From: Aeoliella mucimassa
Lineage (GTDB): Bacteria > Planctomycetota > Planctomycetia > Pirellulales > Lacipirellulaceae
DNA: 64,000 nt
Assembly: GCF_007748035.1 (NCBI RefSeq)
Contig: NZ_CP036278.1
Span: forward strand, 3,534,001 to 3,598,000
Reading direction: 5' to 3'
This document shows positions 1 through 64,000 of the stretch, one piece after another (position 1 is the first letter of the stretch; the number at the start of each line of letters is the position of its first letter). Both the position numbers and the translations under genes were made by a program. The notes under the pieces are model-generated. The model was not told where the DNA came from and ran no database searches. It was given only the letters and a program-made list of their open reading frames with translations.

Positions 1-473
1 ACAGTCGCAACTATGTGTCCGTGCGCGCCTCCAACCTTGGGCAACATCATCACACATTGACGCGAATCAACGTGATCGACTAACACGGTTACTTCGGTAA
101 CGTGGAGATTGGTATTGGGGTCGTATTCGGAATGGCAGCCGTTGCGGTCTCCGTGACCATCCCTTAGCGTCGCAAAATGCTCATCGACACTTTCGACCCG
201 ATACGCCATTAGCTTCACACGATCGGTATCCAAAACGGACTGTGCGATCACGCGGAACTGACCACGAGGAACTGCCGTGGGCACGTGCGTAGTTTCATAT
301 CGAGACAAAGACGCCTGTGCCTGTGTCAAATGTTGGTGCTGCACGAACAAGGCCAGCCCCATCGTTATGAATGCTGTCGCAGCAATCATCCCGCGTAGGG
401 ACAACTTGGGAAGCAGACGCTGCCCCTTGTTCGTGGGATCTGGAGTTTCTGTTGAGGCCAACGGTGTACTCAT
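1..473 (-). CDS. Membrane-anchored hypothetical protein, C-terminus beyond window
   Basis: An open minus-strand frame begins at an ATG at 473 and runs without a stop off the left edge (157 full codons). After a polar N-terminus of about 28 residues there is one hydrophobic segment (MIAATAFITMGLALFV), then a soluble part expected outside the cytoplasm. The short leader with a single membrane helix close to the N-terminus is common in planctomycete proteins of unknown role. I recognise no catalytic motif in the visible part. A plus-strand frame over the same bases (277-480) is its shadow. Confidence 0.6.
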   Translation of the reverse strand, partial: MSTPLASTETPDPTNKGQRLLPKLSLRGMIAATAFITMGLALFVQHQHLTQAQASLSRYETTHVPTAVPRGQFRVIAQSVLDTDRVKLMAYRVESVDEHFATLRDGHGDRNGCHSEYDPNTNLHVTEVTVLVDHVDSRQCVMMLPKVGGAHGHIVAT

Positions 474-1385
474 GCTTTAACTCCTGGAAGTAGCAGAATC
501 TACACGCGCGTTATAGGTAATTCGCTTGCCCTAGTTGGATATTGGGGGGTATTGCAGACTTTTGCAAAACGCGGCCAGTACGATTGATTCACTCTTTGAG
601 GTCGAGTAGTTCGCAGCACCGCTGCTATCGCGTTGCTTTGCCAAAGGCGATGCGAGAAACGCTTCGAGTTCCTTTACTGCTGCAAGGGAAGAATCGACGG
701 ACGCTTTCTTCGGCGCCTCATGTTTTCTTTGTGCGTTAGGCGGGCAACCGCCCGCCCCTCTCTCGCTTTCGGTAGTGCGAGCCGTCTATTGATCAGCTTC
801 GTGCTACTGCACAAGAGCATCGATCTCACAGCCCGACCGAATTCAAACAGAGGCGAGCCCTTAGTTCACAGGGCCTGATGGCCCCCCCGAACACACCACA
901 CATCAACTTGATTGATGAAGTGCCCTGGCTAACGCCGCCAGCCTGCACTTGATCTCCCGGGAACGGGATAGCGTATACGTATCCAATTTACTATGGCTGT
1001 ATTATCGATGCCAATACATGTGGCCGCAAGGGTTGCGATGGTTCCTGCCTCAATGGTCGATTTCATAAGAATCGAACATTTTGCATGTGAAAGCGGCGCC
1101 AACGCACTCTCACGAGGCTCGTCACGACCGCTGGCGTTGGATCCCAATTCGCTCATTTCAACAACTCGCTAATTGATTGAGGTTGCATCGGTCTCAGCAA
1201 GTTCACCCGGTCGCCAACTCGCACACTTTGCACTTTTCCCAGACTAAAATGGGGTCATCTGTGCAGCTGGCGTCAGCTGCCTGACGTCACCCCAGAGTGA
1301 CAGGAGGTTCAGCAGGAGGCCGATTTTGGCCATCGGCTGGCGGAGCCAAGAAGGAAGCATGTGCCGACGGTCTGGAGCTGTCACC
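474..1385. other. Intergenic stretch without a supportable gene
   Basis: Short open frames exist on both strands but none has a convincing start, composition or motif. A small GC-rich dyad, GGCGGGC-AACC-GCCCGCC at 739-756, could form a hairpin but lacks a following T-run, so I do not call it a terminator. Confidence 0.4.
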
Positions 1386-2310
1386 ATGTCTCACAGCTTT
1401 GAACCCGTCGCCGCCAAATACCTGGCCGCCAAGAAGCTCTCGTCCGGCACCTGCAAGGAGTACCGGGGCACCGTCACCAAGTGGGCCTCCTGGGGCAAAG
1501 GAGTCGATGTCGATCAGATCGGCAGGAGCCACCTGCGAGAATTCCTCGACTGGGTCCACGAGAAGGCAACCGCAAACGGCGGATCGAATGCCGGACGCGC
1601 GGCCAACAAGTCCCGCGAGAACTTGCGGGTGATCCTGTCATGGGCCTGGGAGCAGGACTATCTGGAGAAGCTGCCGAGATTCCCAAAGCCGAAGCCGCAG
1701 CGTAACGTCGCCGGACGTCATTATCTTACGACGCCGATCTAAATGCTCTTTACTTTGCGACGTACGAGCTTGAGCGGCCGCGGGGTTGGAAGCAAACGCT
1801 GACAGTCGGCCATTACTGGCGAGCCGCCCTGGCTTTTTCTTCAACTATGGTGTCGACACTGGAACGGTATTTAATACCGCGGCCTTCCACGATCCCATCC
1901 TGTGGCGCCCCGAGCCACCGAACGGCCAAGGCAAAGACTCTCGCTACGGCTGGCTCTACTACCGACGTGTAAAAACGAAGAAGCAGTTCTATCGACCGAT
2001 GAACCAAGTGGTGAACGTGCATCTCAAGAGCCTTCGCCCGGAGGTGCTCCAGCCGGGGCAGTCAGTATTCGACTGCGGCAGTTCTCGCCCAAACGAGCAG
2101 TTTCAACGACTCTGTACCCTGGCGGGCGTCAAGCCGAAACACGATGTCGAGACGGGCGAAGAGAAGCTCTGGGTCCTGAAGGACCTGAGGAAGACCTGTA
2201 CGACGTACTACGACGAGCACATGCCTTAATCTTCGATCGAGATTCTCGGGCATTCAGTCGGTGGCGTCACCTACCGGCACTATGCCCACCGGGCCCACTC
2301 GCGTTCAAAG
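1386..2310 (+). pseudogene. Decayed tyrosine recombinase (integrase)
   Basis: The frame from ATG 1386 gives an N-terminal SAM-like core-binding domain (SSGTCKEYRGTVTKWASWG, then FLDWVHEKA). It stops at 1742, and the catalytic part continues in another frame (about 1750 onward), with RRVKTKKQFYRPM, the arginine region DLRKTCTTYYDEH, and the final box GHSVGGVTYRHYAHR. That last box lies behind an in-frame TAA at 2227. One frameshift plus one stop therefore inactivate a gene that otherwise keeps the full integrase plan. The family cuts and rejoins DNA through a C-terminal tyrosine, here probably in HYAHR. It is probably a relic of an older integrated element. The right end is approximate. Confidence 0.7.
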
Positions 2311-2859
2311 CGATCATATCGCAGCCCCAGCCAACGGCGTTCACCGCACTGGTGCATGGCTTTGACGGTGAGTGTCCCTGCTGTCGAAGGAAATTCCGGC
2401 AGGCATAGAACTTTGCCGGCGGGGCGCTTCCCAGAATAGCCGCAGAGGTGTTGACGCCGGCCAGCCAACTCTGCGGCTCGGTCAGACCGCTAACTCGCTG
2501 AAACTGGTCCAACCTCAGCCAGATCATGCGTCGTAGAAGTTAAATCGGATCTTATTCCGCAGCCGAACGACAATTACATCGTTGGTGTGCTCAGTTGACA
2601 AACCTCAAGGATCCTGACTGCTTGTGAGATCGGCTCAATGCCAATAGGGGAGAAGTATCCCTGCTGGGACAGTGCTATGAATGTGGCTTGAGCGGTTACG
2701 TCTTTGATAACTCCAGTCCCCTGGAATCTTTTGTCCGTGTGATCAGCTTGAGTACTGCTGCAATCGCACGGTCGACTTTATCGCTTAGGCATCAAGACGA
2801 CATTTTCCAGCTGCCTGACAGAAGAAAAATCCCCCTTTCAACACTCGAACCATGCCCGA
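2311..2859. other. Intergenic stretch, nothing supportable
   Basis: The right part of the pseudogene fades into sequence without a gene. I see no RNA gene, strong hairpin or repeat here. It separates the decayed integrase from the minus-strand surface-protein cluster, so it should hold the 3' end of that transcript. Confidence 0.35.
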
Positions 2860-4188
2860 CTACTTGCTGACAGGATCGAACAACCGCATGTGGCACAATG
2901 CCATCGAAAGATAACAAGTGATGCAGAACAGCAAAGACCAACTCGAGGGTTCGGGCACGGCAGTTGCATCCGTAGATTCACTCCGGAAGGCTGCATGCTG
3001 TGAGGCGGCTTCCAGCAAGCAGCGAAACTTGGCGAAGTCGCCAAGATCATGTAGGCCATTGCCATTGAGATCACCAGCTCGCATCGCTTCGTCAGAAGAG
3101 AGGTGTGACAACTCGGTCCGTTGGTGAGCGACGAAAGGATCCCAATCTAATAAATTCACAACGCCATCACCATTGAAGTCTCCCAGTACATCGATAACGG
3201 GACGATGCTGGTATTCTCGCAGACCATTCTTCTCTAGGTACTTCAACAGTTGAGCAGAGTTGTCCGTTTGAATGATGGTTGCCCCCTTATCAACGAGCCA
3301 TCCCCATGATCCATCGGCATCTCCATCAATTGCGATGGCGTCGTGGTGTCCCCCATCCAAGCTTGCCCAAAGTGAGTTAATCCAGAGGTGCGTATCGAGT
3401 TGCTCGGCAGTGCTTAGTATAGTTTTGCTGAGCATCGATGTTTCATCGTTGCTAAAGATAATCTCCACAGCGGGCGGAGTATGACTGTTTAAGGTGGATA
3501 GCAGTGAGGCCTCATTCCGGTTGCTGACGATCGGCATATAGATGATGGTGTCGTCCGGATATTGCTGTCGAACTGCCGCGACTTGCTCAGGCGTCGCTCC
3601 CCCTTTAAAAATAGCATGGTCCACTGTGCCGGTGTCGCGAAGCACGTTCATCACGCGCGCCATTAGCTCCGCATTCGTGATGTCCACCTTGTCTAGATTA
3701 ACCATCACGTGCCCATTCGCTGCCCGCATCACTTGCTCCAAGGTAGGCACTAGCTCATTGCTAGCCTCGCCATCTGGACCTAATAAACGCAGATTGAATA
3801 CCTGTTCCAACGTTAACGACGAGACATTGCCACTTCCCGTAGTCGTGCGGTTAACACTGGTATCATGCATGGCTACAAGTCCGCCATCTGCGGTCATGCG
3901 GATGTCGATTTCTACAATGTCGACGCCAAGCCGGATTGAGTTTTGAATGGCAGCCAACGAATTTTCAGGATACATCACAGAGCCGTTAGCGATGTAACCG
4001 CCGCGGTGAGCAGCCACCATCACATAACCATCGCCGACTCGATCAAAGATCTCCAGAGTATCAATCTCCACTCCTGATGCAGTGGGTAGACACCCTGCAA
4101 GGCCGAAGGTGGTTAGCAGGAGAACAATACGAGAGACTTGGGGCACAACCATAAGCACCCGACCGTCAAGGACAACTTGTTTCAGCAT
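2860..4188 (-). CDS. Glycerophosphodiester phosphodiesterase lipoprotein with dockerin-like repeats and PEP-CTERM tail
   Basis: The catalytic domain is a GDPD TIM barrel: HRGG near the start, then ENSLAA, VEIDIRMTADG and MHDTSVNRTTTG, which hold the usual metal and acid-base residues. The family hydrolyses glycerophosphodiesters to glycerol-3-phosphate and an alcohol. The N-terminus has a signal segment ending in a lipobox, LAGC. Two calcium-binding dockerin-type loops follow the barrel (GDFNGDGVVNLLDWD and GDLNGNGLHDLGDF), and the C-terminus is a PEP-CTERM sorting signal (VPEPSS, hydrophobic helix, basic end). Having both a lipobox and an exosortase tail is unusual. The frame is open from a GTG at 4233; I place the start at ATG 4188, and ATG 4152 just before the signal is also possible. 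Confidence 0.85.
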   Translation of the reverse strand: MLKQVVLDGRVLMVVPQVSRIVLLLTTFGLAGCLPTASGVEIDTLEIFDRVGDGYVMVAAHRGGYIANGSVMYPENSLAAIQNSIRLGVDIVEIDIRMTADGGLVAMHDTSVNRTTTGSGNVSSLTLEQVFNLRLLGPDGEASNELVPTLEQVMRAANGHVMVNLDKVDITNAELMARVMNVLRDTGTVDHAIFKGGATPEQVAAVRQQYPDDTIIYMPIVSNRNEASLLSTLNSHTPPAVEIIFSNDETSMLSKTILSTAEQLDTHLWINSLWASLDGGHHDAIAIDGDADGSWGWLVDKGATIIQTDNSAQLLKYLEKNGLREYQHRPVIDVLGDFNGDGVVNLLDWDPFVAHQRTELSHLSSDEAMRAGDLNGNGLHDLGDFAKFRCLLEAASQHAAFRSESTDATAVPEPSSWSLLFCITCYLSMALCHMRLFDPVSK

Positions 4189-4261
4189 CGATTCAGATCG
4201 TTGTTTGGGGTTGGAGTTTCGATAAGTGATCACCTTTGAGGCCTGGTAGACTACCCCGAAC

Positions 4262-6061
4262 TCAGTGCGAGATAGCTGGAGCAGGAGGTTCTGGAGGAAT
4301 CAAGCACTCTTTGATTGAATCAAGTGAGCGTGCCAAGACCACGTCCGCATAGAACCATGCGGGGGCGTCCTTTGCATTGGCCAATCGGATACGGTCGAAT
4401 TGAACATCATTGGCGGTGACATCCATACTCGGAGGCGTCACATCAACCCGGTCCAATGGACAATCGAGCCAAGTGCGAATGCGGTCATTGCCTTCTTGAA
4501 ACGAGATGCAAACAACCCAAGTATGCACGCCCTGGTCAATGGTGCCCGACTGGAAAGATTGACTCTGGGTGCTCTTAGAAAACAGGTGACGCTCCCTTTT
4601 CGAACCGATATAGGTAGCAATCACAAACTTATCAGAATCATCGGTGGCACCAAAAATCACCGACTCCTCATTGCGGTCCACATCACCATACATCAACGAA
4701 AGGCCGGCGAACCGCCCAGTCATAGGGCTCAGTGACTGAGTTTTCCAAGTGAGCCACATTTCAGTCGCGTCAGCACCAACAAGTTCGCTAGGATTTAGCA
4801 ATCCAGTTGAAGCAGCACGTCCCCCTTTAGCGATCATCACATCCAGAAAAACCGCCCCCCCTGATCCTATGTAAACTCCCTCGACATTTCGCTTGTAGTT
4901 CATCCTGACATCGCCATCGGCACGAGGTGGATGCATTCCTACGCTCGTGAGATGTCCCCGGACAGGATTACTAAACGTGGCATGGGCAACCAGACCGCCA
5001 ATTCGCCGCCGTCGGTACCACTCAAGCAGTTGAGCAGCTTCTTGAGAACCGTGACGCGCTTCTTCGATCAGTTCGATTTCACTGTCGCGAACGAATTGGC
5101 GGTCGTCCGATATAGTTCGACTAGCGGTATGTGATTTAACCGTGCCGGTGGCAAAGTCACCAACCATTCCCCTGGGCAGTCTGACCTGTTTTTCCCCCTC
5201 ATCGCCGACGACCACCTCACCATTATATACGGCGACCACGAGGCGGCGATCAGGTCCGAGTCCAACACCAAACTCTGTGCCAATATCTCTAATTGTCTCC
5301 TCCGGAGTATGCACGGTGATATCGTGTGCCTGACTTGTCTCAATAGCAACTCTACCGTTCATTAAATTCAAGTGTTCTGTGTCGGCAAAGGAAAAAACGC
5401 ATGGAGCTTCACAGACGACAGTGGTGCCGGAAGGCATTCGCACTCGCACCAAACCTTTCTGCAATTGATAAACCGTCCCGGAAAGAACCCCTGTTCCTTG
5501 GATTGGTGGAGATGAATCCCAGATATCGCCGATACGGGTATCAATCAAGGCAATGGGCGAAACATCAGGATCATCTACCTGTTGATTTTCAATTATGGCC
5601 GTTCCTTCGGACGGCGAATAAGTGCGAGCTTCGATAGGAGCGGGGGGGGCAAGCGGGGTTGTTGCTGTATCATTGCTGGCGAGTTGCGGATCGTCGCTGT
5701 AATAGAGAAGGGATCCAACGACCAACAGTAGTGACGCAGCCACCGCCAATGAGATCCAGGTGATAGTATAGGAAGTCAGTCCGACAGGGCTAGCCTTGGC
5801 CTGCCTTGACTTGACCAACTCCATCCCTTGGAGTGCCTTGTCAAGCAGTTGCTTAGCCTCCTGCTCGGGAAGCACATCGGACATGCCAATTGAGAGTATG
5901 CTTAACGACTCGTCCAGGAGGCTATGAAGATTGGATAGCTCGACAGCTCGGGCTGCATTGCGAACGTCAGCCGCGATCCATTTCCGCACTTCGATTGCTT
6001 CCTCGTCGGAGAGTTGGCGACCATCGAGGCGAGCCGAAAACAGTTCTTCTGGAGAACACAT
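4262..6061 (-). CDS. FecR-domain membrane protein with C-terminal LamG-like domain
   Basis: The protein (599 residues) starts at ATG 6061, four bases after the stop of the sigma-factor gene, so the two are probably translated together; the frame is open further upstream only inside that gene. It has a cytoplasmic anti-sigma-like N-terminus, a membrane helix (WISLAVAASLLLVVGSLLYY), a FecR domain (VTVHTPEETIRDIGTEFGV region, residues roughly 190-310) and a C-terminal concanavalin/LamG-like domain. In planctomycetes such proteins pair with ECF sigma factors and are thought to sense a surface ligand and control the sigma factor. The ligand is unknown. Confidence 0.8.
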   Translation of the reverse strand: MCSPEELFSARLDGRQLSDEEAIEVRKWIAADVRNAARAVELSNLHSLLDESLSILSIGMSDVLPEQEAKQLLDKALQGMELVKSRQAKASPVGLTSYTITWISLAVAASLLLVVGSLLYYSDDPQLASNDTATTPLAPPAPIEARTYSPSEGTAIIENQQVDDPDVSPIALIDTRIGDIWDSSPPIQGTGVLSGTVYQLQKGLVRVRMPSGTTVVCEAPCVFSFADTEHLNLMNGRVAIETSQAHDITVHTPEETIRDIGTEFGVGLGPDRRLVVAVYNGEVVVGDEGEKQVRLPRGMVGDFATGTVKSHTASRTISDDRQFVRDSEIELIEEARHGSQEAAQLLEWYRRRRIGGLVAHATFSNPVRGHLTSVGMHPPRADGDVRMNYKRNVEGVYIGSGGAVFLDVMIAKGGRAASTGLLNPSELVGADATEMWLTWKTQSLSPMTGRFAGLSLMYGDVDRNEESVIFGATDDSDKFVIATYIGSKRERHLFSKSTQSQSFQSGTIDQGVHTWVVCISFQEGNDRIRTWLDCPLDRVDVTPPSMDVTANDVQFDRIRLANAKDAPAWFYADVVLARSLDSIKECLIPPEPPAPAISH

Positions 6062-6065
6062 GGCG

Positions 6066-6635
6066 TCATGCCCCCTGCTGTTCAAAGTAACGGTGAGCGC
6101 ATGCCCGTAGTTTAGCTCGTATACGAGTAAGTCGCTGATAGACCGTGTTAGCATTACAAGAATAATCGGCGGCAATCGATTCGGCTGATCTGTTTTGAGT
6201 ATAGCGAAGGCTGAGAAGATAGCGCGAATGTTGCGAGAGTCGCCTGATGCAGGTCCGTAAAGCTTGTCGCTGAGCTTCCAACTGATCTTGGCTGTGTTCC
6301 ACTCCGGCCTCGAGCAATAACATCGTGTCGGTATCGAAAATCAAATTGCTATTCTGTTTTTTGCTGCGATAGTAGCGGCGTACTCGGTTGCGAGCGATTC
6401 CAAACAACCATTTCTGGAAGCAACGGCTTGGGTCGAAGCTTGAGTAACTCTTGATGGCCTCCAAACTGACTTCCTGAAGAATGTCTTCGGCATCGTTTAC
6501 ATCCTGCAGCAGGGCAATCACATAGGTCCGCAGCCGTGGATAGATGTTGACCCAATGCTTCACGAAGTTTAAATCCCTCGAAGCTGTTGTCTCTTCTGAA
6601 TTACGTGCAAACAATGCTAGTGCGCTCCTATTCAA
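6066..6635 (-). CDS. ECF-type RNA polymerase sigma factor
   Basis: This 189-residue protein has region 2 (NDAEDILQEVSLEAI, then FQKWLFGIARNRVRRYYR) and region 4 (LRTCIRRLSQHSRYLLSLRYTQNRSAESIAADYSCNANTVYQRLTRIRAKLR) of an ECF sigma factor, of the kind common in Rhodopirellula and relatives. It lies directly upstream of the FecR-LamG gene, its likely partner. The frame starts at a TTG; I see no ATG that would keep region 2 intact. It probably directs transcription of nearby surface-protein genes, but no promoter motif could be tested. Confidence 0.88.
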   Translation of the reverse strand: MNRSALALFARNSEETTASRDLNFVKHWVNIYPRLRTYVIALLQDVNDAEDILQEVSLEAIKSYSSFDPSRCFQKWLFGIARNRVRRYYRSKKQNSNLIFDTDTMLLLEAGVEHSQDQLEAQRQALRTCIRRLSQHSRYLLSLRYTQNRSAESIAADYSCNANTVYQRLTRIRAKLRACAHRYFEQQGA

Positions 6636-6763
6636 GATGAAAGCAGAATCAACTTCTGTGCCCAGTAGTACTAAGTTTCACCTTCGACGGGAAGCTTTTC
6701 ACAGTAAATGTCCGATTCTGATGTGACTCAACTTGTTGATGAACTTACTACCTCGGTATATGT

Positions 6764-6795
6764 AATCACCCCCGTAGTTTCCTATGGGGGTGATT
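6764..6795 (-). terminator. Strong stem-loop between the surface gene cluster and the sigma factor promoter region
   Basis: AATCACCCCC and GGGGGTGATT form a perfect 10-bp stem around a 12-base loop whose ends can also pair. It lies just beyond the stop of the PEP-CTERM gene at 6819, so it most likely ends the minus-strand transcript of the 6.8-13.2 kb cluster. The T-run on that strand is weak. Confidence 0.6.
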
Positions 6796-6818
6796 GCCTC
6801 ATCTCGCTGCCCGGCGAC

Positions 6819-7568
6819 TCAGTCAGTGCTAGCATTTGAATGTTGTTTATAGCGATTGCGGGCGAGCGGGCGACACGCAATAAGCCCCAGACCGATCATC
6901 AAGACAACTAACGCTATCGAGGAGGGCTCGGGCACTACATTGATGGTCACCTCGTCCACTCCTATCCACCCCCAGCCGCCAGAATACGCGTCTATCAGGT
7001 CGATCTGGTAGGTCTCGTCGGGGCTGTCTAAAGCAATGGCTGAAGCTACGACACTCTCATCCCATCCCAGTTCGAGCCAGTTTAACGAGTGATTGGACTG
7101 CCCAGATCCAGAGCGACGATCAAAAAGCAAGTAATGTCCATCGCTTACTCGGCGGAGCGCGATTCCCATAAAATCGCTGCCTGAGGCGGCAGTGGGAAGC
7201 GACGAGTTATCCGTCCAGCTTGGGGTTTCGATTGCCCCAGTACCGCCAAGAGTCCACGCAGAGACGCTAAATGGCATATCGGTGTCGATCACTGGAGAAC
7301 TCACCACTTTGATAGCCGTATCGCCAGCATCGCGAGTTCCATATTCAGCTTCCAAGAGCATGTAGTCGCTCGAATAAGCGACAGTACGGCCACTGTTAGT
7401 GTCCGCCACCGTATCCCAAGCCACATAGTCTTCGCCCAAAGTTCCCACAGGTACATTGTTAGTCCACCCCTGCAGGGTACCATCGTCGAAGTTAAAGCTG
7501 ATTGTCGCGGCGTCGACGGAAATCGACGTGACCGCGATGAGTACTCCTAGGAACATCCGAACTATCAT
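6819..7568 (-). CDS. PEP-CTERM exosortase substrate, FDDGTLQGWTN family
   Basis: A signal peptide (MFLGVLIAVTSISVDA) leads into a beta-rich domain beginning FNFDDGTLQGWTNN and including DYVAWDT and ALRRVSDGHYLLFDRRSGSGQS. The end is a PEP-CTERM tail: VVPEPSS, a hydrophobic helix and the basic RPLARNRYK. ATG 7568 follows AGAGAGGTGA at a good distance, so I prefer it to the longer frame from 7610. The domain is clearly paralogous to the first module of the 1320-residue protein at 9281-13243. An exosortase should cut it and attach or release it at the cell surface; ligand and role are unknown. Confidence 0.8.
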   Translation of the reverse strand: MIVRMFLGVLIAVTSISVDAATISFNFDDGTLQGWTNNVPVGTLGEDYVAWDTVADTNSGRTVAYSSDYMLLEAEYGTRDAGDTAIKVVSSPVIDTDMPFSVSAWTLGGTGAIETPSWTDNSSLPTAASGSDFMGIALRRVSDGHYLLFDRRSGSGQSNHSLNWLELGWDESVVASAIALDSPDETYQIDLIDAYSGGWGWIGVDEVTINVVPEPSSIALVVLMIGLGLIACRPLARNRYKQHSNASTD

Positions 7569-7621
7569 TAGGTCACCTCTCTGAAGAAAAAAGAGTACAT
7601 CGTCTAACACAGATTGACCAC

Positions 7622-8635
7622 CTACCGTGGTGTAGGGGGTTTGTAGAGTTCATCGCCGTCGTCGTTGCGTCCGCCTAGCTTTCGAAATACATCACCGTCT
7701 ATTTCGTATTCGAGGGCTTGGACAGAACCATCGCAGTTAACAACATAGAAGGCTGCAGAGTGAGCACTGCCAAAGTGCCACTCGAGCGTTAGGCCGGCAC
7801 GGTCTCGCTGGGGCAACAACGACTCTATATCCGAACCATCGGCTGTGAAACCGCAAATGTCGCGGTCGTATCCAACGAATGGTGTTTGATCGTCGTTTCT
7901 GACCGCCCCCGTGTCATAGTGATCGGCGTCGATGTACTTCTCACCGACAAAGATGGTCTTACTCGTTCCATCGGTGATCTGGGCGAGTCGGACTTCGCTA
8001 CGGTAATAGCTTACACCGTTGAACTTGTAGTTGAAGTTCTTGGTATGAGTGTCGATGCCCGACTCGGAACTGGGACCTTCGGTGTAGGTGTAGGCGTTGA
8101 TGGAACCAGCATTGGCACGATAGTCGGTTCGTGACACCATGCAATCGCCTTCAGTGCAGGAGCGAATGTTGTAGGCGAGATAGCTGTTTCGGTCGACGGG
8201 GTATTGGCGGTAGGTGCGGCGAGAGGGACAGTTGTAGATTGTGATCGGCGTTTCGACCATTTCCTTGAGCGCCAGGTCTTTGGCATTCCCCGACAACGAC
8301 ATTCCAAGGTCATGCAGCGCCGTCTGTTCAATATAAGGAAGTATGGTGAATCCCCAGCCCCCCGGTTGCTTCTCACCGTAGCCAGAATTCGGGTCACCGT
8401 GCCAGCGCCACCCCCACCCAGAAGTGGGCAGGTGACGATGGGCAGATTCGTGATTGAGCACGCCCAAGCCTATTTGCTTAAGGTTGTTCTGGCACTGCGA
8501 TCGGCGGGCCGCTTCGCGTGCCGCCTGAACTGCTGGCAGAAGCAGGGCAACCAGAATACCAATAATTGCAATTACGACCAACAGCTCAACCAGCGTAAAT
8601 GCTTTTTTAAGGGACATAGCTTGTGTATTCACCAT
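7622..8635 (-). CDS. DUF1559 prepilin-like protein
   Basis: The N-terminus is a type IV prepilin-like methylation segment, [20 protein letters not shown], followed by [23 protein letters not shown], which defines the DUF1559 family that is greatly expanded in planctomycetes. The rest contains the usual family landmarks ([26 protein letters not shown], and a C-terminal [19 protein letters not shown]). Prepilin peptidase should cleave before the F of FTLVEL. The role is probably a surface pseudopilin, but the exact function is unknown. Starts at TTG 8641, ATG 8635 or ATG 8617 are possible; 8635 has an AAGGA upstream. Confidence 0.88.
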
Positions 8636-8664
8636 TTGCAATCGGGATTCCTTGTAGGCGGGGG

Positions 8665-9291
8665 TTATCGTGTGGAGAGGCTAAACTCGTAGGTGCAGCT
8701 GTCTTCTGCTCTTTCGGAGTCGGGAAATACTTCCAGACCAAGCTGTGTGGACTGGTTATATTTGGCAGGTAAATCAATCTCATCCGACAGCACCGAGACG
8801 GTATATTGACCTACCAGTACACAGGGGATGTCCGATCCACTTATTTTTGGGTAGCAGACCCCCTCATCGTTGGTGATTGCGGTCGCCGCTGTGAGGGTGT
8901 GCTCCAAGGCGACACCGGGGGTTAATGTCACCTTGACTCGCGGCAGCGGGCGCCCATTACAAGTAAATTTGAGTCTGACTTGTGCCAAACCTAGATTGCT
9001 TGTTAGGTATTGTTCAAATCTTGCAGAGAGTTCTTCCCTATCAAGTTGTCCGTCGCCGTTAGAATCCGCCAAAGGTACAACTACGGCGACGCTGGGCGAC
9101 GCTTTTAGATCGGCTTCGGACAATACTTCGTCACCATCCCGATCCAGCCGCTCGAATATCTCGGTTGCCATTTCATGAGGCCTCCAGGTGGGCTTTGAAC
9201 TCCCAGTCGGGCGCTCACTGCACCCAACGGAGCCAAGTAGCGAGGAAACCACCAACAACTTGATAACTATTGTGGAGTAATTAAATGTCAT
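8665..9291 (-). CDS. EF-hand lipoprotein with C-terminal carboxypeptidase-regulatory-like domain
   Basis: The start ATG 9291 overlaps the last 11 bases of the upstream polyprotein gene, suggesting coupled translation. A lipobox (LGSVGC) ends the signal peptide. Two EF-hand loops follow: [13 protein letters not shown] and [13 protein letters not shown]. The last ~100 residues ([14 protein letters not shown] and onward) resemble the small beta-sandwich seen in many planctomycete lipoproteins. It is expected to bind calcium at the cell envelope. Its place in this cluster, which is full of calcium-binding dockerin repeats, fits a surface-assembly role, which is inference. Confidence 0.72.
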
Positions 9292-12200
9292 GGCTCTCAC
9301 AGTACTGAGATAGCGAGTTTCGACGCCCTTTTACGCTGCGACTCAGACAGATCGAACCAGCCAGCAGCGTCAGAATTGCAATACCAGTCGGTTCAGGAAC
9401 TGAGGTACTATCGCCCAGCAAACCGAAGTCGAAACCTGCGGCACCCGAATCTAGTAGAGCCTGATGAAGAATGAACACGTCATCCAAGTAAACGCGGCCA
9501 TCGAGATTCAGATCTCCGTGAGTGAGAGTGGTGATATCACCAACCACAATACCATCCACCACGTTTACACTGCGATATCCGGCAACAAGTGCAGCCACAT
9601 CTTGCTGATCGACGACGGAGTCTTGGTTGACGTCGCCTGCAATTCCGGTCAGCCCTGAAATTGAAAGTTCGACTGCAAATGCGTTGTCGGAGAGTAAGTC
9701 GAACTGGCCGTAGTCCCGTTGGGAGTTTATCGACTCGCCTAAAACGAACATCTGCAGATCGTCCAGTACCCCAACGAACTGATTCTCCTGGCCGATGACG
9801 GTATCGAAACCGTCCGCGGTGCTGGCTCCAACTGTCAACACAGTGGGGTCGTCACTATCATATCCGCCAGGCCGGGCTGCTACGGCCACCCCGTTCACAT
9901 ACATTCGGCTGCCGGAGTCGCTGCCGCTGGAACCGTAGGGCCGGACTACCATCACGTGGCTCCAGTTGTCGAAATCAACGCTTACGCCAGAGTCGACATC
10001 CGTACCATTGTAACGCATAACCCAGGTGCCCTCATCACTGATGCGGATGCCATGCTGGTTGCTGTCAAGTACAACGTCTTGCCAAGAATTTGTATTGGAC
10101 GAATCGGGATAGATCCATAGCTGCATGCCTCGGTTCGTGATACCAGAGTAGTCGAGAGGACCTCCCATTGAAGAATCGCTCAGTGAATTCGATGGAGCAT
10201 TCAGCGAACTGGTATAAAGAAAGTCGCCAGTACCATCAAAGCGAATGCCGAGGCTGTCACTTGTAGCAGCGGGGCGTACCTGCGATAGACCTGAAGATGT
10301 CACGGAGACGTCGATGTAGCTCGGATTACCTTGCACCTTAAGATCGAGGTAGGCGCCGCTAGGGCCTATAGAATCCAGAGTCGATCCGGAAGTGACGTTG
10401 CCAATGCCACTACCCGCTGTGATGTTAACGCTAGCTTTCTCCTGGCCATCGTCTCCAAATTTGTAGTGCCGATCGAGCTCACTCGCCGAAACGGCCCGTG
10501 CTGCAACCAGCAATCCAACAAGGATCAACACTGCTAGCCGGGGAGCCTTAATGCCCCGTTTGCGGTTAATGACGAGAACCGCTGCCCCAGCTACAAGTAG
10601 AATGCCCCAGGCAGCGGGCTCGGGAACAGCCTGATTTGCCACACTACCCTGCACAGGACTGTTATTCAACTTACCAAAGTTGCCTTTCCACACAGTATAG
10701 TCACCGGCGTCGATGACGTCGTTTCCATTTCCATCGGCTGCCAGGACTGTGGTGGATCCAAGGTTGTCTCGCCACACGGTGTAGTCGGCCAGGTTAACTA
10801 TGCCATCCCCGTTGTAATCACCCAAGAGCTTCGGTTGTTCGGGCAGCACTCCGTCGTAGAAAACGCTAGCCGCGAATACCAAACCGTCGGCAGTGCTAAA
10901 GGAAAACTGCAAGTCATGGACGTCAACCGTCGTATCGTACGCATTGCCAATGCCAATGGACTGGCCTGCCGCGAGCACATACTCGGCCCCAGCGCCAGTG
11001 CCATCGCCCAAGTACCACTCAGTCAATTGCCCCGCTCCGCTTGTTGGGTTCTCTTCCCATCCGTTGCCATCGCCACCCCCAGTCGGAAGCGCAGGATTGT
11101 CGGCGAAGCTAAACCACGCATCGGCATCGAGACTCTCCGCTGAGCTGAGGATTTCATAGCCCGTAATAGCTACAGCAGCCGATGAGTTGTTAAACAATGT
11201 GATGCTTCCCGTCGTGGTGTCGACATTAATGCCAAACACCTTTGTATCGTCGAGCACGAAGTTAGAGTTATTCACCTCCACCGAATCCATAGTGATCCAG
11301 CCCCAGCCACCAACGAAAGTATCCACCAGGTCAATAACATAGGTCTCGTTAGGTGAGTCTCCACTGGTAGCTGCTGCTATCGCAGCCGCATCCCAGTTCA
11401 CTCCCTGCCAGCCGCTATTGTTGCTTTGGCCATTTGAAACTCGACTGCCGGTGAGCAGGTAGGCGTTATCACTCGTCCGTCGCAGAGCAACACCCATGAA
11501 GCCCGATTCAGTGGCACTTGACTGGAGGCTGCCAAGATTGGCCGGTATGCCATCATCACCACCGACGCCCCCCAGTAACTGCAGCGAGATCGATGAACTG
11601 CCGCTGATTCCAAACTGAGGCGATGTTACTACCAACGTGTCGTGAGCGTTGTCGCGGGCGTCGAGAAAGCTCCCACCGTCCGTAACAGATACCACCATAT
11701 GGTAGGGCGAGGCTGCCACAGTACGTCCACCGTTGGTGTCGGCACTGGTATCCCAGGCAGCGAAATTAGCAGCCCCGGAACCAGTACTCGATGACATCGT
11801 CATCGTCCACCCCTGCAGACTGCCATCGTCAAAGCCAAAGCGCACATCATCTGCATAGGAACGGCCCGCCCGGCAAACAAATACCAACGTCAAGCAGTAA
11901 AATAATCGCCGAGCCTTCCGAGAAAACGCCGCCGAAACAGCACAACCGCAACAGACGAGCAGCCAGGCTGCAGGCTCCGGGACCGACTTACTCGAGGCTG
12001 CCAAAGCTTCAAATGCACCAGCACCGTTTGCTTGATCGTAAATCTGACGGAACTGGGCGAAGTCTCCCAAATCATGCACTCCATTAAAATTTAAGTCTGC
12101 TGCCTGATAGGCCTGCACCAGACTGAGTCCGTCGAGGCTGGAGAACTGCTGCTGCTTAAAAGCGGACCAATCAGCGCTGCTTATATTGCCATCGCCAGTC

Positions 12201-13243
12201 AGGTCTCCAAACTCTAGCGCGACGCCATCGATATACTCCACAATGACTGGCAAAATGGTTCCGTCTGCCAACAGAATGTCGGCTTCGACATCTTCGTATG
12301 GCGAGGGAGTCCACGCTGCGCCAAGAACGACAGGCTGACCAGCAGCCAAAGGCGCTCCTACGCCACCATTCGGGTCGAATTCCGCCTCTGCCAGGTTGAT
12401 CGGGGTGCCAGAGGTAATTGTCCAAGTGTTGTCAACGTCTACCGATCCATTCCCCGCAGGCTGTGCGTCATAATTGCCAGCAATTGGAGTCCAGCCTGAA
12501 GTGTTGAAAGCACCGGCTGGCGAATACAAGTCGTAGGCCAGCATCTGTGTGGGCTCGGTGCCATTGACCAGCCGAACTGTCCCGTCAAGGCGACTAATCT
12601 GCAACGTGGGACCGGCAAGCTCGGTGATGGTTGCTTCATCCATGGCAATCCAGCCCCACCCTCCTGAATAAGTATCGATTAAATCAATCTGGTACGTCTC
12701 GTTGGGACTATCGCTGGCTGTGGCATCCCGAACGGTGCTGGCGTCCCATCCAAGCTCGAGCCAGTTCACCGATCGATCGGATTGCCCTGAAGCTGATCTA
12801 TTGTCAAAAAGCAAATACTCGCCATCACTTACGCGACGCAAGGCAATTCCCATGAAGTCTTCGCCCGCTACAGTCGGTAGCGAATCATAATTGCTCCAAG
12901 TAGGGGTATCCACCGCTCCCGTGCCGCCTAGCGTCCAGACAGAAACTCCAAAAGAGTTTTGAAGGTCGATTATTGGAGAACTCAGTACTTTCACATTAAT
13001 ATCGCTGGCATCACGATTCCCATAATCGCCTTCAAGGACAAGATAATTGCCTGAGTATGCAACTGTGCGACCACCATTGGTATCGAGAGCAGAGTTCCAA
13101 GTTGCGAAATCTTCGCCAGAAGCTCCGTCCGGGAGGTTATTTGTCCACCCCTGTAGTGTGCCGTCGTCAAAATTGAATACAGTTTGCGCACGAGCCGCAC
13201 CAGCAAACACACTCAGAATCAATATCAAACAGACTCTTAACAC
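9281..13243 (-). CDS. Three exosortase substrates joined in one frame (PEP-CTERM polyprotein)
   Basis: One uninterrupted frame of 1320 residues begins at a GTG preceded by AGGAG. Module 1 (about 1-447) has a signal peptide ending ARA, an FDDGTLQGWTNN domain, dockerin-like loops (GDLTGDGNISSADWS) and a PEP-CTERM tail (VPEPAAW, helix, RKARR). Module 2 (about 448-897) starts with a signal-like helix (LFYCLTLVFVCRAGRSYA), repeats the FDDGSLQGW domain, has GDYNGDGIVNLADYTVW loops and a second tail (VPEPAAW, helix, NRKRG). Module 3 (about 898-1320) starts LAVLILVGLLVAARAVSA, has a LamG-like domain, GDVNQDSVVDQQD loops and a third tail (VPEPTG, helix, KGRR). No ATG lies at either junction. The product could be cut by signal peptidase and exosortase into three surface proteins. 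Confidence 0.75.
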   Translation of the reverse strand: MLRVCLILILSVFAGAARAQTVFNFDDGTLQGWTNNLPDGASGEDFATWNSALDTNGGRTVAYSGNYLVLEGDYGNRDASDINVKVLSSPIIDLQNSFGVSVWTLGGTGAVDTPTWSNYDSLPTVAGEDFMGIALRRVSDGEYLLFDNRSASGQSDRSVNWLELGWDASTVRDATASDSPNETYQIDLIDTYSGGWGWIAMDEATITELAGPTLQISRLDGTVRLVNGTEPTQMLAYDLYSPAGAFNTSGWTPIAGNYDAQPAGNGSVDVDNTWTITSGTPINLAEAEFDPNGGVGAPLAAGQPVVLGAAWTPSPYEDVEADILLADGTILPVIVEYIDGVALEFGDLTGDGNISSADWSAFKQQQFSSLDGLSLVQAYQAADLNFNGVHDLGDFAQFRQIYDQANGAGAFEALAASSKSVPEPAAWLLVCCGCAVSAAFSRKARRLFYCLTLVFVCRAGRSYADDVRFGFDDGSLQGWTMTMSSSTGSGAANFAAWDTSADTNGGRTVAASPYHMVVSVTDGGSFLDARDNAHDTLVVTSPQFGISGSSSISLQLLGGVGGDDGIPANLGSLQSSATESGFMGVALRRTSDNAYLLTGSRVSNGQSNNSGWQGVNWDAAAIAAATSGDSPNETYVIDLVDTFVGGWGWITMDSVEVNNSNFVLDDTKVFGINVDTTTGSITLFNNSSAAVAITGYEILSSAESLDADAWFSFADNPALPTGGGDGNGWEENPTSGAGQLTEWYLGDGTGAGAEYVLAAGQSIGIGNAYDTTVDVHDLQFSFSTADGLVFAASVFYDGVLPEQPKLLGDYNGDGIVNLADYTVWRDNLGSTTVLAADGNGNDVIDAGDYTVWKGNFGKLNNSPVQGSVANQAVPEPAAWGILLVAGAAVLVINRKRGIKAPRLAVLILVGLLVAARAVSASELDRHYKFGDDGQEKASVNITAGSGIGNVTSGSTLDSIGPSGAYLDLKVQGNPSYIDVSVTSSGLSQVRPAATSDSLGIRFDGTGDFLYTSSLNAPSNSLSDSSMGGPLDYSGITNRGMQLWIYPDSSNTNSWQDVVLDSNQHGIRISDEGTWVMRYNGTDVDSGVSVDFDNWSHVMVVRPYGSSGSDSGSRMYVNGVAVAARPGGYDSDDPTVLTVGASTADGFDTVIGQENQFVGVLDDLQMFVLGESINSQRDYGQFDLLSDNAFAVELSISGLTGIAGDVNQDSVVDQQDVAALVAGYRSVNVVDGIVVGDITTLTHGDLNLDGRVYLDDVFILHQALLDSGAAGFDFGLLGDSTSVPEPTGIAILTLLAGSICLSRSVKGRRNSLSQYCESHDI

Positions 13244-14308
13244 TGTGCCTTCTCCTAACCGTGTAGGTATGCGAGGTGGCCCTAAATTCCGCCAGGTAAC
13301 TCAGACCAACCAGCAGTAGCCTAAACCAATGATGAACATCCCACTCGCACCTTCAATTGCCATCACAGAGACAGTTCGTACGGAAGAACTAAAAAGAAAA
13401 GGCTAATTCATCGATTCTTCATTTTTGCAGGCGAGTTGCCCGCTGTGAGAGAGTGAGATCAAGGCAACACATCACCGTTCCCACATATTCGCGAGCTACC
13501 TGGGAGTCTCAGCCATATGTTGCTCTCATCACTGGCCAGGATGCCAGGAAGCTCGGATTGCCGCAGACTTTCCAGCTAGACAAGCAATACAGGCGAGTGT
13601 GCAGAAAAGCACATTCCAGGCGATCAGCGTGCACATACTAGAACTTGTTGCTCCTGGGTGACAACCACTACCACAATCTTTGCCACCGACTGCAGGAGGC
13701 GAAAGCGATCGCGGGAATGACGACCACCTCACAGCCCGGCCCCCGTCGGCTTCGCCCCCGGGGGCGTACGCCCCTGTCGTCACCCCTTGCGGCCGTTCGA
13801 TGCTTGCAGCAGTTGCATCGACCTTAGTAAGTTGGCCGTCGAGCTCCAGCGCGTCGGTATTGGCGACCGCTGCGGTGCCATCCGCCGACAAACGATCGAA
13901 ACCAAACATAATCGCCAGCGATCAGCAAGTTGCACTGGCAACTTCAAGCTCCACTTTTTCTCGGTTTTGATCTCGAACAACTAGGTGGCACAGACTGCTA
14001 TCTCAACTTTCTATAGCTCACGTTGCACATGAGACACCCGTGGGAACAATCGATTTGAACCTCCAATCCAGCAGCGCATGGAAGGCACCGTTAACTCACA
14101 GAGGTTTGTGAGAACTGCTTGGCTCTCGGCCCCTAACTCTACAATTCCTCCGAGCTAATCCCCTGCTAGCTCTGAGCAGACTTCTGGAAAATTCAGGAAG
14201 CTAGCACATGCATTCTCCTATAGATTGCCTTTCGAACGCCCCGATACCACCACATATTGTATCTCATGGTCAACTCCCTACTCTATACCGTGGAATAAAA
14301 GAATACCA
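13244..14308. other. Long intergenic stretch upstream of the surface cluster
   Basis: About 1 kb without a gene I can support. A 126-codon minus-strand frame at 13529-13909 has low-complexity, GC-driven composition and no motif. A GC-rich dyad (CGCCCCCGGGGGCG near 13750) is present. The promoter of the polyprotein gene should lie near 13250-13320. Confidence 0.35.
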
Positions 14309-14998
14309 ATGAGCATTCCCGATGCCTGCAATACTGGAGATGTTGAACCGTCTGAAGATCACCATAAACAGCCACCGAATCAACAAATAATGGATTTCAT
14401 AAAATTGCTGAGTGATCCTGTGGCGGTTTATAGATTACTAGGATGCGACACTTTGGCTGATGATCAGGCACATGCCGAGGGATGTGAGTTCTTCAGTATC
14501 CTGAGACATCCTCCACAGCAAGCACGTACTAGCCTGCATCCAACACACTCATCACCACAGATAACACTTGCCATTTGTGTCTTTCGTTTCGACGACGACT
14601 CATCTGAAGAGCTCCAGCAGGTATCCGATATCAGCCGACCTGGAGAGGTCCGCTCGAAGACCAATTTGTATAATTTCGACATTTTGCCAAGTAAAAACGC
14701 GCGGAAAAACTTGCATCTTGCGGTACCTTCGATAACGACAGAACACACGAACTCTCGCAAGCAAAGGCAGCAAGATCTGCTAGGGCATGCGATTTCCCTT
14801 TATATAGCTCCCCCTCCCCATCCTTGCATGAAAACGCTGTATCTCGAACTAAAACAAGATCCACAATGGAAGAATGAAATGCAGGGTCTATCACGACCAG
14901 CTTTCGAGACTCGATTACGGCGGTGGTGCAAGAAAGAACATGGAGTGTCCCCAAAACAACTGCAGAAACACACAACTCGCAACACGGCTGCAAGATAA
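14309..14998 (+). CDS. Hypothetical protein, start of replication module
   Basis: The frame is open from 14225, but ATG 14309 (MSIPDACNTG) looks like the start. The 229-residue product is hydrophilic. It has an acidic N-terminus, an all-beta-looking centre and a basic C-terminal stretch (LSRPAFETRLRRWCKKEHGVSPKQLQKH) that reads like a short helix-turn-helix. It stands ahead of the small HTH gene and the primase-helicase on the same strand, so it probably belongs to the same mobile element. I do not recognise the family. Confidence 0.5.
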   Translation: MSIPDACNTGDVEPSEDHHKQPPNQQIMDFIKLLSDPVAVYRLLGCDTLADDQAHAEGCEFFSILRHPPQQARTSLHPTHSSPQITLAICVFRFDDDSSEELQQVSDISRPGEVRSKTNLYNFDILPSKNARKNLHLAVPSITTEHTNSRKQRQQDLLGHAISLYIAPPPHPCMKTLYLELKQDPQWKNEMQGLSRPAFETRLRRWCKKEHGVSPKQLQKHTTRNTAAR

Positions 14999-15091
14999 TG
15001 CTGCCGGAACAGTGACTGCTTGTACAGTATATTATTTAATGTCGCGACGACGTGAGCGGCGTTTCTAAACTACTGACAAAGGACAGTTTCT

Positions 15092-15358
15092 GTGCGTGCT
15101 TCTTCACCCCAGTACCCTTATCCCACTTCCACCGTTGTTCAGCCAAAAGCTCTCTACGACCAAAACACGCTTAGGTGCTACTTCGACCTCAATACGACTG
15201 CCATTCGAAACATGCGGCGTCAGGGACTTCCGGTTCGTCGAGTCGGTCGCAAGAACTTCATTTACGGCCAAGACATCATCGATCACGTCTTGGCTAAGTG
15301 CCCACTAGTGGGACCGGACGGGAAACTTGTGAAGACAGGAAATACCGTTGGAGCGTAG
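15092..15358 (+). CDS. Small winged-helix DNA-binding protein (excisionase-like)
   Basis: The 88-residue product contains YDQNTLRCYFDLNTTAIRNM-RRQGLPVRRVGRKNFIYGQDIIDHVL, the layout of helix-turn-helix 17/excisionase proteins: a short HTH, then a wing ending in an arginine-rich turn and a tyrosine. The start is GTG 15092. It lies 86 bases ahead of the primase-helicase gene. Similar HTH-then-primase order is found at 42779-43503, so this pair is probably a conserved unit of planctomycete integrative elements. It may regulate excision or replication. Confidence 0.6.
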   Translation: MRASSPQYPYPTSTVVQPKALYDQNTLRCYFDLNTTAIRNMRRQGLPVRRVGRKNFIYGQDIIDHVLAKCPLVGPDGKLVKTGNTVGA

Positions 15359-15471
15359 CAGGGAACCGCCCCCTACCAACGCAATTCTCCAGCCACTCCA
15401 AATTGCTCCTATCCACCTCACCTCCTAGCACACTGAGCACATCGATGACTACATCGCCAACAAACAACCTA

Positions 15472-16631
15472 GTACGTCTTTCCTGAAATCCATTCCGCTG
15501 CTATATGCTGCGGAATGAAAAAGCACATTGTTTGCCTGGACCACCAGGCCCGTGGAGGTTTGGAGCAGCTAGCACGCTCAGGCGCCCGCGCGGCGCAAGT
15601 GGTGCGTCGCTGCCAGATATTATTGAAATCGGACTCGGGATGCACCGACGAAGAGATCGCCGAGCATGTGGGCTGCACGACGCGCAACGTCCGAGCCGTC
15701 CGAAAGCGGTTCTGCGAAGAGGGCGTCCAGCGGGCGGTGTACGATGCGCCTCGCTCGGGCCGCCCCCCAGAGTTCACCAAGCGGCAGCAGCAACAGGTAA
15801 TCGCCCTGGCGTGCAGCGAGCCGCCCGAGGGACGGGCTCGCTGGACGCTGGAATTGTTGTGCGAGCACGCGGTGAAGGAAGGCTTCGTCGATTCGCTCAG
15901 CGTGACGGAGGTCTCGCTGTGGCTCAAGGAACACGACCTGAAGCCGTGGCGAAAAAAACTTGGTGCGTGCCCAAGCTGAACGACGAGTTCTGTGAGCGGA
16001 TGGAGGACGTCCTCGAGCAGTACGAGAAGCCGCTCGACCCGAACGAGCCGGTCGTCTGCCTCGACGAGCAGCCCTATCAGAGGGTCGACGACGCGCGGCC
16101 GCCCGAGCCCGCGGCACCCGGCAAGATCGCGAAGCAGGACTACGAGTACCGCCGCTGCGGAACCTGCAGCGTGTTCGTGGCGGTCGAGCCGAAGGCGGGC
16201 AAGCGATTCGTTCAGGCCAAGCGTCACCGCAAGCGAGCCGACTTCGCCCGGTTCGTCCGCGACCTCTTGAAGCGCTATCCCGACGCAGAGCGGGTTCATC
16301 TGGTGATGGACAACCTCAACACGCACAACGAGAAGTCGTTGATCGAAACCTTTGGCGAGGAGGCGGCTCGGCCAATGCTGGAGCGGATTGTGTGGCATTT
16401 TACCCCCAAGCATGCCAGTTGGCTCAACATGGCCGAGATCGAAATCTCGGCCATACAGCGACAATGCCTGGGACGTCGGTTGGCTTCGCTCGACAAGGTT
16501 CAAAGCGAACTCTCCCACTGTTCACGCGACCGCAATCGGAAGAAAATCAAAATCAATTGGACCTTCCATCGAAAAGACGCCAAACGCGTCTTCCCTGAAC
16601 TCTATAGGAAATGACTTCCGGGACGACGTAC
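15472..16631 (+). mobile_element. IS630-family insertion sequence, copy 1
   Basis: A 1160-bp element flanked by a TA duplication (15470-15471 and 16632-16633), as expected for IS630. The ends are imperfect inverted repeats starting GTACGTC at left and ending GACGTAC at right. It carries one transposase split over two frames. A second copy at 39941-41100 looks identical along its whole length, so at least one transposition is recent. Confidence 0.93.
15515..16614 (+). CDS. IS630 transposase, two frames joined by probable -1 frameshift
   Basis: The first frame (15515-15979) encodes the DNA-binding part: a helix-turn-helix (CTDEEIAEHVGCTTRNVRAV) and linker typical of IS630 orfA. The second frame, which is -1 relative to it, carries the DDE nuclease: D in VVCLDEQPY, D in HLVMDNLNTHN, and E in SWLNMAEIEISAIQRQCLGRR. 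The frames meet at a run of seven A after CG (about 15951), a classic slippery site, so the active enzyme is probably a frameshift fusion ending at 16614. It cuts at the element ends and joins them to TA targets. Confidence 0.9.
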
Positions 16632-18625
16632 TAGACAACCTCCCCACCGACTTGAAAGAGACGCCCCACTGGATTTTGTGGCGTGACGAGTCGGGCCGTA
16701 AAATCCCCTATTGCGTCGGTGGCGGCAAAGCGAGCACCACCAACCCGGCCGACTGGTCGACCTATTCCGACGCAATTGCCTACTACAAGCAACACGGGGC
16801 GAGCTTTAGCGGTTTGGGGTCCGTGTTCACGGCCGACGACCCGTTTTGCGGGGTTGACCTCGATAACTGCGTCGACCCGGCAACGGGCGAGGTCTCCCTC
16901 TGGGCCGCGGACATTATCAAAGAGTTCGGCAGCTATGCCGAAATATCGCCGAGCGGTACCGGGGTGAAGATATTCTGCGAGGCGAAACTCCCCGGCGATC
17001 GCGGTTGCCGCAAAGCTTACGCGGACGGGGTCGTCGAAATGTACGACCAAGGTCGTTACTTCGCCGTCACTGGCACGCTGGTCGACCCCGAGTTCGTCGG
17101 GTGCGTGCCGGCGCAAGCGGCGGTAGACAAGTGGTATGGCTTGCTATCGAGCGGGGCGAACAACGACAAGGGGTCGACGGCTGAGCTCGAAGTCGAGGAC
17201 GTGTCGGAGTATCTGCTAGAGGCTTATCGCAACAAGCTGGCCGAGCTCCCCGACGCCATCGACGGCCAGCACGGGAGCTACGACACCATGCACGCCCTGT
17301 GCGAGATTCGCCGTATGGGACTGAACGCCGAACAATCGTGGGAGCTGATCGACTGGTACAACGACAACAAATGCCTCGGCCCCTGGGAGCAATCGGAGCT
17401 AGAGCGGAAATGGGAGGGGGCCAAAACGATGCAACCGGTTTGCACAGCCGCCGAGGCGTTCGACGACCTGCCCCCGCTAGAGGATGAGGAAGGGACCGCC
17501 ACGCCAGCGAAGCCGGCGGCCAAGTGGTCGCTTGAAGCTCTCCCGCAAACCGAGTTCATGGAACAGAGCTGGCCCGTTACCTGGATTGTCGACGGGGTAT
17601 TGTGCGCGGGCGATTGCCATATCATCGGCGGGCCCTCGAAGACGCTAAAGACAAATATCTCGCTCGACCTTTGCATTGCTATCGCGACGGGGACCCCCTT
17701 CCTCAACGAGTTCGAGGTGCTCAAGACGGGCCCGGTGATTTTCTGCTCGGGCGAATCGGGTCGTTCGCGGCTGCAAGAAAACTCTCGCTCCATCTGCAAC
17801 GCCTATGGTCTCGACTATAGCAGCGATTTTATCATCGCCCCCAAGGTGCCTCGGGGTGATCGCCCGGAGCAAATGGCCGCCCTCGCCGAGCTAATAGCTA
17901 AATACGGGGCCATCTATTGCTTGCTTGACCCGACCTATCTATCGGTCGGGGCGGGCTTAGCGGGCGATGCTGCGAAAGACTTGAACCGTACGGGCGCGGC
18001 ACTGGCCACTTATAACGCCCTTGGTTATTACCGGGGCTGCACGATGGCTCTTTGCCATCATTTTACGAAGGGGGCGGGGCGGTCGAAGTCGGCTTCCGTT
18101 CACTTGTCGAATCTTAGTGGCGCGGGCTATGTGGAATGGGCCCGACAATGGGTGATCCTCAATCGGCCGGGTGTTTATCGTAATGATGGTCAGCACGAGC
18201 TGCTGATGGGGGTCGGGGGTTCGGCGGGGCATAGTGGTACCTATCGAGTGAGCATTAACGAGGGCTGGATTACCGACGAACGGCGTTCGGGCGGCGACTG
18301 GCAAGTTTCGGTAGTCGACGAGAACGATTCGGTGTTTGACGACGTGTGCGACGCGGACGGCCTTACACCCGACATGCGGACACTAATAAACATCCTGGGG
18401 GATCCCGAACTAACTAAAGGAGTTGTCCCAACGCAGAATTTTCTCAAAAACACATCGAGACTCAATGGCAGTCGGACAACAGATGCATTAACCAAGTTGA
18501 AGACTGCTGGCATAATTGAGGTGACTCTTATCGATGTTAAGGGGAGACCGCGAGAAAGTTTCCAATTAGCCTCGAATCAACTAGAGTCCGTAAACTCTCG
18601 AACAGTCGACTGCATCAAGGCGTAG

Positions 18626-19115
18626 CCGTGAATCGGTTCATGCCAATGGAAGAAGTTACGAAGCGATTTCCACCATCGCATTCATGGGTCCAGACCGGTG
18701 TAGTCCGGTGTAGTCCAGTGAAACTTTTTGCCCATAAGGTCACGGGTCACGGGTCAAGGGTCCTATTATTTATAATAGGACCTTAGAACCCGCGAACCCG
18801 TGATGGGCCGACCTACTGAAGTGACCTATCTGTGGTCGCAACATCAAAAAAAATCAGGCGAACCTTACGCGTGCGAAAAGCACGCCGAGATTTCTCTTCT
18901 AGACCTTCTCCCTTAGCTCGACTCTGAGCATACCTTTAGCCAGCATCCCTCCCCTGGCACCTAAGACCTCTGACGCTTCACGCTGCAACGGCTTTCCGAC
19001 CTCTGGTGTGGGTTGGATATCTTTTCCGCTTGCCACTTTTGCAAGGTGCGTAGGATGGCCTTGCACCTCGGCAGAGTGGCTGCTGAGTATTCGTTCTCTT
19101 CCCAGAGGTATCGCT
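18626..19115. other. Non-coding block downstream of the primase, candidate origin region
   Basis: No gene is visible. The block holds tandem decamers, nested inverted repeats (listed separately) and a GCGTGC-GAAAA-GCACGC hairpin at 18869-18885. AT-rich sequence between strong dyads beside a primase-helicase gene suits a replication or partition site. Confidence 0.45.
18695..18803. repeat. Tandem decamers and nested palindrome, possible origin or partition site
   Basis: Two tandem CCGGTGTAGT copies (18695-18714) are followed by a partial third. Then come two overlapping TCACGGGT copies (18740-18754), a perfect inverted repeat GGTCCTATTAT-TT-ATAATAGGACC (18759-18782) and ACCCGTGA (18796-18803), which is the complement of TCACGGGT. 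Iterons plus an AT-rich dyad beside a primase are typical of replication origins. Function is inferred. Confidence 0.5.
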
Positions 19116-19190
19116 ATGCGACTCGAAATTACCCTGGCCTGTATCGTGCTAATCGCACTACTTGCCTACCTGGAAAACCGCGAGCGTTAA
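19116..19190 (+). CDS. 24-residue single-span membrane peptide
   Basis: ATG 19116 with AGAGG shortly upstream opens a short frame for a peptide with a hydrophobic core (LACIVLIALLAYL) and a charged end (ENRER). It is too short for certainty. Similar peptides include type I toxins and small membrane regulators, but I cannot assign it. It sits just before the sliding-clamp gene on the same strand. Confidence 0.35.
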   Translation: MRLEITLACIVLIALLAYLENRER

Positions 19191-19261
19191 GGCTTGCTAC
19201 CCGGGCTACCCAGCGTTCAGGGAGCCTTCCCCCCAACTACTACACATGACGACAAACTAAG

Positions 19262-19945
19262 ATGATTATCCCTGCGAAAACCTTGTCGACCTTGACCCCA
19301 CTTTGCGACCATGAAAGCACCCGCTATGCCCTTTCGGGGATCAGATTAGAGCGGGTTGGCGATACCGCTCACGCCGTTGTGACCGACGGTCGAAAGCTAG
19401 TCGCTGTTGAATGGGACGATGTCGACAAGCCTGAGAGCAATCGCGTCGATTGCTATGCCGCGACCATTTCAGCGGACGCGTGCAAGGCCATCGACAAGGC
19501 AGCTGGTCCCGTCAGCAAACGCAATCCAAGTCTCGGCCGCGTAGCTATCGATGAACCCTCGACGAATGGCACCCTCACCGCGACGACTTTCAGCAAAGCC
19601 GGGCAATCGAGCATAACGGTCGAGACTCTGGAAGGGCGATTCCCCGCCTGGCGAGACGTGATTCCCTCGCGAGACTTCGACTCGTCCCTCACAGCCCCGG
19701 CGCAGAAGCTCAGAGGCAATGCGAAAATCACCACCAGCCGGGAAGCATATGTAGCGATTACGCTTGACCCCCGATACGTGGTCGAAGTTTGTGCCGCACT
19801 TGCGAAAATAGCCACTACGGATGACAGCCGTGGCGTGGAGTTCTTTGTACCGATCGATGGTGAATCGCCCATCGTCATCAAAGCCGAGACGATCGACCGC
19901 CCTAAAGCGGTAGGGGTAATCATGCCCTTATCACGTGGCAAGTAG
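19262..19945 (+). CDS. Miniature sliding-clamp-like protein (DnaN-like)
   Basis: The 227-residue product begins MIIPAKTLSTL and has RYALSGIRLE followed by VTDGRKLVAVEW, matching the beta-clamp pattern in which a strand ALSGVLLE is followed by an ATDG turn. It also has LEGRFPAWRDVIP (clamps commonly have an EGxFPDY..vIP motif) and ends GVIMPLSRG, like the PVxIMPM end of DnaN. Bacterial DnaN has about 370 residues in three domains; this has room for two. It probably tethers a polymerase to element DNA or competes with the host clamp. The recognition rests on motifs, not on alignment. Confidence 0.65.
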   Translation: MIIPAKTLSTLTPLCDHESTRYALSGIRLERVGDTAHAVVTDGRKLVAVEWDDVDKPESNRVDCYAATISADACKAIDKAAGPVSKRNPSLGRVAIDEPSTNGTLTATTFSKAGQSSITVETLEGRFPAWRDVIPSRDFDSSLTAPAQKLRGNAKITTSREAYVAITLDPRYVVEVCAALAKIATTDDSRGVEFFVPIDGESPIVIKAETIDRPKAVGVIMPLSRGK

Positions 19946-20027
19946 TCTTCTCAATTAGACGCCCCTGGCTCGTGCGCCAACACGAGCCGGGGCTAACTTC
20001 CGCAAACCCTCACAGGAACCGAAAGCT

Positions 20028-20696
20028 ATGACCCACGATATCACAAATTGTGTCAACCAGCGAATATGCCGCCGATTGGTGGAACGGGAAGTTTGCTACT
20101 GTGCATCATGCCTGGTGCATCACTTTGTAAGCCATCCGGAGAGCCTCAACGGCTCAGAATACAGTTGGGAGACTGACGTTCTACCATTGTGCTCGACTGA
20201 TGATTACGAATCGGCTTGGCTTGAAACAGGTGCAATGGTCGCTTGGGACAGCCAGGGCGAGCCCTACGCTATCCCCGCCGAGTATGTCGAAAGACTTCAA
20301 GCCATCTACTCCGAGTTTGCTAGCCTGCCGTGCACGGCCCAAGCAGAGTTTGACAACGTGGCCGACTATCGTGATAGCCTGCTTGCTGAGATCGGAGAGC
20401 CAGTCGACTTGGAAGCAGAGCAATGCACACCAATAACCTCTGCCGAAGACTTTCGCACGCTATGCGAAGCAGTCGATGCCGAACCCACCCAGCGAGAAGC
20501 CTACGAGCACTGGATAGTGTCCAACTGGCTCGCCGAAAAACTCTCCGAGCGGGGTGAGATCACTGGTGAACTGTTTGGCCTAAAACTCTGGGGCCGGTGC
20601 ACTACCGGACAAGCGATCTACCTTGATGGCGTCATTCACGAGTTGGCGTCGGAAATGGGTATTCTGGCTGGACAGCCCCATTCGTGGGAGAGATAG
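20028..20696 (+). CDS. Hypothetical element protein, cysteine-rich N-terminus
   Basis: The 222-residue acidic protein has a possible metal site at the start (CVNQRICRR, then CYCASCLVHHFVSH). Its centre has short helices and includes AMVAWDSQGEPYAIP; its C-terminus (EAYEHWIVSNWLAEKLSERGE and LKLWGRCTTGQAIYLD) resembles small plasmid-borne proteins of unknown role. It follows the clamp gene on the same strand and precedes a terminator, so both probably share one transcript. No function assigned. Confidence 0.55.
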   Translation: MTHDITNCVNQRICRRLVEREVCYCASCLVHHFVSHPESLNGSEYSWETDVLPLCSTDDYESAWLETGAMVAWDSQGEPYAIPAEYVERLQAIYSEFASLPCTAQAEFDNVADYRDSLLAEIGEPVDLEAEQCTPITSAEDFRTLCEAVDAEPTQREAYEHWIVSNWLAEKLSERGEITGELFGLKLWGRCTTGQAIYLDGVIHELASEMGILAGQPHSWER

Positions 20697-20735
20697 CCAC
20701 CGACTAGTGTCCCCAGATAACCTCACTTCCCCTCA

Positions 20736-20768
20736 GACCCCGCTAGCACGCCCGCTGGCGGGGTCTTT
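20736..20768 (+). terminator. Rho-independent terminator after the replication module
   Basis: GACCCCGC and GCGGGGTC form a perfect 8-bp GC-rich stem around a 14-base loop, followed by TTTCT. It lies 40 bases beyond the stop of the gene at 20696. Confidence 0.75.
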
Positions 20769-21438
20769 CTGCTTGCGCCACAGTGGACAACCGTCCCCCA
20801 CCTCGGCGATCCTGAGCCCCCTCAGGGCCTCAGGGAGGCTCCCGGCCATCGAGCCCCTTAAGCCTCCCATTCTGGCGTCCATCTCGCCCACATTTGCCAG
20901 CTGCAGTCCCACTTCCCAGGTGTCCACTCGGGACTGATTCATCTCTGCACGAATACACTACCGAATCACTTCGGTGCCCATCGGAACGCCACCATATGCA
21001 CATAAGCTTACTGCACATCCGAACCCTATACCAAATTGTGGTTTCTAGGGTCCTTCGGGCCCATTTTAATGCACACACCTCGCCGGAAGACCCCATAACA
21101 GTGAACTTTCTGTCGGTCAGGCCAAACCGTAGTTACACCCGGCAGCCTCATTGACGCCACTACAGCGATTATGGGTGACCTTGCCCCCCCACTCTGATCC
21201 ACTTGGAACGCTAGGAAACTACCTTTTTAGGCAGGGTATACCCTGTCCCCAAAAAACGCGAACTCCGTCAGGGGCCGGCCGCCCATGCGGACGCCGATAG
21301 CTCCAATTCTCTCGTCGCTTGCCGAGATGGCTCCTTCGAGCATCAGCGGTTGCTAGTCTTTCGGTAGTAGTGCCCAAGCCGGACCAATCGGGCCGGGTCA
21401 CTTTCTGTGTGTTATATCGAAGGTCAACGAAGAATCCT
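20769..21438. other. Intergenic stretch between the replication module and the defence operon
   Basis: No supportable gene. A perfect 14-bp palindrome, CAGGGTATACCCTG, lies at 21232-21245, 194 bases past the 3' end of the convergent minus-strand operon. It may be part of its transcript end or a protein-binding site. Confidence 0.4.
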
Positions 21439-23421
21439 TCACGCGTCAGCTTCCTCCAATTCAGCTTCGGCAAGTACTACTTCTCTCACGTACTTACGGA
21501 AAGAATTAACTGACGAGAAGAAGCGATAGCCTCCCTGGCTCGCAGCCTCCTCTACGTCTTCTCCTTCGCCTATCAACAGACAGACTGGCTGACTAAGCCC
21601 TTCTTGCAAGCCATCAGGCCAGGCAAGGTCTAGCACTGCCATGGGCTTTCCAGTCTCTTCATCGATAAGCTCGTACGCGAGTTCACCAATTGGCAACCCG
21701 CGTTTCTGAACCCAAGCATTGAAGCGAACAAGCCGTTCTTCTTCCTCATCATCATCAATTCCGCCAGGAACGTAGGCGGCTGCACGCTCGACGAAGTTAG
21801 CATCCTCTGGTTCTATGACAGTAGGCATGCTGCCAGCGGACAGCCGTTCTAGAAAGTCATTGGCCGCCTTCGCTAAAAGTTTCCTTCGCTCTTTCAAGAA
21901 ATCCAAGTAGTGCTCAACTTTCCACAGCTCAGGGTCCATGGGGATCCAGTGCGTAGCAATAGCTCCGGGAGTGCGTTCTTCGTAGGCTGGAATGTACAGC
22001 CCCGGGTCTTTTTTAGAGACTTCAAGATTGGTCTCTTGTGTTAGGAAGGTGAAGTTTGCGATGGCGTTAACTTGCCGCTTCTTGTATCCATGCGCATACA
22101 GCAGTGCTTTCGGGAAGATATGGTGGACTTCTAGTCTAGAGAGGTGACCAAGTAGGTGATTAGTCAACTCGTCACCTGTTCCCCAATCACGAGCGTGAAG
22201 TACACGGGTCATCATATACAGCATCGGGTAGAACCGGTTGCCCTTGCTAGACCCACTGAAGTCACTCTCGTGTAAAGCCAGATTAGCTCGCTCTTGCCGA
22301 AGATTCTCAATCAGCCGCTTCAAAGCTCCGGCGGAGTCATTTGTACTTGCATCTTCTATCGCTTCCAGGTCAGTATTTAATTTGCTTTCTGTTGAACCAG
22401 AGTACCTTCCCCAAAGAATCGTGTGGACGTACCAGTAAAGCAATTGGTCCCGCTCCTGCTGGTTTGGAAGCTTGCCACCTCGTTGAACTAGATAACGACT
22501 CATAAGCGGAATCGCATAACGACTCCCCAGCACACGGTCATGGTCCAAGCCCAATCTACTAGCAATGAGGTTGAGCAATCGGTCGATTACCTTTTCAGTC
22601 GTATCCAGCCCATCTCGGACTTCTTTAGCGTCCACATTTCTCATTGCTGTGAACAGAGCCTCGCCGGTCACCACGGCATTGATATTTCGCAGCAGCCAGT
22701 CGAGTTTGAATTGGTAGCCTGCCTTTTGCCACTTTGTGAGCCGCTGTTTCATCTCGTCGCGAGCATCGGGCCATTCAGCACAAATCTTTGCCAGAGTCAG
22801 GTCACCCTTGGAGAGTTTGGTTCCACCACTATTCACGCGGTTGAAGATGTCGACCACTACGTCCACCGTTTTGTCTTCACCGGTGACTTCTTCCATGTGC
22901 AAGTCAATCGCCTTGATGTTCTCAATAGCGTTGACTCGGTTAAGGTAAGTCGAGATATCTGCTTGAAACTCGGGGACTTGCAGCAATTTCTGCATCGTTT
23001 TACCCGCACCATCACACATCACCTCAGTAACACTCAACCAGCGAGGGTCGTCTTTCATCTTGGTTGGAGAGTAAAACTCGAAGGTCTCATCTTCCAGATT
23101 GAAATAGAGTCCCGTAAACGCCTGTACGTTGCCATCGAAAAACTTAGGCGGCTGGCCGCGGACAATCCCATATAGCGACGTAATTCGCTGCTGCCCGTCA
23201 AGAAGCAACTTTACCGTTCCCGGAGTCAACTCTTGGTCCCCACGTGAAGTCGCCGACTCAGCTTTCGTTACCCATACCAGCAGGCTCCCAACGGGATGCT
23301 TGCGGTAAAGCGAGTACATCAGCCCGCGGACCTGGTCGCGGTTCCACACATAGCCTCGCTGGAACTCTGGGAGTGCCATGGAGCCCAAGTCGATTTGATC
23401 AAGAATGGTTTCGATTTTCAT
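21439..23421 (-). CDS. DUF262 protein with HNH-like C-terminal region (GmrSD-like)
   Basis: The N-terminal DUF262 domain shows PEFQRGYVWNRDQVRGLMYSLYR and LLLDGQQRITSLYG; the DGQQR loop is the ParB/sulfiredoxin-fold nucleotide site of this family. The C-terminal half has LEVHHIFPKALL followed by NFTFLTQETN, the HNH-like pattern of DUF1524 relatives. GmrSD-type enzymes are NTP-dependent nucleases that attack modified phage DNA, with DUF262 as the regulatory part. Here both parts are in one 660-residue chain. It is the last gene of the defence operon, 69 bases after its neighbour. A role as an additional effector is inferred. Confidence 0.8.
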   Translation of the reverse strand: MKIETILDQIDLGSMALPEFQRGYVWNRDQVRGLMYSLYRKHPVGSLLVWVTKAESATSRGDQELTPGTVKLLLDGQQRITSLYGIVRGQPPKFFDGNVQAFTGLYFNLEDETFEFYSPTKMKDDPRWLSVTEVMCDGAGKTMQKLLQVPEFQADISTYLNRVNAIENIKAIDLHMEEVTGEDKTVDVVVDIFNRVNSGGTKLSKGDLTLAKICAEWPDARDEMKQRLTKWQKAGYQFKLDWLLRNINAVVTGEALFTAMRNVDAKEVRDGLDTTEKVIDRLLNLIASRLGLDHDRVLGSRYAIPLMSRYLVQRGGKLPNQQERDQLLYWYVHTILWGRYSGSTESKLNTDLEAIEDASTNDSAGALKRLIENLRQERANLALHESDFSGSSKGNRFYPMLYMMTRVLHARDWGTGDELTNHLLGHLSRLEVHHIFPKALLYAHGYKKRQVNAIANFTFLTQETNLEVSKKDPGLYIPAYEERTPGAIATHWIPMDPELWKVEHYLDFLKERRKLLAKAANDFLERLSAGSMPTVIEPEDANFVERAAAYVPGGIDDDEEEERLVRFNAWVQKRGLPIGELAYELIDEETGKPMAVLDLAWPDGLQEGLSQPVCLLIGEGEDVEEAASQGGYRFFSSVNSFRKYVREVVLAEAELEEADA

Positions 23422-23490
23422 CGCTCAACGTCCTCAGTAGGTCCTTGTCGCAAGGTGATTGCGATAAAGTTGTGCCGCTTGTAAGGTTGT

Positions 23491-24028
23491 TCATTCGTGC
23501 TGTTTGCATCTCAGCTGTCCTGGAACCGCGAGATTGAAGCATCCGGCTACTTCGCAGTCAAGAAGTGGCTGAAGCTTCCCTACTGCAATCAAGCTGCTAA
23601 GTCGGGTTCCATCGTCTGCGTACGCGTGCGTCTCTGAATCTGCTTTAGCAATGACCAAATGGTCCATCGCAATGGTGGGCTGTGGGTTCCCCGCAGTGGT
23701 TCCTGCCCCAGGTATTAAAATCAGCGGCGTTTGTGTGATATGGCAGTACGCATTGTCGTCGGTGCTGAAGTACCAGGCCCCATGCTTGGCAGCGTAGTCA
23801 AAGAAATCACTCTTCCTGGCAACAACGTCTGGCGTTACCACATACCTGAATTTCGACCGAGCCCACGGGAACTGCCCTAGGTCGTGCTTTGGGCGGATCA
23901 TATCTGGCTCCGCCTGCCACGAAATCGAAAGGCAGTGCGGACATGTCGGTGCCCTGCTGGCGTCTCAGACTCTCTTGCATTGCTCGCAGGTAATCATGCT
24001 CATTGGGCTTTCCTTGTGGTAGAGCCAA
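23491..24028 (-). pseudogene. Small operon protein, probably one gene broken by a frameshift
   Basis: Two overlapping frames: 24028-23807 (MALPQGKPNEHDYLRAMQES and onward) and 23901-23491 (MIRPKHDLGQFPWARSKFRY and onward). Reading the second frame upstream of its ATG gives a natural continuation (SISWQAEPD), so a shift near 23935 probably split one protein of about 180 residues. The C-terminus has a likely zinc site (CEVAGC..., CKQHE). The alternative is two truly overlapping genes, as a GGAG stands before the second ATG. Function unknown; it is conserved in place between the ATPase and DUF262 genes only as far as this window shows. Confidence 0.5.
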
Positions 24029-24302
24029 TCACCTCCCAACCAAAGCATTCCTCGATGTCACGAATAACCTTTCCCGCCGATTGCCCTAATCTGGCATCAA
24101 CAGTAATTCCGTCACCCTCTGGAAATGTACTTGCCCAATAACCACGTTGCATAAAGCTTTCCAAGGACTCGGATTGGACAAGGCATGGATGGTCGCTTGG
24201 CAGCTCGCCATGCTTTATCGGCCACTTGCCCTCCCACATGACATTGGACATTTGTTTTCCGCCGCCAGATAGCGGTGACTCGTGAATATACCGCACCTTC
24301 AT
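24000..24302 (-). CDS. Small hypothetical protein of the defence operon
   Basis: A 100-residue protein (MKVRYIHESPLSGGGKQM and onward) starts 30 bases after the ATPase gene and overlaps the next gene by 29 bases, so it is part of the same transcript. The sequence is mixed alpha/beta with no membrane segment and no motif I recognise. Being wedged between the ATPase and the DUF262 gene suggests a partner or regulator role; this is inference from position only. Confidence 0.55.
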   Translation of the reverse strand: MKVRYIHESPLSGGGKQMSNVMWEGKWPIKHGELPSDHPCLVQSESLESFMQRGYWASTFPEGDGITVDARLGQSAGKVIRDIEECFGWEVIGSTTRKAQ

Positions 24303-24332
24303 CGTTCAAGTCTCCTTCAATGACAACACAGC

Positions 24333-26291
24333 CTAAAACCTCCTCCGAAGAAGCAGCCCATCGTTCTCTCGACCATCCAGAACCAGTCGCAAATAGGGCA
24401 GTTGTTCCAATTCGGTCGGCGGGGGAGTTGTTGTTGTGACGATATACTGGAATGATGGTTCACTTGTCCCGAATGCATCTTCCAGGGACTTCAAGTACAC
24501 GAAAAGCCGGGCGTAAATATGCGATTCCAAGTCAGCTTCGCGCGGACTGTCGTGAATTGTGAATCGCGGCAAGAAGCCTAATCCGCCGATTGCCGCACTT
24601 AGGCAGGCGATATCAAGACTCAAAACCGTTTCGGAAGTTGCAAGTGCTTCTCCCAATGCCGACTCGTTTTCGCCAAAGGACAGATGTAGTCCACGCATAT
24701 CGAGTGAGACGTCTCCCTTTACGTTAACCGCGACAAGAGCCTGCAACGCTCTATTGAAGTGGACATTAAGCAGTGAGCGTCGTTGAGCAACCTGATTGCG
24801 GGCCGAATGATGCGATTCACGAGACTGCTCTAACTGCCGTTCGAGTCGAGCCAGACCACCTGTCGCGGTTTGTAATTTTCGATGCGAGGTGACATAGTCC
24901 TCTGCTTCTATAATGAGAGCTTCAACAACCGATAGTTGGCTTCGCAGTTGTTGCTCCTGACGTCGTCGTTCGGCTTGCCGCTGTGAAGAATGTGTGTTGA
25001 GTTCGTCGCGTTGAGCTATCAAGGCGGTTTTCTGGTCATTTAGACTGGCAATCTCCTGGTCAAGTGATTGGAGATGCTGAGTCGCTTGTTCTATGCGTGA
25101 CTTCCTCCATGGGTCTATCGTCCCCGGTTGCTGCGCAGGATTCTTGAGCGGGCACCCAGTGGCCGGAAGTGGGCACGGATTTGCGAAATCAGCAAGAGAT
25201 GCAGCCAATTCGTCGCTCGATGCGGTTTCGTGCTGCTTCAATTCTCCCTCTGCAACCTGTCGGTCTCCCAATCGTGTGGCAATCTCTTGCTCCTTCTTCG
25301 CAACTGCCAGTCTGGCCGCTTCAACTTCATCCAAGAAGTCGTTCCAGTCCGCATCATCATCGAGGTTCTTCAATTGCCTTTGAAGGCCAGTTTTCGTGCC
25401 CTCAGCTTGGCCTCGTGCAATCTCGCCAAACAAGTCATCGGCAAGCGTGTCTGTATCGACGTGCAGACGCTCTTTCAGAAACCGGCGAGTCTGCGACAAG
25501 TGCTGTTCCAGCCGCGATACCTCGGCCGCCTTGTCATTCTTGTCTTTTAGTAGCTGTTTATGTTGCTGGATGAGACGAGACTCCTCGTCGTCGAGTAAGT
25601 CCATCAATAAGCGAATCACCACACTTGCGTCTTCGTTGTGCAGGTCGGCAGTCCCCGATTCGGTCCAAGTCGACCTCCATTCCAGCGGATGGCGGTACCG
25701 GCAGTACTGGTCGCGACTCATCCAAGCGAGCACATCCAACCATCGAATCGGTCGATTTACATGTGGCAACGAAGTGTCGCCAAACCGAGACACGGTTGCC
25801 TGCTCAATTGCATCCAGAAATGTCGCGTAGCGTTCAGTCTCTGCTCCTTCCTGGACAATTGCCTTCCAAGAATCCGCTCGAAGACATTGTGAAGCCGAAG
25901 AGCGGTCACCCCCAATCGGACGAGCGACAATCCAGCATTCCCCATCAATTATTACTTCGCAGACTACGTGTGCACTGGGAAGAACTCTAGCAATAGCTGG
26001 ACGGACGGCTTCCCGTGCAAAGTGCTGTTCACCCAGGCAGTACCGCAAGAGCCGCGTTAGCAGTGTCTTGCCGACATTGTGCCCCACAGGACCGTCCGTC
26101 AATGCCTCTGGGCGTGCAGTGGCGACGATGTTGAGGCCCCGACGAAACTCCACGTCGCGAATCGGCTCTGCGTCGGGTGCAAGGCGTTCAACTACCACTA
26201 GCCGCCGAACCCATAACAGAGGGGCTTGGCGGTCTTCTGCCGGACGCAAGACATCGTCCGGTTCGTCAAACAGTAACATCGAATCGTTCAT
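24333..26291 (-). CDS. SMC/RecN-like coiled-coil ATPase with zinc-hook-like centre
   Basis: The 652-residue protein has Walker A at about residue 65 (GPVGHNVGKTLLTRLL), a long split coiled coil (LLKDKNDKAAEVSRLEQHLS and later LQSLDQEIASLNDQKTAL), and a C-terminal head with the Walker B/D-loop-like FTIHDSPREADLE. Midway between the coils lies NPCPLPATGCPLKNP, a cysteine pair like a Rad50 zinc hook though with a longer gap. The layout is that of DUF2326-type or Rad50-like ATPases used in defence systems to sense or hold DNA. Its start overlaps the methyltransferase stop by 26 bases, indicating translational coupling. ATG 26279 is an alternative start. Confidence 0.75.
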   Translation of the reverse strand: MNDSMLLFDEPDDVLRPAEDRQAPLLWVRRLVVVERLAPDAEPIRDVEFRRGLNIVATARPEALTDGPVGHNVGKTLLTRLLRYCLGEQHFAREAVRPAIARVLPSAHVVCEVIIDGECWIVARPIGGDRSSASQCLRADSWKAIVQEGAETERYATFLDAIEQATVSRFGDTSLPHVNRPIRWLDVLAWMSRDQYCRYRHPLEWRSTWTESGTADLHNEDASVVIRLLMDLLDDEESRLIQQHKQLLKDKNDKAAEVSRLEQHLSQTRRFLKERLHVDTDTLADDLFGEIARGQAEGTKTGLQRQLKNLDDDADWNDFLDEVEAARLAVAKKEQEIATRLGDRQVAEGELKQHETASSDELAASLADFANPCPLPATGCPLKNPAQQPGTIDPWRKSRIEQATQHLQSLDQEIASLNDQKTALIAQRDELNTHSSQRQAERRRQEQQLRSQLSVVEALIIEAEDYVTSHRKLQTATGGLARLERQLEQSRESHHSARNQVAQRRSLLNVHFNRALQALVAVNVKGDVSLDMRGLHLSFGENESALGEALATSETVLSLDIACLSAAIGGLGFLPRFTIHDSPREADLESHIYARLFVYLKSLEDAFGTSEPSFQYIVTTTTPPPTELEQLPYLRLVLDGRENDGLLLRRRF

Positions 26292-29200
26292 TAGTAATTG
26301 ATGCGACCACCTGGGGTAACGTACGTAAATCGCTCAGTGTTTGGATTGCCTGCAATGTTTCGGCTGCTCGTGCACGGTCCGCTGCGGGAGCATCAGCGAG
26401 CAACTGGCTATCCGCTAACTCAAAGCCGGACTGTCCGACTCGCCGAATGGCCCCATTTGTTTCCATGCCTTGGTAAATCAAGTCCAGCCCTCGCACAAAC
26501 TGTGGCTCTTCAGAAAGTGCGTCCGTCGGAGCGAATGCCGCACCTTGGCTGGCGAGGGTTGTCCTCGCTACGTCGTTCCGCATTAGCACCAATGCGGGCT
26601 CCAGTGCTGAAGTCGAGACCGTTGTGCCCCACGCTTCGAGTAGAAGCAGTATATCGAGCACGGCTCGGCCACGTTCCAAACGAGTTGCCGAAGCTGCTAC
26701 TGGCAACACGACAGCAGATTCGCGAGGCTGATGAATATGCGAGGGCCAGTTGTTCTCGTCCCACTCGGCCATGGGGATGAAGTTGCCTTCGGCGTCGGTT
26801 GGTGGGCCGGGTGGCGGGTCGAGACGGGTCTTGTAGGGCTGGCCGGTGCGGATGGCTTCGGCCATTTCGTCGTAGATGTCGAGAATGGTCTCTTTCGTGA
26901 TGTATCGGCCCCCTTGTGCAGCATTATCGCCGCCATCAGCGTCCGCTGTGCGGGCGATGTCTTTGCGTTTTACAATGGGGAAGGTTTCCATGATGTAGTC
27001 GACGGCGTCGCGAGGTGTGGGGAACATCTCGCGGAGTTCAGGATTGTCGACTCCCCATTCATCGGTTGTCCCGAGATAGAGATGGAAGTAGGCGGCATCC
27101 AGCTCGCACCGCAGCAGAAATCGACGCTGCTCATCCCAGCGAAACGGCGGACCGTCGTAACCGCAGTCCCACGCAAACGCTTCCAAGTCCCATGCCGTGT
27201 ACGTCAGTTCGAGAACACGCGGTGTGAACCACTCCAAAGCCGTTAACTGACACCAACTTGCCAGAGATTCATGAGTTTCAAAGTGAGAACTCAGTGGCAA
27301 TTGCTCATAAACCCCTTTATTCACGTTTGGTCCAGATTGCCTCAGGGAGAGTATGAAATTGGCTACGAACGAATTCAGATTTGCGGCGAGCGAACCTGCA
27401 ATTCGAGCATTGGCGGGCTGTTCAAAGAAAGCCGTCAGACTTCCCTCAACCGCCACTGGTGGAATCACAGTCGAGATCGAAATGAAGCTATCAGTGCTTC
27501 TTGCTTGCCGCCGCAGGCATACAATCCAATCGACGTTTCGCTTTGCGACGTACTCAAGGCGCTCCTTGGTGAATTGGCGAGGAAGCGCATCCTTGGTGGC
27601 AATCTTGAATTGTGGATTCTCTAATTCAGCGTTTGATGTTCTTTCAGACGATTCGCCGTTCGACGTTGAGAATCGGTGGTTGTATTGATGGAGGTACTCG
27701 CCCTCGTAAACCTGGACAAAACCCAAGTCGGTGTCAGCGAAGGCGACCTTTTCGGCTTTTTCCTTCCTTCCGAAGTTGAAGATGAGTCCTGAGCGCAATT
27801 TTGGTTGGTTTCCCTGCGATAAGCGCCCAAGTACCTCTCCATTGTGATAGGCGATTGAGCACACGTTTGCCTCTCTGGAATTCCGAAACATTGGAACTTT
27901 GAATTTTCCGGCGCAGAAACTGTCAATTTCTTCGTAAGTCTGAGAGTACTGCCTTATCGGGTCACGAAGCTCGCTTAAGTCTGACAAGTCGAAGACAAAA
28001 CGCGTTCGTTCAGACTTGCGAGCCAATGTTAACAGGCAGATGCGGTACTGTGGGTGGACGTCCTCGAACCATTTCCCCTCATATGGTGCGGATCGCTTAT
28101 TCTGAAATTCGTAAATGCTCGCCACTGCTTGAGAACTGAACAAATGCCGCGCCAGTTTTTCGGCGGGGTCTTCCTGTATAACACCCGTCGGAGCGACTTG
28201 GCCGACTCGCCCCGAATCCGCAGTAACAGTTGAAGCGAGTTCTACGAAAAGTGCGTAAAGGTTCTTTCTCCCTCCTGAGGTGAATGGGTATCTGCTGCTC
28301 TCGGATGTAAACTTTTGGGTTCCGTGCGTACAGCGAATTCGCTCTATTCGGGCCTTGGCCTCAACCATATCTTCACCATCTGACTCCTCTTCCTTTAACG
28401 ACTCAACTTCAACCATTTCCCAAGGCGGATTGCCCAATACCACATCGAACCCGCGACTCCACCCCGTCTGCTCGTTCTCCGCCTTCGCCGCATTGCTAGG
28501 CAACACGAATACATCCGGGAACGCCAAATGCCAATGAATAAACTGGTACTGATCGGCCAGTCGTTGGACTTCATCCCGCACACTGGCTAGGAGGCTATGG
28601 GGATTGGCCTGCGCGCGGCGGAAGTCCCGCTCGGTCGGACAGAGTTTGCCAAGGTCGGACTTGTCTTTCTTCCAGACAAACACTGAACACCAAAGGTCGG
28701 CCAATAGTCGAGCATTGAGGTAATCGGCACTGCGAACGAATTCCTCATATCTCCGCTGCTTGGCAGTTATGTCTTCTATCGAATTGTCGTCACAAGTATC
28801 GATCTGTGACAGCACAGAGAGCAAGTTACCCAGGTTGAACGCCACGGCAAAGTCGCGTAATCCCTCTTTGTAGTCTTTCCGCTCCCGCTTGTTTTCCTTC
28901 TTCAACTCCGCACAGCATTCCTTCACGTCGCCATCTATGGGCTTGAACGCATCGTCGAGAATGCCTTCAGTCAAGAGAGCAGGAGTTGTCCCAAGCAGGC
29001 TGTTGCCGCATTGAATGTGATGGTCGAGAAACGACAGCGGCTTCCCTGGCTCGATGGCTTCCATCCAGAGGCTGACTTTGCATAGTTCGACGGCCATTGG
29101 ATTAATGTCAACGCCGTAAACGCAACGGCCGATGACGTCTCGCAAGGCATGCTGATAGTCGTCGGGGCTTGGCTCGGTTTCTCCTGTGCGCACACGGGCC

Positions 29201-30798
29201 AAGTGACGAGCCAAACGATGGGCAGCGGCAATTAAGAAATGGCCACTACCGCAGGCAGGGTCGCAAACTTTCAATTCAAGAATAGCCTGTTCGGCCGCTT
29301 CACCTTTCTTCCCCTTAAGTCGGTCTTCCACCACCGGGTCGAGGGCTGAGTCGAGCAGACACTGTACCAGCGAATCTGGCGTGTAGTAGGAACCGGTTGT
29401 CTTTCGTTCGTTTCCCGCTGCCGTGGACAGGTCGAATGCCTTGGCTTCGGCGTTCATCACCGGATGGAGTTCGAGGAGCGATTCGTAGACGCTACCGAGT
29501 TCCTCCGAACCGAGGTTGCGGTAATCGACAACGCGAAGTACTCGGTCCTGCTCAACATAGGCAAGAGCCCTCACGGCCTGCAGTAAGTCGTCATTTGAGA
29601 TGAGAGCTGGCTCTGCATCGGCTTCACTATTCTCATTAGCATGATTTTGCGGCCCGCGAATGTCTGCCGTTGTGGATGACCGCCACAAGAACGACCCCAA
29701 GCCACACAGACCCAACTGTGGGCAACCCTCGTTGCGACCGAGAGCATCAAACACGAGCGATAACGAGTGCCAAAGGTCGGCATGCTTCGAGCCACGAATC
29801 TTGTGGGCGAGTTCTCGCAGGCGACGCGTGGAGTAATGCGTATCGTAAAGGTTGCACGCAGCAGGGTCCGCATCGGGCGGATGAAGCAGTTCCCGGTCTT
29901 CAGCTACAAACAAGAACAACAGCCGATAGACCGTGCGAAGCAGCTGACGATAGTAGTCATCCGTCGAAAGCGAACCTGTGCGGAGTTTCTCACGCAACCG
30001 GTCGTTACGAGGATGGCCGATAAAGCCCCGCCCTAAGGCTTCAATGGCCTTCTGCACACCGACCCGCAGGTCGTTCAGCACTCGCGTACCTTGCTCGCGG
30101 GCCAAGTGGCTCCACTTCTCTAGCCAGCAATCGGTCGCCTTGTCCGATTCAACCCGAGATTGATGGCATAGCAGCCACAACAGAGCAAAGTCAGCATAGA
30201 CCTCGCCCTCCATCATCGCTTCGAGGTCGAACTCGACAAACGCTTGTCGCGAGAGCGAGATATTGTCTCGCAGGATGCGTAGCTGTAGACCATTCGAGAG
30301 GAACGCCCACAAGTGCTCTTCGCTACGGTTGAGAAACTCCTGCACCATGGAGTGGGGGCTGGCGGTAGCCGCCCCACGAGCCCCTCGCGTGCGGCGGTCT
30401 AGCGGCAGCTTACACCCTATGAGGTGAATTGGCGTGTGATTGTAGAACCGCTCGATGGGGTAGACCCGCTCTTCGATTTCCGGCGACGCTGTTGTCACCA
30501 AACGGCCATAGTCGAGTTCATTGAAGAGGGGCAGTAGCCAACGCTGGTTGGTAACAGAAGTGCCGGTTTCATCGCTCTCGGGAAGGTCCTCACGTGCTTC
30601 TTGAAACGCTTGCCAGTGATTGAGGAGCGACGTCCACGATTGGCTGATGGCTTCGTTGAGCTTGCTGCCAGGTGGGAGATGGTAGGCGTCGGGGGTCGCT
30701 CCATCGACCTTCAGCGATGCGACGAGGCGGAGGATGTCCGGTGGAAGGATGGCTCCTTCCGTACGGATGGTCTGAAACTGCTGATTACGCTTCGCCAC
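26266..30798 (-). CDS. Large Eco57I/PglX-type N6-adenine DNA methyltransferase
   Basis: The 1510-residue chain has motif I DPACGSGHFLIAAAHRLA, the following acid in YGVDINPMAVELCKVSLWME, and motif IV NPPW (VVLGNPPWEMVEV), which define an N6-adenine methylase of the Eco57I/PglX/DrmMI class. The N-terminal third contains the family hallmark LFLFVAEDRELLHPP. The last third should hold target recognition. I see no clear nuclease motif, so it probably marks self DNA while other operon members restrict. The gene begins 53 bases after the SNF2 gene. Type IIL restriction-modification is the main alternative, but the neighbours make a multi-gene system more likely. Confidence 0.85.
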   Translation of the reverse strand: MAKRNQQFQTIRTEGAILPPDILRLVASLKVDGATPDAYHLPPGSKLNEAISQSWTSLLNHWQAFQEAREDLPESDETGTSVTNQRWLLPLFNELDYGRLVTTASPEIEERVYPIERFYNHTPIHLIGCKLPLDRRTRGARGAATASPHSMVQEFLNRSEEHLWAFLSNGLQLRILRDNISLSRQAFVEFDLEAMMEGEVYADFALLWLLCHQSRVESDKATDCWLEKWSHLAREQGTRVLNDLRVGVQKAIEALGRGFIGHPRNDRLREKLRTGSLSTDDYYRQLLRTVYRLLFLFVAEDRELLHPPDADPAACNLYDTHYSTRRLRELAHKIRGSKHADLWHSLSLVFDALGRNEGCPQLGLCGLGSFLWRSSTTADIRGPQNHANENSEADAEPALISNDDLLQAVRALAYVEQDRVLRVVDYRNLGSEELGSVYESLLELHPVMNAEAKAFDLSTAAGNERKTTGSYYTPDSLVQCLLDSALDPVVEDRLKGKKGEAAEQAILELKVCDPACGSGHFLIAAAHRLARHLARVRTGETEPSPDDYQHALRDVIGRCVYGVDINPMAVELCKVSLWMEAIEPGKPLSFLDHHIQCGNSLLGTTPALLTEGILDDAFKPIDGDVKECCAELKKENKRERKDYKEGLRDFAVAFNLGNLLSVLSQIDTCDDNSIEDITAKQRRYEEFVRSADYLNARLLADLWCSVFVWKKDKSDLGKLCPTERDFRRAQANPHSLLASVRDEVQRLADQYQFIHWHLAFPDVFVLPSNAAKAENEQTGWSRGFDVVLGNPPWEMVEVESLKEEESDGEDMVEAKARIERIRCTHGTQKFTSESSRYPFTSGGRKNLYALFVELASTVTADSGRVGQVAPTGVIQEDPAEKLARHLFSSQAVASIYEFQNKRSAPYEGKWFEDVHPQYRICLLTLARKSERTRFVFDLSDLSELRDPIRQYSQTYEEIDSFCAGKFKVPMFRNSREANVCSIAYHNGEVLGRLSQGNQPKLRSGLIFNFGRKEKAEKVAFADTDLGFVQVYEGEYLHQYNHRFSTSNGESSERTSNAELENPQFKIATKDALPRQFTKERLEYVAKRNVDWIVCLRRQARSTDSFISISTVIPPVAVEGSLTAFFEQPANARIAGSLAANLNSFVANFILSLRQSGPNVNKGVYEQLPLSSHFETHESLASWCQLTALEWFTPRVLELTYTAWDLEAFAWDCGYDGPPFRWDEQRRFLLRCELDAAYFHLYLGTTDEWGVDNPELREMFPTPRDAVDYIMETFPIVKRKDIARTADADGGDNAAQGGRYITKETILDIYDEMAEAIRTGQPYKTRLDPPPGPPTDAEGNFIPMAEWDENNWPSHIHQPRESAVVLPVAASATRLERGRAVLDILLLLEAWGTTVSTSALEPALVLMRNDVARTTLASQGAAFAPTDALSEEPQFVRGLDLIYQGMETNGAIRRVGQSGFELADSQLLADAPAADRARAAETLQAIQTLSDLRTLPQVVASITNERFDVTV

Positions 30799-30851
30799 TG
30801 TTTTCTTTCGCTACTGGATTCTTTTCCTACGGGGGCGAGTCTTGCCTTGGG

Positions 30852-33704
30852 TCAGTTCTCTTCGGGGAGCAGGATGAAGCAGCCGAGGATGTCGACTTCG
30901 CCAGTCGGAGTAACCTCCACGCTGCCGGTCATCTTGGCTGACTTGCGGATGCGGGTATGGGCGTCCTTCAGGGCTTCAGACCGTGAGGTCACAACGTCAT
31001 CGAGCCGGTCGCGTAGGGAATCGACCGTACCGATGAACCGGTCGAGTTGCTGCTTGACGAGGTTCTCGGGAAGGTTCCCGGTTGGCTTCATGTCCAGCAA
31101 ACTCTTGGACTCCTCCTCGGAAAGCCACTGCGGCTCGCTGGGGGAACCAGTGAACGCAAGCGTCAGCACCTCCTCGGCCAAAAGCGGAGCATCCTGCGTC
31201 TCTGTGGAAGTGGTGCTTCGCCGTTTCACCTTCAAGTGATAACGGAGTCGCACAACTAATAGTGAGGTTTTCTCGGTGACGCCATCGGTTCTGGTGACTC
31301 CACAACGGCGAGCGATAACGCGTTCCCCTTCGGCTTGAACGTCGTCGAGAGCGGTCTCCAGCGTGTAGGAAGCGAGTCCTTCGACGATGGGGTGCGTGCG
31401 ACTGAGGTAAAGCACTCCTTCATCGACGGGGAGGTCAAACCTACCCAAGAAGTCGTTGTCTCTGCCAATGGCGTGACGTAGAGCACGAGGGGTTTCGTTG
31501 GAGACGGCGACTTGGACGCACTCTTTGGGTTTCTGCGAGAGAGGCACGCCTGCCAGGTGAAGCACATCGTGAACAAATCGCTGCACCGTTGGTCCCGCCC
31601 CAATCGCCTCGCGAATGGCATCGAGTTCGGCTTTGACCTCCTCGGTTTTAATGGCGTGTTGAGCGAAGCGAGAGCGAGAGCGTTTTTCGGTCTCGCGAGC
31701 GTCCTCCCACTTGGCGTGCAGTTCGCTCTTAATGGGGTCGAGGCCCGGCAGGAAAAGCTGCTGCGTCGGTTCAGAACCGCCGCGGAGTTCCATCCCCTCG
31801 AACAAGGCTTTGATGACTTCCTCGCTGCTGCCGGGAACGGCAACCGAGATGCCGAGGTCGCTTTTTATTTTCTTGTGCTTTCGCAGCAGGACGTCGAGCA
31901 CGACGCCATCGATTTGGTTGTCGACACCGAAGTACGTGAGCACGCGCACCTTATCTTTCGACTGTCCGAAACGGTCGACACGTCCTTCGCGTTGCTCGTG
32001 CCGAGTTGGATTCCAAGAGAGGTCGTAATGGACCACAGCATCAAAGAGCGTCTGCAGGTTAACGCCTTCGCTAAGGCAGTCAGTACAAACGAGGACCCGC
32101 TGCTCATGCTCTCCTAGTTTCTCAATGCGGTCCTCGCGTTCCTTGGGGGGAAGCGTACCGGTGACCGACGCTACCTCAACTTTGCCGAGTGCATCGCGTA
32201 ATTGAGCAGCGATATAATCAGCTGTATCGATGAAGCGGCAAAAGATAATCGGGTTGTAGCCGTCCTTGACAATCTTCTTGATGAGCTTGATTGCCTTCTG
32301 CAATTTGGCGTCGTCTTTGCCAGATAGTTTTTCTGCCTCGCGAGCAAGTCGCTTGAGGCGTTCGCTTGTCGCGGTTTCTTCCGCATCAGCAGGAGCACCG
32401 CCGGGCGTCATGTCGAAGACCTCGGTGATTTCGAGTTCTTCCTGGTCGAGCACCGCTCTGCGGCCCAACTCTTCCACGTCGGCTTCGTCTTCTGCATCGG
32501 CTGTGGCAGCACGATTGCGAAGTGTTGCAGCAGCTGCAGCGGGACTCGACGCCATGGCCCGAAGCAGTGCGAGAGCGGACCACCAACGGACACGATGGTT
32601 CTTCTTGCTGCCCGACTCATCGCTCACCAGCTCGCTGGCGAAATCAAGCACTTTGCGAAAGAGCTTCTTGTACGGTTCGCTGAGCTTGTAGCTCTCTTCA
32701 GCGTCTTCCCGCTCGGGGAACGAGGTGTCGGTTTCCAGCTTCTTATCCATCTCAATGACGTTGCCGCGAAGCCGTTGGACCAGGTGCTTGGCTAGCTCGG
32801 CACGAACCGATGAACGTGAGTCGGACTCCAAGTCGTGCGGTAGTTCGCGAAACTTGGGGTCGATAAGCGACAGCAGAGAGCGAAATGCGTCTTCGTTACC
32901 ACTGTGCGGAGTAGCGGTCACGAGAATGAGGTTTCGGTCGTCCGATTCGGAGACCGCTTTGATAAGCTCGTGCCTCGCCTGGCGTGCCTGGCCTACGCGG
33001 CCGGTCAATGTGCAGGTGTGGGCTTCGTCGACGATGACCAGTTCGGGACACTCGCGAATGAAGTCGTCACGTCGTCGGTGCGACTTGATAAAGTCGGTCG
33101 ATACAATGATGTGCCGGTACCGCTGGTAGATGGACTCGCCTGGTTGCAGTCCCCGTTCGAGTCGTTGCACCGTGGAGCTAAGTACCAGCTCGGCGTCGAT
33201 ATGGAACTTCTCCGCCATTTCTTTTTGCCACTGCTCGGCCAGGTGGGGCGGGCAGAGAACAGCGAGCCGCGTTACTTCCCCTCGCTCTAGCAGCTCCTTG
33301 GCAATGAGGCAGGACTCAACGGTCTTACCAATACCGACGTCATCCGCAATGAGGAGCCGCACCGGGTCGAGCCGCATTGCCATCAAAAGTGGTACTAGCT
33401 GATAGGGCCGCGGGTCGACAGCTATCTTGCCGAAACTACGGAAGGGACCGGCGGCCGAACGGGTGGAGAGACGAGCCGCGTCACGCAGCAATCGGCAAGA
33501 ATTGAAGTCGCCCGGTTTAGTTGGGTCCGGCAGCGAGAAACTCGCCGAGTCTACCGGTTCGATAGCTCGACAGATTCCAACTACCTCATCGTCCAAGCCG
33601 CCGATGGGACGCACCAGCAGAACCTCGTCGCCCGAGTCGGGCAAGACGACCCATTCTCGACCACGTGCCTTCACCAAGGCTCCTGGGGGAAAGGTTGTTG
33701 ACAT
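30852..33704 (-). CDS. SNF2-family helicase, DrmD-like
   Basis: The start ATG 33704 shares a base with the stop of the helicase upstream (TGATG), a strong sign of coupling; the frame is open 57 bases further but only within that gene. The 950-residue protein shows motif I ADDVGIGKTVES, motif Ia LCPPHLAEQW, motif II VDEAH, motif III VTATPHSG, and in the second lobe EGVNLQTLFDAVVHYDLSWNP with motif VI RHEQREGRVDRFGQ. This order is that of DrmD-type SNF2 ATPases from class 1 DISARM and related loci, which translocate on double-stranded DNA. A coiled, acidic C-terminus follows. Confidence 0.85.
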   Translation of the reverse strand: MSTTFPPGALVKARGREWVVLPDSGDEVLLVRPIGGLDDEVVGICRAIEPVDSASFSLPDPTKPGDFNSCRLLRDAARLSTRSAAGPFRSFGKIAVDPRPYQLVPLLMAMRLDPVRLLIADDVGIGKTVESCLIAKELLERGEVTRLAVLCPPHLAEQWQKEMAEKFHIDAELVLSSTVQRLERGLQPGESIYQRYRHIIVSTDFIKSHRRRDDFIRECPELVIVDEAHTCTLTGRVGQARQARHELIKAVSESDDRNLILVTATPHSGNEDAFRSLLSLIDPKFRELPHDLESDSRSSVRAELAKHLVQRLRGNVIEMDKKLETDTSFPEREDAEESYKLSEPYKKLFRKVLDFASELVSDESGSKKNHRVRWWSALALLRAMASSPAAAAATLRNRAATADAEDEADVEELGRRAVLDQEELEITEVFDMTPGGAPADAEETATSERLKRLAREAEKLSGKDDAKLQKAIKLIKKIVKDGYNPIIFCRFIDTADYIAAQLRDALGKVEVASVTGTLPPKEREDRIEKLGEHEQRVLVCTDCLSEGVNLQTLFDAVVHYDLSWNPTRHEQREGRVDRFGQSKDKVRVLTYFGVDNQIDGVVLDVLLRKHKKIKSDLGISVAVPGSSEEVIKALFEGMELRGGSEPTQQLFLPGLDPIKSELHAKWEDARETEKRSRSRFAQHAIKTEEVKAELDAIREAIGAGPTVQRFVHDVLHLAGVPLSQKPKECVQVAVSNETPRALRHAIGRDNDFLGRFDLPVDEGVLYLSRTHPIVEGLASYTLETALDDVQAEGERVIARRCGVTRTDGVTEKTSLLVVRLRYHLKVKRRSTTSTETQDAPLLAEEVLTLAFTGSPSEPQWLSEEESKSLLDMKPTGNLPENLVKQQLDRFIGTVDSLRDRLDDVVTSRSEALKDAHTRIRKSAKMTGSVEVTPTGEVDILGCFILLPEEN

Positions 33705-36700
33705 CAGACTCCCCTCCGCTGGCCGAAGACATCGGCATACTGGTCGAAAATGGCATTCCAATCGGCCGCATGGTGGAACCGAATGACGAGGTAACCGGCA
33801 TCCATCAGCCGGTCGGTGATAGCTTCGTCTTCTGCTTTTTGGTCAGGCTCGTCGTGGACGGGGCCGTCAATGTAAACCACCGTGTTCACCCCGTTGTAAT
33901 AGAAGTCGGGCCTGGTAGAGCACGAAGAAATAAGGTGCTGTGCATGCGTCGGCAAACGGAGCTGCGATTGATGCACCTGCTGCAGCCAGCGTCGTTCCAG
34001 TTGCGAGTCGCATGCTCGCATAAGTTCATCGAGGTGGTCCGCCCGTGTGCGTCGGGAACCCGAGACCTCGGTCACCGCCTGAGTCAGCTCAAGTAGAAGG
34101 TTCGCGACAAGTGACCGGTCGATGCTACGATGGTCGGGCTGATTTCCATATTCGAGTAAGCAGTCGTAACAGGCTGCTTCGCAGTCGTCGCCCCCTTCGT
34201 CTTCACCGGTTTCCGGGTTGAAGTGACAGACGTTCAACGCAGCACGGGCCACTTCGGCGAGTGCGTTCGGTTCCTCGGCAACCTGGCGGAGAACCCCCGC
34301 ACCCCCCTCGGAGGCTTCATAGAAGAACAGAATCCGTCGGTCGTCGGGGCTCGGCAGCGGGTCGACGGCCAGTTCGTTGGGTTCCAGCTGATAGACCTGC
34401 TGGATGCCCTGCTTGATAGCAGCCTGCAACGTCGCCATGAACTCCACGTTCTGGCGAGTCTCCAACTCAAAAGTAAGGGCGTTGCGATTGTCTTGCACGT
34501 AGGGAACGACCCGCTTCACGCGGGCTTGATTCATCGGGTCTTCGGTGTCGTTGTCCTCCACGTCCCGATTGCTGGCCCAATAGCCCCGCTCGACATCGAG
34601 CAGGAAGCCATGCTCGTTCTCGTGCCTTCGCTTTCGCCACCCCACGTTGATTCGCCAAATCTCCGCCGCATCCCCATACCTCATCGTCGCGACTCGACCC
34701 TCGCCTATTTTGACTTCCGCTTTGCGGAAGTCTGGCTCGCCGTTGACAGTAGAAAAGCGGAAGGTGCTACGAATCTCGTAGCCCACTCGTTGCCGCTCTT
34801 CTTCGTCTGATGTGATGCGGTCCGCACGTTTGGCGGTGACGTTTTGCAGCCGAACCATGTCGCGAATCTCGTCGGTCGGTTCTAAAGGTCGTCCGCAATT
34901 CTCACAGTTGTCGACGCCGGGCCCGCTCTCGATGAAATGCCCATACCCACAGTCGGAACAAACCTTCATCACGTACTGCGTGATTTCCTGCGAATCCTCA
35001 TCAAAGGCGAGGTTCACCTTGTTGATGCGGTAGCGGGAGCCCTCGTGGTAGATAACTGCTCGCGGACCGTATTCCGAAATAGCAAGAAATCGTGGCCTCG
35101 AAAGAAATTCATCTTTACCTCGTCGGCCCCGCCGAGCTGGTATGAATGCCGAAAGCGGAAGACGAGGGAAGTTGTATCCGGGTAAGAAGCCTTCGCTGGC
35201 GAAATAGCGGTAGCTGTAAAAGTCTCCTTCGAAAGCGTTCTGCGAGTTGGTGAGTAGAGCGATTTGCGTCTCGGCTTGAGCACGCAGCCGCTTGGCTCGG
35301 TCACGGTCGATTTGGGTGCGTGAATGGTCGCCAATAATACGGTTCTGGTGCTGGCGTTGCTGGACGGCCGCTTTGTAGAGGCTTCGCCAGCGATTGCAGG
35401 CTTCATCAAATCGCTGCGGTAACCTAGTGAGCACATCGTCAAGCCAGTCGTCGCGATACCAGGGAGCGTCGCGGAGTTCCGGCCCGATGCTCTCCAGCAA
35501 TCTCCTGGCTCTCTGCTGGGCACGCAATTTCGGACCAGCGTCTACCAAGACCTCCTTGGTTCTATCGTTGAGCGGGAGTGACAAGTCTTCCTCACTCACA
35601 ACGAGAAGTTCAGCGAGCGTCGTGCCGAGATTGAGTTTGGCCTCCGAGAGCCAGGTAGCATGGACGTGAGCCTCCACCAAATCACGATTCAACAGGTCGA
35701 GCCGCGGGGCGGTAACCGCTCCGGCGACCATCCGCTCTGGATGCCGGAAGTAGTACTTGTCGTGAGGGCTGAAGCCAGAGCAGTATGTGTAGACCAACGC
35801 GGGTTGTCCACCGCGGCCCGCTCGTCCGCTCCGCTGGGCATAGTTGGCAGGGGTCGGCGGGACATTCCTCATATTGACGACGTTCAATTGAGCGATGTCG
35901 ACGCCGAGTTCCATCGTTGGCGAACAGAACAGAATCGGTAGCTCCGCACGGCGGAACTGCTCTTCTCGCTCCTGCCGAACATCCGCCTGCACTTGTGCCG
36001 TGTGCTCGCGACCTTCGAGCCCCGAGCCCAAATCGGCAAAACTCTTGTACAGCTCGGTGAAGTAGTCGTTGCCCGTGTTGTCGGTCTCGCTCTGATGCGT
36101 AATGCGAAGCGGGTCGAACATCGGCTGTGAACCATCGCCTGGCTTCCACTGCATTACCGAAGCGGGAAGTTGGTACCCCGGAACTTGACTTCCGTCACGA
36201 GGTGAGCGAACCTCTTCGACCAATCCCCAAGGCTTGAGACAACGGAACAACGCGAGGATGATGTCCCCCAGGTCTTCAAGTCGCAAAGATTCTCCCAGGT
36301 TGGGTAGCTCCCGTTTCAGTAGCTGCCCAAAGTTACTGCGTGGTGAGATGCACAAGTCCTCCTGTCTCTCGCGGTCCATGCGAGAGCGTGGCCACGCCAC
36401 TCCTGCCTTCACCATGTCGCCAGCGATTTCAATCACCCACGGCTCGCGGAGACGTTGGCGACTTTGGTCGCTAATGCGTTCCTGGTAGTTGAAGTTTAGC
36501 GAGTCCTCCTTGATGATGAGGCTTCTTCGCAAGTGGTCGAGAAGAACGCGAATCACTTTTATCCGTTGCTCGACCGAAGCAGCGGCAAGCACCGCGTGGG
36601 AGTTAGGCGATTCCCATGTCTCTTTGTCGGCAGCCACCTCGTCGAGTGCCAGATAGTCAATAAAGAGCAGGCCACATTGCTCAAGGTTTGGTGAAGTAAC

Positions 36701-38875
36701 CCGCCAGCCACGCTCCAGGTCTCGATAGAGGTAGTAGGCCAGCACCGAACGTAGTGCCCGTCGCGATTCTTCGAGAGCGGGGCCGCGTAATTCGGGGTCG
36801 TTGGCGAAGAGGTGTGCTGGGAGGTCCAGTGCCCTTTCCACGTGGTGGACCAAATCGTCGTATCGTAAGCCTTCTTCGCCGATTCTCGTCATCGCTCGAT
36901 AGAGAGCCGAACGAATAAGCCCAACTTCCACAAAGTCGTTGAAGTGACCTGCCTGCAGGGACGCGTCTTGGCGGTTGTCGGTGAAGCTCAAAAGCTTTTT
37001 GGCTTCCGAGTCGAGCGACTCGTCGACCCGCAGCTTGAGTATGGTCGAAAGGGCGAGAATGGTTGTAGCGGTGCTTCGCCCGTCCACCCCAATAGTGGCA
37101 AGTTTCGAAACATCGGAACTCTGACGAGCGTTGTAAGCCACTCCACATTCTGGATTGAGACAAAACTGAAAGGGGGCTTTGACAAATGCGACCCGCAGGC
37201 CATTGGGCTCTGGTTCGCCAGTGGTACCCAGCGACATCAATTCCGGGACCGGTTTGTTTCGCTTGATTACGGGACCACCCCGTCGCTGTTCTACCCAGTC
37301 CTCCGGTACCCGGCTGACCCACTCGGCGGCGTCTTCGGGCCAGGGGTTCGTCGCTGAGAGATAGAGGTATCCTGATTCAACGTTAACACTTACGGTGCGG
37401 CCAAAGTCTTCTCGTGGAACAACGGGGCTCTCTTGGCCGTGAGTAGGTCGGTCGACTCGATAGTAGGGATGCCCACAGTGCCGACAGAAGACTAGTGGGA
37501 GCAAGACTTTGTTCCGGTCACCCGGCACAAATTGCTGGCCGCGTAAAGTGATGATGCGTTCGTCCTCGCTTTCCAGTGATGCCCATGCCGTATCGCCACG
37601 CGTAATGAATTGATGAAGGCGGAACGCAAACACGGGAAAGTTCGTTTCGGGGTCGCGGCATTCGCTCCCCGCATACAGATAGGTCTGCAAAGCAGCCTCG
37701 CAGGCCTCAACATTGCAGCCGGTCAGCTCGGCAAGCTTGGTGGCGACGCCGGTATCACCTTTCAAGGGTTGTGGCGTTTGCCGGACCAGCTTATCAGTCC
37801 CCTCTTCTCTCCTCAGTCCGAAGGTCTCTTCAATCCATGAAGCGAGCGGCTGCTCACGGAAAGCGTCGTACTCCGTGTCTGGTTTAGATGGGGACTCGAT
37901 GGTCGCTTGAAGGCGGGAGACAATATCGGGGGATTGGAAATCATACTCGTTCGTGGTGCGGCGGAGCGTCTCTCCGATGACGTTTTCAGTCGGGACTTCC
38001 TCACCGAAAATCTGCGAGACAACCGTGGCGACGACGCGGGCCTGTTCGACCGAGTCGCCAGTCGAGGCCATCGTGGCCGAAGTCCCCACGCATCGCATCG
38101 ATTGGCTTTGAAAAGCTTCGCGGCAACGGCGGACGAGCATTGCCACGTCCGCTCCCTGCCTTCCCCGGTATGTGTGCAGTTCATCGAACACGAGAAAACG
38201 TAGCGTGCGTGCCTGCTCGACGAGTCGACGCTCTTCGATGCGGGTCAGGATGAGTTCCAGCATCACATAGTTCGTGAGCAAGATGTCTGGTGGGTGATTG
38301 AGAATTCGTTCCCGTTCTTGTTCGCCCTCTTGTCCGGTGTAGCGAGCGAAGGTCACCAGCTGCTGGCCTTCCCCAAATCCACGCGTGAGGAACTTATCTA
38401 GTTCCTCGCGTTGGCTGTTCGCTAATGCATTCATCGGGTAGACAACGATGGCCTTGATGCCACTCCCGCTCCCGGAACGAAGTACGTGGTCTACGATAGG
38501 GACAATGTAGGAAAGGCTTTTTCCCGAGCCGGTACCAGTCGTAAGTACGTAGGGCTCGCCAGCGGCTGCTTTGCGAATGGCTTGTTCCTGGTGGATGTGA
38601 AGCCTTAGCTCGCGACCCATATCATTATCGTCTCGCTTGATACGGAAGATGCGGCCGCAGTCCTCGTGCAGCAGACCTTCGGAAATGAGCTGATCAATCC
38701 GCTTGCCTGAAGCAAACGACGGGTTGAGTTGCAACAGGGGTTCAGGCCAGAGCAGGCCCTCTGAGATATCCTGCTGCACTGCTTTGGCGATACGTTCGTC
38801 CGAGATGCGAATGAAGCTGTTGGTATAATTCGCATAGTCGTCGACCACATGCTTGTGAAGGTCGAAGACATCCAT
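33704..38875 (-). CDS. DEAD-like helicase with DUF1998 zinc region and C-terminal nuclease-like domain
   Basis: The 1723-residue protein has Walker A TGTGSGKSLSYIVP (about residue 115), motif II FDELHTYRGRQGAD, and motif VI YAQRSGRAGRGGQ. Two zinc ribbons are visible (CRHCGHPYYR; CSDCGYGHF with CENCGRPLEP), and the DUF1998 signature YEASEGGAGVL with CEAACYDCLLEYGNQPDH. The last 120 residues, RPDFYYNGVNTVVYIDGPVH then QKAEDEAITDRLMDAGYLVIRFHH, look like a Vsr/DUF559-type PD-(D/E)XK nuclease. DUF1998 helicases mark DISARM (DrmA/DrmB) and Druantia (DruE). The size fits DruE, yet the neighbours fit DISARM; a fused nuclease end sets it apart. Confidence 0.83.
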   Translation of the reverse strand: MDVFDLHKHVVDDYANYTNSFIRISDERIAKAVQQDISEGLLWPEPLLQLNPSFASGKRIDQLISEGLLHEDCGRIFRIKRDDNDMGRELRLHIHQEQAIRKAAAGEPYVLTTGTGSGKSLSYIVPIVDHVLRSGSGSGIKAIVVYPMNALANSQREELDKFLTRGFGEGQQLVTFARYTGQEGEQERERILNHPPDILLTNYVMLELILTRIEERRLVEQARTLRFLVFDELHTYRGRQGADVAMLVRRCREAFQSQSMRCVGTSATMASTGDSVEQARVVATVVSQIFGEEVPTENVIGETLRRTTNEYDFQSPDIVSRLQATIESPSKPDTEYDAFREQPLASWIEETFGLRREEGTDKLVRQTPQPLKGDTGVATKLAELTGCNVEACEAALQTYLYAGSECRDPETNFPVFAFRLHQFITRGDTAWASLESEDERIITLRGQQFVPGDRNKVLLPLVFCRHCGHPYYRVDRPTHGQESPVVPREDFGRTVSVNVESGYLYLSATNPWPEDAAEWVSRVPEDWVEQRRGGPVIKRNKPVPELMSLGTTGEPEPNGLRVAFVKAPFQFCLNPECGVAYNARQSSDVSKLATIGVDGRSTATTILALSTILKLRVDESLDSEAKKLLSFTDNRQDASLQAGHFNDFVEVGLIRSALYRAMTRIGEEGLRYDDLVHHVERALDLPAHLFANDPELRGPALEESRRALRSVLAYYLYRDLERGWRVTSPNLEQCGLLFIDYLALDEVAADKETWESPNSHAVLAAASVEQRIKVIRVLLDHLRRSLIIKEDSLNFNYQERISDQSRQRLREPWVIEIAGDMVKAGVAWPRSRMDRERQEDLCISPRSNFGQLLKRELPNLGESLRLEDLGDIILALFRCLKPWGLVEEVRSPRDGSQVPGYQLPASVMQWKPGDGSQPMFDPLRITHQSETDNTGNDYFTELYKSFADLGSGLEGREHTAQVQADVRQEREEQFRRAELPILFCSPTMELGVDIAQLNVVNMRNVPPTPANYAQRSGRAGRGGQPALVYTYCSGFSPHDKYYFRHPERMVAGAVTAPRLDLLNRDLVEAHVHATWLSEAKLNLGTTLAELLVVSEEDLSLPLNDRTKEVLVDAGPKLRAQQRARRLLESIGPELRDAPWYRDDWLDDVLTRLPQRFDEACNRWRSLYKAAVQQRQHQNRIIGDHSRTQIDRDRAKRLRAQAETQIALLTNSQNAFEGDFYSYRYFASEGFLPGYNFPRLPLSAFIPARRGRRGKDEFLSRPRFLAISEYGPRAVIYHEGSRYRINKVNLAFDEDSQEITQYVMKVCSDCGYGHFIESGPGVDNCENCGRPLEPTDEIRDMVRLQNVTAKRADRITSDEEERQRVGYEIRSTFRFSTVNGEPDFRKAEVKIGEGRVATMRYGDAAEIWRINVGWRKRRHENEHGFLLDVERGYWASNRDVEDNDTEDPMNQARVKRVVPYVQDNRNALTFELETRQNVEFMATLQAAIKQGIQQVYQLEPNELAVDPLPSPDDRRILFFYEASEGGAGVLRQVAEEPNALAEVARAALNVCHFNPETGEDEGGDDCEAACYDCLLEYGNQPDHRSIDRSLVANLLLELTQAVTEVSGSRRTRADHLDELMRACDSQLERRWLQQVHQSQLRLPTHAQHLISSCSTRPDFYYNGVNTVVYIDGPVHDEPDQKAEDEAITDRLMDAGYLVIRFHHAADWNAIFDQYADVFGQRRGV

Positions 38876-38914
38876 CGAGCCACCTCAAAGTGAGTGCAGA
38901 ATTTTTCGTGGAAA

Positions 38915-39151
38915 TTACGGAAAAGGGAGTGTCTGGCATGCCAGTGCCACATCAGTTTGCTGAGCTTCCAGGGCGGCTGGCCTCTGTTTGTAATCCCCCC
39001 AGCAGTCATCGAGCAGCGGCATGGTGCACACGAAGTAGCCGCTCACGGTGCGATACGACCAGACGATCTTGCCGCTGCGTTCCCAGCTCCGCAACTCGTT
39101 CGGAGCGACGCCGAGTCGCTCCGCCGCCTCCATCCACAAGAATCCTTCCAA
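38915..39151 (-). CDS. Small MerR-like HTH protein heading the defence operon
   Basis: The 78-residue frame starts at TTG 39151 or ATG 39133. EAAERLGVAPNELRSWERSGKIVWSYRTVSGYF reads as a MerR-type helix-turn-helix with its wing (position-specific W and the R..G.R.Y end). It ends 39 bases before the DUF1998 helicase start on the same strand. A local repressor of the operon is a reasonable guess, since several large defence loci carry one; no operator could be identified. Confidence 0.5.
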   Translation of the reverse strand: MEGFLWMEAAERLGVAPNELRSWERSGKIVWSYRTVSGYFVCTMPLLDDCWGDYKQRPAALEAQQTDVALACQTLPFP

Positions 39152-39940
39152 ATAGGTTTTGTTTGCAATTCCAATCGACCAGCTGGATTTGGCTTACGAT
39201 GACTGAACAACAATACCAAAATCAGGCACTGCGCGGTAGCACCTCCCAGACAACCTCGTCGCCTTTCACTTCACACCGTCACGGCACCATCTTCATTATC
39301 AGTACTGGATCCCTCTCGGCAACGCAGAGGTCATCTTGAACACTGAAGCTGTTCGTGCGAATTCAGCGGTCCTTGTACTAGCGACTTCGCAGCCCCTGGT
39401 GAATTCGGGGGAAAAGATGAAACTGACAGTCGATTGCCCGGATTGTTGGCTACTCGGGGCATTCACACAGTTTCTGGCACGAACAGACCACTTCACTGCC
39501 CCAAAAACACCACGATTGCAGTGCGAGACGCGTCTTTCGGCTATTCGGTGGACCCAAGTAGCTCTTCTAAATTGGTACACTATTCCTTGGCCAACAAAGT
39601 CGGCTTGGTCAGGCCGCAACACGCCAGCGGAATGTGCGAGAAGATTGTAGCAGATTCTCCCGGCTTCGAATGGGCAGTGAACGTCCTCCCGACCCCTTAT
39701 GTATCTCGATTGTAGTGGACCGGGCTCAACATACTTGGCCCCAGCCCCCGTCCAGAACTTGCATTACCTGTACAATTACTCTCAATTCAAAGGTGGCCAA
39801 GATTTGAAGCCACGCGACGAACACTCCAACACTCTTAGAACACTCAACTCGATCGATTCTCGTGCAAACCCTCTTGGGTGGAGAATCAAGGTCTCCATAG
39901 TCGAATACAAGGGTTGCAAGAACCTGATGATGCAGTACTA
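39152..39940. other. Intergenic or degraded stretch before IS630 copy 2
   Basis: Overlapping short frames on the plus strand (39199-39715) read locally like protein but change frame repeatedly, which suggests a decayed gene. I cannot name it. The operon promoter should lie at its left end. Confidence 0.3.
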
Positions 39941-41100
39941 GTACGTCTTTCCTGAAATCCATTCCGCTGCTATATGCTGCGGAATGAAAAAGCACATTGT
40001 TTGCCTGGACCACCAGGCCCGTGGAGGTTTGGAGCAGCTAGCACGCTCAGGCGCCCGCGCGGCGCAAGTGGTGCGTCGCTGCCAGATATTATTGAAATCG
40101 GACTCGGGATGCACCGACGAAGAGATCGCCGAGCATGTGGGCTGCACGACGCGCAACGTCCGAGCCGTCCGAAAGCGGTTCTGCGAAGAGGGCGTCCAGC
40201 GGGCGGTGTACGATGCGCCTCGCTCGGGCCGCCCCCCAGAGTTCACCAAGCGGCAGCAGCAACAGGTAATCGCCCTGGCGTGCAGCGAGCCGCCCGAGGG
40301 ACGGGCTCGCTGGACGCTGGAATTGTTGTGCGAGCACGCGGTGAAGGAAGGCTTCGTCGATTCGCTCAGCGTGACGGAGGTCTCGCTGTGGCTCAAGGAA
40401 CACGACCTGAAGCCGTGGCGAAAAAAACTTGGTGCGTGCCCAAGCTGAACGACGAGTTCTGTGAGCGGATGGAGGACGTCCTCGAGCAGTACGAGAAGCC
40501 GCTCGACCCGAACGAGCCGGTCGTCTGCCTCGACGAGCAGCCCTATCAGAGGGTCGACGACGCGCGGCCGCCCGAGCCCGCGGCACCCGGCAAGATCGCG
40601 AAGCAGGACTACGAGTACCGCCGCTGCGGAACCTGCAGCGTGTTCGTGGCGGTCGAGCCGAAGGCGGGCAAGCGATTCGTTCAGGCCAAGCGTCACCGCA
40701 AGCGAGCCGACTTCGCCCGGTTCGTCCGCGACCTCTTGAAGCGCTATCCCGACGCAGAGCGGGTTCATCTGGTGATGGACAACCTCAACACGCACAACGA
40801 GAAGTCGTTGATCGAAACCTTTGGCGAGGAGGCGGCTCGGCCAATGCTGGAGCGGATTGTGTGGCATTTTACCCCCAAGCATGCCAGTTGGCTCAACATG
40901 GCCGAGATCGAAATCTCGGCCATACAGCGACAATGCCTGGGACGTCGGTTGGCTTCGCTCGACAAGGTTCAAAGCGAACTCTCCCACTGTTCACGCGACC
41001 GCAATCGGAAGAAAATCAAAATCAATTGGACCTTCCATCGAAAAGACGCCAAACGCGTCTTCCCTGAACTCTATAGGAAATGACTTCCGGGACGACGTAC
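39941..41100 (+). mobile_element. IS630-family insertion sequence, copy 2
   Basis: Same 1160 bp as the copy at 15472-16631, same orientation, flanked by TA at 39939-39940 and 41101-41102. The predicted proteins of the two copies are identical. The pair forms direct repeats about 24.5 kb apart around the clamp module and the whole defence operon. Confidence 0.93.
39984..41083 (+). CDS. IS630 transposase, copy 2, frameshifted
   Basis: Same product as in copy 1: HTH frame 39984-40448, then the DDE frame to 41083, with the shift at the A7 run near 40420. The catalytic residues (VVCLDEQPY, VMDNLNTHN, AEIEISAIQRQ) are intact, so this copy should be as active as the other. Confidence 0.9.
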
Positions 41101-41394
41101 TAGTGCTCATTGACTGGCCAGCAGCTGGCCCGGTCGACCGGAACACATCACAAACACCTGGCCGAGCCACTCGTTTTCACTTCCATTTTTCCGCTCCCTA
41201 CGCCCGTCATGCCCCTTCACCAGATTTCGCCTTGTGAAGGTGCTGATCGAGAGCGAAAAATTCGACACTGAGAGGTATACTAACCAATCGACGTGCACCC
41301 CTGACTTCTTCTATTATTTTCCAGGCAGGCGCGAAGTGATGGGAGTGACTCCTATGCGTTACATTATGGAGTCCAAGATGAATGGAGGCTCAAA

Positions 41395-42552
41395 GTGCCA
41401 AATCGACAAGCATCTGAAATCCGTTCCGATTGGTCCGCAATCTTTTGTGATCACGTCATTCAGTTGCTGAACGACGTAGAAGATCGGGCTAGCAAGCAGA
41501 AGCCTATCGATCCTATTCATGCCGCGAACCAATTATTCGATGGTCTATTGTTCCTGCAACTCTTCGACTCGCACGTCAATGACGAAGTTTTTCCATGGAG
41601 TATCGAAGTTCTCGTTGACACCTCAATCTCGGGGTGGTGCTATGAAGAGGACGACCCCGTTGCTCCATGTGATCTGGACGACGCCCAATCGTGGATAACC
41701 CAAACTGTTGAAGTATACGAACATAAAGGAGATGTCGATTTATGGTGTGAACCAGGGCCGAGGCGGCTGCATATCGTCCAAGAGGGCGCGGAGCATTTGC
41801 TCACCATTGACGCTGCAGATGAGTGGTGGAAACGCAACGAACTCAAGAACACCATTGTTAAGAGCTTAGTTGACTTGCGATTCAAGCGTGAAAAGGAAGC
41901 CCTTAAACAGCTCGACACCGAGAAGTCGTCGCTCATTCCGCTAGCCTATGAGATGCTTGCTGATGATTTACGCGACCTGAACGCCACACTTCAGTCTTGG
42001 CTCGAAAACACGGTCGACAGCCCCCTTCGACATCAGCTCGCAAACTCTGTCGACCGACTATGGCTGCGGTTAGGAAATGGCTTCATCCACCTGCTTGATG
42101 TAAATATGGCGGACAGACTGTGGCTCTCAGAGCTCTGGTCGGACGTGAGATGGGTGCAAAGATGGGTCGAGCTATTTGGCGATGAGTTGAAACACTGTCC
42201 ACAGGGATTGATGGTGTGGGTACAGAACCAGCTACGACAAAGTAATGTCGACTTCAGCCAACACCCATCGTATGTACGCGATCCAAGGTCCTTGGACTTC
42301 GGGCAATGGGCCCAAACCGCGACGAAAGCGAGTCGGCCGGCTGCCACAAAAGGCGTCGGGACTCGCCGCAAGAACTCCAAACTCAATGTGAACAGGAAGA
42401 TGTGGGCCATGATCTCGAAGGACCACGATCGAGCACGGCAATTATCACTCCAGGGCTGGGCCGATCTAATCGGTTGCGCAAAAGGAACGGTCCACAAAAC
42501 CGACGCTTGGAAAAAGCTCGAAGCGTATAAGAAAATGGAACAAACAAAGTAA
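41395..42552 (+). CDS. Hypothetical protein with C-terminal HTH-like segment
   Basis: A 385-residue hydrophilic protein starting at GTG 41395; the frame is open back to about 41305 without an ATG, so the N-terminus is uncertain. The middle is helical and rich in charged residues (KREKEALKQLDTEKSSLIPLAYEMLADDL). The end, QLSLQGWADLIGCAKGTVHKTDAWKKLEAYK, looks like a helix-turn-helix. I do not recognise the family. It precedes the HTH-primase-integrase genes on the same strand and probably belongs to that element. Confidence 0.5.
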   Translation: MPNRQASEIRSDWSAIFCDHVIQLLNDVEDRASKQKPIDPIHAANQLFDGLLFLQLFDSHVNDEVFPWSIEVLVDTSISGWCYEEDDPVAPCDLDDAQSWITQTVEVYEHKGDVDLWCEPGPRRLHIVQEGAEHLLTIDAADEWWKRNELKNTIVKSLVDLRFKREKEALKQLDTEKSSLIPLAYEMLADDLRDLNATLQSWLENTVDSPLRHQLANSVDRLWLRLGNGFIHLLDVNMADRLWLSELWSDVRWVQRWVELFGDELKHCPQGLMVWVQNQLRQSNVDFSQHPSYVRDPRSLDFGQWAQTATKASRPAATKGVGTRRKNSKLNVNRKMWAMISKDHDRARQLSLQGWADLIGCAKGTVHKTDAWKKLEAYKKMEQTK

Positions 42553-42600
42553 AACACACGTCTCGCATAACAAGTGGACTCTGCATTTCAGGTAGTCCCT

Positions 42601-42630
42601 GTGACCGGTCACAACTTCTTACGTGACCGG
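42601..42630. promoter_or_regulatory. Palindrome and half-repeat, candidate operator
   Basis: GTGACCGGTCAC is a perfect 12-bp palindrome at 42601-42612, and GTGACCGG occurs again at 42623-42630, one or two helical turns on. It lies about 150 bases ahead of the HTH gene at 42779, a fitting spot for autoregulation. No data on binding. Confidence 0.4.
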
Positions 42631-42778
42631 CAAAGTTTTTTCCAATTCCCCCTAAACCATTACCCCGCAAGAACTTACAGCACACCATGCTGTTCGAGAT
42701 CGTCTCCGATTGCTCGTGACCGCTCAAGGGTGGAGGCGACGTGTGTCGCCAATTTCCCCCTTTTTAGGAATGAGTAAT

Positions 42779-43021
42779 ATGAACTCCCCCGCATGTCTTT
42801 CAAATCCCTACCAGATTGGGAGGGAACTGGCTCCGCCAACCCTTTTGAGCCCCAAACAGGCCTCTGAAGCCCTGTCGATCAGTCCACGGAAACTGTGGAC
42901 TATGACCGCAAGCGGTGAGATCACCTGTGTCCGGCTCGGTCGCTCTGTACGGTACTCTGTCGCGGAACTCCACCGCCTTGTATCTGCTTCGTCGGAAGGA
43001 GGTGCCAAATGCGCGACCTGA
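42779..43021 (+). CDS. Excisionase-type HTH protein
   Basis: The 80-residue protein has LLSPKQASEALSISPRKLWTMTASGEITCVRLGRSVRYSVAELHRLV, the standard HTH_17/Xis layout. ATG 42779 has AGGA eight bases upstream; earlier ATG 42770 is too close to it. It overlaps the next gene by 13 bases. In integrative elements of planctomycetes such proteins sit with the integrase and probably steer excision and early gene control. Confidence 0.75.
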   Translation: MNSPACLSNPYQIGRELAPPTLLSPKQASEALSISPRKLWTMTASGEITCVRLGRSVRYSVAELHRLVSASSEGGAKCAT

Positions 43022-43503
43022 CGATCCAAGAGCCCCTACCGGTCGACATTTACACAACTCCTCAAGAATCACAGAACGCCGAGGTTGTGTTAACAAGTGT
43101 CGTGGAAGCCGCACAATTTTACGCGAACAAACACGGCCTCGCTGTGTTCCCGCGTCGCACGGGACAGAAGGCGCCCGCCACTCCACACGGCTGTAGGGAT
43201 GCGACCAAGGACTCGCACCAAATCAACAGCTTGTTCCAAGAGGAGCACAATCTGGCAATCACCACCCCACGAGAACTAATGCGTGGTTCGCGACAATGGG
43301 CCAACGCTGATTCGGCAAAGCAATCCCTCGGAAAACTAGTTGATGGAGGATTAGGAAGCTGGGAGATTAAACCTCCTGGACAGAAAGGCGGACGCCCCAC
43401 AAGAGCTTTTGTGCTCACAGACTCCTGTCCTGCTGACACAATTACCCCGTTCCCCGATATACAGGCGGTTTTGTCAACGTCGACACCTGACCAACACGCT
43501 TAA
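43009..43503 (+). CDS. Internally deleted primase-polymerase remnant
   Basis: The N-terminal part, AAQFYANKHGLAVFPRRTGQKAP then GCRDATKDSHQINSLFQEEHNLAI, is the start of a bifunctional primase-polymerase domain. Right after NLAI the chain jumps to TTPRELMRGSRQWANADSAKQSLGKLVDGGLGSW and KGGRPTRAFVL, the winged-helix end of such proteins. The catalytic core and the helicase between them are missing, so a deletion has joined the two ends in frame to give 164 residues. The product cannot prime DNA; it may be a dead remnant or keep only DNA binding. Confidence 0.65.
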   Translation: MRDLTIQEPLPVDIYTTPQESQNAEVVLTSVVEAAQFYANKHGLAVFPRRTGQKAPATPHGCRDATKDSHQINSLFQEEHNLAITTPRELMRGSRQWANADSAKQSLGKLVDGGLGSWEIKPPGQKGGRPTRAFVLTDSCPADTITPFPDIQAVLSTSTPDQHA

Positions 43504-43545
43504 CAAGAATTAGATCGATAGAACATATTTCAAGGAGCTGAGTAA

Positions 43546-44880
43546 ATGGCAAGTGTAACAACCGATAGGAGTGGCAAGCGTCGTGTCCAGTTTGTGGACC
43601 CCTTTCAGAAACAAACGAGACGCACGATTTATTTGGGCAAGGTGACTCTGCGTGCCGCTGAACAGGTGAAATTCCGGATTGAGCAGTTAGTCGCGTCCAA
43701 GACGATGGGCTACGCCTTGGACAATGACACCGCCCGGTGGGTTGCGGAACTCGGCCGCGGGGGGTTGGCAGACAAGCTGGCTCGGGTCGGCTTGATTGAG
43801 CCCCCTGAGCAACAACAACGTGCTCAACTTGATGAGTACCTTACTGCCTACGTCGAACGAAGGACCGATGTAAAGCCCGCTACCAGGGTCATCTGGCGAC
43901 ATGCGATCAATAACCTCACGAAGTGCTTCGGCAAGCAACGTGATATGGCTAACATCGATGAGGGAGACGCTGAGGACTTCAAACTCTACTTGATCGAGCA
44001 AGGCTTGGCGCCGACTACGGTTCACAAACGACTGCAAGTAGTACGAATGATCTTTCGCGACGCCGTACGAAGGAACATCGTGTCAGAGAATCCCTTCGCT
44101 GGAGTATCCGCTATCGCCGTTCAACCAGTGGAGCGGCAACATTTTGTCACGCGTGAAGTAACCGACAAACTAATAGCCTCATCGGACCTGACTTGGCGCC
44201 TGATTATCGCGCTGAGCCGATACGGAGGGCTGCGATGCCCGAGCGAAGTCCTTTCGCTCCGCTGGGCGGCTATCAACTGGCCGGAGAACCGGATTACTGT
44301 CGATTCCCCGAAGACCGAGCACAGGGGAAAAGGACAGCGGACAATTCCGCTTTTTCCAGAACTTGTAGAGGTACTCCGGGAAGCATGGGAGGCGGCTGAG
44401 CCCAATGCGGAGTATGTCGTGCCTGGCGACCTTCGAAAGTCTGCTGATTCGCCGGAAGGGTGGAGAAACTGCAACCTTCGGACACAGTTCAATCGGATCA
44501 TCTCACGAGAGGGGGTCTCGCCCTGGCCAAAGTTGTTCCAATCGATGCGGTCGAGTCGAGAAACAGAGTTGGCCCGCGAGCACCCGATCCATGTCGTAAC
44601 GGCTTGGATGGGGAACACGCCGAAAGTGGCACTGAAGCACTATCTTCAGGTTACCGACTTCGACTTTGACAAGGGGGCGGGCCTCAGCGCAGAAGCAGAC
44701 GCACAAACGGCGCAGAAACCAACGCAGCACCTGCACGCATCCTCTCGCACTGAGACTCCAGAAACGACGCAAGCCCAGGCAGGACCTGGGCTTATGCGTG
44801 AAGTTGCGAAGCGGTGCGTTTCAGTACCGATCGTTGAAGTGGCGGGGGCCGGATTCGAACCGACGACCTCGAGGTTATGA
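43546..44880 (+). CDS. Tyrosine integrase of the first element, running into the tRNA-Met fragment
   Basis: An Arm/SAM-like N-terminal half (LDEYLTAYVERRTDVKPATRVIW) is followed by a catalytic domain: arginine in SRYGGLRCPSEVLSLRW, lysine region SPKTEHRGKGQRTIPL, second arginine in LFQSMRSSRETEL, and tyrosine in HVVTAWMGNTPKVALKHYLQV. This is the planctomycete-type integrase seen at tRNA sites. The last residues (AGAGFEPTTSRL) are encoded by the tRNA 3' half, so the real gene shares its end with the att site. It should join element DNA to the tRNA-Met gene. All catalytic residues appear present. Confidence 0.85.
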   Translation: MASVTTDRSGKRRVQFVDPFQKQTRRTIYLGKVTLRAAEQVKFRIEQLVASKTMGYALDNDTARWVAELGRGGLADKLARVGLIEPPEQQQRAQLDEYLTAYVERRTDVKPATRVIWRHAINNLTKCFGKQRDMANIDEGDAEDFKLYLIEQGLAPTTVHKRLQVVRMIFRDAVRRNIVSENPFAGVSAIAVQPVERQHFVTREVTDKLIASSDLTWRLIIALSRYGGLRCPSEVLSLRWAAINWPENRITVDSPKTEHRGKGQRTIPLFPELVEVLREAWEAAEPNAEYVVPGDLRKSADSPEGWRNCNLRTQFNRIISREGVSPWPKLFQSMRSSRETELAREHPIHVVTAWMGNTPKVALKHYLQVTDFDFDKGAGLSAEADAQTAQKPTQHLHASSRTETPETTQAQAGPGLMREVAKRCVSVPIVEVAGAGFEPTTSRL

Positions 44881-44881
44881 G
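44837..44881 (-). repeat. Attachment-site copy: 3' half of the initiator tRNA-Met gene
   Basis: These 45 bases are identical to 56430-56474 and cover the tRNA 3' end back through the anticodon loop (TTATGAG on the plus strand). To the right the match breaks at once, so this is the left junction of the second element. It is also the right end of the first one. Confidence 0.92.
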
Positions 44882-44973
44882 GCTAATCCCGCGAATTCAA
44901 AAAACACCTTGTTTTGCCGATGTCTTTTGATCTTACTTCCCCCTTTGCGCGATTGCAAGTAGACGCAATGTTT

Positions 44974-45140
44974 GTCGGGTTTTGGTAGGTGTTGCCATAT
45001 CGGGAGGAGCCAAAGGGGGAAGCGAGGAACGTACACGACTGCACCTGTACCACGAGAGTGTCACTTGGGTACATTCGGTAGATCTGCGAGTACCGGTTCT
45101 GGGACGCTGTGGTTGGTGAGGAATCGCCGCTCGGATACAT
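44974..45140 (+). CRISPR. Degenerate mini-array: one good repeat and two decayed ones
   Basis: The repeat at 45106-45140 (35 bases; starts GCTGTGGTTGGTGAGG, ends GCTCGGATACAT) pairs with the tracrRNA anti-repeat: 19 perfect pairs at its 3' end and, after a small internal loop, 12 more with four G-U pairs. Upstream, 45039-45074 keeps CTTGGGTACAT at its end and CTG at its start, and 44974-45009 keeps scattered matches. The spacing (65 and 67 bases) fits 36-base repeats with about 30-base spacers. The one fairly clear spacer is 45075-45105. crRNA would be made from the plus strand, toward the cas genes, as in other type II-C loci. Confidence 0.6.
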
Positions 45141-45193
45141 TTCACCTGATTCCTACCCCCCTACCCCACCGGCAGTTACGTCGAGAAACGCAA

Positions 45194-45523
45194 TTAGAAA
45201 AGGAGCATTTGATCAGGAGGTTGCTCGGTCGTGGCCCTTTTTTTTCCAAAATAGACCTCCATTTTTCCGAATTGATGGTCCGTAATCGCCATAAAACGGA
45301 CCTGACCCTCGCTGGGTAAGGTCCGCGACAAATAGCGGCGGTGGGTCTCGCTTGCCTCTTCGCTCACACAATACCGGGCGTAAACCGAGTACTGCAGCAT
45401 GGTAAACCCCCGCTCAAGCAGTGTCCGCCGAAACTCGGCATACGCCTTGCGGGCCGATTTGGTGGTAACCGGCAAATCGAACATCGCCACCAGCCACATA
45501 GCTCGGTACTTGGATAAGGGCAT
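45194..45523 (-). CDS. cas2: CRISPR-associated Cas2, type II
   Basis: The 109-residue protein has the type II Cas2 pattern: MWLVAMFDLPVTTKSARKAY with Asp16 as the metal ligand at the end of strand 1, then GFTMLQYSVYARYC and RFMAITDHQFGKMEVYFG. Cas2 is the dimeric bridge between Cas1 dimers in spacer acquisition. It stands apart from cas1 and cas9, with an IS3 element in between, and its stop is only 54 bases from the nearest CRISPR repeat. It looks intact, though its link to the cas9 transcript is probably cut by the IS. Confidence 0.93.
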   Translation of the reverse strand: MPLSKYRAMWLVAMFDLPVTTKSARKAYAEFRRTLLERGFTMLQYSVYARYCVSEEASETHRRYLSRTLPSEGQVRFMAITDHQFGKMEVYFGKKRATTEQPPDQMLLF

Positions 45524-45763
45524 AGAGAATTGGCACCATACTCATAGAATCCTGCCATTCAGATCTTCTAGCCTAATCACTGAGTTCAGCAGTTGCGAAG
45601 CTAATTCCAGAGACTGTTCCAGCAATTGTGCAAAAACCAACACAACCGCATTAGGCGACTTAGTGAACCAGTTTCCATCATCTCATTCTTAGGACTGCGA
45701 TAACCCAAGACTTTCGGACAGTGGCGGGAGCCGGAATAATGGTTCCCATAGGAGGTCCGAAAT

Positions 45764-46069
45764 ATGGACGAGCAAGCGAAGCGGCAGCGGCCGACGTATA
45801 GCGATGAGTTCAAGCGAGACGCGGTGCGACTGGTAGTTGAGGAAGGTTATTCGTTCAAGGCAGCCTGCGAGGCGGTGGGGGTATGCGATGCCACGCTGCG
45901 GGCCTGGCACGCCAAATTGGCTCCCCCGCCGGAGCCGTGCGGTGACGACGCCACGGTCGAGGAGATGCGAGCCGAGATCGCTCGGCTCCGCAAACAACTC
46001 AAGCGGACCGAACTGGAACGAGAAATCCTAAAAAAAGCCACGGCGTACTTTGCGAAGGAGTCGACATGA
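45764..46069 (+). CDS. IS3 transposase OrfA
   Basis: The 101-residue protein is the HTH half: RPTYSDEFKRDAVRLVVEEGYSFKAACEAVGVCDATLRAWHAKL, then a leucine zipper-like tail (MRAEIARLRKQLKRTELEREILKKATAYFAKES). It binds the inverted repeats and can pair with OrfB. Its stop overlaps the OrfB start as ATGA, so OrfB is made by re-initiation rather than by the more common -1 shift. Confidence 0.93.
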   Translation: MDEQAKRQRPTYSDEFKRDAVRLVVEEGYSFKAACEAVGVCDATLRAWHAKLAPPPEPCGDDATVEEMRAEIARLRKQLKRTELEREILKKATAYFAKEST

Positions 46070-46950
46070 AGTACGCCTGGATTAGCGAGCACCGCGACTC
46101 CTTTCCGGTGGCCCTGATGTGCCAGCTCCTTCAGGTCAGTCGATCGGGCTACTACGACTCGGTCGACCGTCCGCGAAGTAAACGCTCCGAGCGGACGGCC
46201 AAGATTCACGAGTCCGTACGGCAGGTCTTCGAGGCAAGCGACACGATCTATGGTCCCCAGAAGATCGCTCACGAACTCCAGCAACACGAGGAGTTGGAGA
46301 CGGCCTGTCGTAACACGGTGGCTTCTGCGATGAAAGAAATGGGCCTGAAAAGCCGAGTCCGTAAGCGGTTCACGCCGACGACGACCAAGGCGGATCCGTC
46401 CAAACAGCAAGCGCCGAACGTCTTGGATCGGGACTTCGATGCGGAGCGTCCGAACCAGAAATGGGTGACCGACATCACGTACTTGCCGACGCTGGCTGGT
46501 TGGGTGTACGTGGCGGTCGTCGTTGATCTGTTTAGCCGCAAGGTGGTAGGTTGGTCGATGAGTCATTCGCTGGCCACCCCGCTGGTGAGCGATGCGTTAC
46601 GTCAAGCCATCGAGTCACGACAACCACGTACTGGCGAACTGCTGCATCACAGTGATCGCGGTTGTCAGTACACGAGTGAGAGCTATCAACGGACCTTGCA
46701 GACACTTGGCATCGAGTGTTCGATGAGCCGCCGGGGCAACTGCTACGACAACGCGGTTGCCGAGAGGTTCTTCTGGAGTCTGAAACATGAGTGGACGAAG
46801 CACTATGAGTACGCCGACCTTGAGTCAGCACGCCTGAGCGTGTTCAAGTACATTGACGTGTTCTATAATCGCCAGCGACTCCACCAGTCGCTCGGTTATA
46901 AAACCCCCGAAGCATTCGAAGCCGAATACGCCCCGGCCGTAGCGGCGTAA
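46066..46950 (+). CDS. IS3 transposase OrfB (DDE)
   Basis: The 294-residue protein holds an HTH_21 segment (YGPQKIAHELQQ) and an rve core with the catalytic triad: D in WVTDITYLPTLAGWVYVAVVVDLFSRKVVGW, D in HHSDRGCQYTS, and E in NCYDNAVAERFFWSLKHEW. The end, YNRQRLHQSLGYKTPEAFEAEY, is typical of the family. It catalyses cut and circle formation of the IS. Intact. Confidence 0.95.
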   Translation: MKYAWISEHRDSFPVALMCQLLQVSRSGYYDSVDRPRSKRSERTAKIHESVRQVFEASDTIYGPQKIAHELQQHEELETACRNTVASAMKEMGLKSRVRKRFTPTTTKADPSKQQAPNVLDRDFDAERPNQKWVTDITYLPTLAGWVYVAVVVDLFSRKVVGWSMSHSLATPLVSDALRQAIESRQPRTGELLHHSDRGCQYTSESYQRTLQTLGIECSMSRRGNCYDNAVAERFFWSLKHEWTKHYEYADLESARLSVFKYIDVFYNRQRLHQSLGYKTPEAFEAEYAPAVAA

Positions 46951-47210
46951 TAGAAAATAGCCCCCGCCGCTGTCCGAAAGTCTTGGGCTATCGCAGACCA
47001 CTGGATAGCTGTGTGTCGGGAATGCTCTGTATTTCGACGTACTCCTGGTGCGAATGCTCATCCATGCTGATGTCTAGCTGGTTTGAGCAAGACTTCACTG
47101 CGCATCTCCAATGCGCCACAGCGATGGAAGACTTGCGAGTTTCAATCATGACAAATCCTTTTTGGGTTTCGGCTCAACACCACCATGGCACTGGTAAACA
47201 TTTTAGTCCC

Positions 47211-47246
47211 CATTGCATTCTACGATCATCACCGTAGAATGCAATG
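47211..47246. repeat. Perfect 14-bp inverted repeat downstream of cas9
   Basis: CATTGCATTCTACG and CGTAGAATGCAATG surround an 8-base loop, 129 bases past the cas9 stop. There is no T-run on either strand. It may still act as a transcript end or RNA-stabilising hairpin. An 11-base direct repeat, AAACATTTTAG, lies at 47196-47206 and 47305-47315 on either side. Confidence 0.65.
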
Positions 47247-47314
47247 CACGCTCGCTGGCGATCATCCAAAAAATGATGTCTTAGCAAACCACTAAGGGCT
47301 CAGAAAACATTTTA

Positions 47315-47350
47315 GCTGTGGTTGGATTGGCTGTCGCTGCTCGGATACAT
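47315..47350 (+). CRISPR. Isolated CRISPR repeat next to the cas9 stop
   Basis: A 36-base copy sharing GCTGTGGTTGG at the start and GCTCGGATACAT at the end with the repeat at 45106-45140; the centre differs. Both outer blocks pair with the tracrRNA, the 5' block through G-U pairs. No second repeat lies 66 bases to either side, so this is a lone repeat or a source of a crRNA-like RNA. Confidence 0.55.
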
Positions 47351-47374
47351 CGGTTCCGGCAACCCAAAAACCAA

Positions 47375-50300
47375 CTAATCGCCAGCGGGCGTCCATTTCC
47401 CCAGCGGCGAGATCGCAATCTTCATTGCCCCCATTTGGCGCAGCTTATCGACCGAAGCCCTAATACGAGCCCCTGGTATCTTCTTTCGAATGGTAATGGG
47501 ACGAGCATCGCTGTGAGGCACAAACTCGATTTGTTGGCCTGAAATTACGGAGACTCGGAGTATTTGCGGTTCGGTGTCCCCTTCTCCGGGCAACAAGACA
47601 TGCTCGCCATTGGCCAGAGAGAATACCGGCTTTTTCCCCGGTCCATGATCTCTTCTCACTACCGGTTCCCCAGCCGTATGTCGACGGACTGCTTCGAAAC
47701 GAGAGACAATGTGCCCTTCCCATTTCTTGGGGGTTCCTTGTTTATCAAGAACGGCGGCAATCTCCATGTGGTGGTTATCTCCCGCAGCTACTCTCCGTTG
47801 GCGACTTCCCCTACCGATGGCTATGGTGGTGACGCTCGTTTGAATACGGGCTCGATGGATCGGGATGAGTCGTTTGTTCTTGGTTGTCAGGTAGGGATGA
47901 TTGTTGCGATCGGCAAATGCCTTTTTGGGATCGCCACCAAGGCGCTCAAGCTTGTCTAGCACCGCTTGCCGAACTGCAGGGTCGACTATGGCCTCAATTT
48001 CGCCAAGCGACATGGCTTCGAGCGGTTTCCGAACATGATGGACTGTTTTGGTCGTGTCGGGTTTCTTGATATCAACCACTTCATAGGTCTTACTGTAGAT
48101 CGTGTCCTTGTGAAGGCCTCCATTGAGTTTTCGATTTACACGGGATGACACGACTATATTGTCCACGGCATCGGCTAGGTTTTTCCAATCAAAGCCCTCC
48201 CAGGGGAGATCGATATTTTCTAACAGATCACGGGCATAGTAGGACTCGGCACGTGAAGCTGCCCGATTTGCTGCATGTACGGTGGCTGTGGTCGTAACCG
48301 CTACCACAAATGCATCAATAGCGTGGTGGCGATGGTCGGCTCGGTCTTTCTGGTCGCCATCTTCGGGATCTCCATAACCAATGCGATTCAATTGCCATGC
48401 CCGGCGGAGAATTGCAGTTAATCGCCCGGGTGAGGCTTGCACGCGTAGCTTGCCATCGCCATCAACACGGCCACCATACAAAGTAGCTAAGTAATCGGTC
48501 GCCGCACGAGATAGATAGCGGGTATCACTAAGTTGCCTTTCGGCAAACTCATCCATTTCGGGCAGTTTATCAGCTAAGAACTTTGCCAACTTTGCATTGG
48601 CAGCACTGCCTTTGAAATGCTTCACCCTGGCAATGATATCTTCCCACTGCTCTGTTGAGTGGTAGGCCTGATACGGTGTCTGATTCCGCTTAACATGACG
48701 GTTTTCCTCATGATAGCAAAGCGTCTTATTCATGTATGAATTGTCGAGGCTTTTACTGTAAGGAATGATGTGTTCAATATCGAATTGGGGCGAATCTCCG
48801 ACTAGTGTCTCCATTTCGATTCCGCGGCCCGTAAAAGGGCACACCCACCCGCACTCTTCGGCCAAACGGATTTTGAGAATATTGTGTGGCTTATTAAGCT
48901 GTTCGCCAGCCGCCTTTCCCATTCGATCGAGTAGGCGTTTACGGGCATCGTCCCGAGATTTAGTATTGCGGTCGCGTTGATCGGTGAATTGCTGACGATC
49001 TTTACGCGACCGCTTCAGATCGCGAGCCAGCTCAATGCGGATAAAACGCGGTTTTCCATACTGAGCCACTAAGGCATTGACGACCTTACGAAGCTCCGCC
49101 ATGGCCCGAGCTAGCGTAGGATTGCGAACAGTGGGAGCTACTTGAGAAAAGGGCGGAAGCCGTTCCTCGGGGGGCCGGGCCTCGAAGGATTCGGGGTAGA
49201 TCTGACGGCGAGCCGTTGAGTAGGCCTGGCCTTGCTCCATCAAGGGGCGTAACTTATTGATAGCCCGGCGAGATATGTTTCCATAACCAGCTTCTAGCGT
49301 AAGATTTGCCACTGCTACGGCCTGTTGCTCTCCAAACTGCCAATGCTGTTGCAGATGGTGCAGCAACGGTTGTTCGTCCTCGAATGTTAACACGCTATCT
49401 ACTAAACGCGTGCGAGTGGGTTCATCCATATCGTCCCAGGGCTGCCCGAGTGCTTCGGAAAACTTAGCGGCGGTACGATTCCCAATTAACTTTTTTTCTC
49501 CGTCTCCTTCAAAATTGAATGTGTATTTAACTGGTTGTTTCTTGGTTGTGCGCAGGCCGAGGGTTTTCTTAACTTCGTTCCAACTCAAGTCGCCTTCGAC
49601 AGTGAGGCGGATTAGTAGTTGCTCCCGTTCGTCGTGGGTTAGTGGGCGTGGCAAGTCGAGCTCGGATTCTACCCGGAGATCATTAACCCTTTGGAGTACG
49701 CGAAACTGTTGATACGGCAAACTCGCGATTGCAGCTCGCCGACGTCTAGGCTCCAGATCACATTTGCCAATTAAGTGTCGCTGCGACTTAAGGGGCCGCT
49801 GGTGGAAAATAGCCTCGGAAAGCTCTTCCTTTAGCTTTTGGGTAAGAACATGGGGGTGGTGCTTAATCTGAGTCCGCCAGATAGCCTCAAATTCATCCTG
49901 GTACATCTGTCGCGAAGTCCATCGTTGGCGAATACGCTGCTCGTCGGCATCAAGTCCGGCGAAGTGTTCGCCCAGGGTTCGCGCCCCGGAGGTTTCCATA
50001 TCTTTGCTTAGTTGTGAAATCCCTTGCTTTACCTTGCCGGTTTCCTCGTCGCCCCTTCCAGCTTTGAGGTTCGAAAGAAAGCCGCGACGTTGTGCCAAGT
50101 GGTAAAAGGCTCGCCCCAAAGCATAGAGCGGTAATGGGCCATCTAGTGCTCTTGCGCGCAACGTATAAGGAACGACGTGTGCAGTACGACGATCCGAAAT
50201 GAGTTTCAAATCGTCCACTAATTGGCTATCAAGGGATAAAAGCAGTTTGTGGCGAGAGTCATGGTCGGTTGATTCAGCAACAGGCAACAATCCGCCCCCT

Positions 50301-50578
50301 TGAAGGACACCAAAGACCTTACTCAGCCTCCATTGTCGACGCCAAGTATTTCGCCGAGGCCCACGTGCTAACCGGCGGGCCTGCGATTTTGATTCCTCAC
50401 GCCCCCGTGAAATGTCGCCCTCGACTCCGGCCTCAAACCGACGGACTCCCAAAGAATGGAGGCCGACCGGATTGTCATCTTTATCAAGCAATACCATGGC
50501 CCAGCCGACCGAGCCACAACCGGCATCAATCCCCAGCCCATAATGAAGCAACTGCTCACATTCTATCTTCGCAGACAA
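47375..50578 (-). CDS. cas9: Cas9 endonuclease, compact type II-C size
   Basis: The 1067-residue protein has RuvC-I GLGIDAGCGSVGWA (Asp18), an arginine-rich bridge helix (QARRLARGPRRNTWRRQWRL), RuvC-II FIRIELARDLKR (Glu516), HNH with DIEHIIPYSKSLDNS (His603) and RuvC-III HHAIDAF (Asp755). All catalytic residues are present. An HNH-side cysteine pair (CGWVCPFTG) is kept in part. The C-terminal 250 residues should read the PAM. The start is TTG 50578 behind AGGGGG; any later ATG would lose Asp18. It is divergent from the tracrRNA and cas1. Length and gene content fit type II-C; no csn2 or cas4 is present. Confidence 0.95.
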   Translation of the reverse strand: MSAKIECEQLLHYGLGIDAGCGSVGWAMVLLDKDDNPVGLHSLGVRRFEAGVEGDISRGREESKSQARRLARGPRRNTWRRQWRLSKVFGVLQGGGLLPVAESTDHDSRHKLLLSLDSQLVDDLKLISDRRTAHVVPYTLRARALDGPLPLYALGRAFYHLAQRRGFLSNLKAGRGDEETGKVKQGISQLSKDMETSGARTLGEHFAGLDADEQRIRQRWTSRQMYQDEFEAIWRTQIKHHPHVLTQKLKEELSEAIFHQRPLKSQRHLIGKCDLEPRRRRAAIASLPYQQFRVLQRVNDLRVESELDLPRPLTHDEREQLLIRLTVEGDLSWNEVKKTLGLRTTKKQPVKYTFNFEGDGEKKLIGNRTAAKFSEALGQPWDDMDEPTRTRLVDSVLTFEDEQPLLHHLQQHWQFGEQQAVAVANLTLEAGYGNISRRAINKLRPLMEQGQAYSTARRQIYPESFEARPPEERLPPFSQVAPTVRNPTLARAMAELRKVVNALVAQYGKPRFIRIELARDLKRSRKDRQQFTDQRDRNTKSRDDARKRLLDRMGKAAGEQLNKPHNILKIRLAEECGWVCPFTGRGIEMETLVGDSPQFDIEHIIPYSKSLDNSYMNKTLCYHEENRHVKRNQTPYQAYHSTEQWEDIIARVKHFKGSAANAKLAKFLADKLPEMDEFAERQLSDTRYLSRAATDYLATLYGGRVDGDGKLRVQASPGRLTAILRRAWQLNRIGYGDPEDGDQKDRADHRHHAIDAFVVAVTTTATVHAANRAASRAESYYARDLLENIDLPWEGFDWKNLADAVDNIVVSSRVNRKLNGGLHKDTIYSKTYEVVDIKKPDTTKTVHHVRKPLEAMSLGEIEAIVDPAVRQAVLDKLERLGGDPKKAFADRNNHPYLTTKNKRLIPIHRARIQTSVTTIAIGRGSRQRRVAAGDNHHMEIAAVLDKQGTPKKWEGHIVSRFEAVRRHTAGEPVVRRDHGPGKKPVFSLANGEHVLLPGEGDTEPQILRVSVISGQQIEFVPHSDARPITIRKKIPGARIRASVDKLRQMGAMKIAISPLGKWTPAGD

Positions 50579-50602
50579 TTCACATCCCCCTGGAAAAGAC
50601 GG

Positions 50603-50631
50603 TTGACTCTAAATGTACACCACGCAATAAT
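50603..50631 (+). promoter_or_regulatory. Promoter of the tracrRNA
   Basis: TTGACT (50603-50608), a 17-base spacer and AATAAT (50626-50631) match a sigma-70 promoter at five of six bases in each box. The expected start near 50638 is exactly where the anti-repeat begins. Confidence 0.7.
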
Positions 50632-50637
50632 ATTTGT

Positions 50638-50742
50638 AATGTATCCGAGCGGCGATTGCCACTAATCATAGTAAGGCTTTTGCTCGCAAGGCGCTGCGGT
50701 TCATCCGCAACCTTTCTACGCCCCTTCTTGGGGCGTTTTTTT
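50638..50742 (+). ncRNA. tracrRNA of the type II-C system
   Basis: About 105 bases. It begins with an anti-repeat: 50639-50657 is perfectly complementary to the 3' 19 bases of the repeat at 45122-45140, then GCC forms an internal loop and ACTAATCATAGT pairs with the 5' part of the repeat through eight Watson-Crick and four G-U pairs. After it come a short linker, a hairpin TGCGG-TTCAT-CCGCA and a terminator stem with T7. The layout (anti-repeat, hairpin, terminator) is that of known tracrRNAs. RNase III-type processing of the crRNA duplex is expected from the family. Confidence 0.85.
50719..50742 (+). terminator. Intrinsic terminator of the tracrRNA
   Basis: CGCCCC-TTCTT-GGGGCG followed by seven T. 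It ends the small RNA 117 bases ahead of cas1, so cas1 needs readthrough or its own promoter. Confidence 0.9.
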
Positions 50743-50859
50743 GTGCGCATACAGTAGTTTGTTACAAGTAGTTCATTGGATTTCGCCATGTCGGCTGACT
50801 AATGTGAAAGTGTGGCTTTCAGGAATGCCATCTTTTGCTAATCGTTAGGGCTGACAACA

Positions 50860-51780
50860 ATGAAAAGAACTGTAGAGATTTCCCAAAAAGCTGCGCATCT
50901 ATCAGTTCGTCACAAGCAGCTTGTGTTAAAACATGAGGGTGAGCTTCTCGGCCAGGTGCCATGTTCAGAGGTGGGGGTGGTAGTCGTGTCACATCCACAG
51001 GCGACATATACTCATCAAGCGCTAACTAATCTTGCAAATGAAGATGCCGTTGTCATTTTATGCGGAAACGATCATCAGCCGCTTGCAATGCTCCTGCCGC
51101 TCTCAAGTCACACTCAAGTTGTATGGCGGCTTAACGACCAAGTCGCCGCATCTCAACCGTTAAAAAAGCGACTCTGGAAGCAACTCATAGTCGCGAAGTT
51201 GAGAGCTCAGGCATGTGCACTGAGCCCCTCGCAACCTGCTCACAAGAAATTGCTCGCACTGAGTCGACAAGTCCGTTCCGGGGATACCACGAATGTGGAG
51301 GCTCAGGGCGCCAAGGTATATTGGGCGAATTGGCTAAATGCAGACGATTCCGAAGCCCTGGATTCCGAACCTTTTCGTCGTGATCCGAAAAGCTCGGGAG
51401 TCAATGGATTCCTTAATTACGGCTATGCAATTCTTCGTGCCGCAATAAGTCGTTCATTAGTTGGAGCTGGATTACATCCAAGCTTAGGCCTCAAGCATTC
51501 AAACCGCGGGAACATGTTCTGCCTCTCAGATGATTTGATAGAGCCATTTCGGCCGCTAGTGGACATCCGTGTCCGGGAAATGTACAGACAGGGATACGAA
51601 ATGCTAAATCAAGATGCAAAAAGCGAGCTGTTACGCATTTTGCTGGACAACATGACGGCAGGAGGCCTGTCATGTACTGTAACATCGGCTATCTCGACTC
51701 TGGTTTCATCGTTGGTAAGCTGCTTTGAAGGAAATAGCAAAACCCTGGCAATCCCCAGCCTGCCACCTGCGGACTGTTAG
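50860..51780 (+). CDS. cas1: CRISPR-associated Cas1, type II
   Basis: The 306-residue protein carries the Cas1 metal triad: Glu147 in NVEAQGAKVYW, His213 in GLKHSNRGN and Glu228 in SDDLIEPFRPLVD; the 15-residue gap from His to Glu is as in type II Cas1. The N-terminal beta domain is complete (LSVRHKQLVLKHEGELLGQVPCSEVGVVVV). Cas1 integrates new spacers with Cas2. It is transcribed away from cas9, which is unusual because type II-C loci normally run cas9-cas1-cas2 in one direction. Confidence 0.93.
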   Translation: MKRTVEISQKAAHLSVRHKQLVLKHEGELLGQVPCSEVGVVVVSHPQATYTHQALTNLANEDAVVILCGNDHQPLAMLLPLSSHTQVVWRLNDQVAASQPLKKRLWKQLIVAKLRAQACALSPSQPAHKKLLALSRQVRSGDTTNVEAQGAKVYWANWLNADDSEALDSEPFRRDPKSSGVNGFLNYGYAILRAAISRSLVGAGLHPSLGLKHSNRGNMFCLSDDLIEPFRPLVDIRVREMYRQGYEMLNQDAKSELLRILLDNMTAGGLSCTVTSAISTLVSSLVSCFEGNSKTLAIPSLPPADC

Positions 51781-51873
51781 CCGTTAGTGAGGAAATAAAC
51801 GCATAATCGGTTCTTCTGCATGGTAGAAGGGGTAGGGAGCTGAAATATCTACAGCTGTAAGGAAAGAAATACA

Positions 51874-52839
51874 ATGAACGGAATCAGGGACACCCGAGCA
51901 CTTTGCAGCGAGTTTGCGAAGGGGAGGAGCCTTTTGGCGAGTGGCTTGGCTCTTCTTGGCATGGATAGCGTGGAGGAAGTTGACGCGTTCCTCGCCGATC
52001 GACAATCAAGAACGGGGCTGTTTACTGGCGATCCCCCAACCGACCACCCCGACTGGCTCAAGTTCTATACCCACCCTGCCTATTTAGAAAAACAACTCTT
52101 CAGGGGGCTGCTCGGAGAGGAAGAGGGGGACGAAGCACGCGCACTTTTGAAACTACTGCGAAATCCCCAAACCGGTACGGAGGAAGCACAGCGGGAACTT
52201 TTCGCCTTGTTGGTCGGCCTCCTAACGCCAATGTCGTACGACAAGGCTGACGACGTCTCCGACGCTCTTGCTAGCCTGCTGGAGTTGCCTGAGATGGAAG
52301 AAGAGGCAAACGACGACAACGATATCCCTCCTGCGTTTGCGTTCTATCTGTGGATTTGGATTCCGTGCTGGCTCGTGTATGGCTGCGAAGTACCACAGCT
52401 ACTAAAACGAGTAAAAGAGGGAGGGGCTGCAGCAGCCGATGCAGTAGAAGCCTTGGTACGACTAGATCACACGTCCGCACGCATGCGGTATGTCAAGAAG
52501 TGGGTGGAGGAGCAGCCGGGCGATCGGCAACCAATGGTGCGAGTCTGGAAAACTAGCACGCCATTCAGGAAGCCGAGAAAGAACACTGCCGCGTTGGGCA
52601 TCTGTAGTGCATGGGTGGCAGGCATTACGAATTTGATAGATGACCGCCCTGATGCTGGCGAACTAAAAGAACTGTGTATTGACCTGAGTGAAAGCCGTGC
52701 AGACGACATTGCAGAACTCTGCTTATCTAAAACCAACGACGATTTCGGCCGAATGATCCGTCAGTACTTGTCGAAACTCAGCATGCTAGCGCCCCCGGAC
52801 AAAAACTGGATAGAAACTATCCGGGGTTGTGCACGGTAA
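51874..52839 (+). CDS. Hypothetical protein of the Cas9-carrying element
   Basis: A 321-residue, mostly helical, acidic protein. It has a long acidic run (EMEEEANDDNDIPPAF) followed by a hydrophobic tryptophan-rich patch (YLWIWIPCWLVYG) that could touch a membrane. I do not recognise a family. It starts 93 bases after cas1 on the same strand and precedes the Rep gene by 18 bases, so it may be read with either. Element maintenance is a possible role; nothing in the sequence proves it. Confidence 0.5.
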   Translation: MNGIRDTRALCSEFAKGRSLLASGLALLGMDSVEEVDAFLADRQSRTGLFTGDPPTDHPDWLKFYTHPAYLEKQLFRGLLGEEEGDEARALLKLLRNPQTGTEEAQRELFALLVGLLTPMSYDKADDVSDALASLLELPEMEEEANDDNDIPPAFAFYLWIWIPCWLVYGCEVPQLLKRVKEGGAAAADAVEALVRLDHTSARMRYVKKWVEEQPGDRQPMVRVWKTSTPFRKPRKNTAALGICSAWVAGITNLIDDRPDAGELKELCIDLSESRADDIAELCLSKTNDDFGRMIRQYLSKLSMLAPPDKNWIETIRGCAR

Positions 52840-52857
52840 CTTATCTACGATTCGGGC

Positions 52858-54354
52858 ATGAACAGCTCGAATCAATCTGAACACGACTCCCAAGGCTCGC
52901 CGACCCCCGCTCCGCGCCGGCGGTCCCAAGCCGCCGCGGAGCGGGGGCCGGCGCAGCCGGCTCCCGTCAGCGGAGGACAGAACCCTCACCCGCCCCAGGA
53001 ACACAGAGAAGAGGTGGTGGGAAGGGGGTCTGGGGGAACGGCGGGGGGTCCCCCAGTCCCCGCCGAAGGCGACAACACGGCTGCGCAGCAGTCCTATCTA
53101 TCGGACGCCGACCTCTCGTTCGATCCTGGCGAATGGGAAGACAGCCAGGGGGCAGCTAGTATCACCCCCTGGCAGAACCTCACTACCGGCGGTGAAGACT
53201 ATCTCACGGTTAGCTTCTGGGTCGAGTACGAAGACTTCGATGCCTTAAAGAAACAACTCGAAATAGCACAGGCATCCGCAAGATCGAGAGAGCGTTCTGA
53301 TCCTAAACGTGGCACTCCACCAAACAACGACGTTCTCCATCTTGGAGACCACCGGCTTGTTGTGGCTCCCCAGGGCGGTCGTTTAGGAGGTGGCAACCGG
53401 GCATTGGCCATTAAGTGGAAGCTCCAAAGCGGACAAGGCATTGAGCTTCTGCTGAGAGATTCGGACAAGTGCGAAGGTCATACGCCTAACGCCACGGCCC
53501 AAGCCACTTCGGCGACTCTAATGAGGCTGGGCTTCCTGGATACTTGGCGGGAGATGCAAGCACTATTTGAGGCACTCGGAAGCAAGATTCACCGGCACGC
53601 CCTCTCTAGAGTCGATGCGGCTGTTGACCTCCCAGGTGTTGCCATCGATTCGTTGTACCATGCCTTCAAAGAAGGGCATATGGTCACGCGGGCAAAACAC
53701 CGCCAAGCGTACCATGATTTGCGATTCGCCAGTGAGCACCTGGCCGCCCGCAAACCAACCGGCTTTGCCATTGGCAAATCACCTCTGCGCCTCGTCGTAT
53801 ACGACAAGCTGGAAGAGACCTCGCACAATCCTTACAAGCGTGGCCTGCTTATCAGTCGCAGATGGGGAAAACTGCCAGAAGCAGCAATCCGCATCGAGAT
53901 ACAGCTGCGGCGTGCCAAGCTAACTCAGTTCGGAGTCGATACGGTCGACGACTGGATCAGTAAACGCTCAGCCATCATCAGCAAGCTCACTCAAGATTGG
54001 TTGCGACTCACAGACGGCCCAGTGAATCGCAAGCATCCTAAAAGCACTCCCAACCACACCGATTGGGAACTCATGCGGGAACGCTTTAAGGACTGGACCG
54101 GTTTGTCAGTGGGAGCAGATCTCACCGCACTCCCCAAAGGTCACATTGACTCAAGCAAGCAGATAGCCCAGGTCGTGGGCATCTTCATCGGCATGTATGC
54201 CCGCATCTCGAAAGTGATCGAAGACAACGAGCAATTCTTCCGCGAAGTCCTGGCTGATCTGCAGGGCGGAGTCGGCAAGCGCAATATGGCGATTGAAGTC
54301 GATCGCAAAGCGTTGGAACTCGGCGTGGAACCCTCTACGGCGATTGATTACTAA
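52858..54354 (+). CDS. Rolling-circle type replication initiator (Rep_trans-like)
   Basis: A proline-rich, GC-biased N-terminal tail of about 90 residues is followed by a replication initiation factor core: SRVDAAVDLPG, a middle with HMVTRAKH, LRLVVYDKLEE, and AAIRIEIQLRRAKL. These are the positions at which Rep_trans proteins of plasmids and filamentous phages keep R-x-D, Y-D-K and R-x-E. The family nicks one strand at an origin through a tyrosine. Its presence suggests that the Cas9-bearing element replicates as a circle after excision. The low-complexity start (GC far above the neighbours) may not all be translated. Confidence 0.7.
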   Translation: MNSSNQSEHDSQGSPTPAPRRRSQAAAERGPAQPAPVSGGQNPHPPQEHREEVVGRGSGGTAGGPPVPAEGDNTAAQQSYLSDADLSFDPGEWEDSQGAASITPWQNLTTGGEDYLTVSFWVEYEDFDALKKQLEIAQASARSRERSDPKRGTPPNNDVLHLGDHRLVVAPQGGRLGGGNRALAIKWKLQSGQGIELLLRDSDKCEGHTPNATAQATSATLMRLGFLDTWREMQALFEALGSKIHRHALSRVDAAVDLPGVAIDSLYHAFKEGHMVTRAKHRQAYHDLRFASEHLAARKPTGFAIGKSPLRLVVYDKLEETSHNPYKRGLLISRRWGKLPEAAIRIEIQLRRAKLTQFGVDTVDDWISKRSAIISKLTQDWLRLTDGPVNRKHPKSTPNHTDWELMRERFKDWTGLSVGADLTALPKGHIDSSKQIAQVVGIFIGMYARISKVIEDNEQFFREVLADLQGGVGKRNMAIEVDRKALELGVEPSTAIDY

Positions 54355-54388
54355 CACTCTTTTTTTGTTACTAGAAAGGACTCGTGCG

Positions 54389-54655
54389 ATGGCAAGTAAA
54401 CGCAGTAGAAAACAAGCAAAGGCTCGTCACTACAAGAAGCATAGACGGGGTCTCCGTCGGTCATCAGCCCCCGATTACAGAGACCCCTATCGTCCTCCCA
54501 AGCGTGCCTGCGAGGTGTTTTGCATACGATGTGGTGAGTGCTACCCGTCAACTCAAATGAAATGGGACTCCAACTATACTCTGTGGGTATGCAAGAATTG
54601 GCCTTCGTGTGTCGGGGCCGGATTCGGTGTCGATGTCCACGAAACCACAGATTGA
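54389..54655 (+). CDS. Small basic zinc-ribbon protein
   Basis: The 88-residue protein starts at ATG 54389 after AGAAAGGA. A very basic N-terminus (KRSRKQAKARHYKKHRRGLRR) is followed by CEVFCIRCGECYPSTQMKWD and VCKNWPSCVG, a four- to six-cysteine ribbon of the topoisomerase/restriction-endonuclease-like zinc finger kind. It should bind nucleic acid. It follows the Rep gene by 34 bases. Function unknown. Confidence 0.6.
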   Translation: MASKRSRKQAKARHYKKHRRGLRRSSAPDYRDPYRPPKRACEVFCIRCGECYPSTQMKWDSNYTLWVCKNWPSCVGAGFGVDVHETTD

Positions 54656-54721
54656 CTCGTGCCAGTTCTCGTTGCAGATCAACAAGTGTTGTTTGGTCTC
54701 TTCCGTCTCAATCCCCCAATC

Positions 54722-55021
54722 ATGGACGAACATATCATGACAAATCGAACTACCGATCCGAATCGACTGATCCCACTAAAGGCGTTACCGAATCTCTTGC
54801 CCAAAAGAGGAGGCAAAAAGATTCACTATTCAACGCTCTATCGGTGGGCTACCAAAGGGGCTCGGGGCCGACGTTTGGATACCGTCATGATTGGGGGGAT
54901 TCGTTTTGCTTCCCTGGAAGCACTGGAGCGGTTTATCGGCAATCCCGTCTTGGAAACACCCCAAGAAGTGGATGACCTGTGTGGTGCAATTGATTCTGCT
55001 CTCGACGAAGCAGGGCTCTAA
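54722..55021 (+). CDS. DUF1580 protein
   Basis: LIPLKALPNLLPKRGGKKIHYSTLYRWATKGARGRRLDTVMIGGIRFASLEALERFI is the DUF1580 domain, a helix-turn-helix with wing known mainly from planctomycetes. In such elements it lies next to the integrase and probably acts as excisionase or regulator. Its last four bases overlap the convergent integrase gene. ATG 54737 is an alternative start. Confidence 0.82.
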   Translation: MDEHIMTNRTTDPNRLIPLKALPNLLPKRGGKKIHYSTLYRWATKGARGRRLDTVMIGGIRFASLEALERFIGNPVLETPQEVDDLCGAIDSALDEAGL

Positions 55022-56283
55022 CCAATCTCTCGCATTACCTCGATCGCCTTTTGCAGGTCTAGCTCTGCATAGATTTCGGTAGTACTAGTCGAACCATGTC
55101 CGTCAACGGCTCTTGCCGCGTCGATTCCAAACCGCTTTCGAATCTCTGTTGAAGCGGTATGGCGGATGCGATTTGGCGACCACTTATCGACACCTGCCTT
55201 GTCACAGGCTCGATGAATGGCCCGGCGGTAGCTGGCGGTTGTATAGCGATCGTTGGCCGATCGCTTGGGCGATGTCTTGCGATTGGTGCCTCGACGATTG
55301 CCACAAGAGAGTGGCGTTGTGCGTCGAGCTGTCGCCAAGGCTCGTCGCATCCGTTCCGACTCCGCAGGCGAAAAGCAATAGTCGGTCTCTAACCTACCTA
55401 AGTACTGCTTCAAGATGGCTTGAGCTTGAGGACCGATAGCTACAACTCGGTCCTTTTCGAAATGCTCCGTCTTATGCTCCGCTGGTCGATAAATCCACAC
55501 TTCCCCCGAACGATCAATATCGCCTGGCGAAAGACTGCATACTTCCCCAGGTCGGGCGCTCGTTAAACGCTGAAAGCGAACCATATCGGCTACCATCGGG
55601 GGGAGATGTAGAAGCGTTGCATCGATCACAGCATCGTCCACTTGCGTGATGCGTTCAGTTTCCCTCGCCTTAGTTCTTCCCTTCTTTAGCCCTGCAAGCT
55701 GTTGCAAGGCTACAGGCACGGCGGCATCGACGATCTCTTTAGACGATGCCCATTTAAACATCGCCCTGATTCGATTGACCTGCTTGTTAATGTACTTCCG
55801 CGACCAATCCAGCTCTCTAACCATGGCATGCCGCAATTCATCGAGAGCAAGCGGACCGAACTCGGCAACGTAGGTTGTTGCATGGTGTTTTCGAAGCAGA
55901 CGCAAGGCGTCGTCGATCGCCCCCGCCTCGCGAGTCACCTCGCCATTTTTGCGGTAGTACTCGTGGGTGTGTTGCCGGTAGACGTAGATAAGCTCGCTGA
56001 TGGTGATGGGCGAACCGGCAAGCCGCTTCTCTCGCAGCATGTTTGGAGTAACGCTCAGCACGAGCTTCTCGGCGGGCTCCAGGGGGAGTTCGTCAGTTTG
56101 CCGCTGTTCAGATGGCTGGTGCCGAGCCGCTTCCCAGTCCTTCAGCACTTCTTGGTATCGCTGATGGCTTTTTTGCGAGCCGTACGGTCCAAGATAGATG
56201 TGCTTGCCGAAAAAAGATACGACGGCCTGCTTGGTCGTCTTGTGCAAACGGTACTTCGGCGGCCGGTGAAAAAGGCGGGGCAT
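55018..56283 (-). CDS. Tyrosine integrase of the Cas9-carrying element
   Basis: The 421-residue protein has an N-terminal DNA-binding half (KYRLHKTTKQAVVSFFGKHIYLGPYGS; SAM-like VYRQHTHEYYRKNGEV) and a catalytic domain with Arg in TSARPGEVCSLSPGDID, Lys region EHKTEHFEKDRVVAIGP, the second box SPNRIRHTASTEIRKRFG (asparagine replaces the usual first histidine), GHGSTSTTEIYAE with the nucleophilic Tyr. Its gene lies next to the intact tRNA-Met gene, as integrases normally do. It differs strongly from the integrase at 43546, though both serve the same tRNA site. Confidence 0.88.
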   Translation of the reverse strand: MPRLFHRPPKYRLHKTTKQAVVSFFGKHIYLGPYGSQKSHQRYQEVLKDWEAARHQPSEQRQTDELPLEPAEKLVLSVTPNMLREKRLAGSPITISELIYVYRQHTHEYYRKNGEVTREAGAIDDALRLLRKHHATTYVAEFGPLALDELRHAMVRELDWSRKYINKQVNRIRAMFKWASSKEIVDAAVPVALQQLAGLKKGRTKARETERITQVDDAVIDATLLHLPPMVADMVRFQRLTSARPGEVCSLSPGDIDRSGEVWIYRPAEHKTEHFEKDRVVAIGPQAQAILKQYLGRLETDYCFSPAESERMRRALATARRTTPLSCGNRRGTNRKTSPKRSANDRYTTASYRRAIHRACDKAGVDKWSPNRIRHTASTEIRKRFGIDAARAVDGHGSTSTTEIYAELDLQKAIEVMREIG

Positions 56284-56314
56284 GGGGACGACCTTTGCAG
56301 TTGCAGAGGGCGCA

Positions 56315-56343
56315 AAGAGGGATGTCTGTGCAACATCCCTCTT
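56315..56343 (-). terminator. Stem-loop between tRNA-Met and the integrase
   Basis: AAGAGGGATGT and ACATCCCTCTT pair perfectly over 11 bp with a 7-base loop; on the minus strand it is followed by TTG. It may end the tRNA-Met transcript or lie in the recombination region beside the attachment site. Confidence 0.5.
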
Positions 56344-56429
56344 AGCATTCCCTCTTTGGCTTCGGCAAAGGGCCGCTCCGGCTCGCGTGGCCGGGTAACC
56401 TAAGTCCAGGTTTGGCTTGGGTTTAGAAA

Positions 56430-56506
<77 letters not shown>

Positions 56507-56837
56507 ACATTTGTTCCTGCGGGTCAGTTACTGGGCTATTTGCCCTGACCGGGAAGTAAAGAGTATATCGTGTGTGGCCGACTCCGGCAAAGGGGGGCGT
56601 CCACCAGCAATACTACCTCACAAATAAAGCGTATCGTCCATCGAAATGGGAATGCCTGAGCGATTCTTGCCGAAATATATATTGGTTGATCGTCAGGGGG
56701 AACTTTCTCCGATGTTTCGACCCGCTGGTGCTGGCAACTTGGTTGCCGGCTCGCCTCGTGGTCGATAGGTTTCCTATAGAGACCCTTCGGTTGGCTCGTG
56801 GTTCGCCTAAACCCTCGCAATTTCTGAGTATATTTCT

Positions 56838-58352
56838 ATGCCATCCGCCGATGCCCATCTCGACCTGGTTGAGCTGCCGTCGGCGATCGACTCTGATATC
56901 ACCCCTCCTGGCCGGCGGCCAGCTTCGGCCATGGACCCCAATTCCGAGGAGCCCCCTGCCCTGGTCGAACCGCTGTTCGACTTCGGCTCGGTGATTCGCG
57001 GTGCCCCGCCGTGGCTTTTGAGTGCGGCAATACACATGGTGGCTTTCATTGTGCTTGGCCTATTGGCCATGGTGGTAGTGGAGGATAGCCCGTTCGTCTT
57101 GGTGGCGGAGTTTGGTGAAAACGACATCGATGCCGATCTCGATGCGATTCCCGATCTTACTCCCACCGCCGACCTGGAGCTTCAGACCGACGAAATCATG
57201 CCGCAGGACTTGCCGGTGGTCGAAAACCCATTCAGCATGCCTGATCTGACTGCGATTCAACCCAACGGACTGGTGCTGGGGAGCGATACTCCTTCGATAT
57301 CAGTCGGACTGGAGCTAAAAGGTCGTGAGCCTGGCATGCGCGAAGCGATGCTGGCAGCCACCGGTGGAACATCTGGCACCGAGAACGCCGTGATCGAGGG
57401 ACTCAAGTGGCTCGCCCGCAATCAACGACGTGATGGTTCATGGAGTTTACAGGGCCCCTATCGTGGTGGGGCGACTAGCCGTGAGAACCTCGAGGCGGCC
57501 ACCGCCATGGCGCTACTCGCCTTTCAAGGGCATGGACATACTCACAAATCGCCGCCCGAAGATCCTTTCTACCGAGTTGTCGCCCGAGGCTGGCATTGGC
57601 TCCTTTCACAACAGCACGACGATGGGCATTTTTATGGCGAAGTCGGCAACGACCGCCTGTATACCCACGCCCAGTGCACGATGGCTTTATGCGAACTCTA
57701 TGCCATGACAGGCGACTACGAACTTCGTAAGCCCGCCCAAAAAGCGGTGGACTACTGCGTAAAGATTCAAACCAAGAAAGGGGGCTGGCGTTACACTCCC
57801 GGAACCGATGAAGACCTTTCGGTGACCGGTTGGTTTGCGATGGCACTGCAGAGCGCCCGGATGGCTGGCGTCGAAGTCCCTAGCGACACGTTCGAGAACC
57901 TAAGAAATTACTTGAACAGCTTCGATCACGAATATGGCAGTCGCTATTCCTACCAACCCAACCAAAGTGTGACCCCTGCGATGACAGCCGAAGGCTTGCT
58001 TTGCCGGCAGTACCTGGGATGGTCTCGAGACGATCATCGCCTTGTAGACGGAGTGAGCTATCTGCGAGGCTTCTTACCGGAGTGGAACGAACGCAATATG
58101 TATCACTGGTACTATGCGACGCAGGTGATGCATCACATGGAGGGAGAGCCCTGGAAAGAGTGGAACGGCATCATGCGCGAATTACTCCCCAGCAAGCAAG
58201 AAAAAACGGGCCGCGAACGTGGCAGCTGGACTCAAGCGGGCGACCGTCATGGCACCGCAGGCGGCCGACTCTACACCACCTGCCTGTCGATTTACATCCT
58301 GGAGGTCTACTACCGCCACCTGCCGCTCTACAGCAACCGCGTGATGCACTAG
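56838..58352 (+). CDS. Membrane-anchored squalene-cyclase/prenyltransferase-fold protein
   Basis: An N-terminal soluble stretch leads into one membrane helix (AAIHMVAFIVLGLLAMVVV, about residue 60). From about residue 180 there are repeated terpenoid-cyclase (alpha-6) units with the typical QRRDGSWSLQG, QQHDDGHFYGE and TKKGGWRYTPG turns. The acid motif of true squalene-hopene cyclases (DxDD) is not evident, so enzymatic activity is uncertain. Such proteins are common in planctomycete genomes and their role is unknown. The gene is ordinary chromosome, with no sign of transfer. Confidence 0.75.
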   Translation: MPSADAHLDLVELPSAIDSDITPPGRRPASAMDPNSEEPPALVEPLFDFGSVIRGAPPWLLSAAIHMVAFIVLGLLAMVVVEDSPFVLVAEFGENDIDADLDAIPDLTPTADLELQTDEIMPQDLPVVENPFSMPDLTAIQPNGLVLGSDTPSISVGLELKGREPGMREAMLAATGGTSGTENAVIEGLKWLARNQRRDGSWSLQGPYRGGATSRENLEAATAMALLAFQGHGHTHKSPPEDPFYRVVARGWHWLLSQQHDDGHFYGEVGNDRLYTHAQCTMALCELYAMTGDYELRKPAQKAVDYCVKIQTKKGGWRYTPGTDEDLSVTGWFAMALQSARMAGVEVPSDTFENLRNYLNSFDHEYGSRYSYQPNQSVTPAMTAEGLLCRQYLGWSRDDHRLVDGVSYLRGFLPEWNERNMYHWYYATQVMHHMEGEPWKEWNGIMRELLPSKQEKTGRERGSWTQAGDRHGTAGGRLYTTCLSIYILEVYYRHLPLYSNRVMH

Positions 58353-58359
58353 ACCCAAA

Positions 58360-58432
58360 CGCCCCCGGCAGGATTCGAACCTGCGACACACGGTTTAGGA
58401 AACCGATGCTCTATCCCCTGAGCTACGGGGGC
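58360..58432 (-). tRNA. tRNA-Arg (CCT)
   Basis: A 73-base cloverleaf on the minus strand: GCCCCCG acceptor paired with CGGGGGC, D stem GCTC/GAGC, anticodon loop TTCCTAA (anticodon CCT), T loop TTCGAAT. CCA is not encoded. Position 27:43 is an unpaired U-U. Confidence 0.93.
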
Positions 58433-58564
58433 AACGCTTCGTTGCCATGGGCAAGGGACTCTTGGCCGATGGCGAAAAGTCCGCAGCCGAGTATTCTACC
58501 AAGCCGGTAACTTAGTGGGAACCTCGTCCGTCCCCCCCCCGTCGACGGTGCTGATTGTCGGTCG

Positions 58565-61318
58565 TTAGCCGGTAGTTCGCATGTCGGCTGCCACGCCTTT
58601 GATGGCTAGCTGACTCACCCGGTCGAGTTCCTCGACGGCGGCTTCGTCAGTTGTTTTCAGCTTGGTTCGGCGGAGCAGTTCGACTTGGATGAAGTTCAGC
58701 GGATCGACGTACCGGTTTCGCACCGTGATCGAACGCTTCAGCCAAGGAATGTCTTGCAGTAAGGATTCGCTGCCGGTGATCACTTCCAGCGCTTCGCGGG
58801 TGCGTTGGTGTTCGGCATAGATTGCCTCGGCGATCCGCTCGATTGGTTCGGGGTCGGCGGCCGACTCCATTGCCAATGCGACGTAGCGACGGAACACCGG
58901 CATGTTGGCCTTCGACACTGCCAGCACCGCATTGTCGACCATGGCACGGAAGTAACGCCAGCTGCGGTACATCTCTTGCAGTTTGGCGGTTGCTTCTGGA
59001 TCTTTTAATTCCTCAGCGACCGCGGTTCCCATTCCGTACCAAGCAGGCAGCAAGCATCGGCACTGCGTCCAGGAGAAGACCCATGGGATCGCTCGAAGGT
59101 CCTCGATCCGATCGCTCCCCTTGCGTTTCGCGGGGCGCGAGCCGATTTGCAACCGTTCGATGCCGTCGATCGGCGTCGCATTGCGGAAGAAGCTGACAAA
59201 GCCGGGCTGCTCGATCAACGACCGATAGGCCTTGAGCGAGCATTGAGCCATGCGTTCGCCGAAGCCTCGCCAGACGTCGATCTGGTCGGTTGAATAATCG
59301 TGCGTTGCTGCCATGAGCGTGCTCCAGAACACCTGCTCCAGATGCCGATAGGCAACCAGCGTGTCGTCGTATCGTTCGGCCAACACCTCGCCCTGCTCGG
59401 TCAATCGCAACGAGCCGTCGAACGTTTCGCCTGGCAGCGAAAGAATCGCGCGGGCGGTGGGGCCGCCGCCGCGGCCGAGCGAGCCACCACGGCCATGGAA
59501 GAATCCAACGTGCACGCCGAGTTGCTTACAGGTTTCGAACACTTCGATCTGACCAAGTTGCAGTGCCCAGTTCGCAGCCAGATAGCCGCCATCTTTGGTG
59601 CTGTCGCTGTATCCAACCATCACGGTTTGCTGATCGCCGAGTGCACGAACATGCTCGCGATACTCGGTGACTGCCAGAGCATCGCGCAACACTTGCGATC
59701 CATGCTGCAGGTCGGAAACCGTTTCGAGCAACGGCACAATCGGCAGTCGCAGTTCCGGGTCACTGGGATGGCCTCCGTCGACACGCTCCGACCACTTCCA
59801 TAACCAGAGAACATTGAGCAAGTCGCTCGCGTTGTGGGTCATGCTTACTACATGCATGCCGAGTGGTCCCATGCCAAATCGGCGAGCGATGCGACGGAGC
59901 ACGCGGAACAGTTGAAGCGTCTCGCGGGCGATGCTCGACACCTCGACCGGCGACAGGTTCGGGGCGACTGGCAATGTTTGTTGCAGTACCTCCATCCGGC
60001 GTTCTTCAGTCAGTTCGCCATCGCCGATCAGTCGCGTAGCACGCCAAATCTCTTCGATTACCGACTTATAGACTTCGGAATGCTGACGAATGTCGAGCCG
60101 GGCGAAGTGCAATCCGAAAACCGTGATCTGATCGAGCCACGCCTGCAACTCCGAGCTAGCGATTTCGACATTGCCAGTCTCAATCAATGCACTTTTCACC
60201 AACTCCAGATCGGCGGCCAACTCCTTCGACGACACATAGGCACCATCGGGCCAAGGTCCTTCGAGACCAAGCGCGCGGGTCTGCTCGAGTCGCCACCAAA
60301 TCACGCGCAGCCACTGGCGGTAGCCTTCCTCCGGTGCAAGTCCTTCGAGTTCGGCCTGTAAGGCTGGCCAATTCTCGCAAGCGGACTCCGTTTGAGTAAG
60401 CAAATCGTCGCAGCTATGTGTGTGACTGCATGCCATGCTCAGCGATTCAAGCAATCGCTTGCAGGTATCGAGATGGGCCTCGACCGCGGCATGACGCAGC
60501 CACAACACGGTTTGTAAAGTGATGTCGGAAGTTACGTGAGGATGGCCGTCGCGGTCGCCCCCCATCCAACTACCAAATCGCAGTACGCGCGGCACAGTAA
60601 CCGGTTGGTCGGGGAAGTATTCGGTGATCGCGTCGCGGAGGTCGCGAATGATTCGCGGAGCCGTTCGCCATAATGGTTCTTGAATCGCCAGCCCCCGGCG
60701 CACTTCCTCCAACACAGTGGGACGCATCGGGCGGACGAGGTTGGTTTGCCAGAGCTTGAGCAACTCCAGCTTGATCTTCTCTTCAATCGCTTTCACATCG
60801 CCTTGCGATAGATTGCCCGCATCGCGATCGGCCAGCAGATGGCGAATCAAACGCAGCTTCGAACGTAGGCTTTGTCGCTTCGCTTCGGTGGGATGCGCGG
60901 TGAATACCAACTCGATATCAATCTTTTCGAGCGCGGCTTGTACCTCTTCGGCGGAAAACTCTTGATCCTTAAGCGTCGCTACACCGGCACGCACCGATTC
61001 GTGATAGGGACCGGGATAGCACTCGCTCGCCCGTTCGCGGAGCACTCGCATCCGCTGACGGTCTTCGGCCAGATTGGCTAACTCAAGGAAAAGGCTGAAG
61101 GCCTTGACCACAATCCGAATTTGATCGAGCGAGAGCCCAGCCAGCCGTTCGGCAAGTTGCTCGCCGGCGGTTTCGTCGCCATCGCAAAATCGCCGGGCTT
61201 CGGCCCGCACGGCTTCGACCAACTCAAAGGCCTCAGCGCCTTCGAAGCGAGCAAATGCATCGCCAAATTCACGGCCAAGGTAATCAACTTCTTCACGGAG
61301 TTTCTGGTCGCTGGGCAT
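58565..61318 (-). CDS. ppc: Phosphoenolpyruvate carboxylase
   Basis: The 917-residue protein has the complete family pattern: VFTAHPTEAKR, WMGGDRDGHPHVT, the catalytic FFHGRGGSLGRGGGPT and GYSDSTKDGGYLAANW, and the C-terminal MRTTG (usually MRNTG). It fixes bicarbonate onto phosphoenolpyruvate to give oxaloacetate, refilling the TCA cycle in the cytoplasm. Length agrees with bacterial ppc. It is a single-gene unit with a 250-base gap to oxyR. Confidence 0.97.
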   Translation of the reverse strand: MPSDQKLREEVDYLGREFGDAFARFEGAEAFELVEAVRAEARRFCDGDETAGEQLAERLAGLSLDQIRIVVKAFSLFLELANLAEDRQRMRVLRERASECYPGPYHESVRAGVATLKDQEFSAEEVQAALEKIDIELVFTAHPTEAKRQSLRSKLRLIRHLLADRDAGNLSQGDVKAIEEKIKLELLKLWQTNLVRPMRPTVLEEVRRGLAIQEPLWRTAPRIIRDLRDAITEYFPDQPVTVPRVLRFGSWMGGDRDGHPHVTSDITLQTVLWLRHAAVEAHLDTCKRLLESLSMACSHTHSCDDLLTQTESACENWPALQAELEGLAPEEGYRQWLRVIWWRLEQTRALGLEGPWPDGAYVSSKELAADLELVKSALIETGNVEIASSELQAWLDQITVFGLHFARLDIRQHSEVYKSVIEEIWRATRLIGDGELTEERRMEVLQQTLPVAPNLSPVEVSSIARETLQLFRVLRRIARRFGMGPLGMHVVSMTHNASDLLNVLWLWKWSERVDGGHPSDPELRLPIVPLLETVSDLQHGSQVLRDALAVTEYREHVRALGDQQTVMVGYSDSTKDGGYLAANWALQLGQIEVFETCKQLGVHVGFFHGRGGSLGRGGGPTARAILSLPGETFDGSLRLTEQGEVLAERYDDTLVAYRHLEQVFWSTLMAATHDYSTDQIDVWRGFGERMAQCSLKAYRSLIEQPGFVSFFRNATPIDGIERLQIGSRPAKRKGSDRIEDLRAIPWVFSWTQCRCLLPAWYGMGTAVAEELKDPEATAKLQEMYRSWRYFRAMVDNAVLAVSKANMPVFRRYVALAMESAADPEPIERIAEAIYAEHQRTREALEVITGSESLLQDIPWLKRSITVRNRYVDPLNFIQVELLRRTKLKTTDEAAVEELDRVSQLAIKGVAADMRTTG

Positions 61319-61571
61319 AGGCTAGATTGGTGGTCTGATTCTTTTTTGAAGGATTGGAACTGGCAACGTTGGTCAAAGTAACCCTGACTGTATAGGGCGT
61401 GACTACTCACTTCACAAGTGCGGCAACTACCTAAGCTGCCTAAGTTTCGCGAAAGCAGCAAAGTGAAGGCGTTTTCCCCATCAGTCAGATTCACAAAGTC
61501 CTGTGTTGGGGCCACTTTACTTGCCAAGTGTCTAGTTTGCAAAGCATCTTTGGGTGAGAGAGTCGAGAGGA

Positions 61572-62462
61572 TCACGCCGAATAATGTTCGCTACAGTATT
61601 CACGCAGCTTATCACGCAAGGCTAGCAGCAGCCGACTCTCGAATCGGTAAGGATTCCAGGCCATGGCCACGGTGCGCTTCGGCTTTGCACCATCGAATGA
61701 ACGATAGACTCTGGTTTTCGAAGCGTCGCAGCGGTGCGCCATCTTCGGAATCATCGACACGCCATGCCCTAGCGATACCAGTTCCTGCACGGTTGCCAGC
61801 TGACTGGTGCGTTCGACCGCTACCGGCTGAAACGATCGTTGGCGGCACGAACTTACCACGCTGCTGGTCAAGCAGTGTGCTTCCCCCAGCAACACAAACG
61901 GGTACGGCTCGACATCGTCGACAACCACTCTCTTTTTCGTTGCCAAAGGATGTCCGACCGGCATCGTTAACAGTAATTCTTCGTCGAACAGTGCTTCGGT
62001 ATCGACGTACTTCGCTGCAATCGGCAGCGCTAAGATCGCCAAGTCGACCTCTCCTTGTTTGCAGGACGCCAGCAGGTTGTCGGTAGTTTCTTCCTGCACA
62101 ATCATCACCGCTTCGGCGAACTGCTCACGGAAATAGCGGAGAAAGTCTGGCAGAAAGTAGGGCGCAATCGTGGGAATTGCCCCGATGCGCAATCGACCGC
62201 TCCGCCCGTCGTCGGTCATCTCGGCTTTGGTATCGTCGAGGATGCCGATGATTTGCTCGGCGCGACTTTTCAACAATACACCTGCATCGGTGAGTGCCAC
62301 CGCGCGAGTCTTACGCTCTAATAACGGCTGGCCGAACTCTTCTTCCAGTCGTTGAATCGACCGGCTGAGTGTCGGTTGCGAGATGGCGAGCTCCTCGGCA
62401 GCCCTGGTAATATTGCCAAGCCGGGCAACCTGCAAAAACTGCTTAAGTTGTTCGATGTCCAT
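61572..62462 (-). CDS. oxyR: OxyR-type LysR regulator
   Basis: The N-terminal winged HTH ([45 protein letters not shown]) is that of LysR regulators. In the effector domain two cysteines stand eight residues apart (Cys197 and Cys206 in [11 protein letters not shown]), the redox pair of OxyR. It is divergent from katG with 178 bases between, the classic arrangement in which OxyR senses peroxide and switches on catalase. Confidence 0.85.

Positions 62463-64000
<1,538 letters not shown>

Follow-up and report, generated by a model that had tools for sequence, protein, structure and literature searches.

The locus studied here raises the question of whether a single bacterial frame can encode several exosortase substrates and, if so, whether the product is a polyprotein or the trace of lost stop codons. 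The 64,000-nt stretch of DNA that we analysed (the window, positions 3,534,001 to 3,598,000 of contig NZ_CP036278.1) belongs to Aeoliella mucimassa, a water-dwelling member of the family Lacipirellulaceae in the order Pirellulales. A first-pass annotation, made from the letters alone, had read one of its ORFs as three exosortase substrates, each with dockerin-like content and with neither a stop codon nor an ATG at the two joints. The closed chromosome of strain Pan181 is given as 6,608,792 bases (PMC13315336). A PEP-CTERM tail is by definition located at the extreme C-terminus, and in 87% of cases it is followed by fewer than ten residues; Haft et al. 2006 comment that the rare tails whose extensions are dramatically longer 'may represent non-functional examples' (PMC1569441).

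The annotated architecture was confirmed (Table 1). The ORF is a single open frame of 1320 aa on the minus strand and almost certainly encodes one continuous chain of three modules, with PEP motifs at residues 422, 874 and 1283. Each of the three tails runs from the PEP motif through a transmembrane helix to a basic cluster, and only the third is found at the extreme C-terminus. At both joints, the PEP-CTERM tail leads directly into a signal-peptide-like helix: joint 1 reads PEPAAWLLVCCGCAVSAAFS-RKARR-LFYCLTLVFVCRAGRSYA followed by DDV, and joint 2 reads PEPAAWGILLVAGAAVLVIN-RKRGIKAPR-LAVLILVGLLVAARAVSA followed by SEL. Joint 1 thus ends with SYA, not AxA. Because their tails are internal, modules 1 and 2 would work like PEP-CTERM substrates without being typical members of that class. 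The joints contain no stop codon and no ATG; the start-like codons present are TTG and GTG within the second helices, and no Shine-Dalgarno (SD)-like match to them was found at either joint. Stop codons in a corrected sequence, or internal starts giving three separate proteins, had been named as possible objections, but the frame is open in the closed genome as well as in many relatives, and its joints have no start preceded by an SD-like match.

Pfam searches identified three Dockerin_1 stretches in the ORF (E 1.5e-10). The PEP-CTERM sorting domain TIGR02595 of NCBIfam scored 25.9 bits (cut-off 16), and the Pfam PEP-CTERM model scored 17.7 bits, slightly below its cut-off of 20.7. The Pfam matches comprise dockerin, PEP-CTERM, lectin-type and weak other families; no cytochrome family was among them, and no protease family passed its cut-off. 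The head of module 2 is homologous to that of module 1 (39% identity). The third gene downstream encodes a separate PEP-CTERM protein of 263 aa, which is homologous to the module 1 head at 61% identity. Three window sequences gave an AlphaFold model of module 1 that was too poor for use (mean pLDDT 47).

Table 1. Features of the window around the three-module ORF
Feature	Position	Strand	Remarks
Three-module polyprotein ORF	9281..13243	-	1320 aa; signal helix, ectodomain and PEP-CTERM tail in each module; paralogues found
N-terminal signal peptide	13187..13243	-	MLRVCLILILSVFAGAARA followed by Q; residues 1-19, by sequence reading (composition and motif); GTG start, AGGAG 8 nt upstream
Module 1 ectodomain	11981..13186	-	head, second domain aligning with module 2, dockerin-like repeat
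Joint 1	11852..11980	-	residues 422-464; PEP, helix, RKARR, second helix, SYA/DDV
Module 2 ectodomain	10625..11851	-	head homologous to module 1
Module 2, sub-threshold Lamin Tail Domain similarity	residues 680-716		Pfam
Module 2, best Dockerin_1 stretch	residues 807-851		Pfam
Joint 2	10484..10624	-	residues 874-920; PEP, helix, RKRGIKAPR, second helix, ARA/V or VSA/S
Module 3 ectodomain	9398..10483	-	Laminin_G_3-type domain (E 4.8e-11) and dockerin-like repeat
Module 3 terminal PEP-CTERM tail and stop	9281..9397	-	
EF-hand protein	8665..9300	-	lipoprotein-like N-terminus by sequence reading; overlaps polyprotein end by 20 nt
DUF1559 pseudopilin-like gene	7622..8641	-	PF07596
Single-module PEP-CTERM protein	6819..7610	-	unfused paralogue of module 1 head
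ECF sigma factor-like gene	6066..6635	-	by sequence reading only
FecR-domain protein	4262..6175	-	PF04773

A search of the A. mucimassa genome with the 1320-aa protein returned many matches that cross a joint without a stop codon. The stretches examined contain at least 26 polyprotein ORFs, which together have 40 joints; 14 of these ORFs have two modules, 11 have three and one has five. We speak of polyproteins as several modules share one continuous frame and are encoded elsewhere by separate genes, both in A. mucimassa and in relatives. Joints were called by an automatic rule that requires a PEP start, a second helix and minimum lengths, with duplicates removed; it misses joints with VPEHS or VPEGE in place of the motif. 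Applied to a first set of stretches including the window, the rule yielded 82 ORFs with 136 joints, and with twenty stretches from the wider order added, 104 ORFs with 190 joints. These ORFs, of two to about ten modules, come from Lacipirellulaceae, eight other Pirellulales families and two genomes outside the order. An earlier set of 70 joints was obtained after removal of two of 43 candidate ORFs as false positives and addition of the L046 joint by hand.

Two profiles were used for genome-wide searches, A1 for modules 2 and 3 (22 rows) and A2 for the joint. The same fusion, which the first-pass annotation had proposed to look for in relatives, was found: A1 matched at least 25 of 43 Lacipirellulaceae genomes at E <= 1e-30 (best up to 32 candidates per genome) and, among the matches listed, crossed the joint stop-free in 11 of the 14 Lacipirellulaceae genera. 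Across the order, A1 matched at least 24 of 396 genomes at E <= 1e-40 (best three candidates per genome). Since all of these matches are within Lacipirellulaceae, the particular three-module set of the window looks like a trait of that family. The joint profile A2 matched at least 24 of the 43 Lacipirellulaceae genomes at E <= 1e-10 (best 145 candidates) and, at E <= 1e-9, at least 66 of the 396 genomes of the order, 28 of them Lacipirellulaceae and 38 others (best 15 candidates per genome); some of the matches outside the family stop in the tail or hold a stop codon and are not joints. As A2 was trained on AxA joints with short linkers, it under-counts other joints, with only 30.7 bits for joint 1 of the window; it served to find loci and never to test AxA. 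Absences from these profile searches are provisional, as they cover the best-scoring candidates of each genome.

From outside Lacipirellulaceae, we then took 20 of the most promising regions, a non-random choice from 11 genomes of eight other Pirellulales families, and every one of them contains at least one joint. Large ORFs include a 2531-aa ORF with ten PEP sites, cut by the contig end (L268), a complete 2298-aa ORF with eight PEP-CTERM sites (L269) and one of 2427 aa, also complete, with seven PEP sites and FGE-sulfatase-type domains (L274). Among 294 genomes across the phylum, full joints were found outside Pirellulales in at least two (G472 and G554; best 21 candidates); three of their four regions were confirmed by the automatic rule, and the fourth is cut by a contig end. 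Near-complete enzyme domains also occur as modules, namely an alpha-L-fucosidase (L044), a GDSL esterase (L242), a sulfatase (L250) and an FGE-type domain (L274). The locus with the sulfatase module is outside Pirellulales. Because the same arrangement recurs in 82 ORFs with 136 joints, later 104 with 190, and in 11 of 14 genera by A1, the three-module architecture is not a product of chance.

The internal sorting signals were compared with their counterparts at protein ends, using joints selected by PEP and second helix. With a tail profile built on 132 single-gene tails, the median score was 29.4 bits for internal tails (n=136) and 29.2 bits for polyprotein-terminal ones (n=79; Mann-Whitney p 0.87). 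The distance between the last basic residue and the cleavage site is 21 aa at joints (IQR 19-23, n=133) vs 20 aa at N-termini (18-22, n=116), and AxA is present at 69% of joints vs 55% of N-terminal signal peptides. The second helix contains AxA in 108 of 136 joints, compared with about 73.6 ± 4.7 in 2000 shuffles (maximum 89), and in the earlier set in 54 of 70 joints, compared with 35.0 ± 3.4. The PEP helix, used as a control, has no such excess (50 of 136 vs 47.7 in shuffles). AxA followed by Q, E or D was found in 44 of the 136 joints, with 11.4 expected. The presence of small-x-Ala in 133 of 136 joints weighs less, because the pattern is loose and shuffles already give 121.7 ± 3.0.

In a further test, joints were located by the module 3 head alone, without selecting on PEP. 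Among 52 fused module 3 heads, a PEP motif lies within 110 aa upstream of 51, and small-x-Ala and AxA immediately precede the head in 50 and 37 cases, respectively. For the 30 heads that remain when the 22 profile rows are removed, the corresponding counts are 29, 29 and 23. The exception to PEP is joint 2 of L108, degenerated to VPEGE; joint 1 of L107 is likewise degenerate (VPEHS), and the heads of L105 and L050 are not preceded by small-x-Ala. The module 3 head lies close to the N-terminus in 14 other ORFs, in 10 of which AxA immediately precedes it, which indicates that the internal helix occupies the position of a signal peptide. Among the joints selected by PEP and second helix, the loop between the two helices has a mean net charge of +4.2 and is net positive in each of the 184 to which a cleavage site was assigned, and the flanking regions have mean charges of -0.3 and -1.8, a positive-inside pattern.

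Between the signals, the sequence diverges to 11-41% identity in seven of eight ungapped joint pairs. Differences in these eight pairs number 124, 113 and 142 by codon position, but most pairs are saturated and we draw no support from this weak test. Twelve pairs of tandem duplicates with protein identity of at least 0.75 have dN/dS values of 0.12-0.55 over codons 17-44; these pairs overlap, are not independent and are biased by their choice on protein identity. One further pair is identical over codons 17-44, and the remaining pairs reach dN/dS values up to 1.37, some of them misregistered by indels. This test, too, is weak, and we count the tandem duplicates as no more than mild support.

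How such chains may have arisen is suggested by loci at which the modules are separate or differently joined. At one A. mucimassa locus (L142), neighbouring genes of 687, 502 and 447 aa follow the order of the window modules (by query range), the second and third each with its own SD and ATG. Other states of fusion are 511/904 (L062), 924/479 (L118), 1012/474 (L129), 555/939 (L119), 540/936 (L132) and 477/465/398 (L134), and both 1+2 and 2+1 module splits are present in relatives. Apparent remnants of former starts persist within the open frame at three joints, with AGGAGG (L048) or AAGGAGG (L110 and L253) 7 nt upstream of an in-frame ATG. Given these apparent remnants and the loci at which the modules are unfused, repeated loss of stop codons between neighbouring PEP-CTERM genes would be the simplest history, with the signals kept after fusion. 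Such fusions would be tolerated, as the basic residues that end a tail can at the same time begin a signal peptide. For the same reason, composite joints, at which exosortase and signal peptidase I would each cut one side, probably form easily by stop-codon loss. The first-pass annotation had set a polyprotein and lost stop codons against each other; in the simplest history, stop loss is the apparent origin and the conserved polyprotein its outcome.

The A. mucimassa genome encodes candidates for both enzymes. PF09721 exosortases are found at three loci, all above the TIGR02602 cut-off, and at one of them the exosortase lies in an ORF that includes a PrsT-like TPR region. Two ORFs next to each other match Peptidase_S26 (signal peptidase I). 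We regard the 1320-aa ORF as probably a secretory polyprotein of three exosortase substrates, with signal peptidase I and exosortase as the cutting enzymes. A single ribosome would translate the whole three-module chain. The N-terminal signal peptide would begin export, and module 1 would surface outside the inner membrane until the first PEP-CTERM helix halts transfer, leaving the short basic loop in the cytoplasm. The second helix would then act as an internal signal peptide and resume export with module 2, after which these steps would be repeated for module 3. Signal peptidase I would cut after the small-x-Ala that ends each second helix, and exosortase at each PEP. The products would be three individual surface proteins of equal abundance, with the helical hairpins left for degradation. 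No new enzyme would be needed, since Sec export, signal peptidase I and exosortase, together with this topology, would yield separate mature modules. The polyprotein reading of the first-pass annotation thus holds for the architecture, at 104 ORFs and 190 joints; for the cutting, we infer both cuts because the signals are conserved and both kinds of enzyme are encoded in A. mucimassa, and likewise the order of the cuts, the equal yield and the final location.

The main rival is an uncut, multi-anchored surface protein, in which the ectodomains are held at the inner membrane by hairpins of PEP helix and second helix, and the signals are relics of fusion. It gains from the fact that cutting is deduced from sequence, which by itself is no proof, from the charge pattern of the loop, equally compatible with a hairpin, and from the weakened PEP motifs at two joints (VPEGE in L108 and VPEHS in L107). 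Nevertheless, a hairpin anchor requires neither PEP nor AxA, and leftover signals should decay, while it is the stretch between them that has diverged to 11-41% identity in seven of eight joint pairs. Instead, PEP is retained in 51 of 52 module 3 joints (29 of 30 outside the profile rows), the scores of internal and terminal tails are equivalent, and the second helix, unlike the PEP helix, has an excess of AxA. Domains of enzymes with distinct functions are, moreover, linked in this way. We therefore consider an uncut chain unlikely. Processing by halves appears similarly improbable: signal peptidase I would cut each internal helix, exosortase would act on the last tail alone, and internal modules would stay anchored by their hairpins or be released later by a protease. 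FbcH of Bradyrhizobium is a bacterial precedent for cutting at an internal signal. PEP-CTERM sites, for their part, are described at the extreme C-terminus (PMC1569441). The internal PEP tails are, however, conserved as well as the terminal ones, and their persistence would be unneeded if exosortase ignored them.

Three separately translated genes with lost stops, in which weak internal starts yield the proteins and read-through is a by-product, would be a further possibility. An SD-like match of 5 nt or more accompanies a start codon at 10 of 136 joints (0.39% of zone codons vs 0.18% in the background, Fisher p 0.03), including L048, L110 and L253, and at 28 of 70 joints by a looser 4-nt criterion, so that some joints may also initiate internally. 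However, no Met lies between the basic cluster and the second helix in 140 of 190 joints, the window joints have neither ATG nor SD-like match, and without a stop codon the upstream ribosome reads through anyway. A 4-nt SD-like start is present at 39 of 41 polyprotein 5' ends, within the first 90 codons and thus over a longer stretch than was scanned at the joints. As a general explanation, we reject internal starts for the window and for most joints and consider this reading very unlikely, although internal initiation may apply at the minority of joints noted above. Lastly, sequencing or assembly errors could mask stops or frame shifts. We found no point in favour of this, and the same architecture at 26 sites of one closed chromosome and in many independent assemblies leads us to reject it as practically negligible.

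The preferred reading, a secretory polyprotein cut by host enzymes, can be compared with known systems. The A. mucimassa chain resembles substrates of PEP-CTERM/exosortase (EpsH, XrtA-like) systems in its putative Sec signal peptides, PEP motif, helix and basic cluster, in its dockerin- and lectin-like domains, and in the exosortases of the genome; it differs from typical substrates in that two of its three tails are internal and lead directly into another putative signal peptide. FbcH, the cytochrome b/c1 precursor of Bradyrhizobium, is a single chain that is split in two at an internal signal peptide. The Pirellulales chains, for which cutting is predicted, share with it an internal signal peptide in one bacterial chain, but FbcH has one joint and one protease, whereas they are surface proteins with one to about nine joints and two sorting signals at each. 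By Pfam, the 1320-aa ORF has no homology to cytochrome b/c1 and is not of the FbcH type. Viral polyproteins also provide several proteins per frame, some cuts being made by host signal peptidase; unlike them, the A. mucimassa chain contains no protease family passing its cut-off, and host sorting enzymes would do the cutting. Bacterial surface proteins with repeats carry tandem ectodomain modules in one long ORF, but with no transmembrane sorting signals between them, unlike the Pirellulales polyproteins. To our knowledge, the polyprotein strategy, familiar in viruses, is hardly seen in bacteria.

We found no description of PEP-CTERM polyproteins in the titles and abstract openings of the open-licence literature, and no account of exosortase acting on an internal tail in the literature examined. 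The signals and enzymes are known, and their arrangement is without prior description in that literature. A cyanobacterial study reports that no peptide spanning a PEP-CTERM domain was detected, whether or not an exosortase was present (PMC12188702). As for the proposal that tails with long extensions may be non-functional, the present set suggests otherwise for Pirellulales.

Closely downstream of the 1320-aa ORF and on the same strand follow genes for the EF-hand protein, the DUF1559 protein, the single PEP-CTERM protein, the ECF sigma-like protein, the FecR-domain protein and a glycerophosphodiesterase-dockerin protein. Homologues of the ECF sigma-like gene recur adjacent to other polyproteins. 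A DUF1559 match, placed by its lower coordinate, lies within 4 kb of 20 of the 26 A. mucimassa polyproteins; random placement gave 3.5 on average and 11 at most in 2000 trials. Among the other listed A. mucimassa PEP-CTERM tails, outside polyproteins, DUF1559 is nearby in 38 of 96 (4-kb footprint; Fisher p 0.0008 vs polyproteins). The polyproteins likely function in a surface or polysaccharide layer.

Taken across the order, these analyses make it probable that Pirellulales generally produce sets of surface proteins as cleavable secretory polyproteins of two to about ten exosortase substrates linked by composite joints. PEP-CTERM tails are regarded as signals of the C-terminus; the 136 internal copies analysed here are as intact as terminal ones. 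Family models and gene callers built on the assumption of a single substrate per gene would need care in Pirellulales. If the chains are cut, exosortase research would gain substrates whose uncut intermediates show directly by size, and bacteria would own secretory polyproteins with joints for host enzymes, which would fix the ratio and the co-delivery of their surface proteins.

Features in the window and in comparison stretches of the Aeoliella mucimassa genome (G000; C1, its single contig)
Feature	Location	Strand	Length	Domains or matches
Defence-like island	window 21439-38875	minus		
Helicase	within 21439-38875	minus	969 aa	best PADLOC match DpdE (E 2.8e-247)
Methyltransferase	within 21439-38875	minus	1510 aa	DrmMI-like
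SNF2/helicase protein	within 21439-38875	minus	1723 aa	DruE-like
HEC-05-like protein	within 21439-38875	minus	660 aa	
Insertion sequence copy 1	window 15469-16634		1166 bp	DDE_3 transposase
Insertion sequence copy 2	window 39938-41103		1166 bp	DDE_3 transposase
Cas9-like protein	window 47375-50578	minus	1067 aa	HNH_4, Cas9_a, RuvC_III
Exosortase and PrsT-like TPR region (TIGR02917), one ORF	L139:229-5454 (G000:C1:1480000-1490000)		1742 aa	
Two PEP-CTERM ORFs	L248 (G000:C1:982000-990000), 3870-4988 then 2730-3866	minus		
Five-module polyprotein ORF	L034 (G000:C1:3720000-3733000)			

The region with defence-like genes is flanked on either side by the insertion sequence copies, which are identical and in the same orientation. 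Their inverted ends are imperfect and begin CTAGTACGTC. A Cas9-like gene is also encoded in the window.

Elsewhere in the genome, the L139 ORF fuses a sorting enzyme to its usual partner. The two L248 ORFs share a common frame and are separated by a single stop codon, directly past which no obvious ATG was seen. This pair might correspond to a pre-fusion state, to stop-codon read-through or to a non-ATG start.

The order of modules in the polyproteins is variable, since the LamG-type (Laminin_G_3-type) module, mostly third, occupies the first place in two of the stretches fetched for comparison (L035 and L063) and, in our reading, the second in another (L111). In the five-module ORF, joints 1 and 2, where PEP-CTERM tails run into the next signal-peptide-like helix, share 89% protein identity, which suggests in-frame duplication of a whole module as a route of polyprotein growth.
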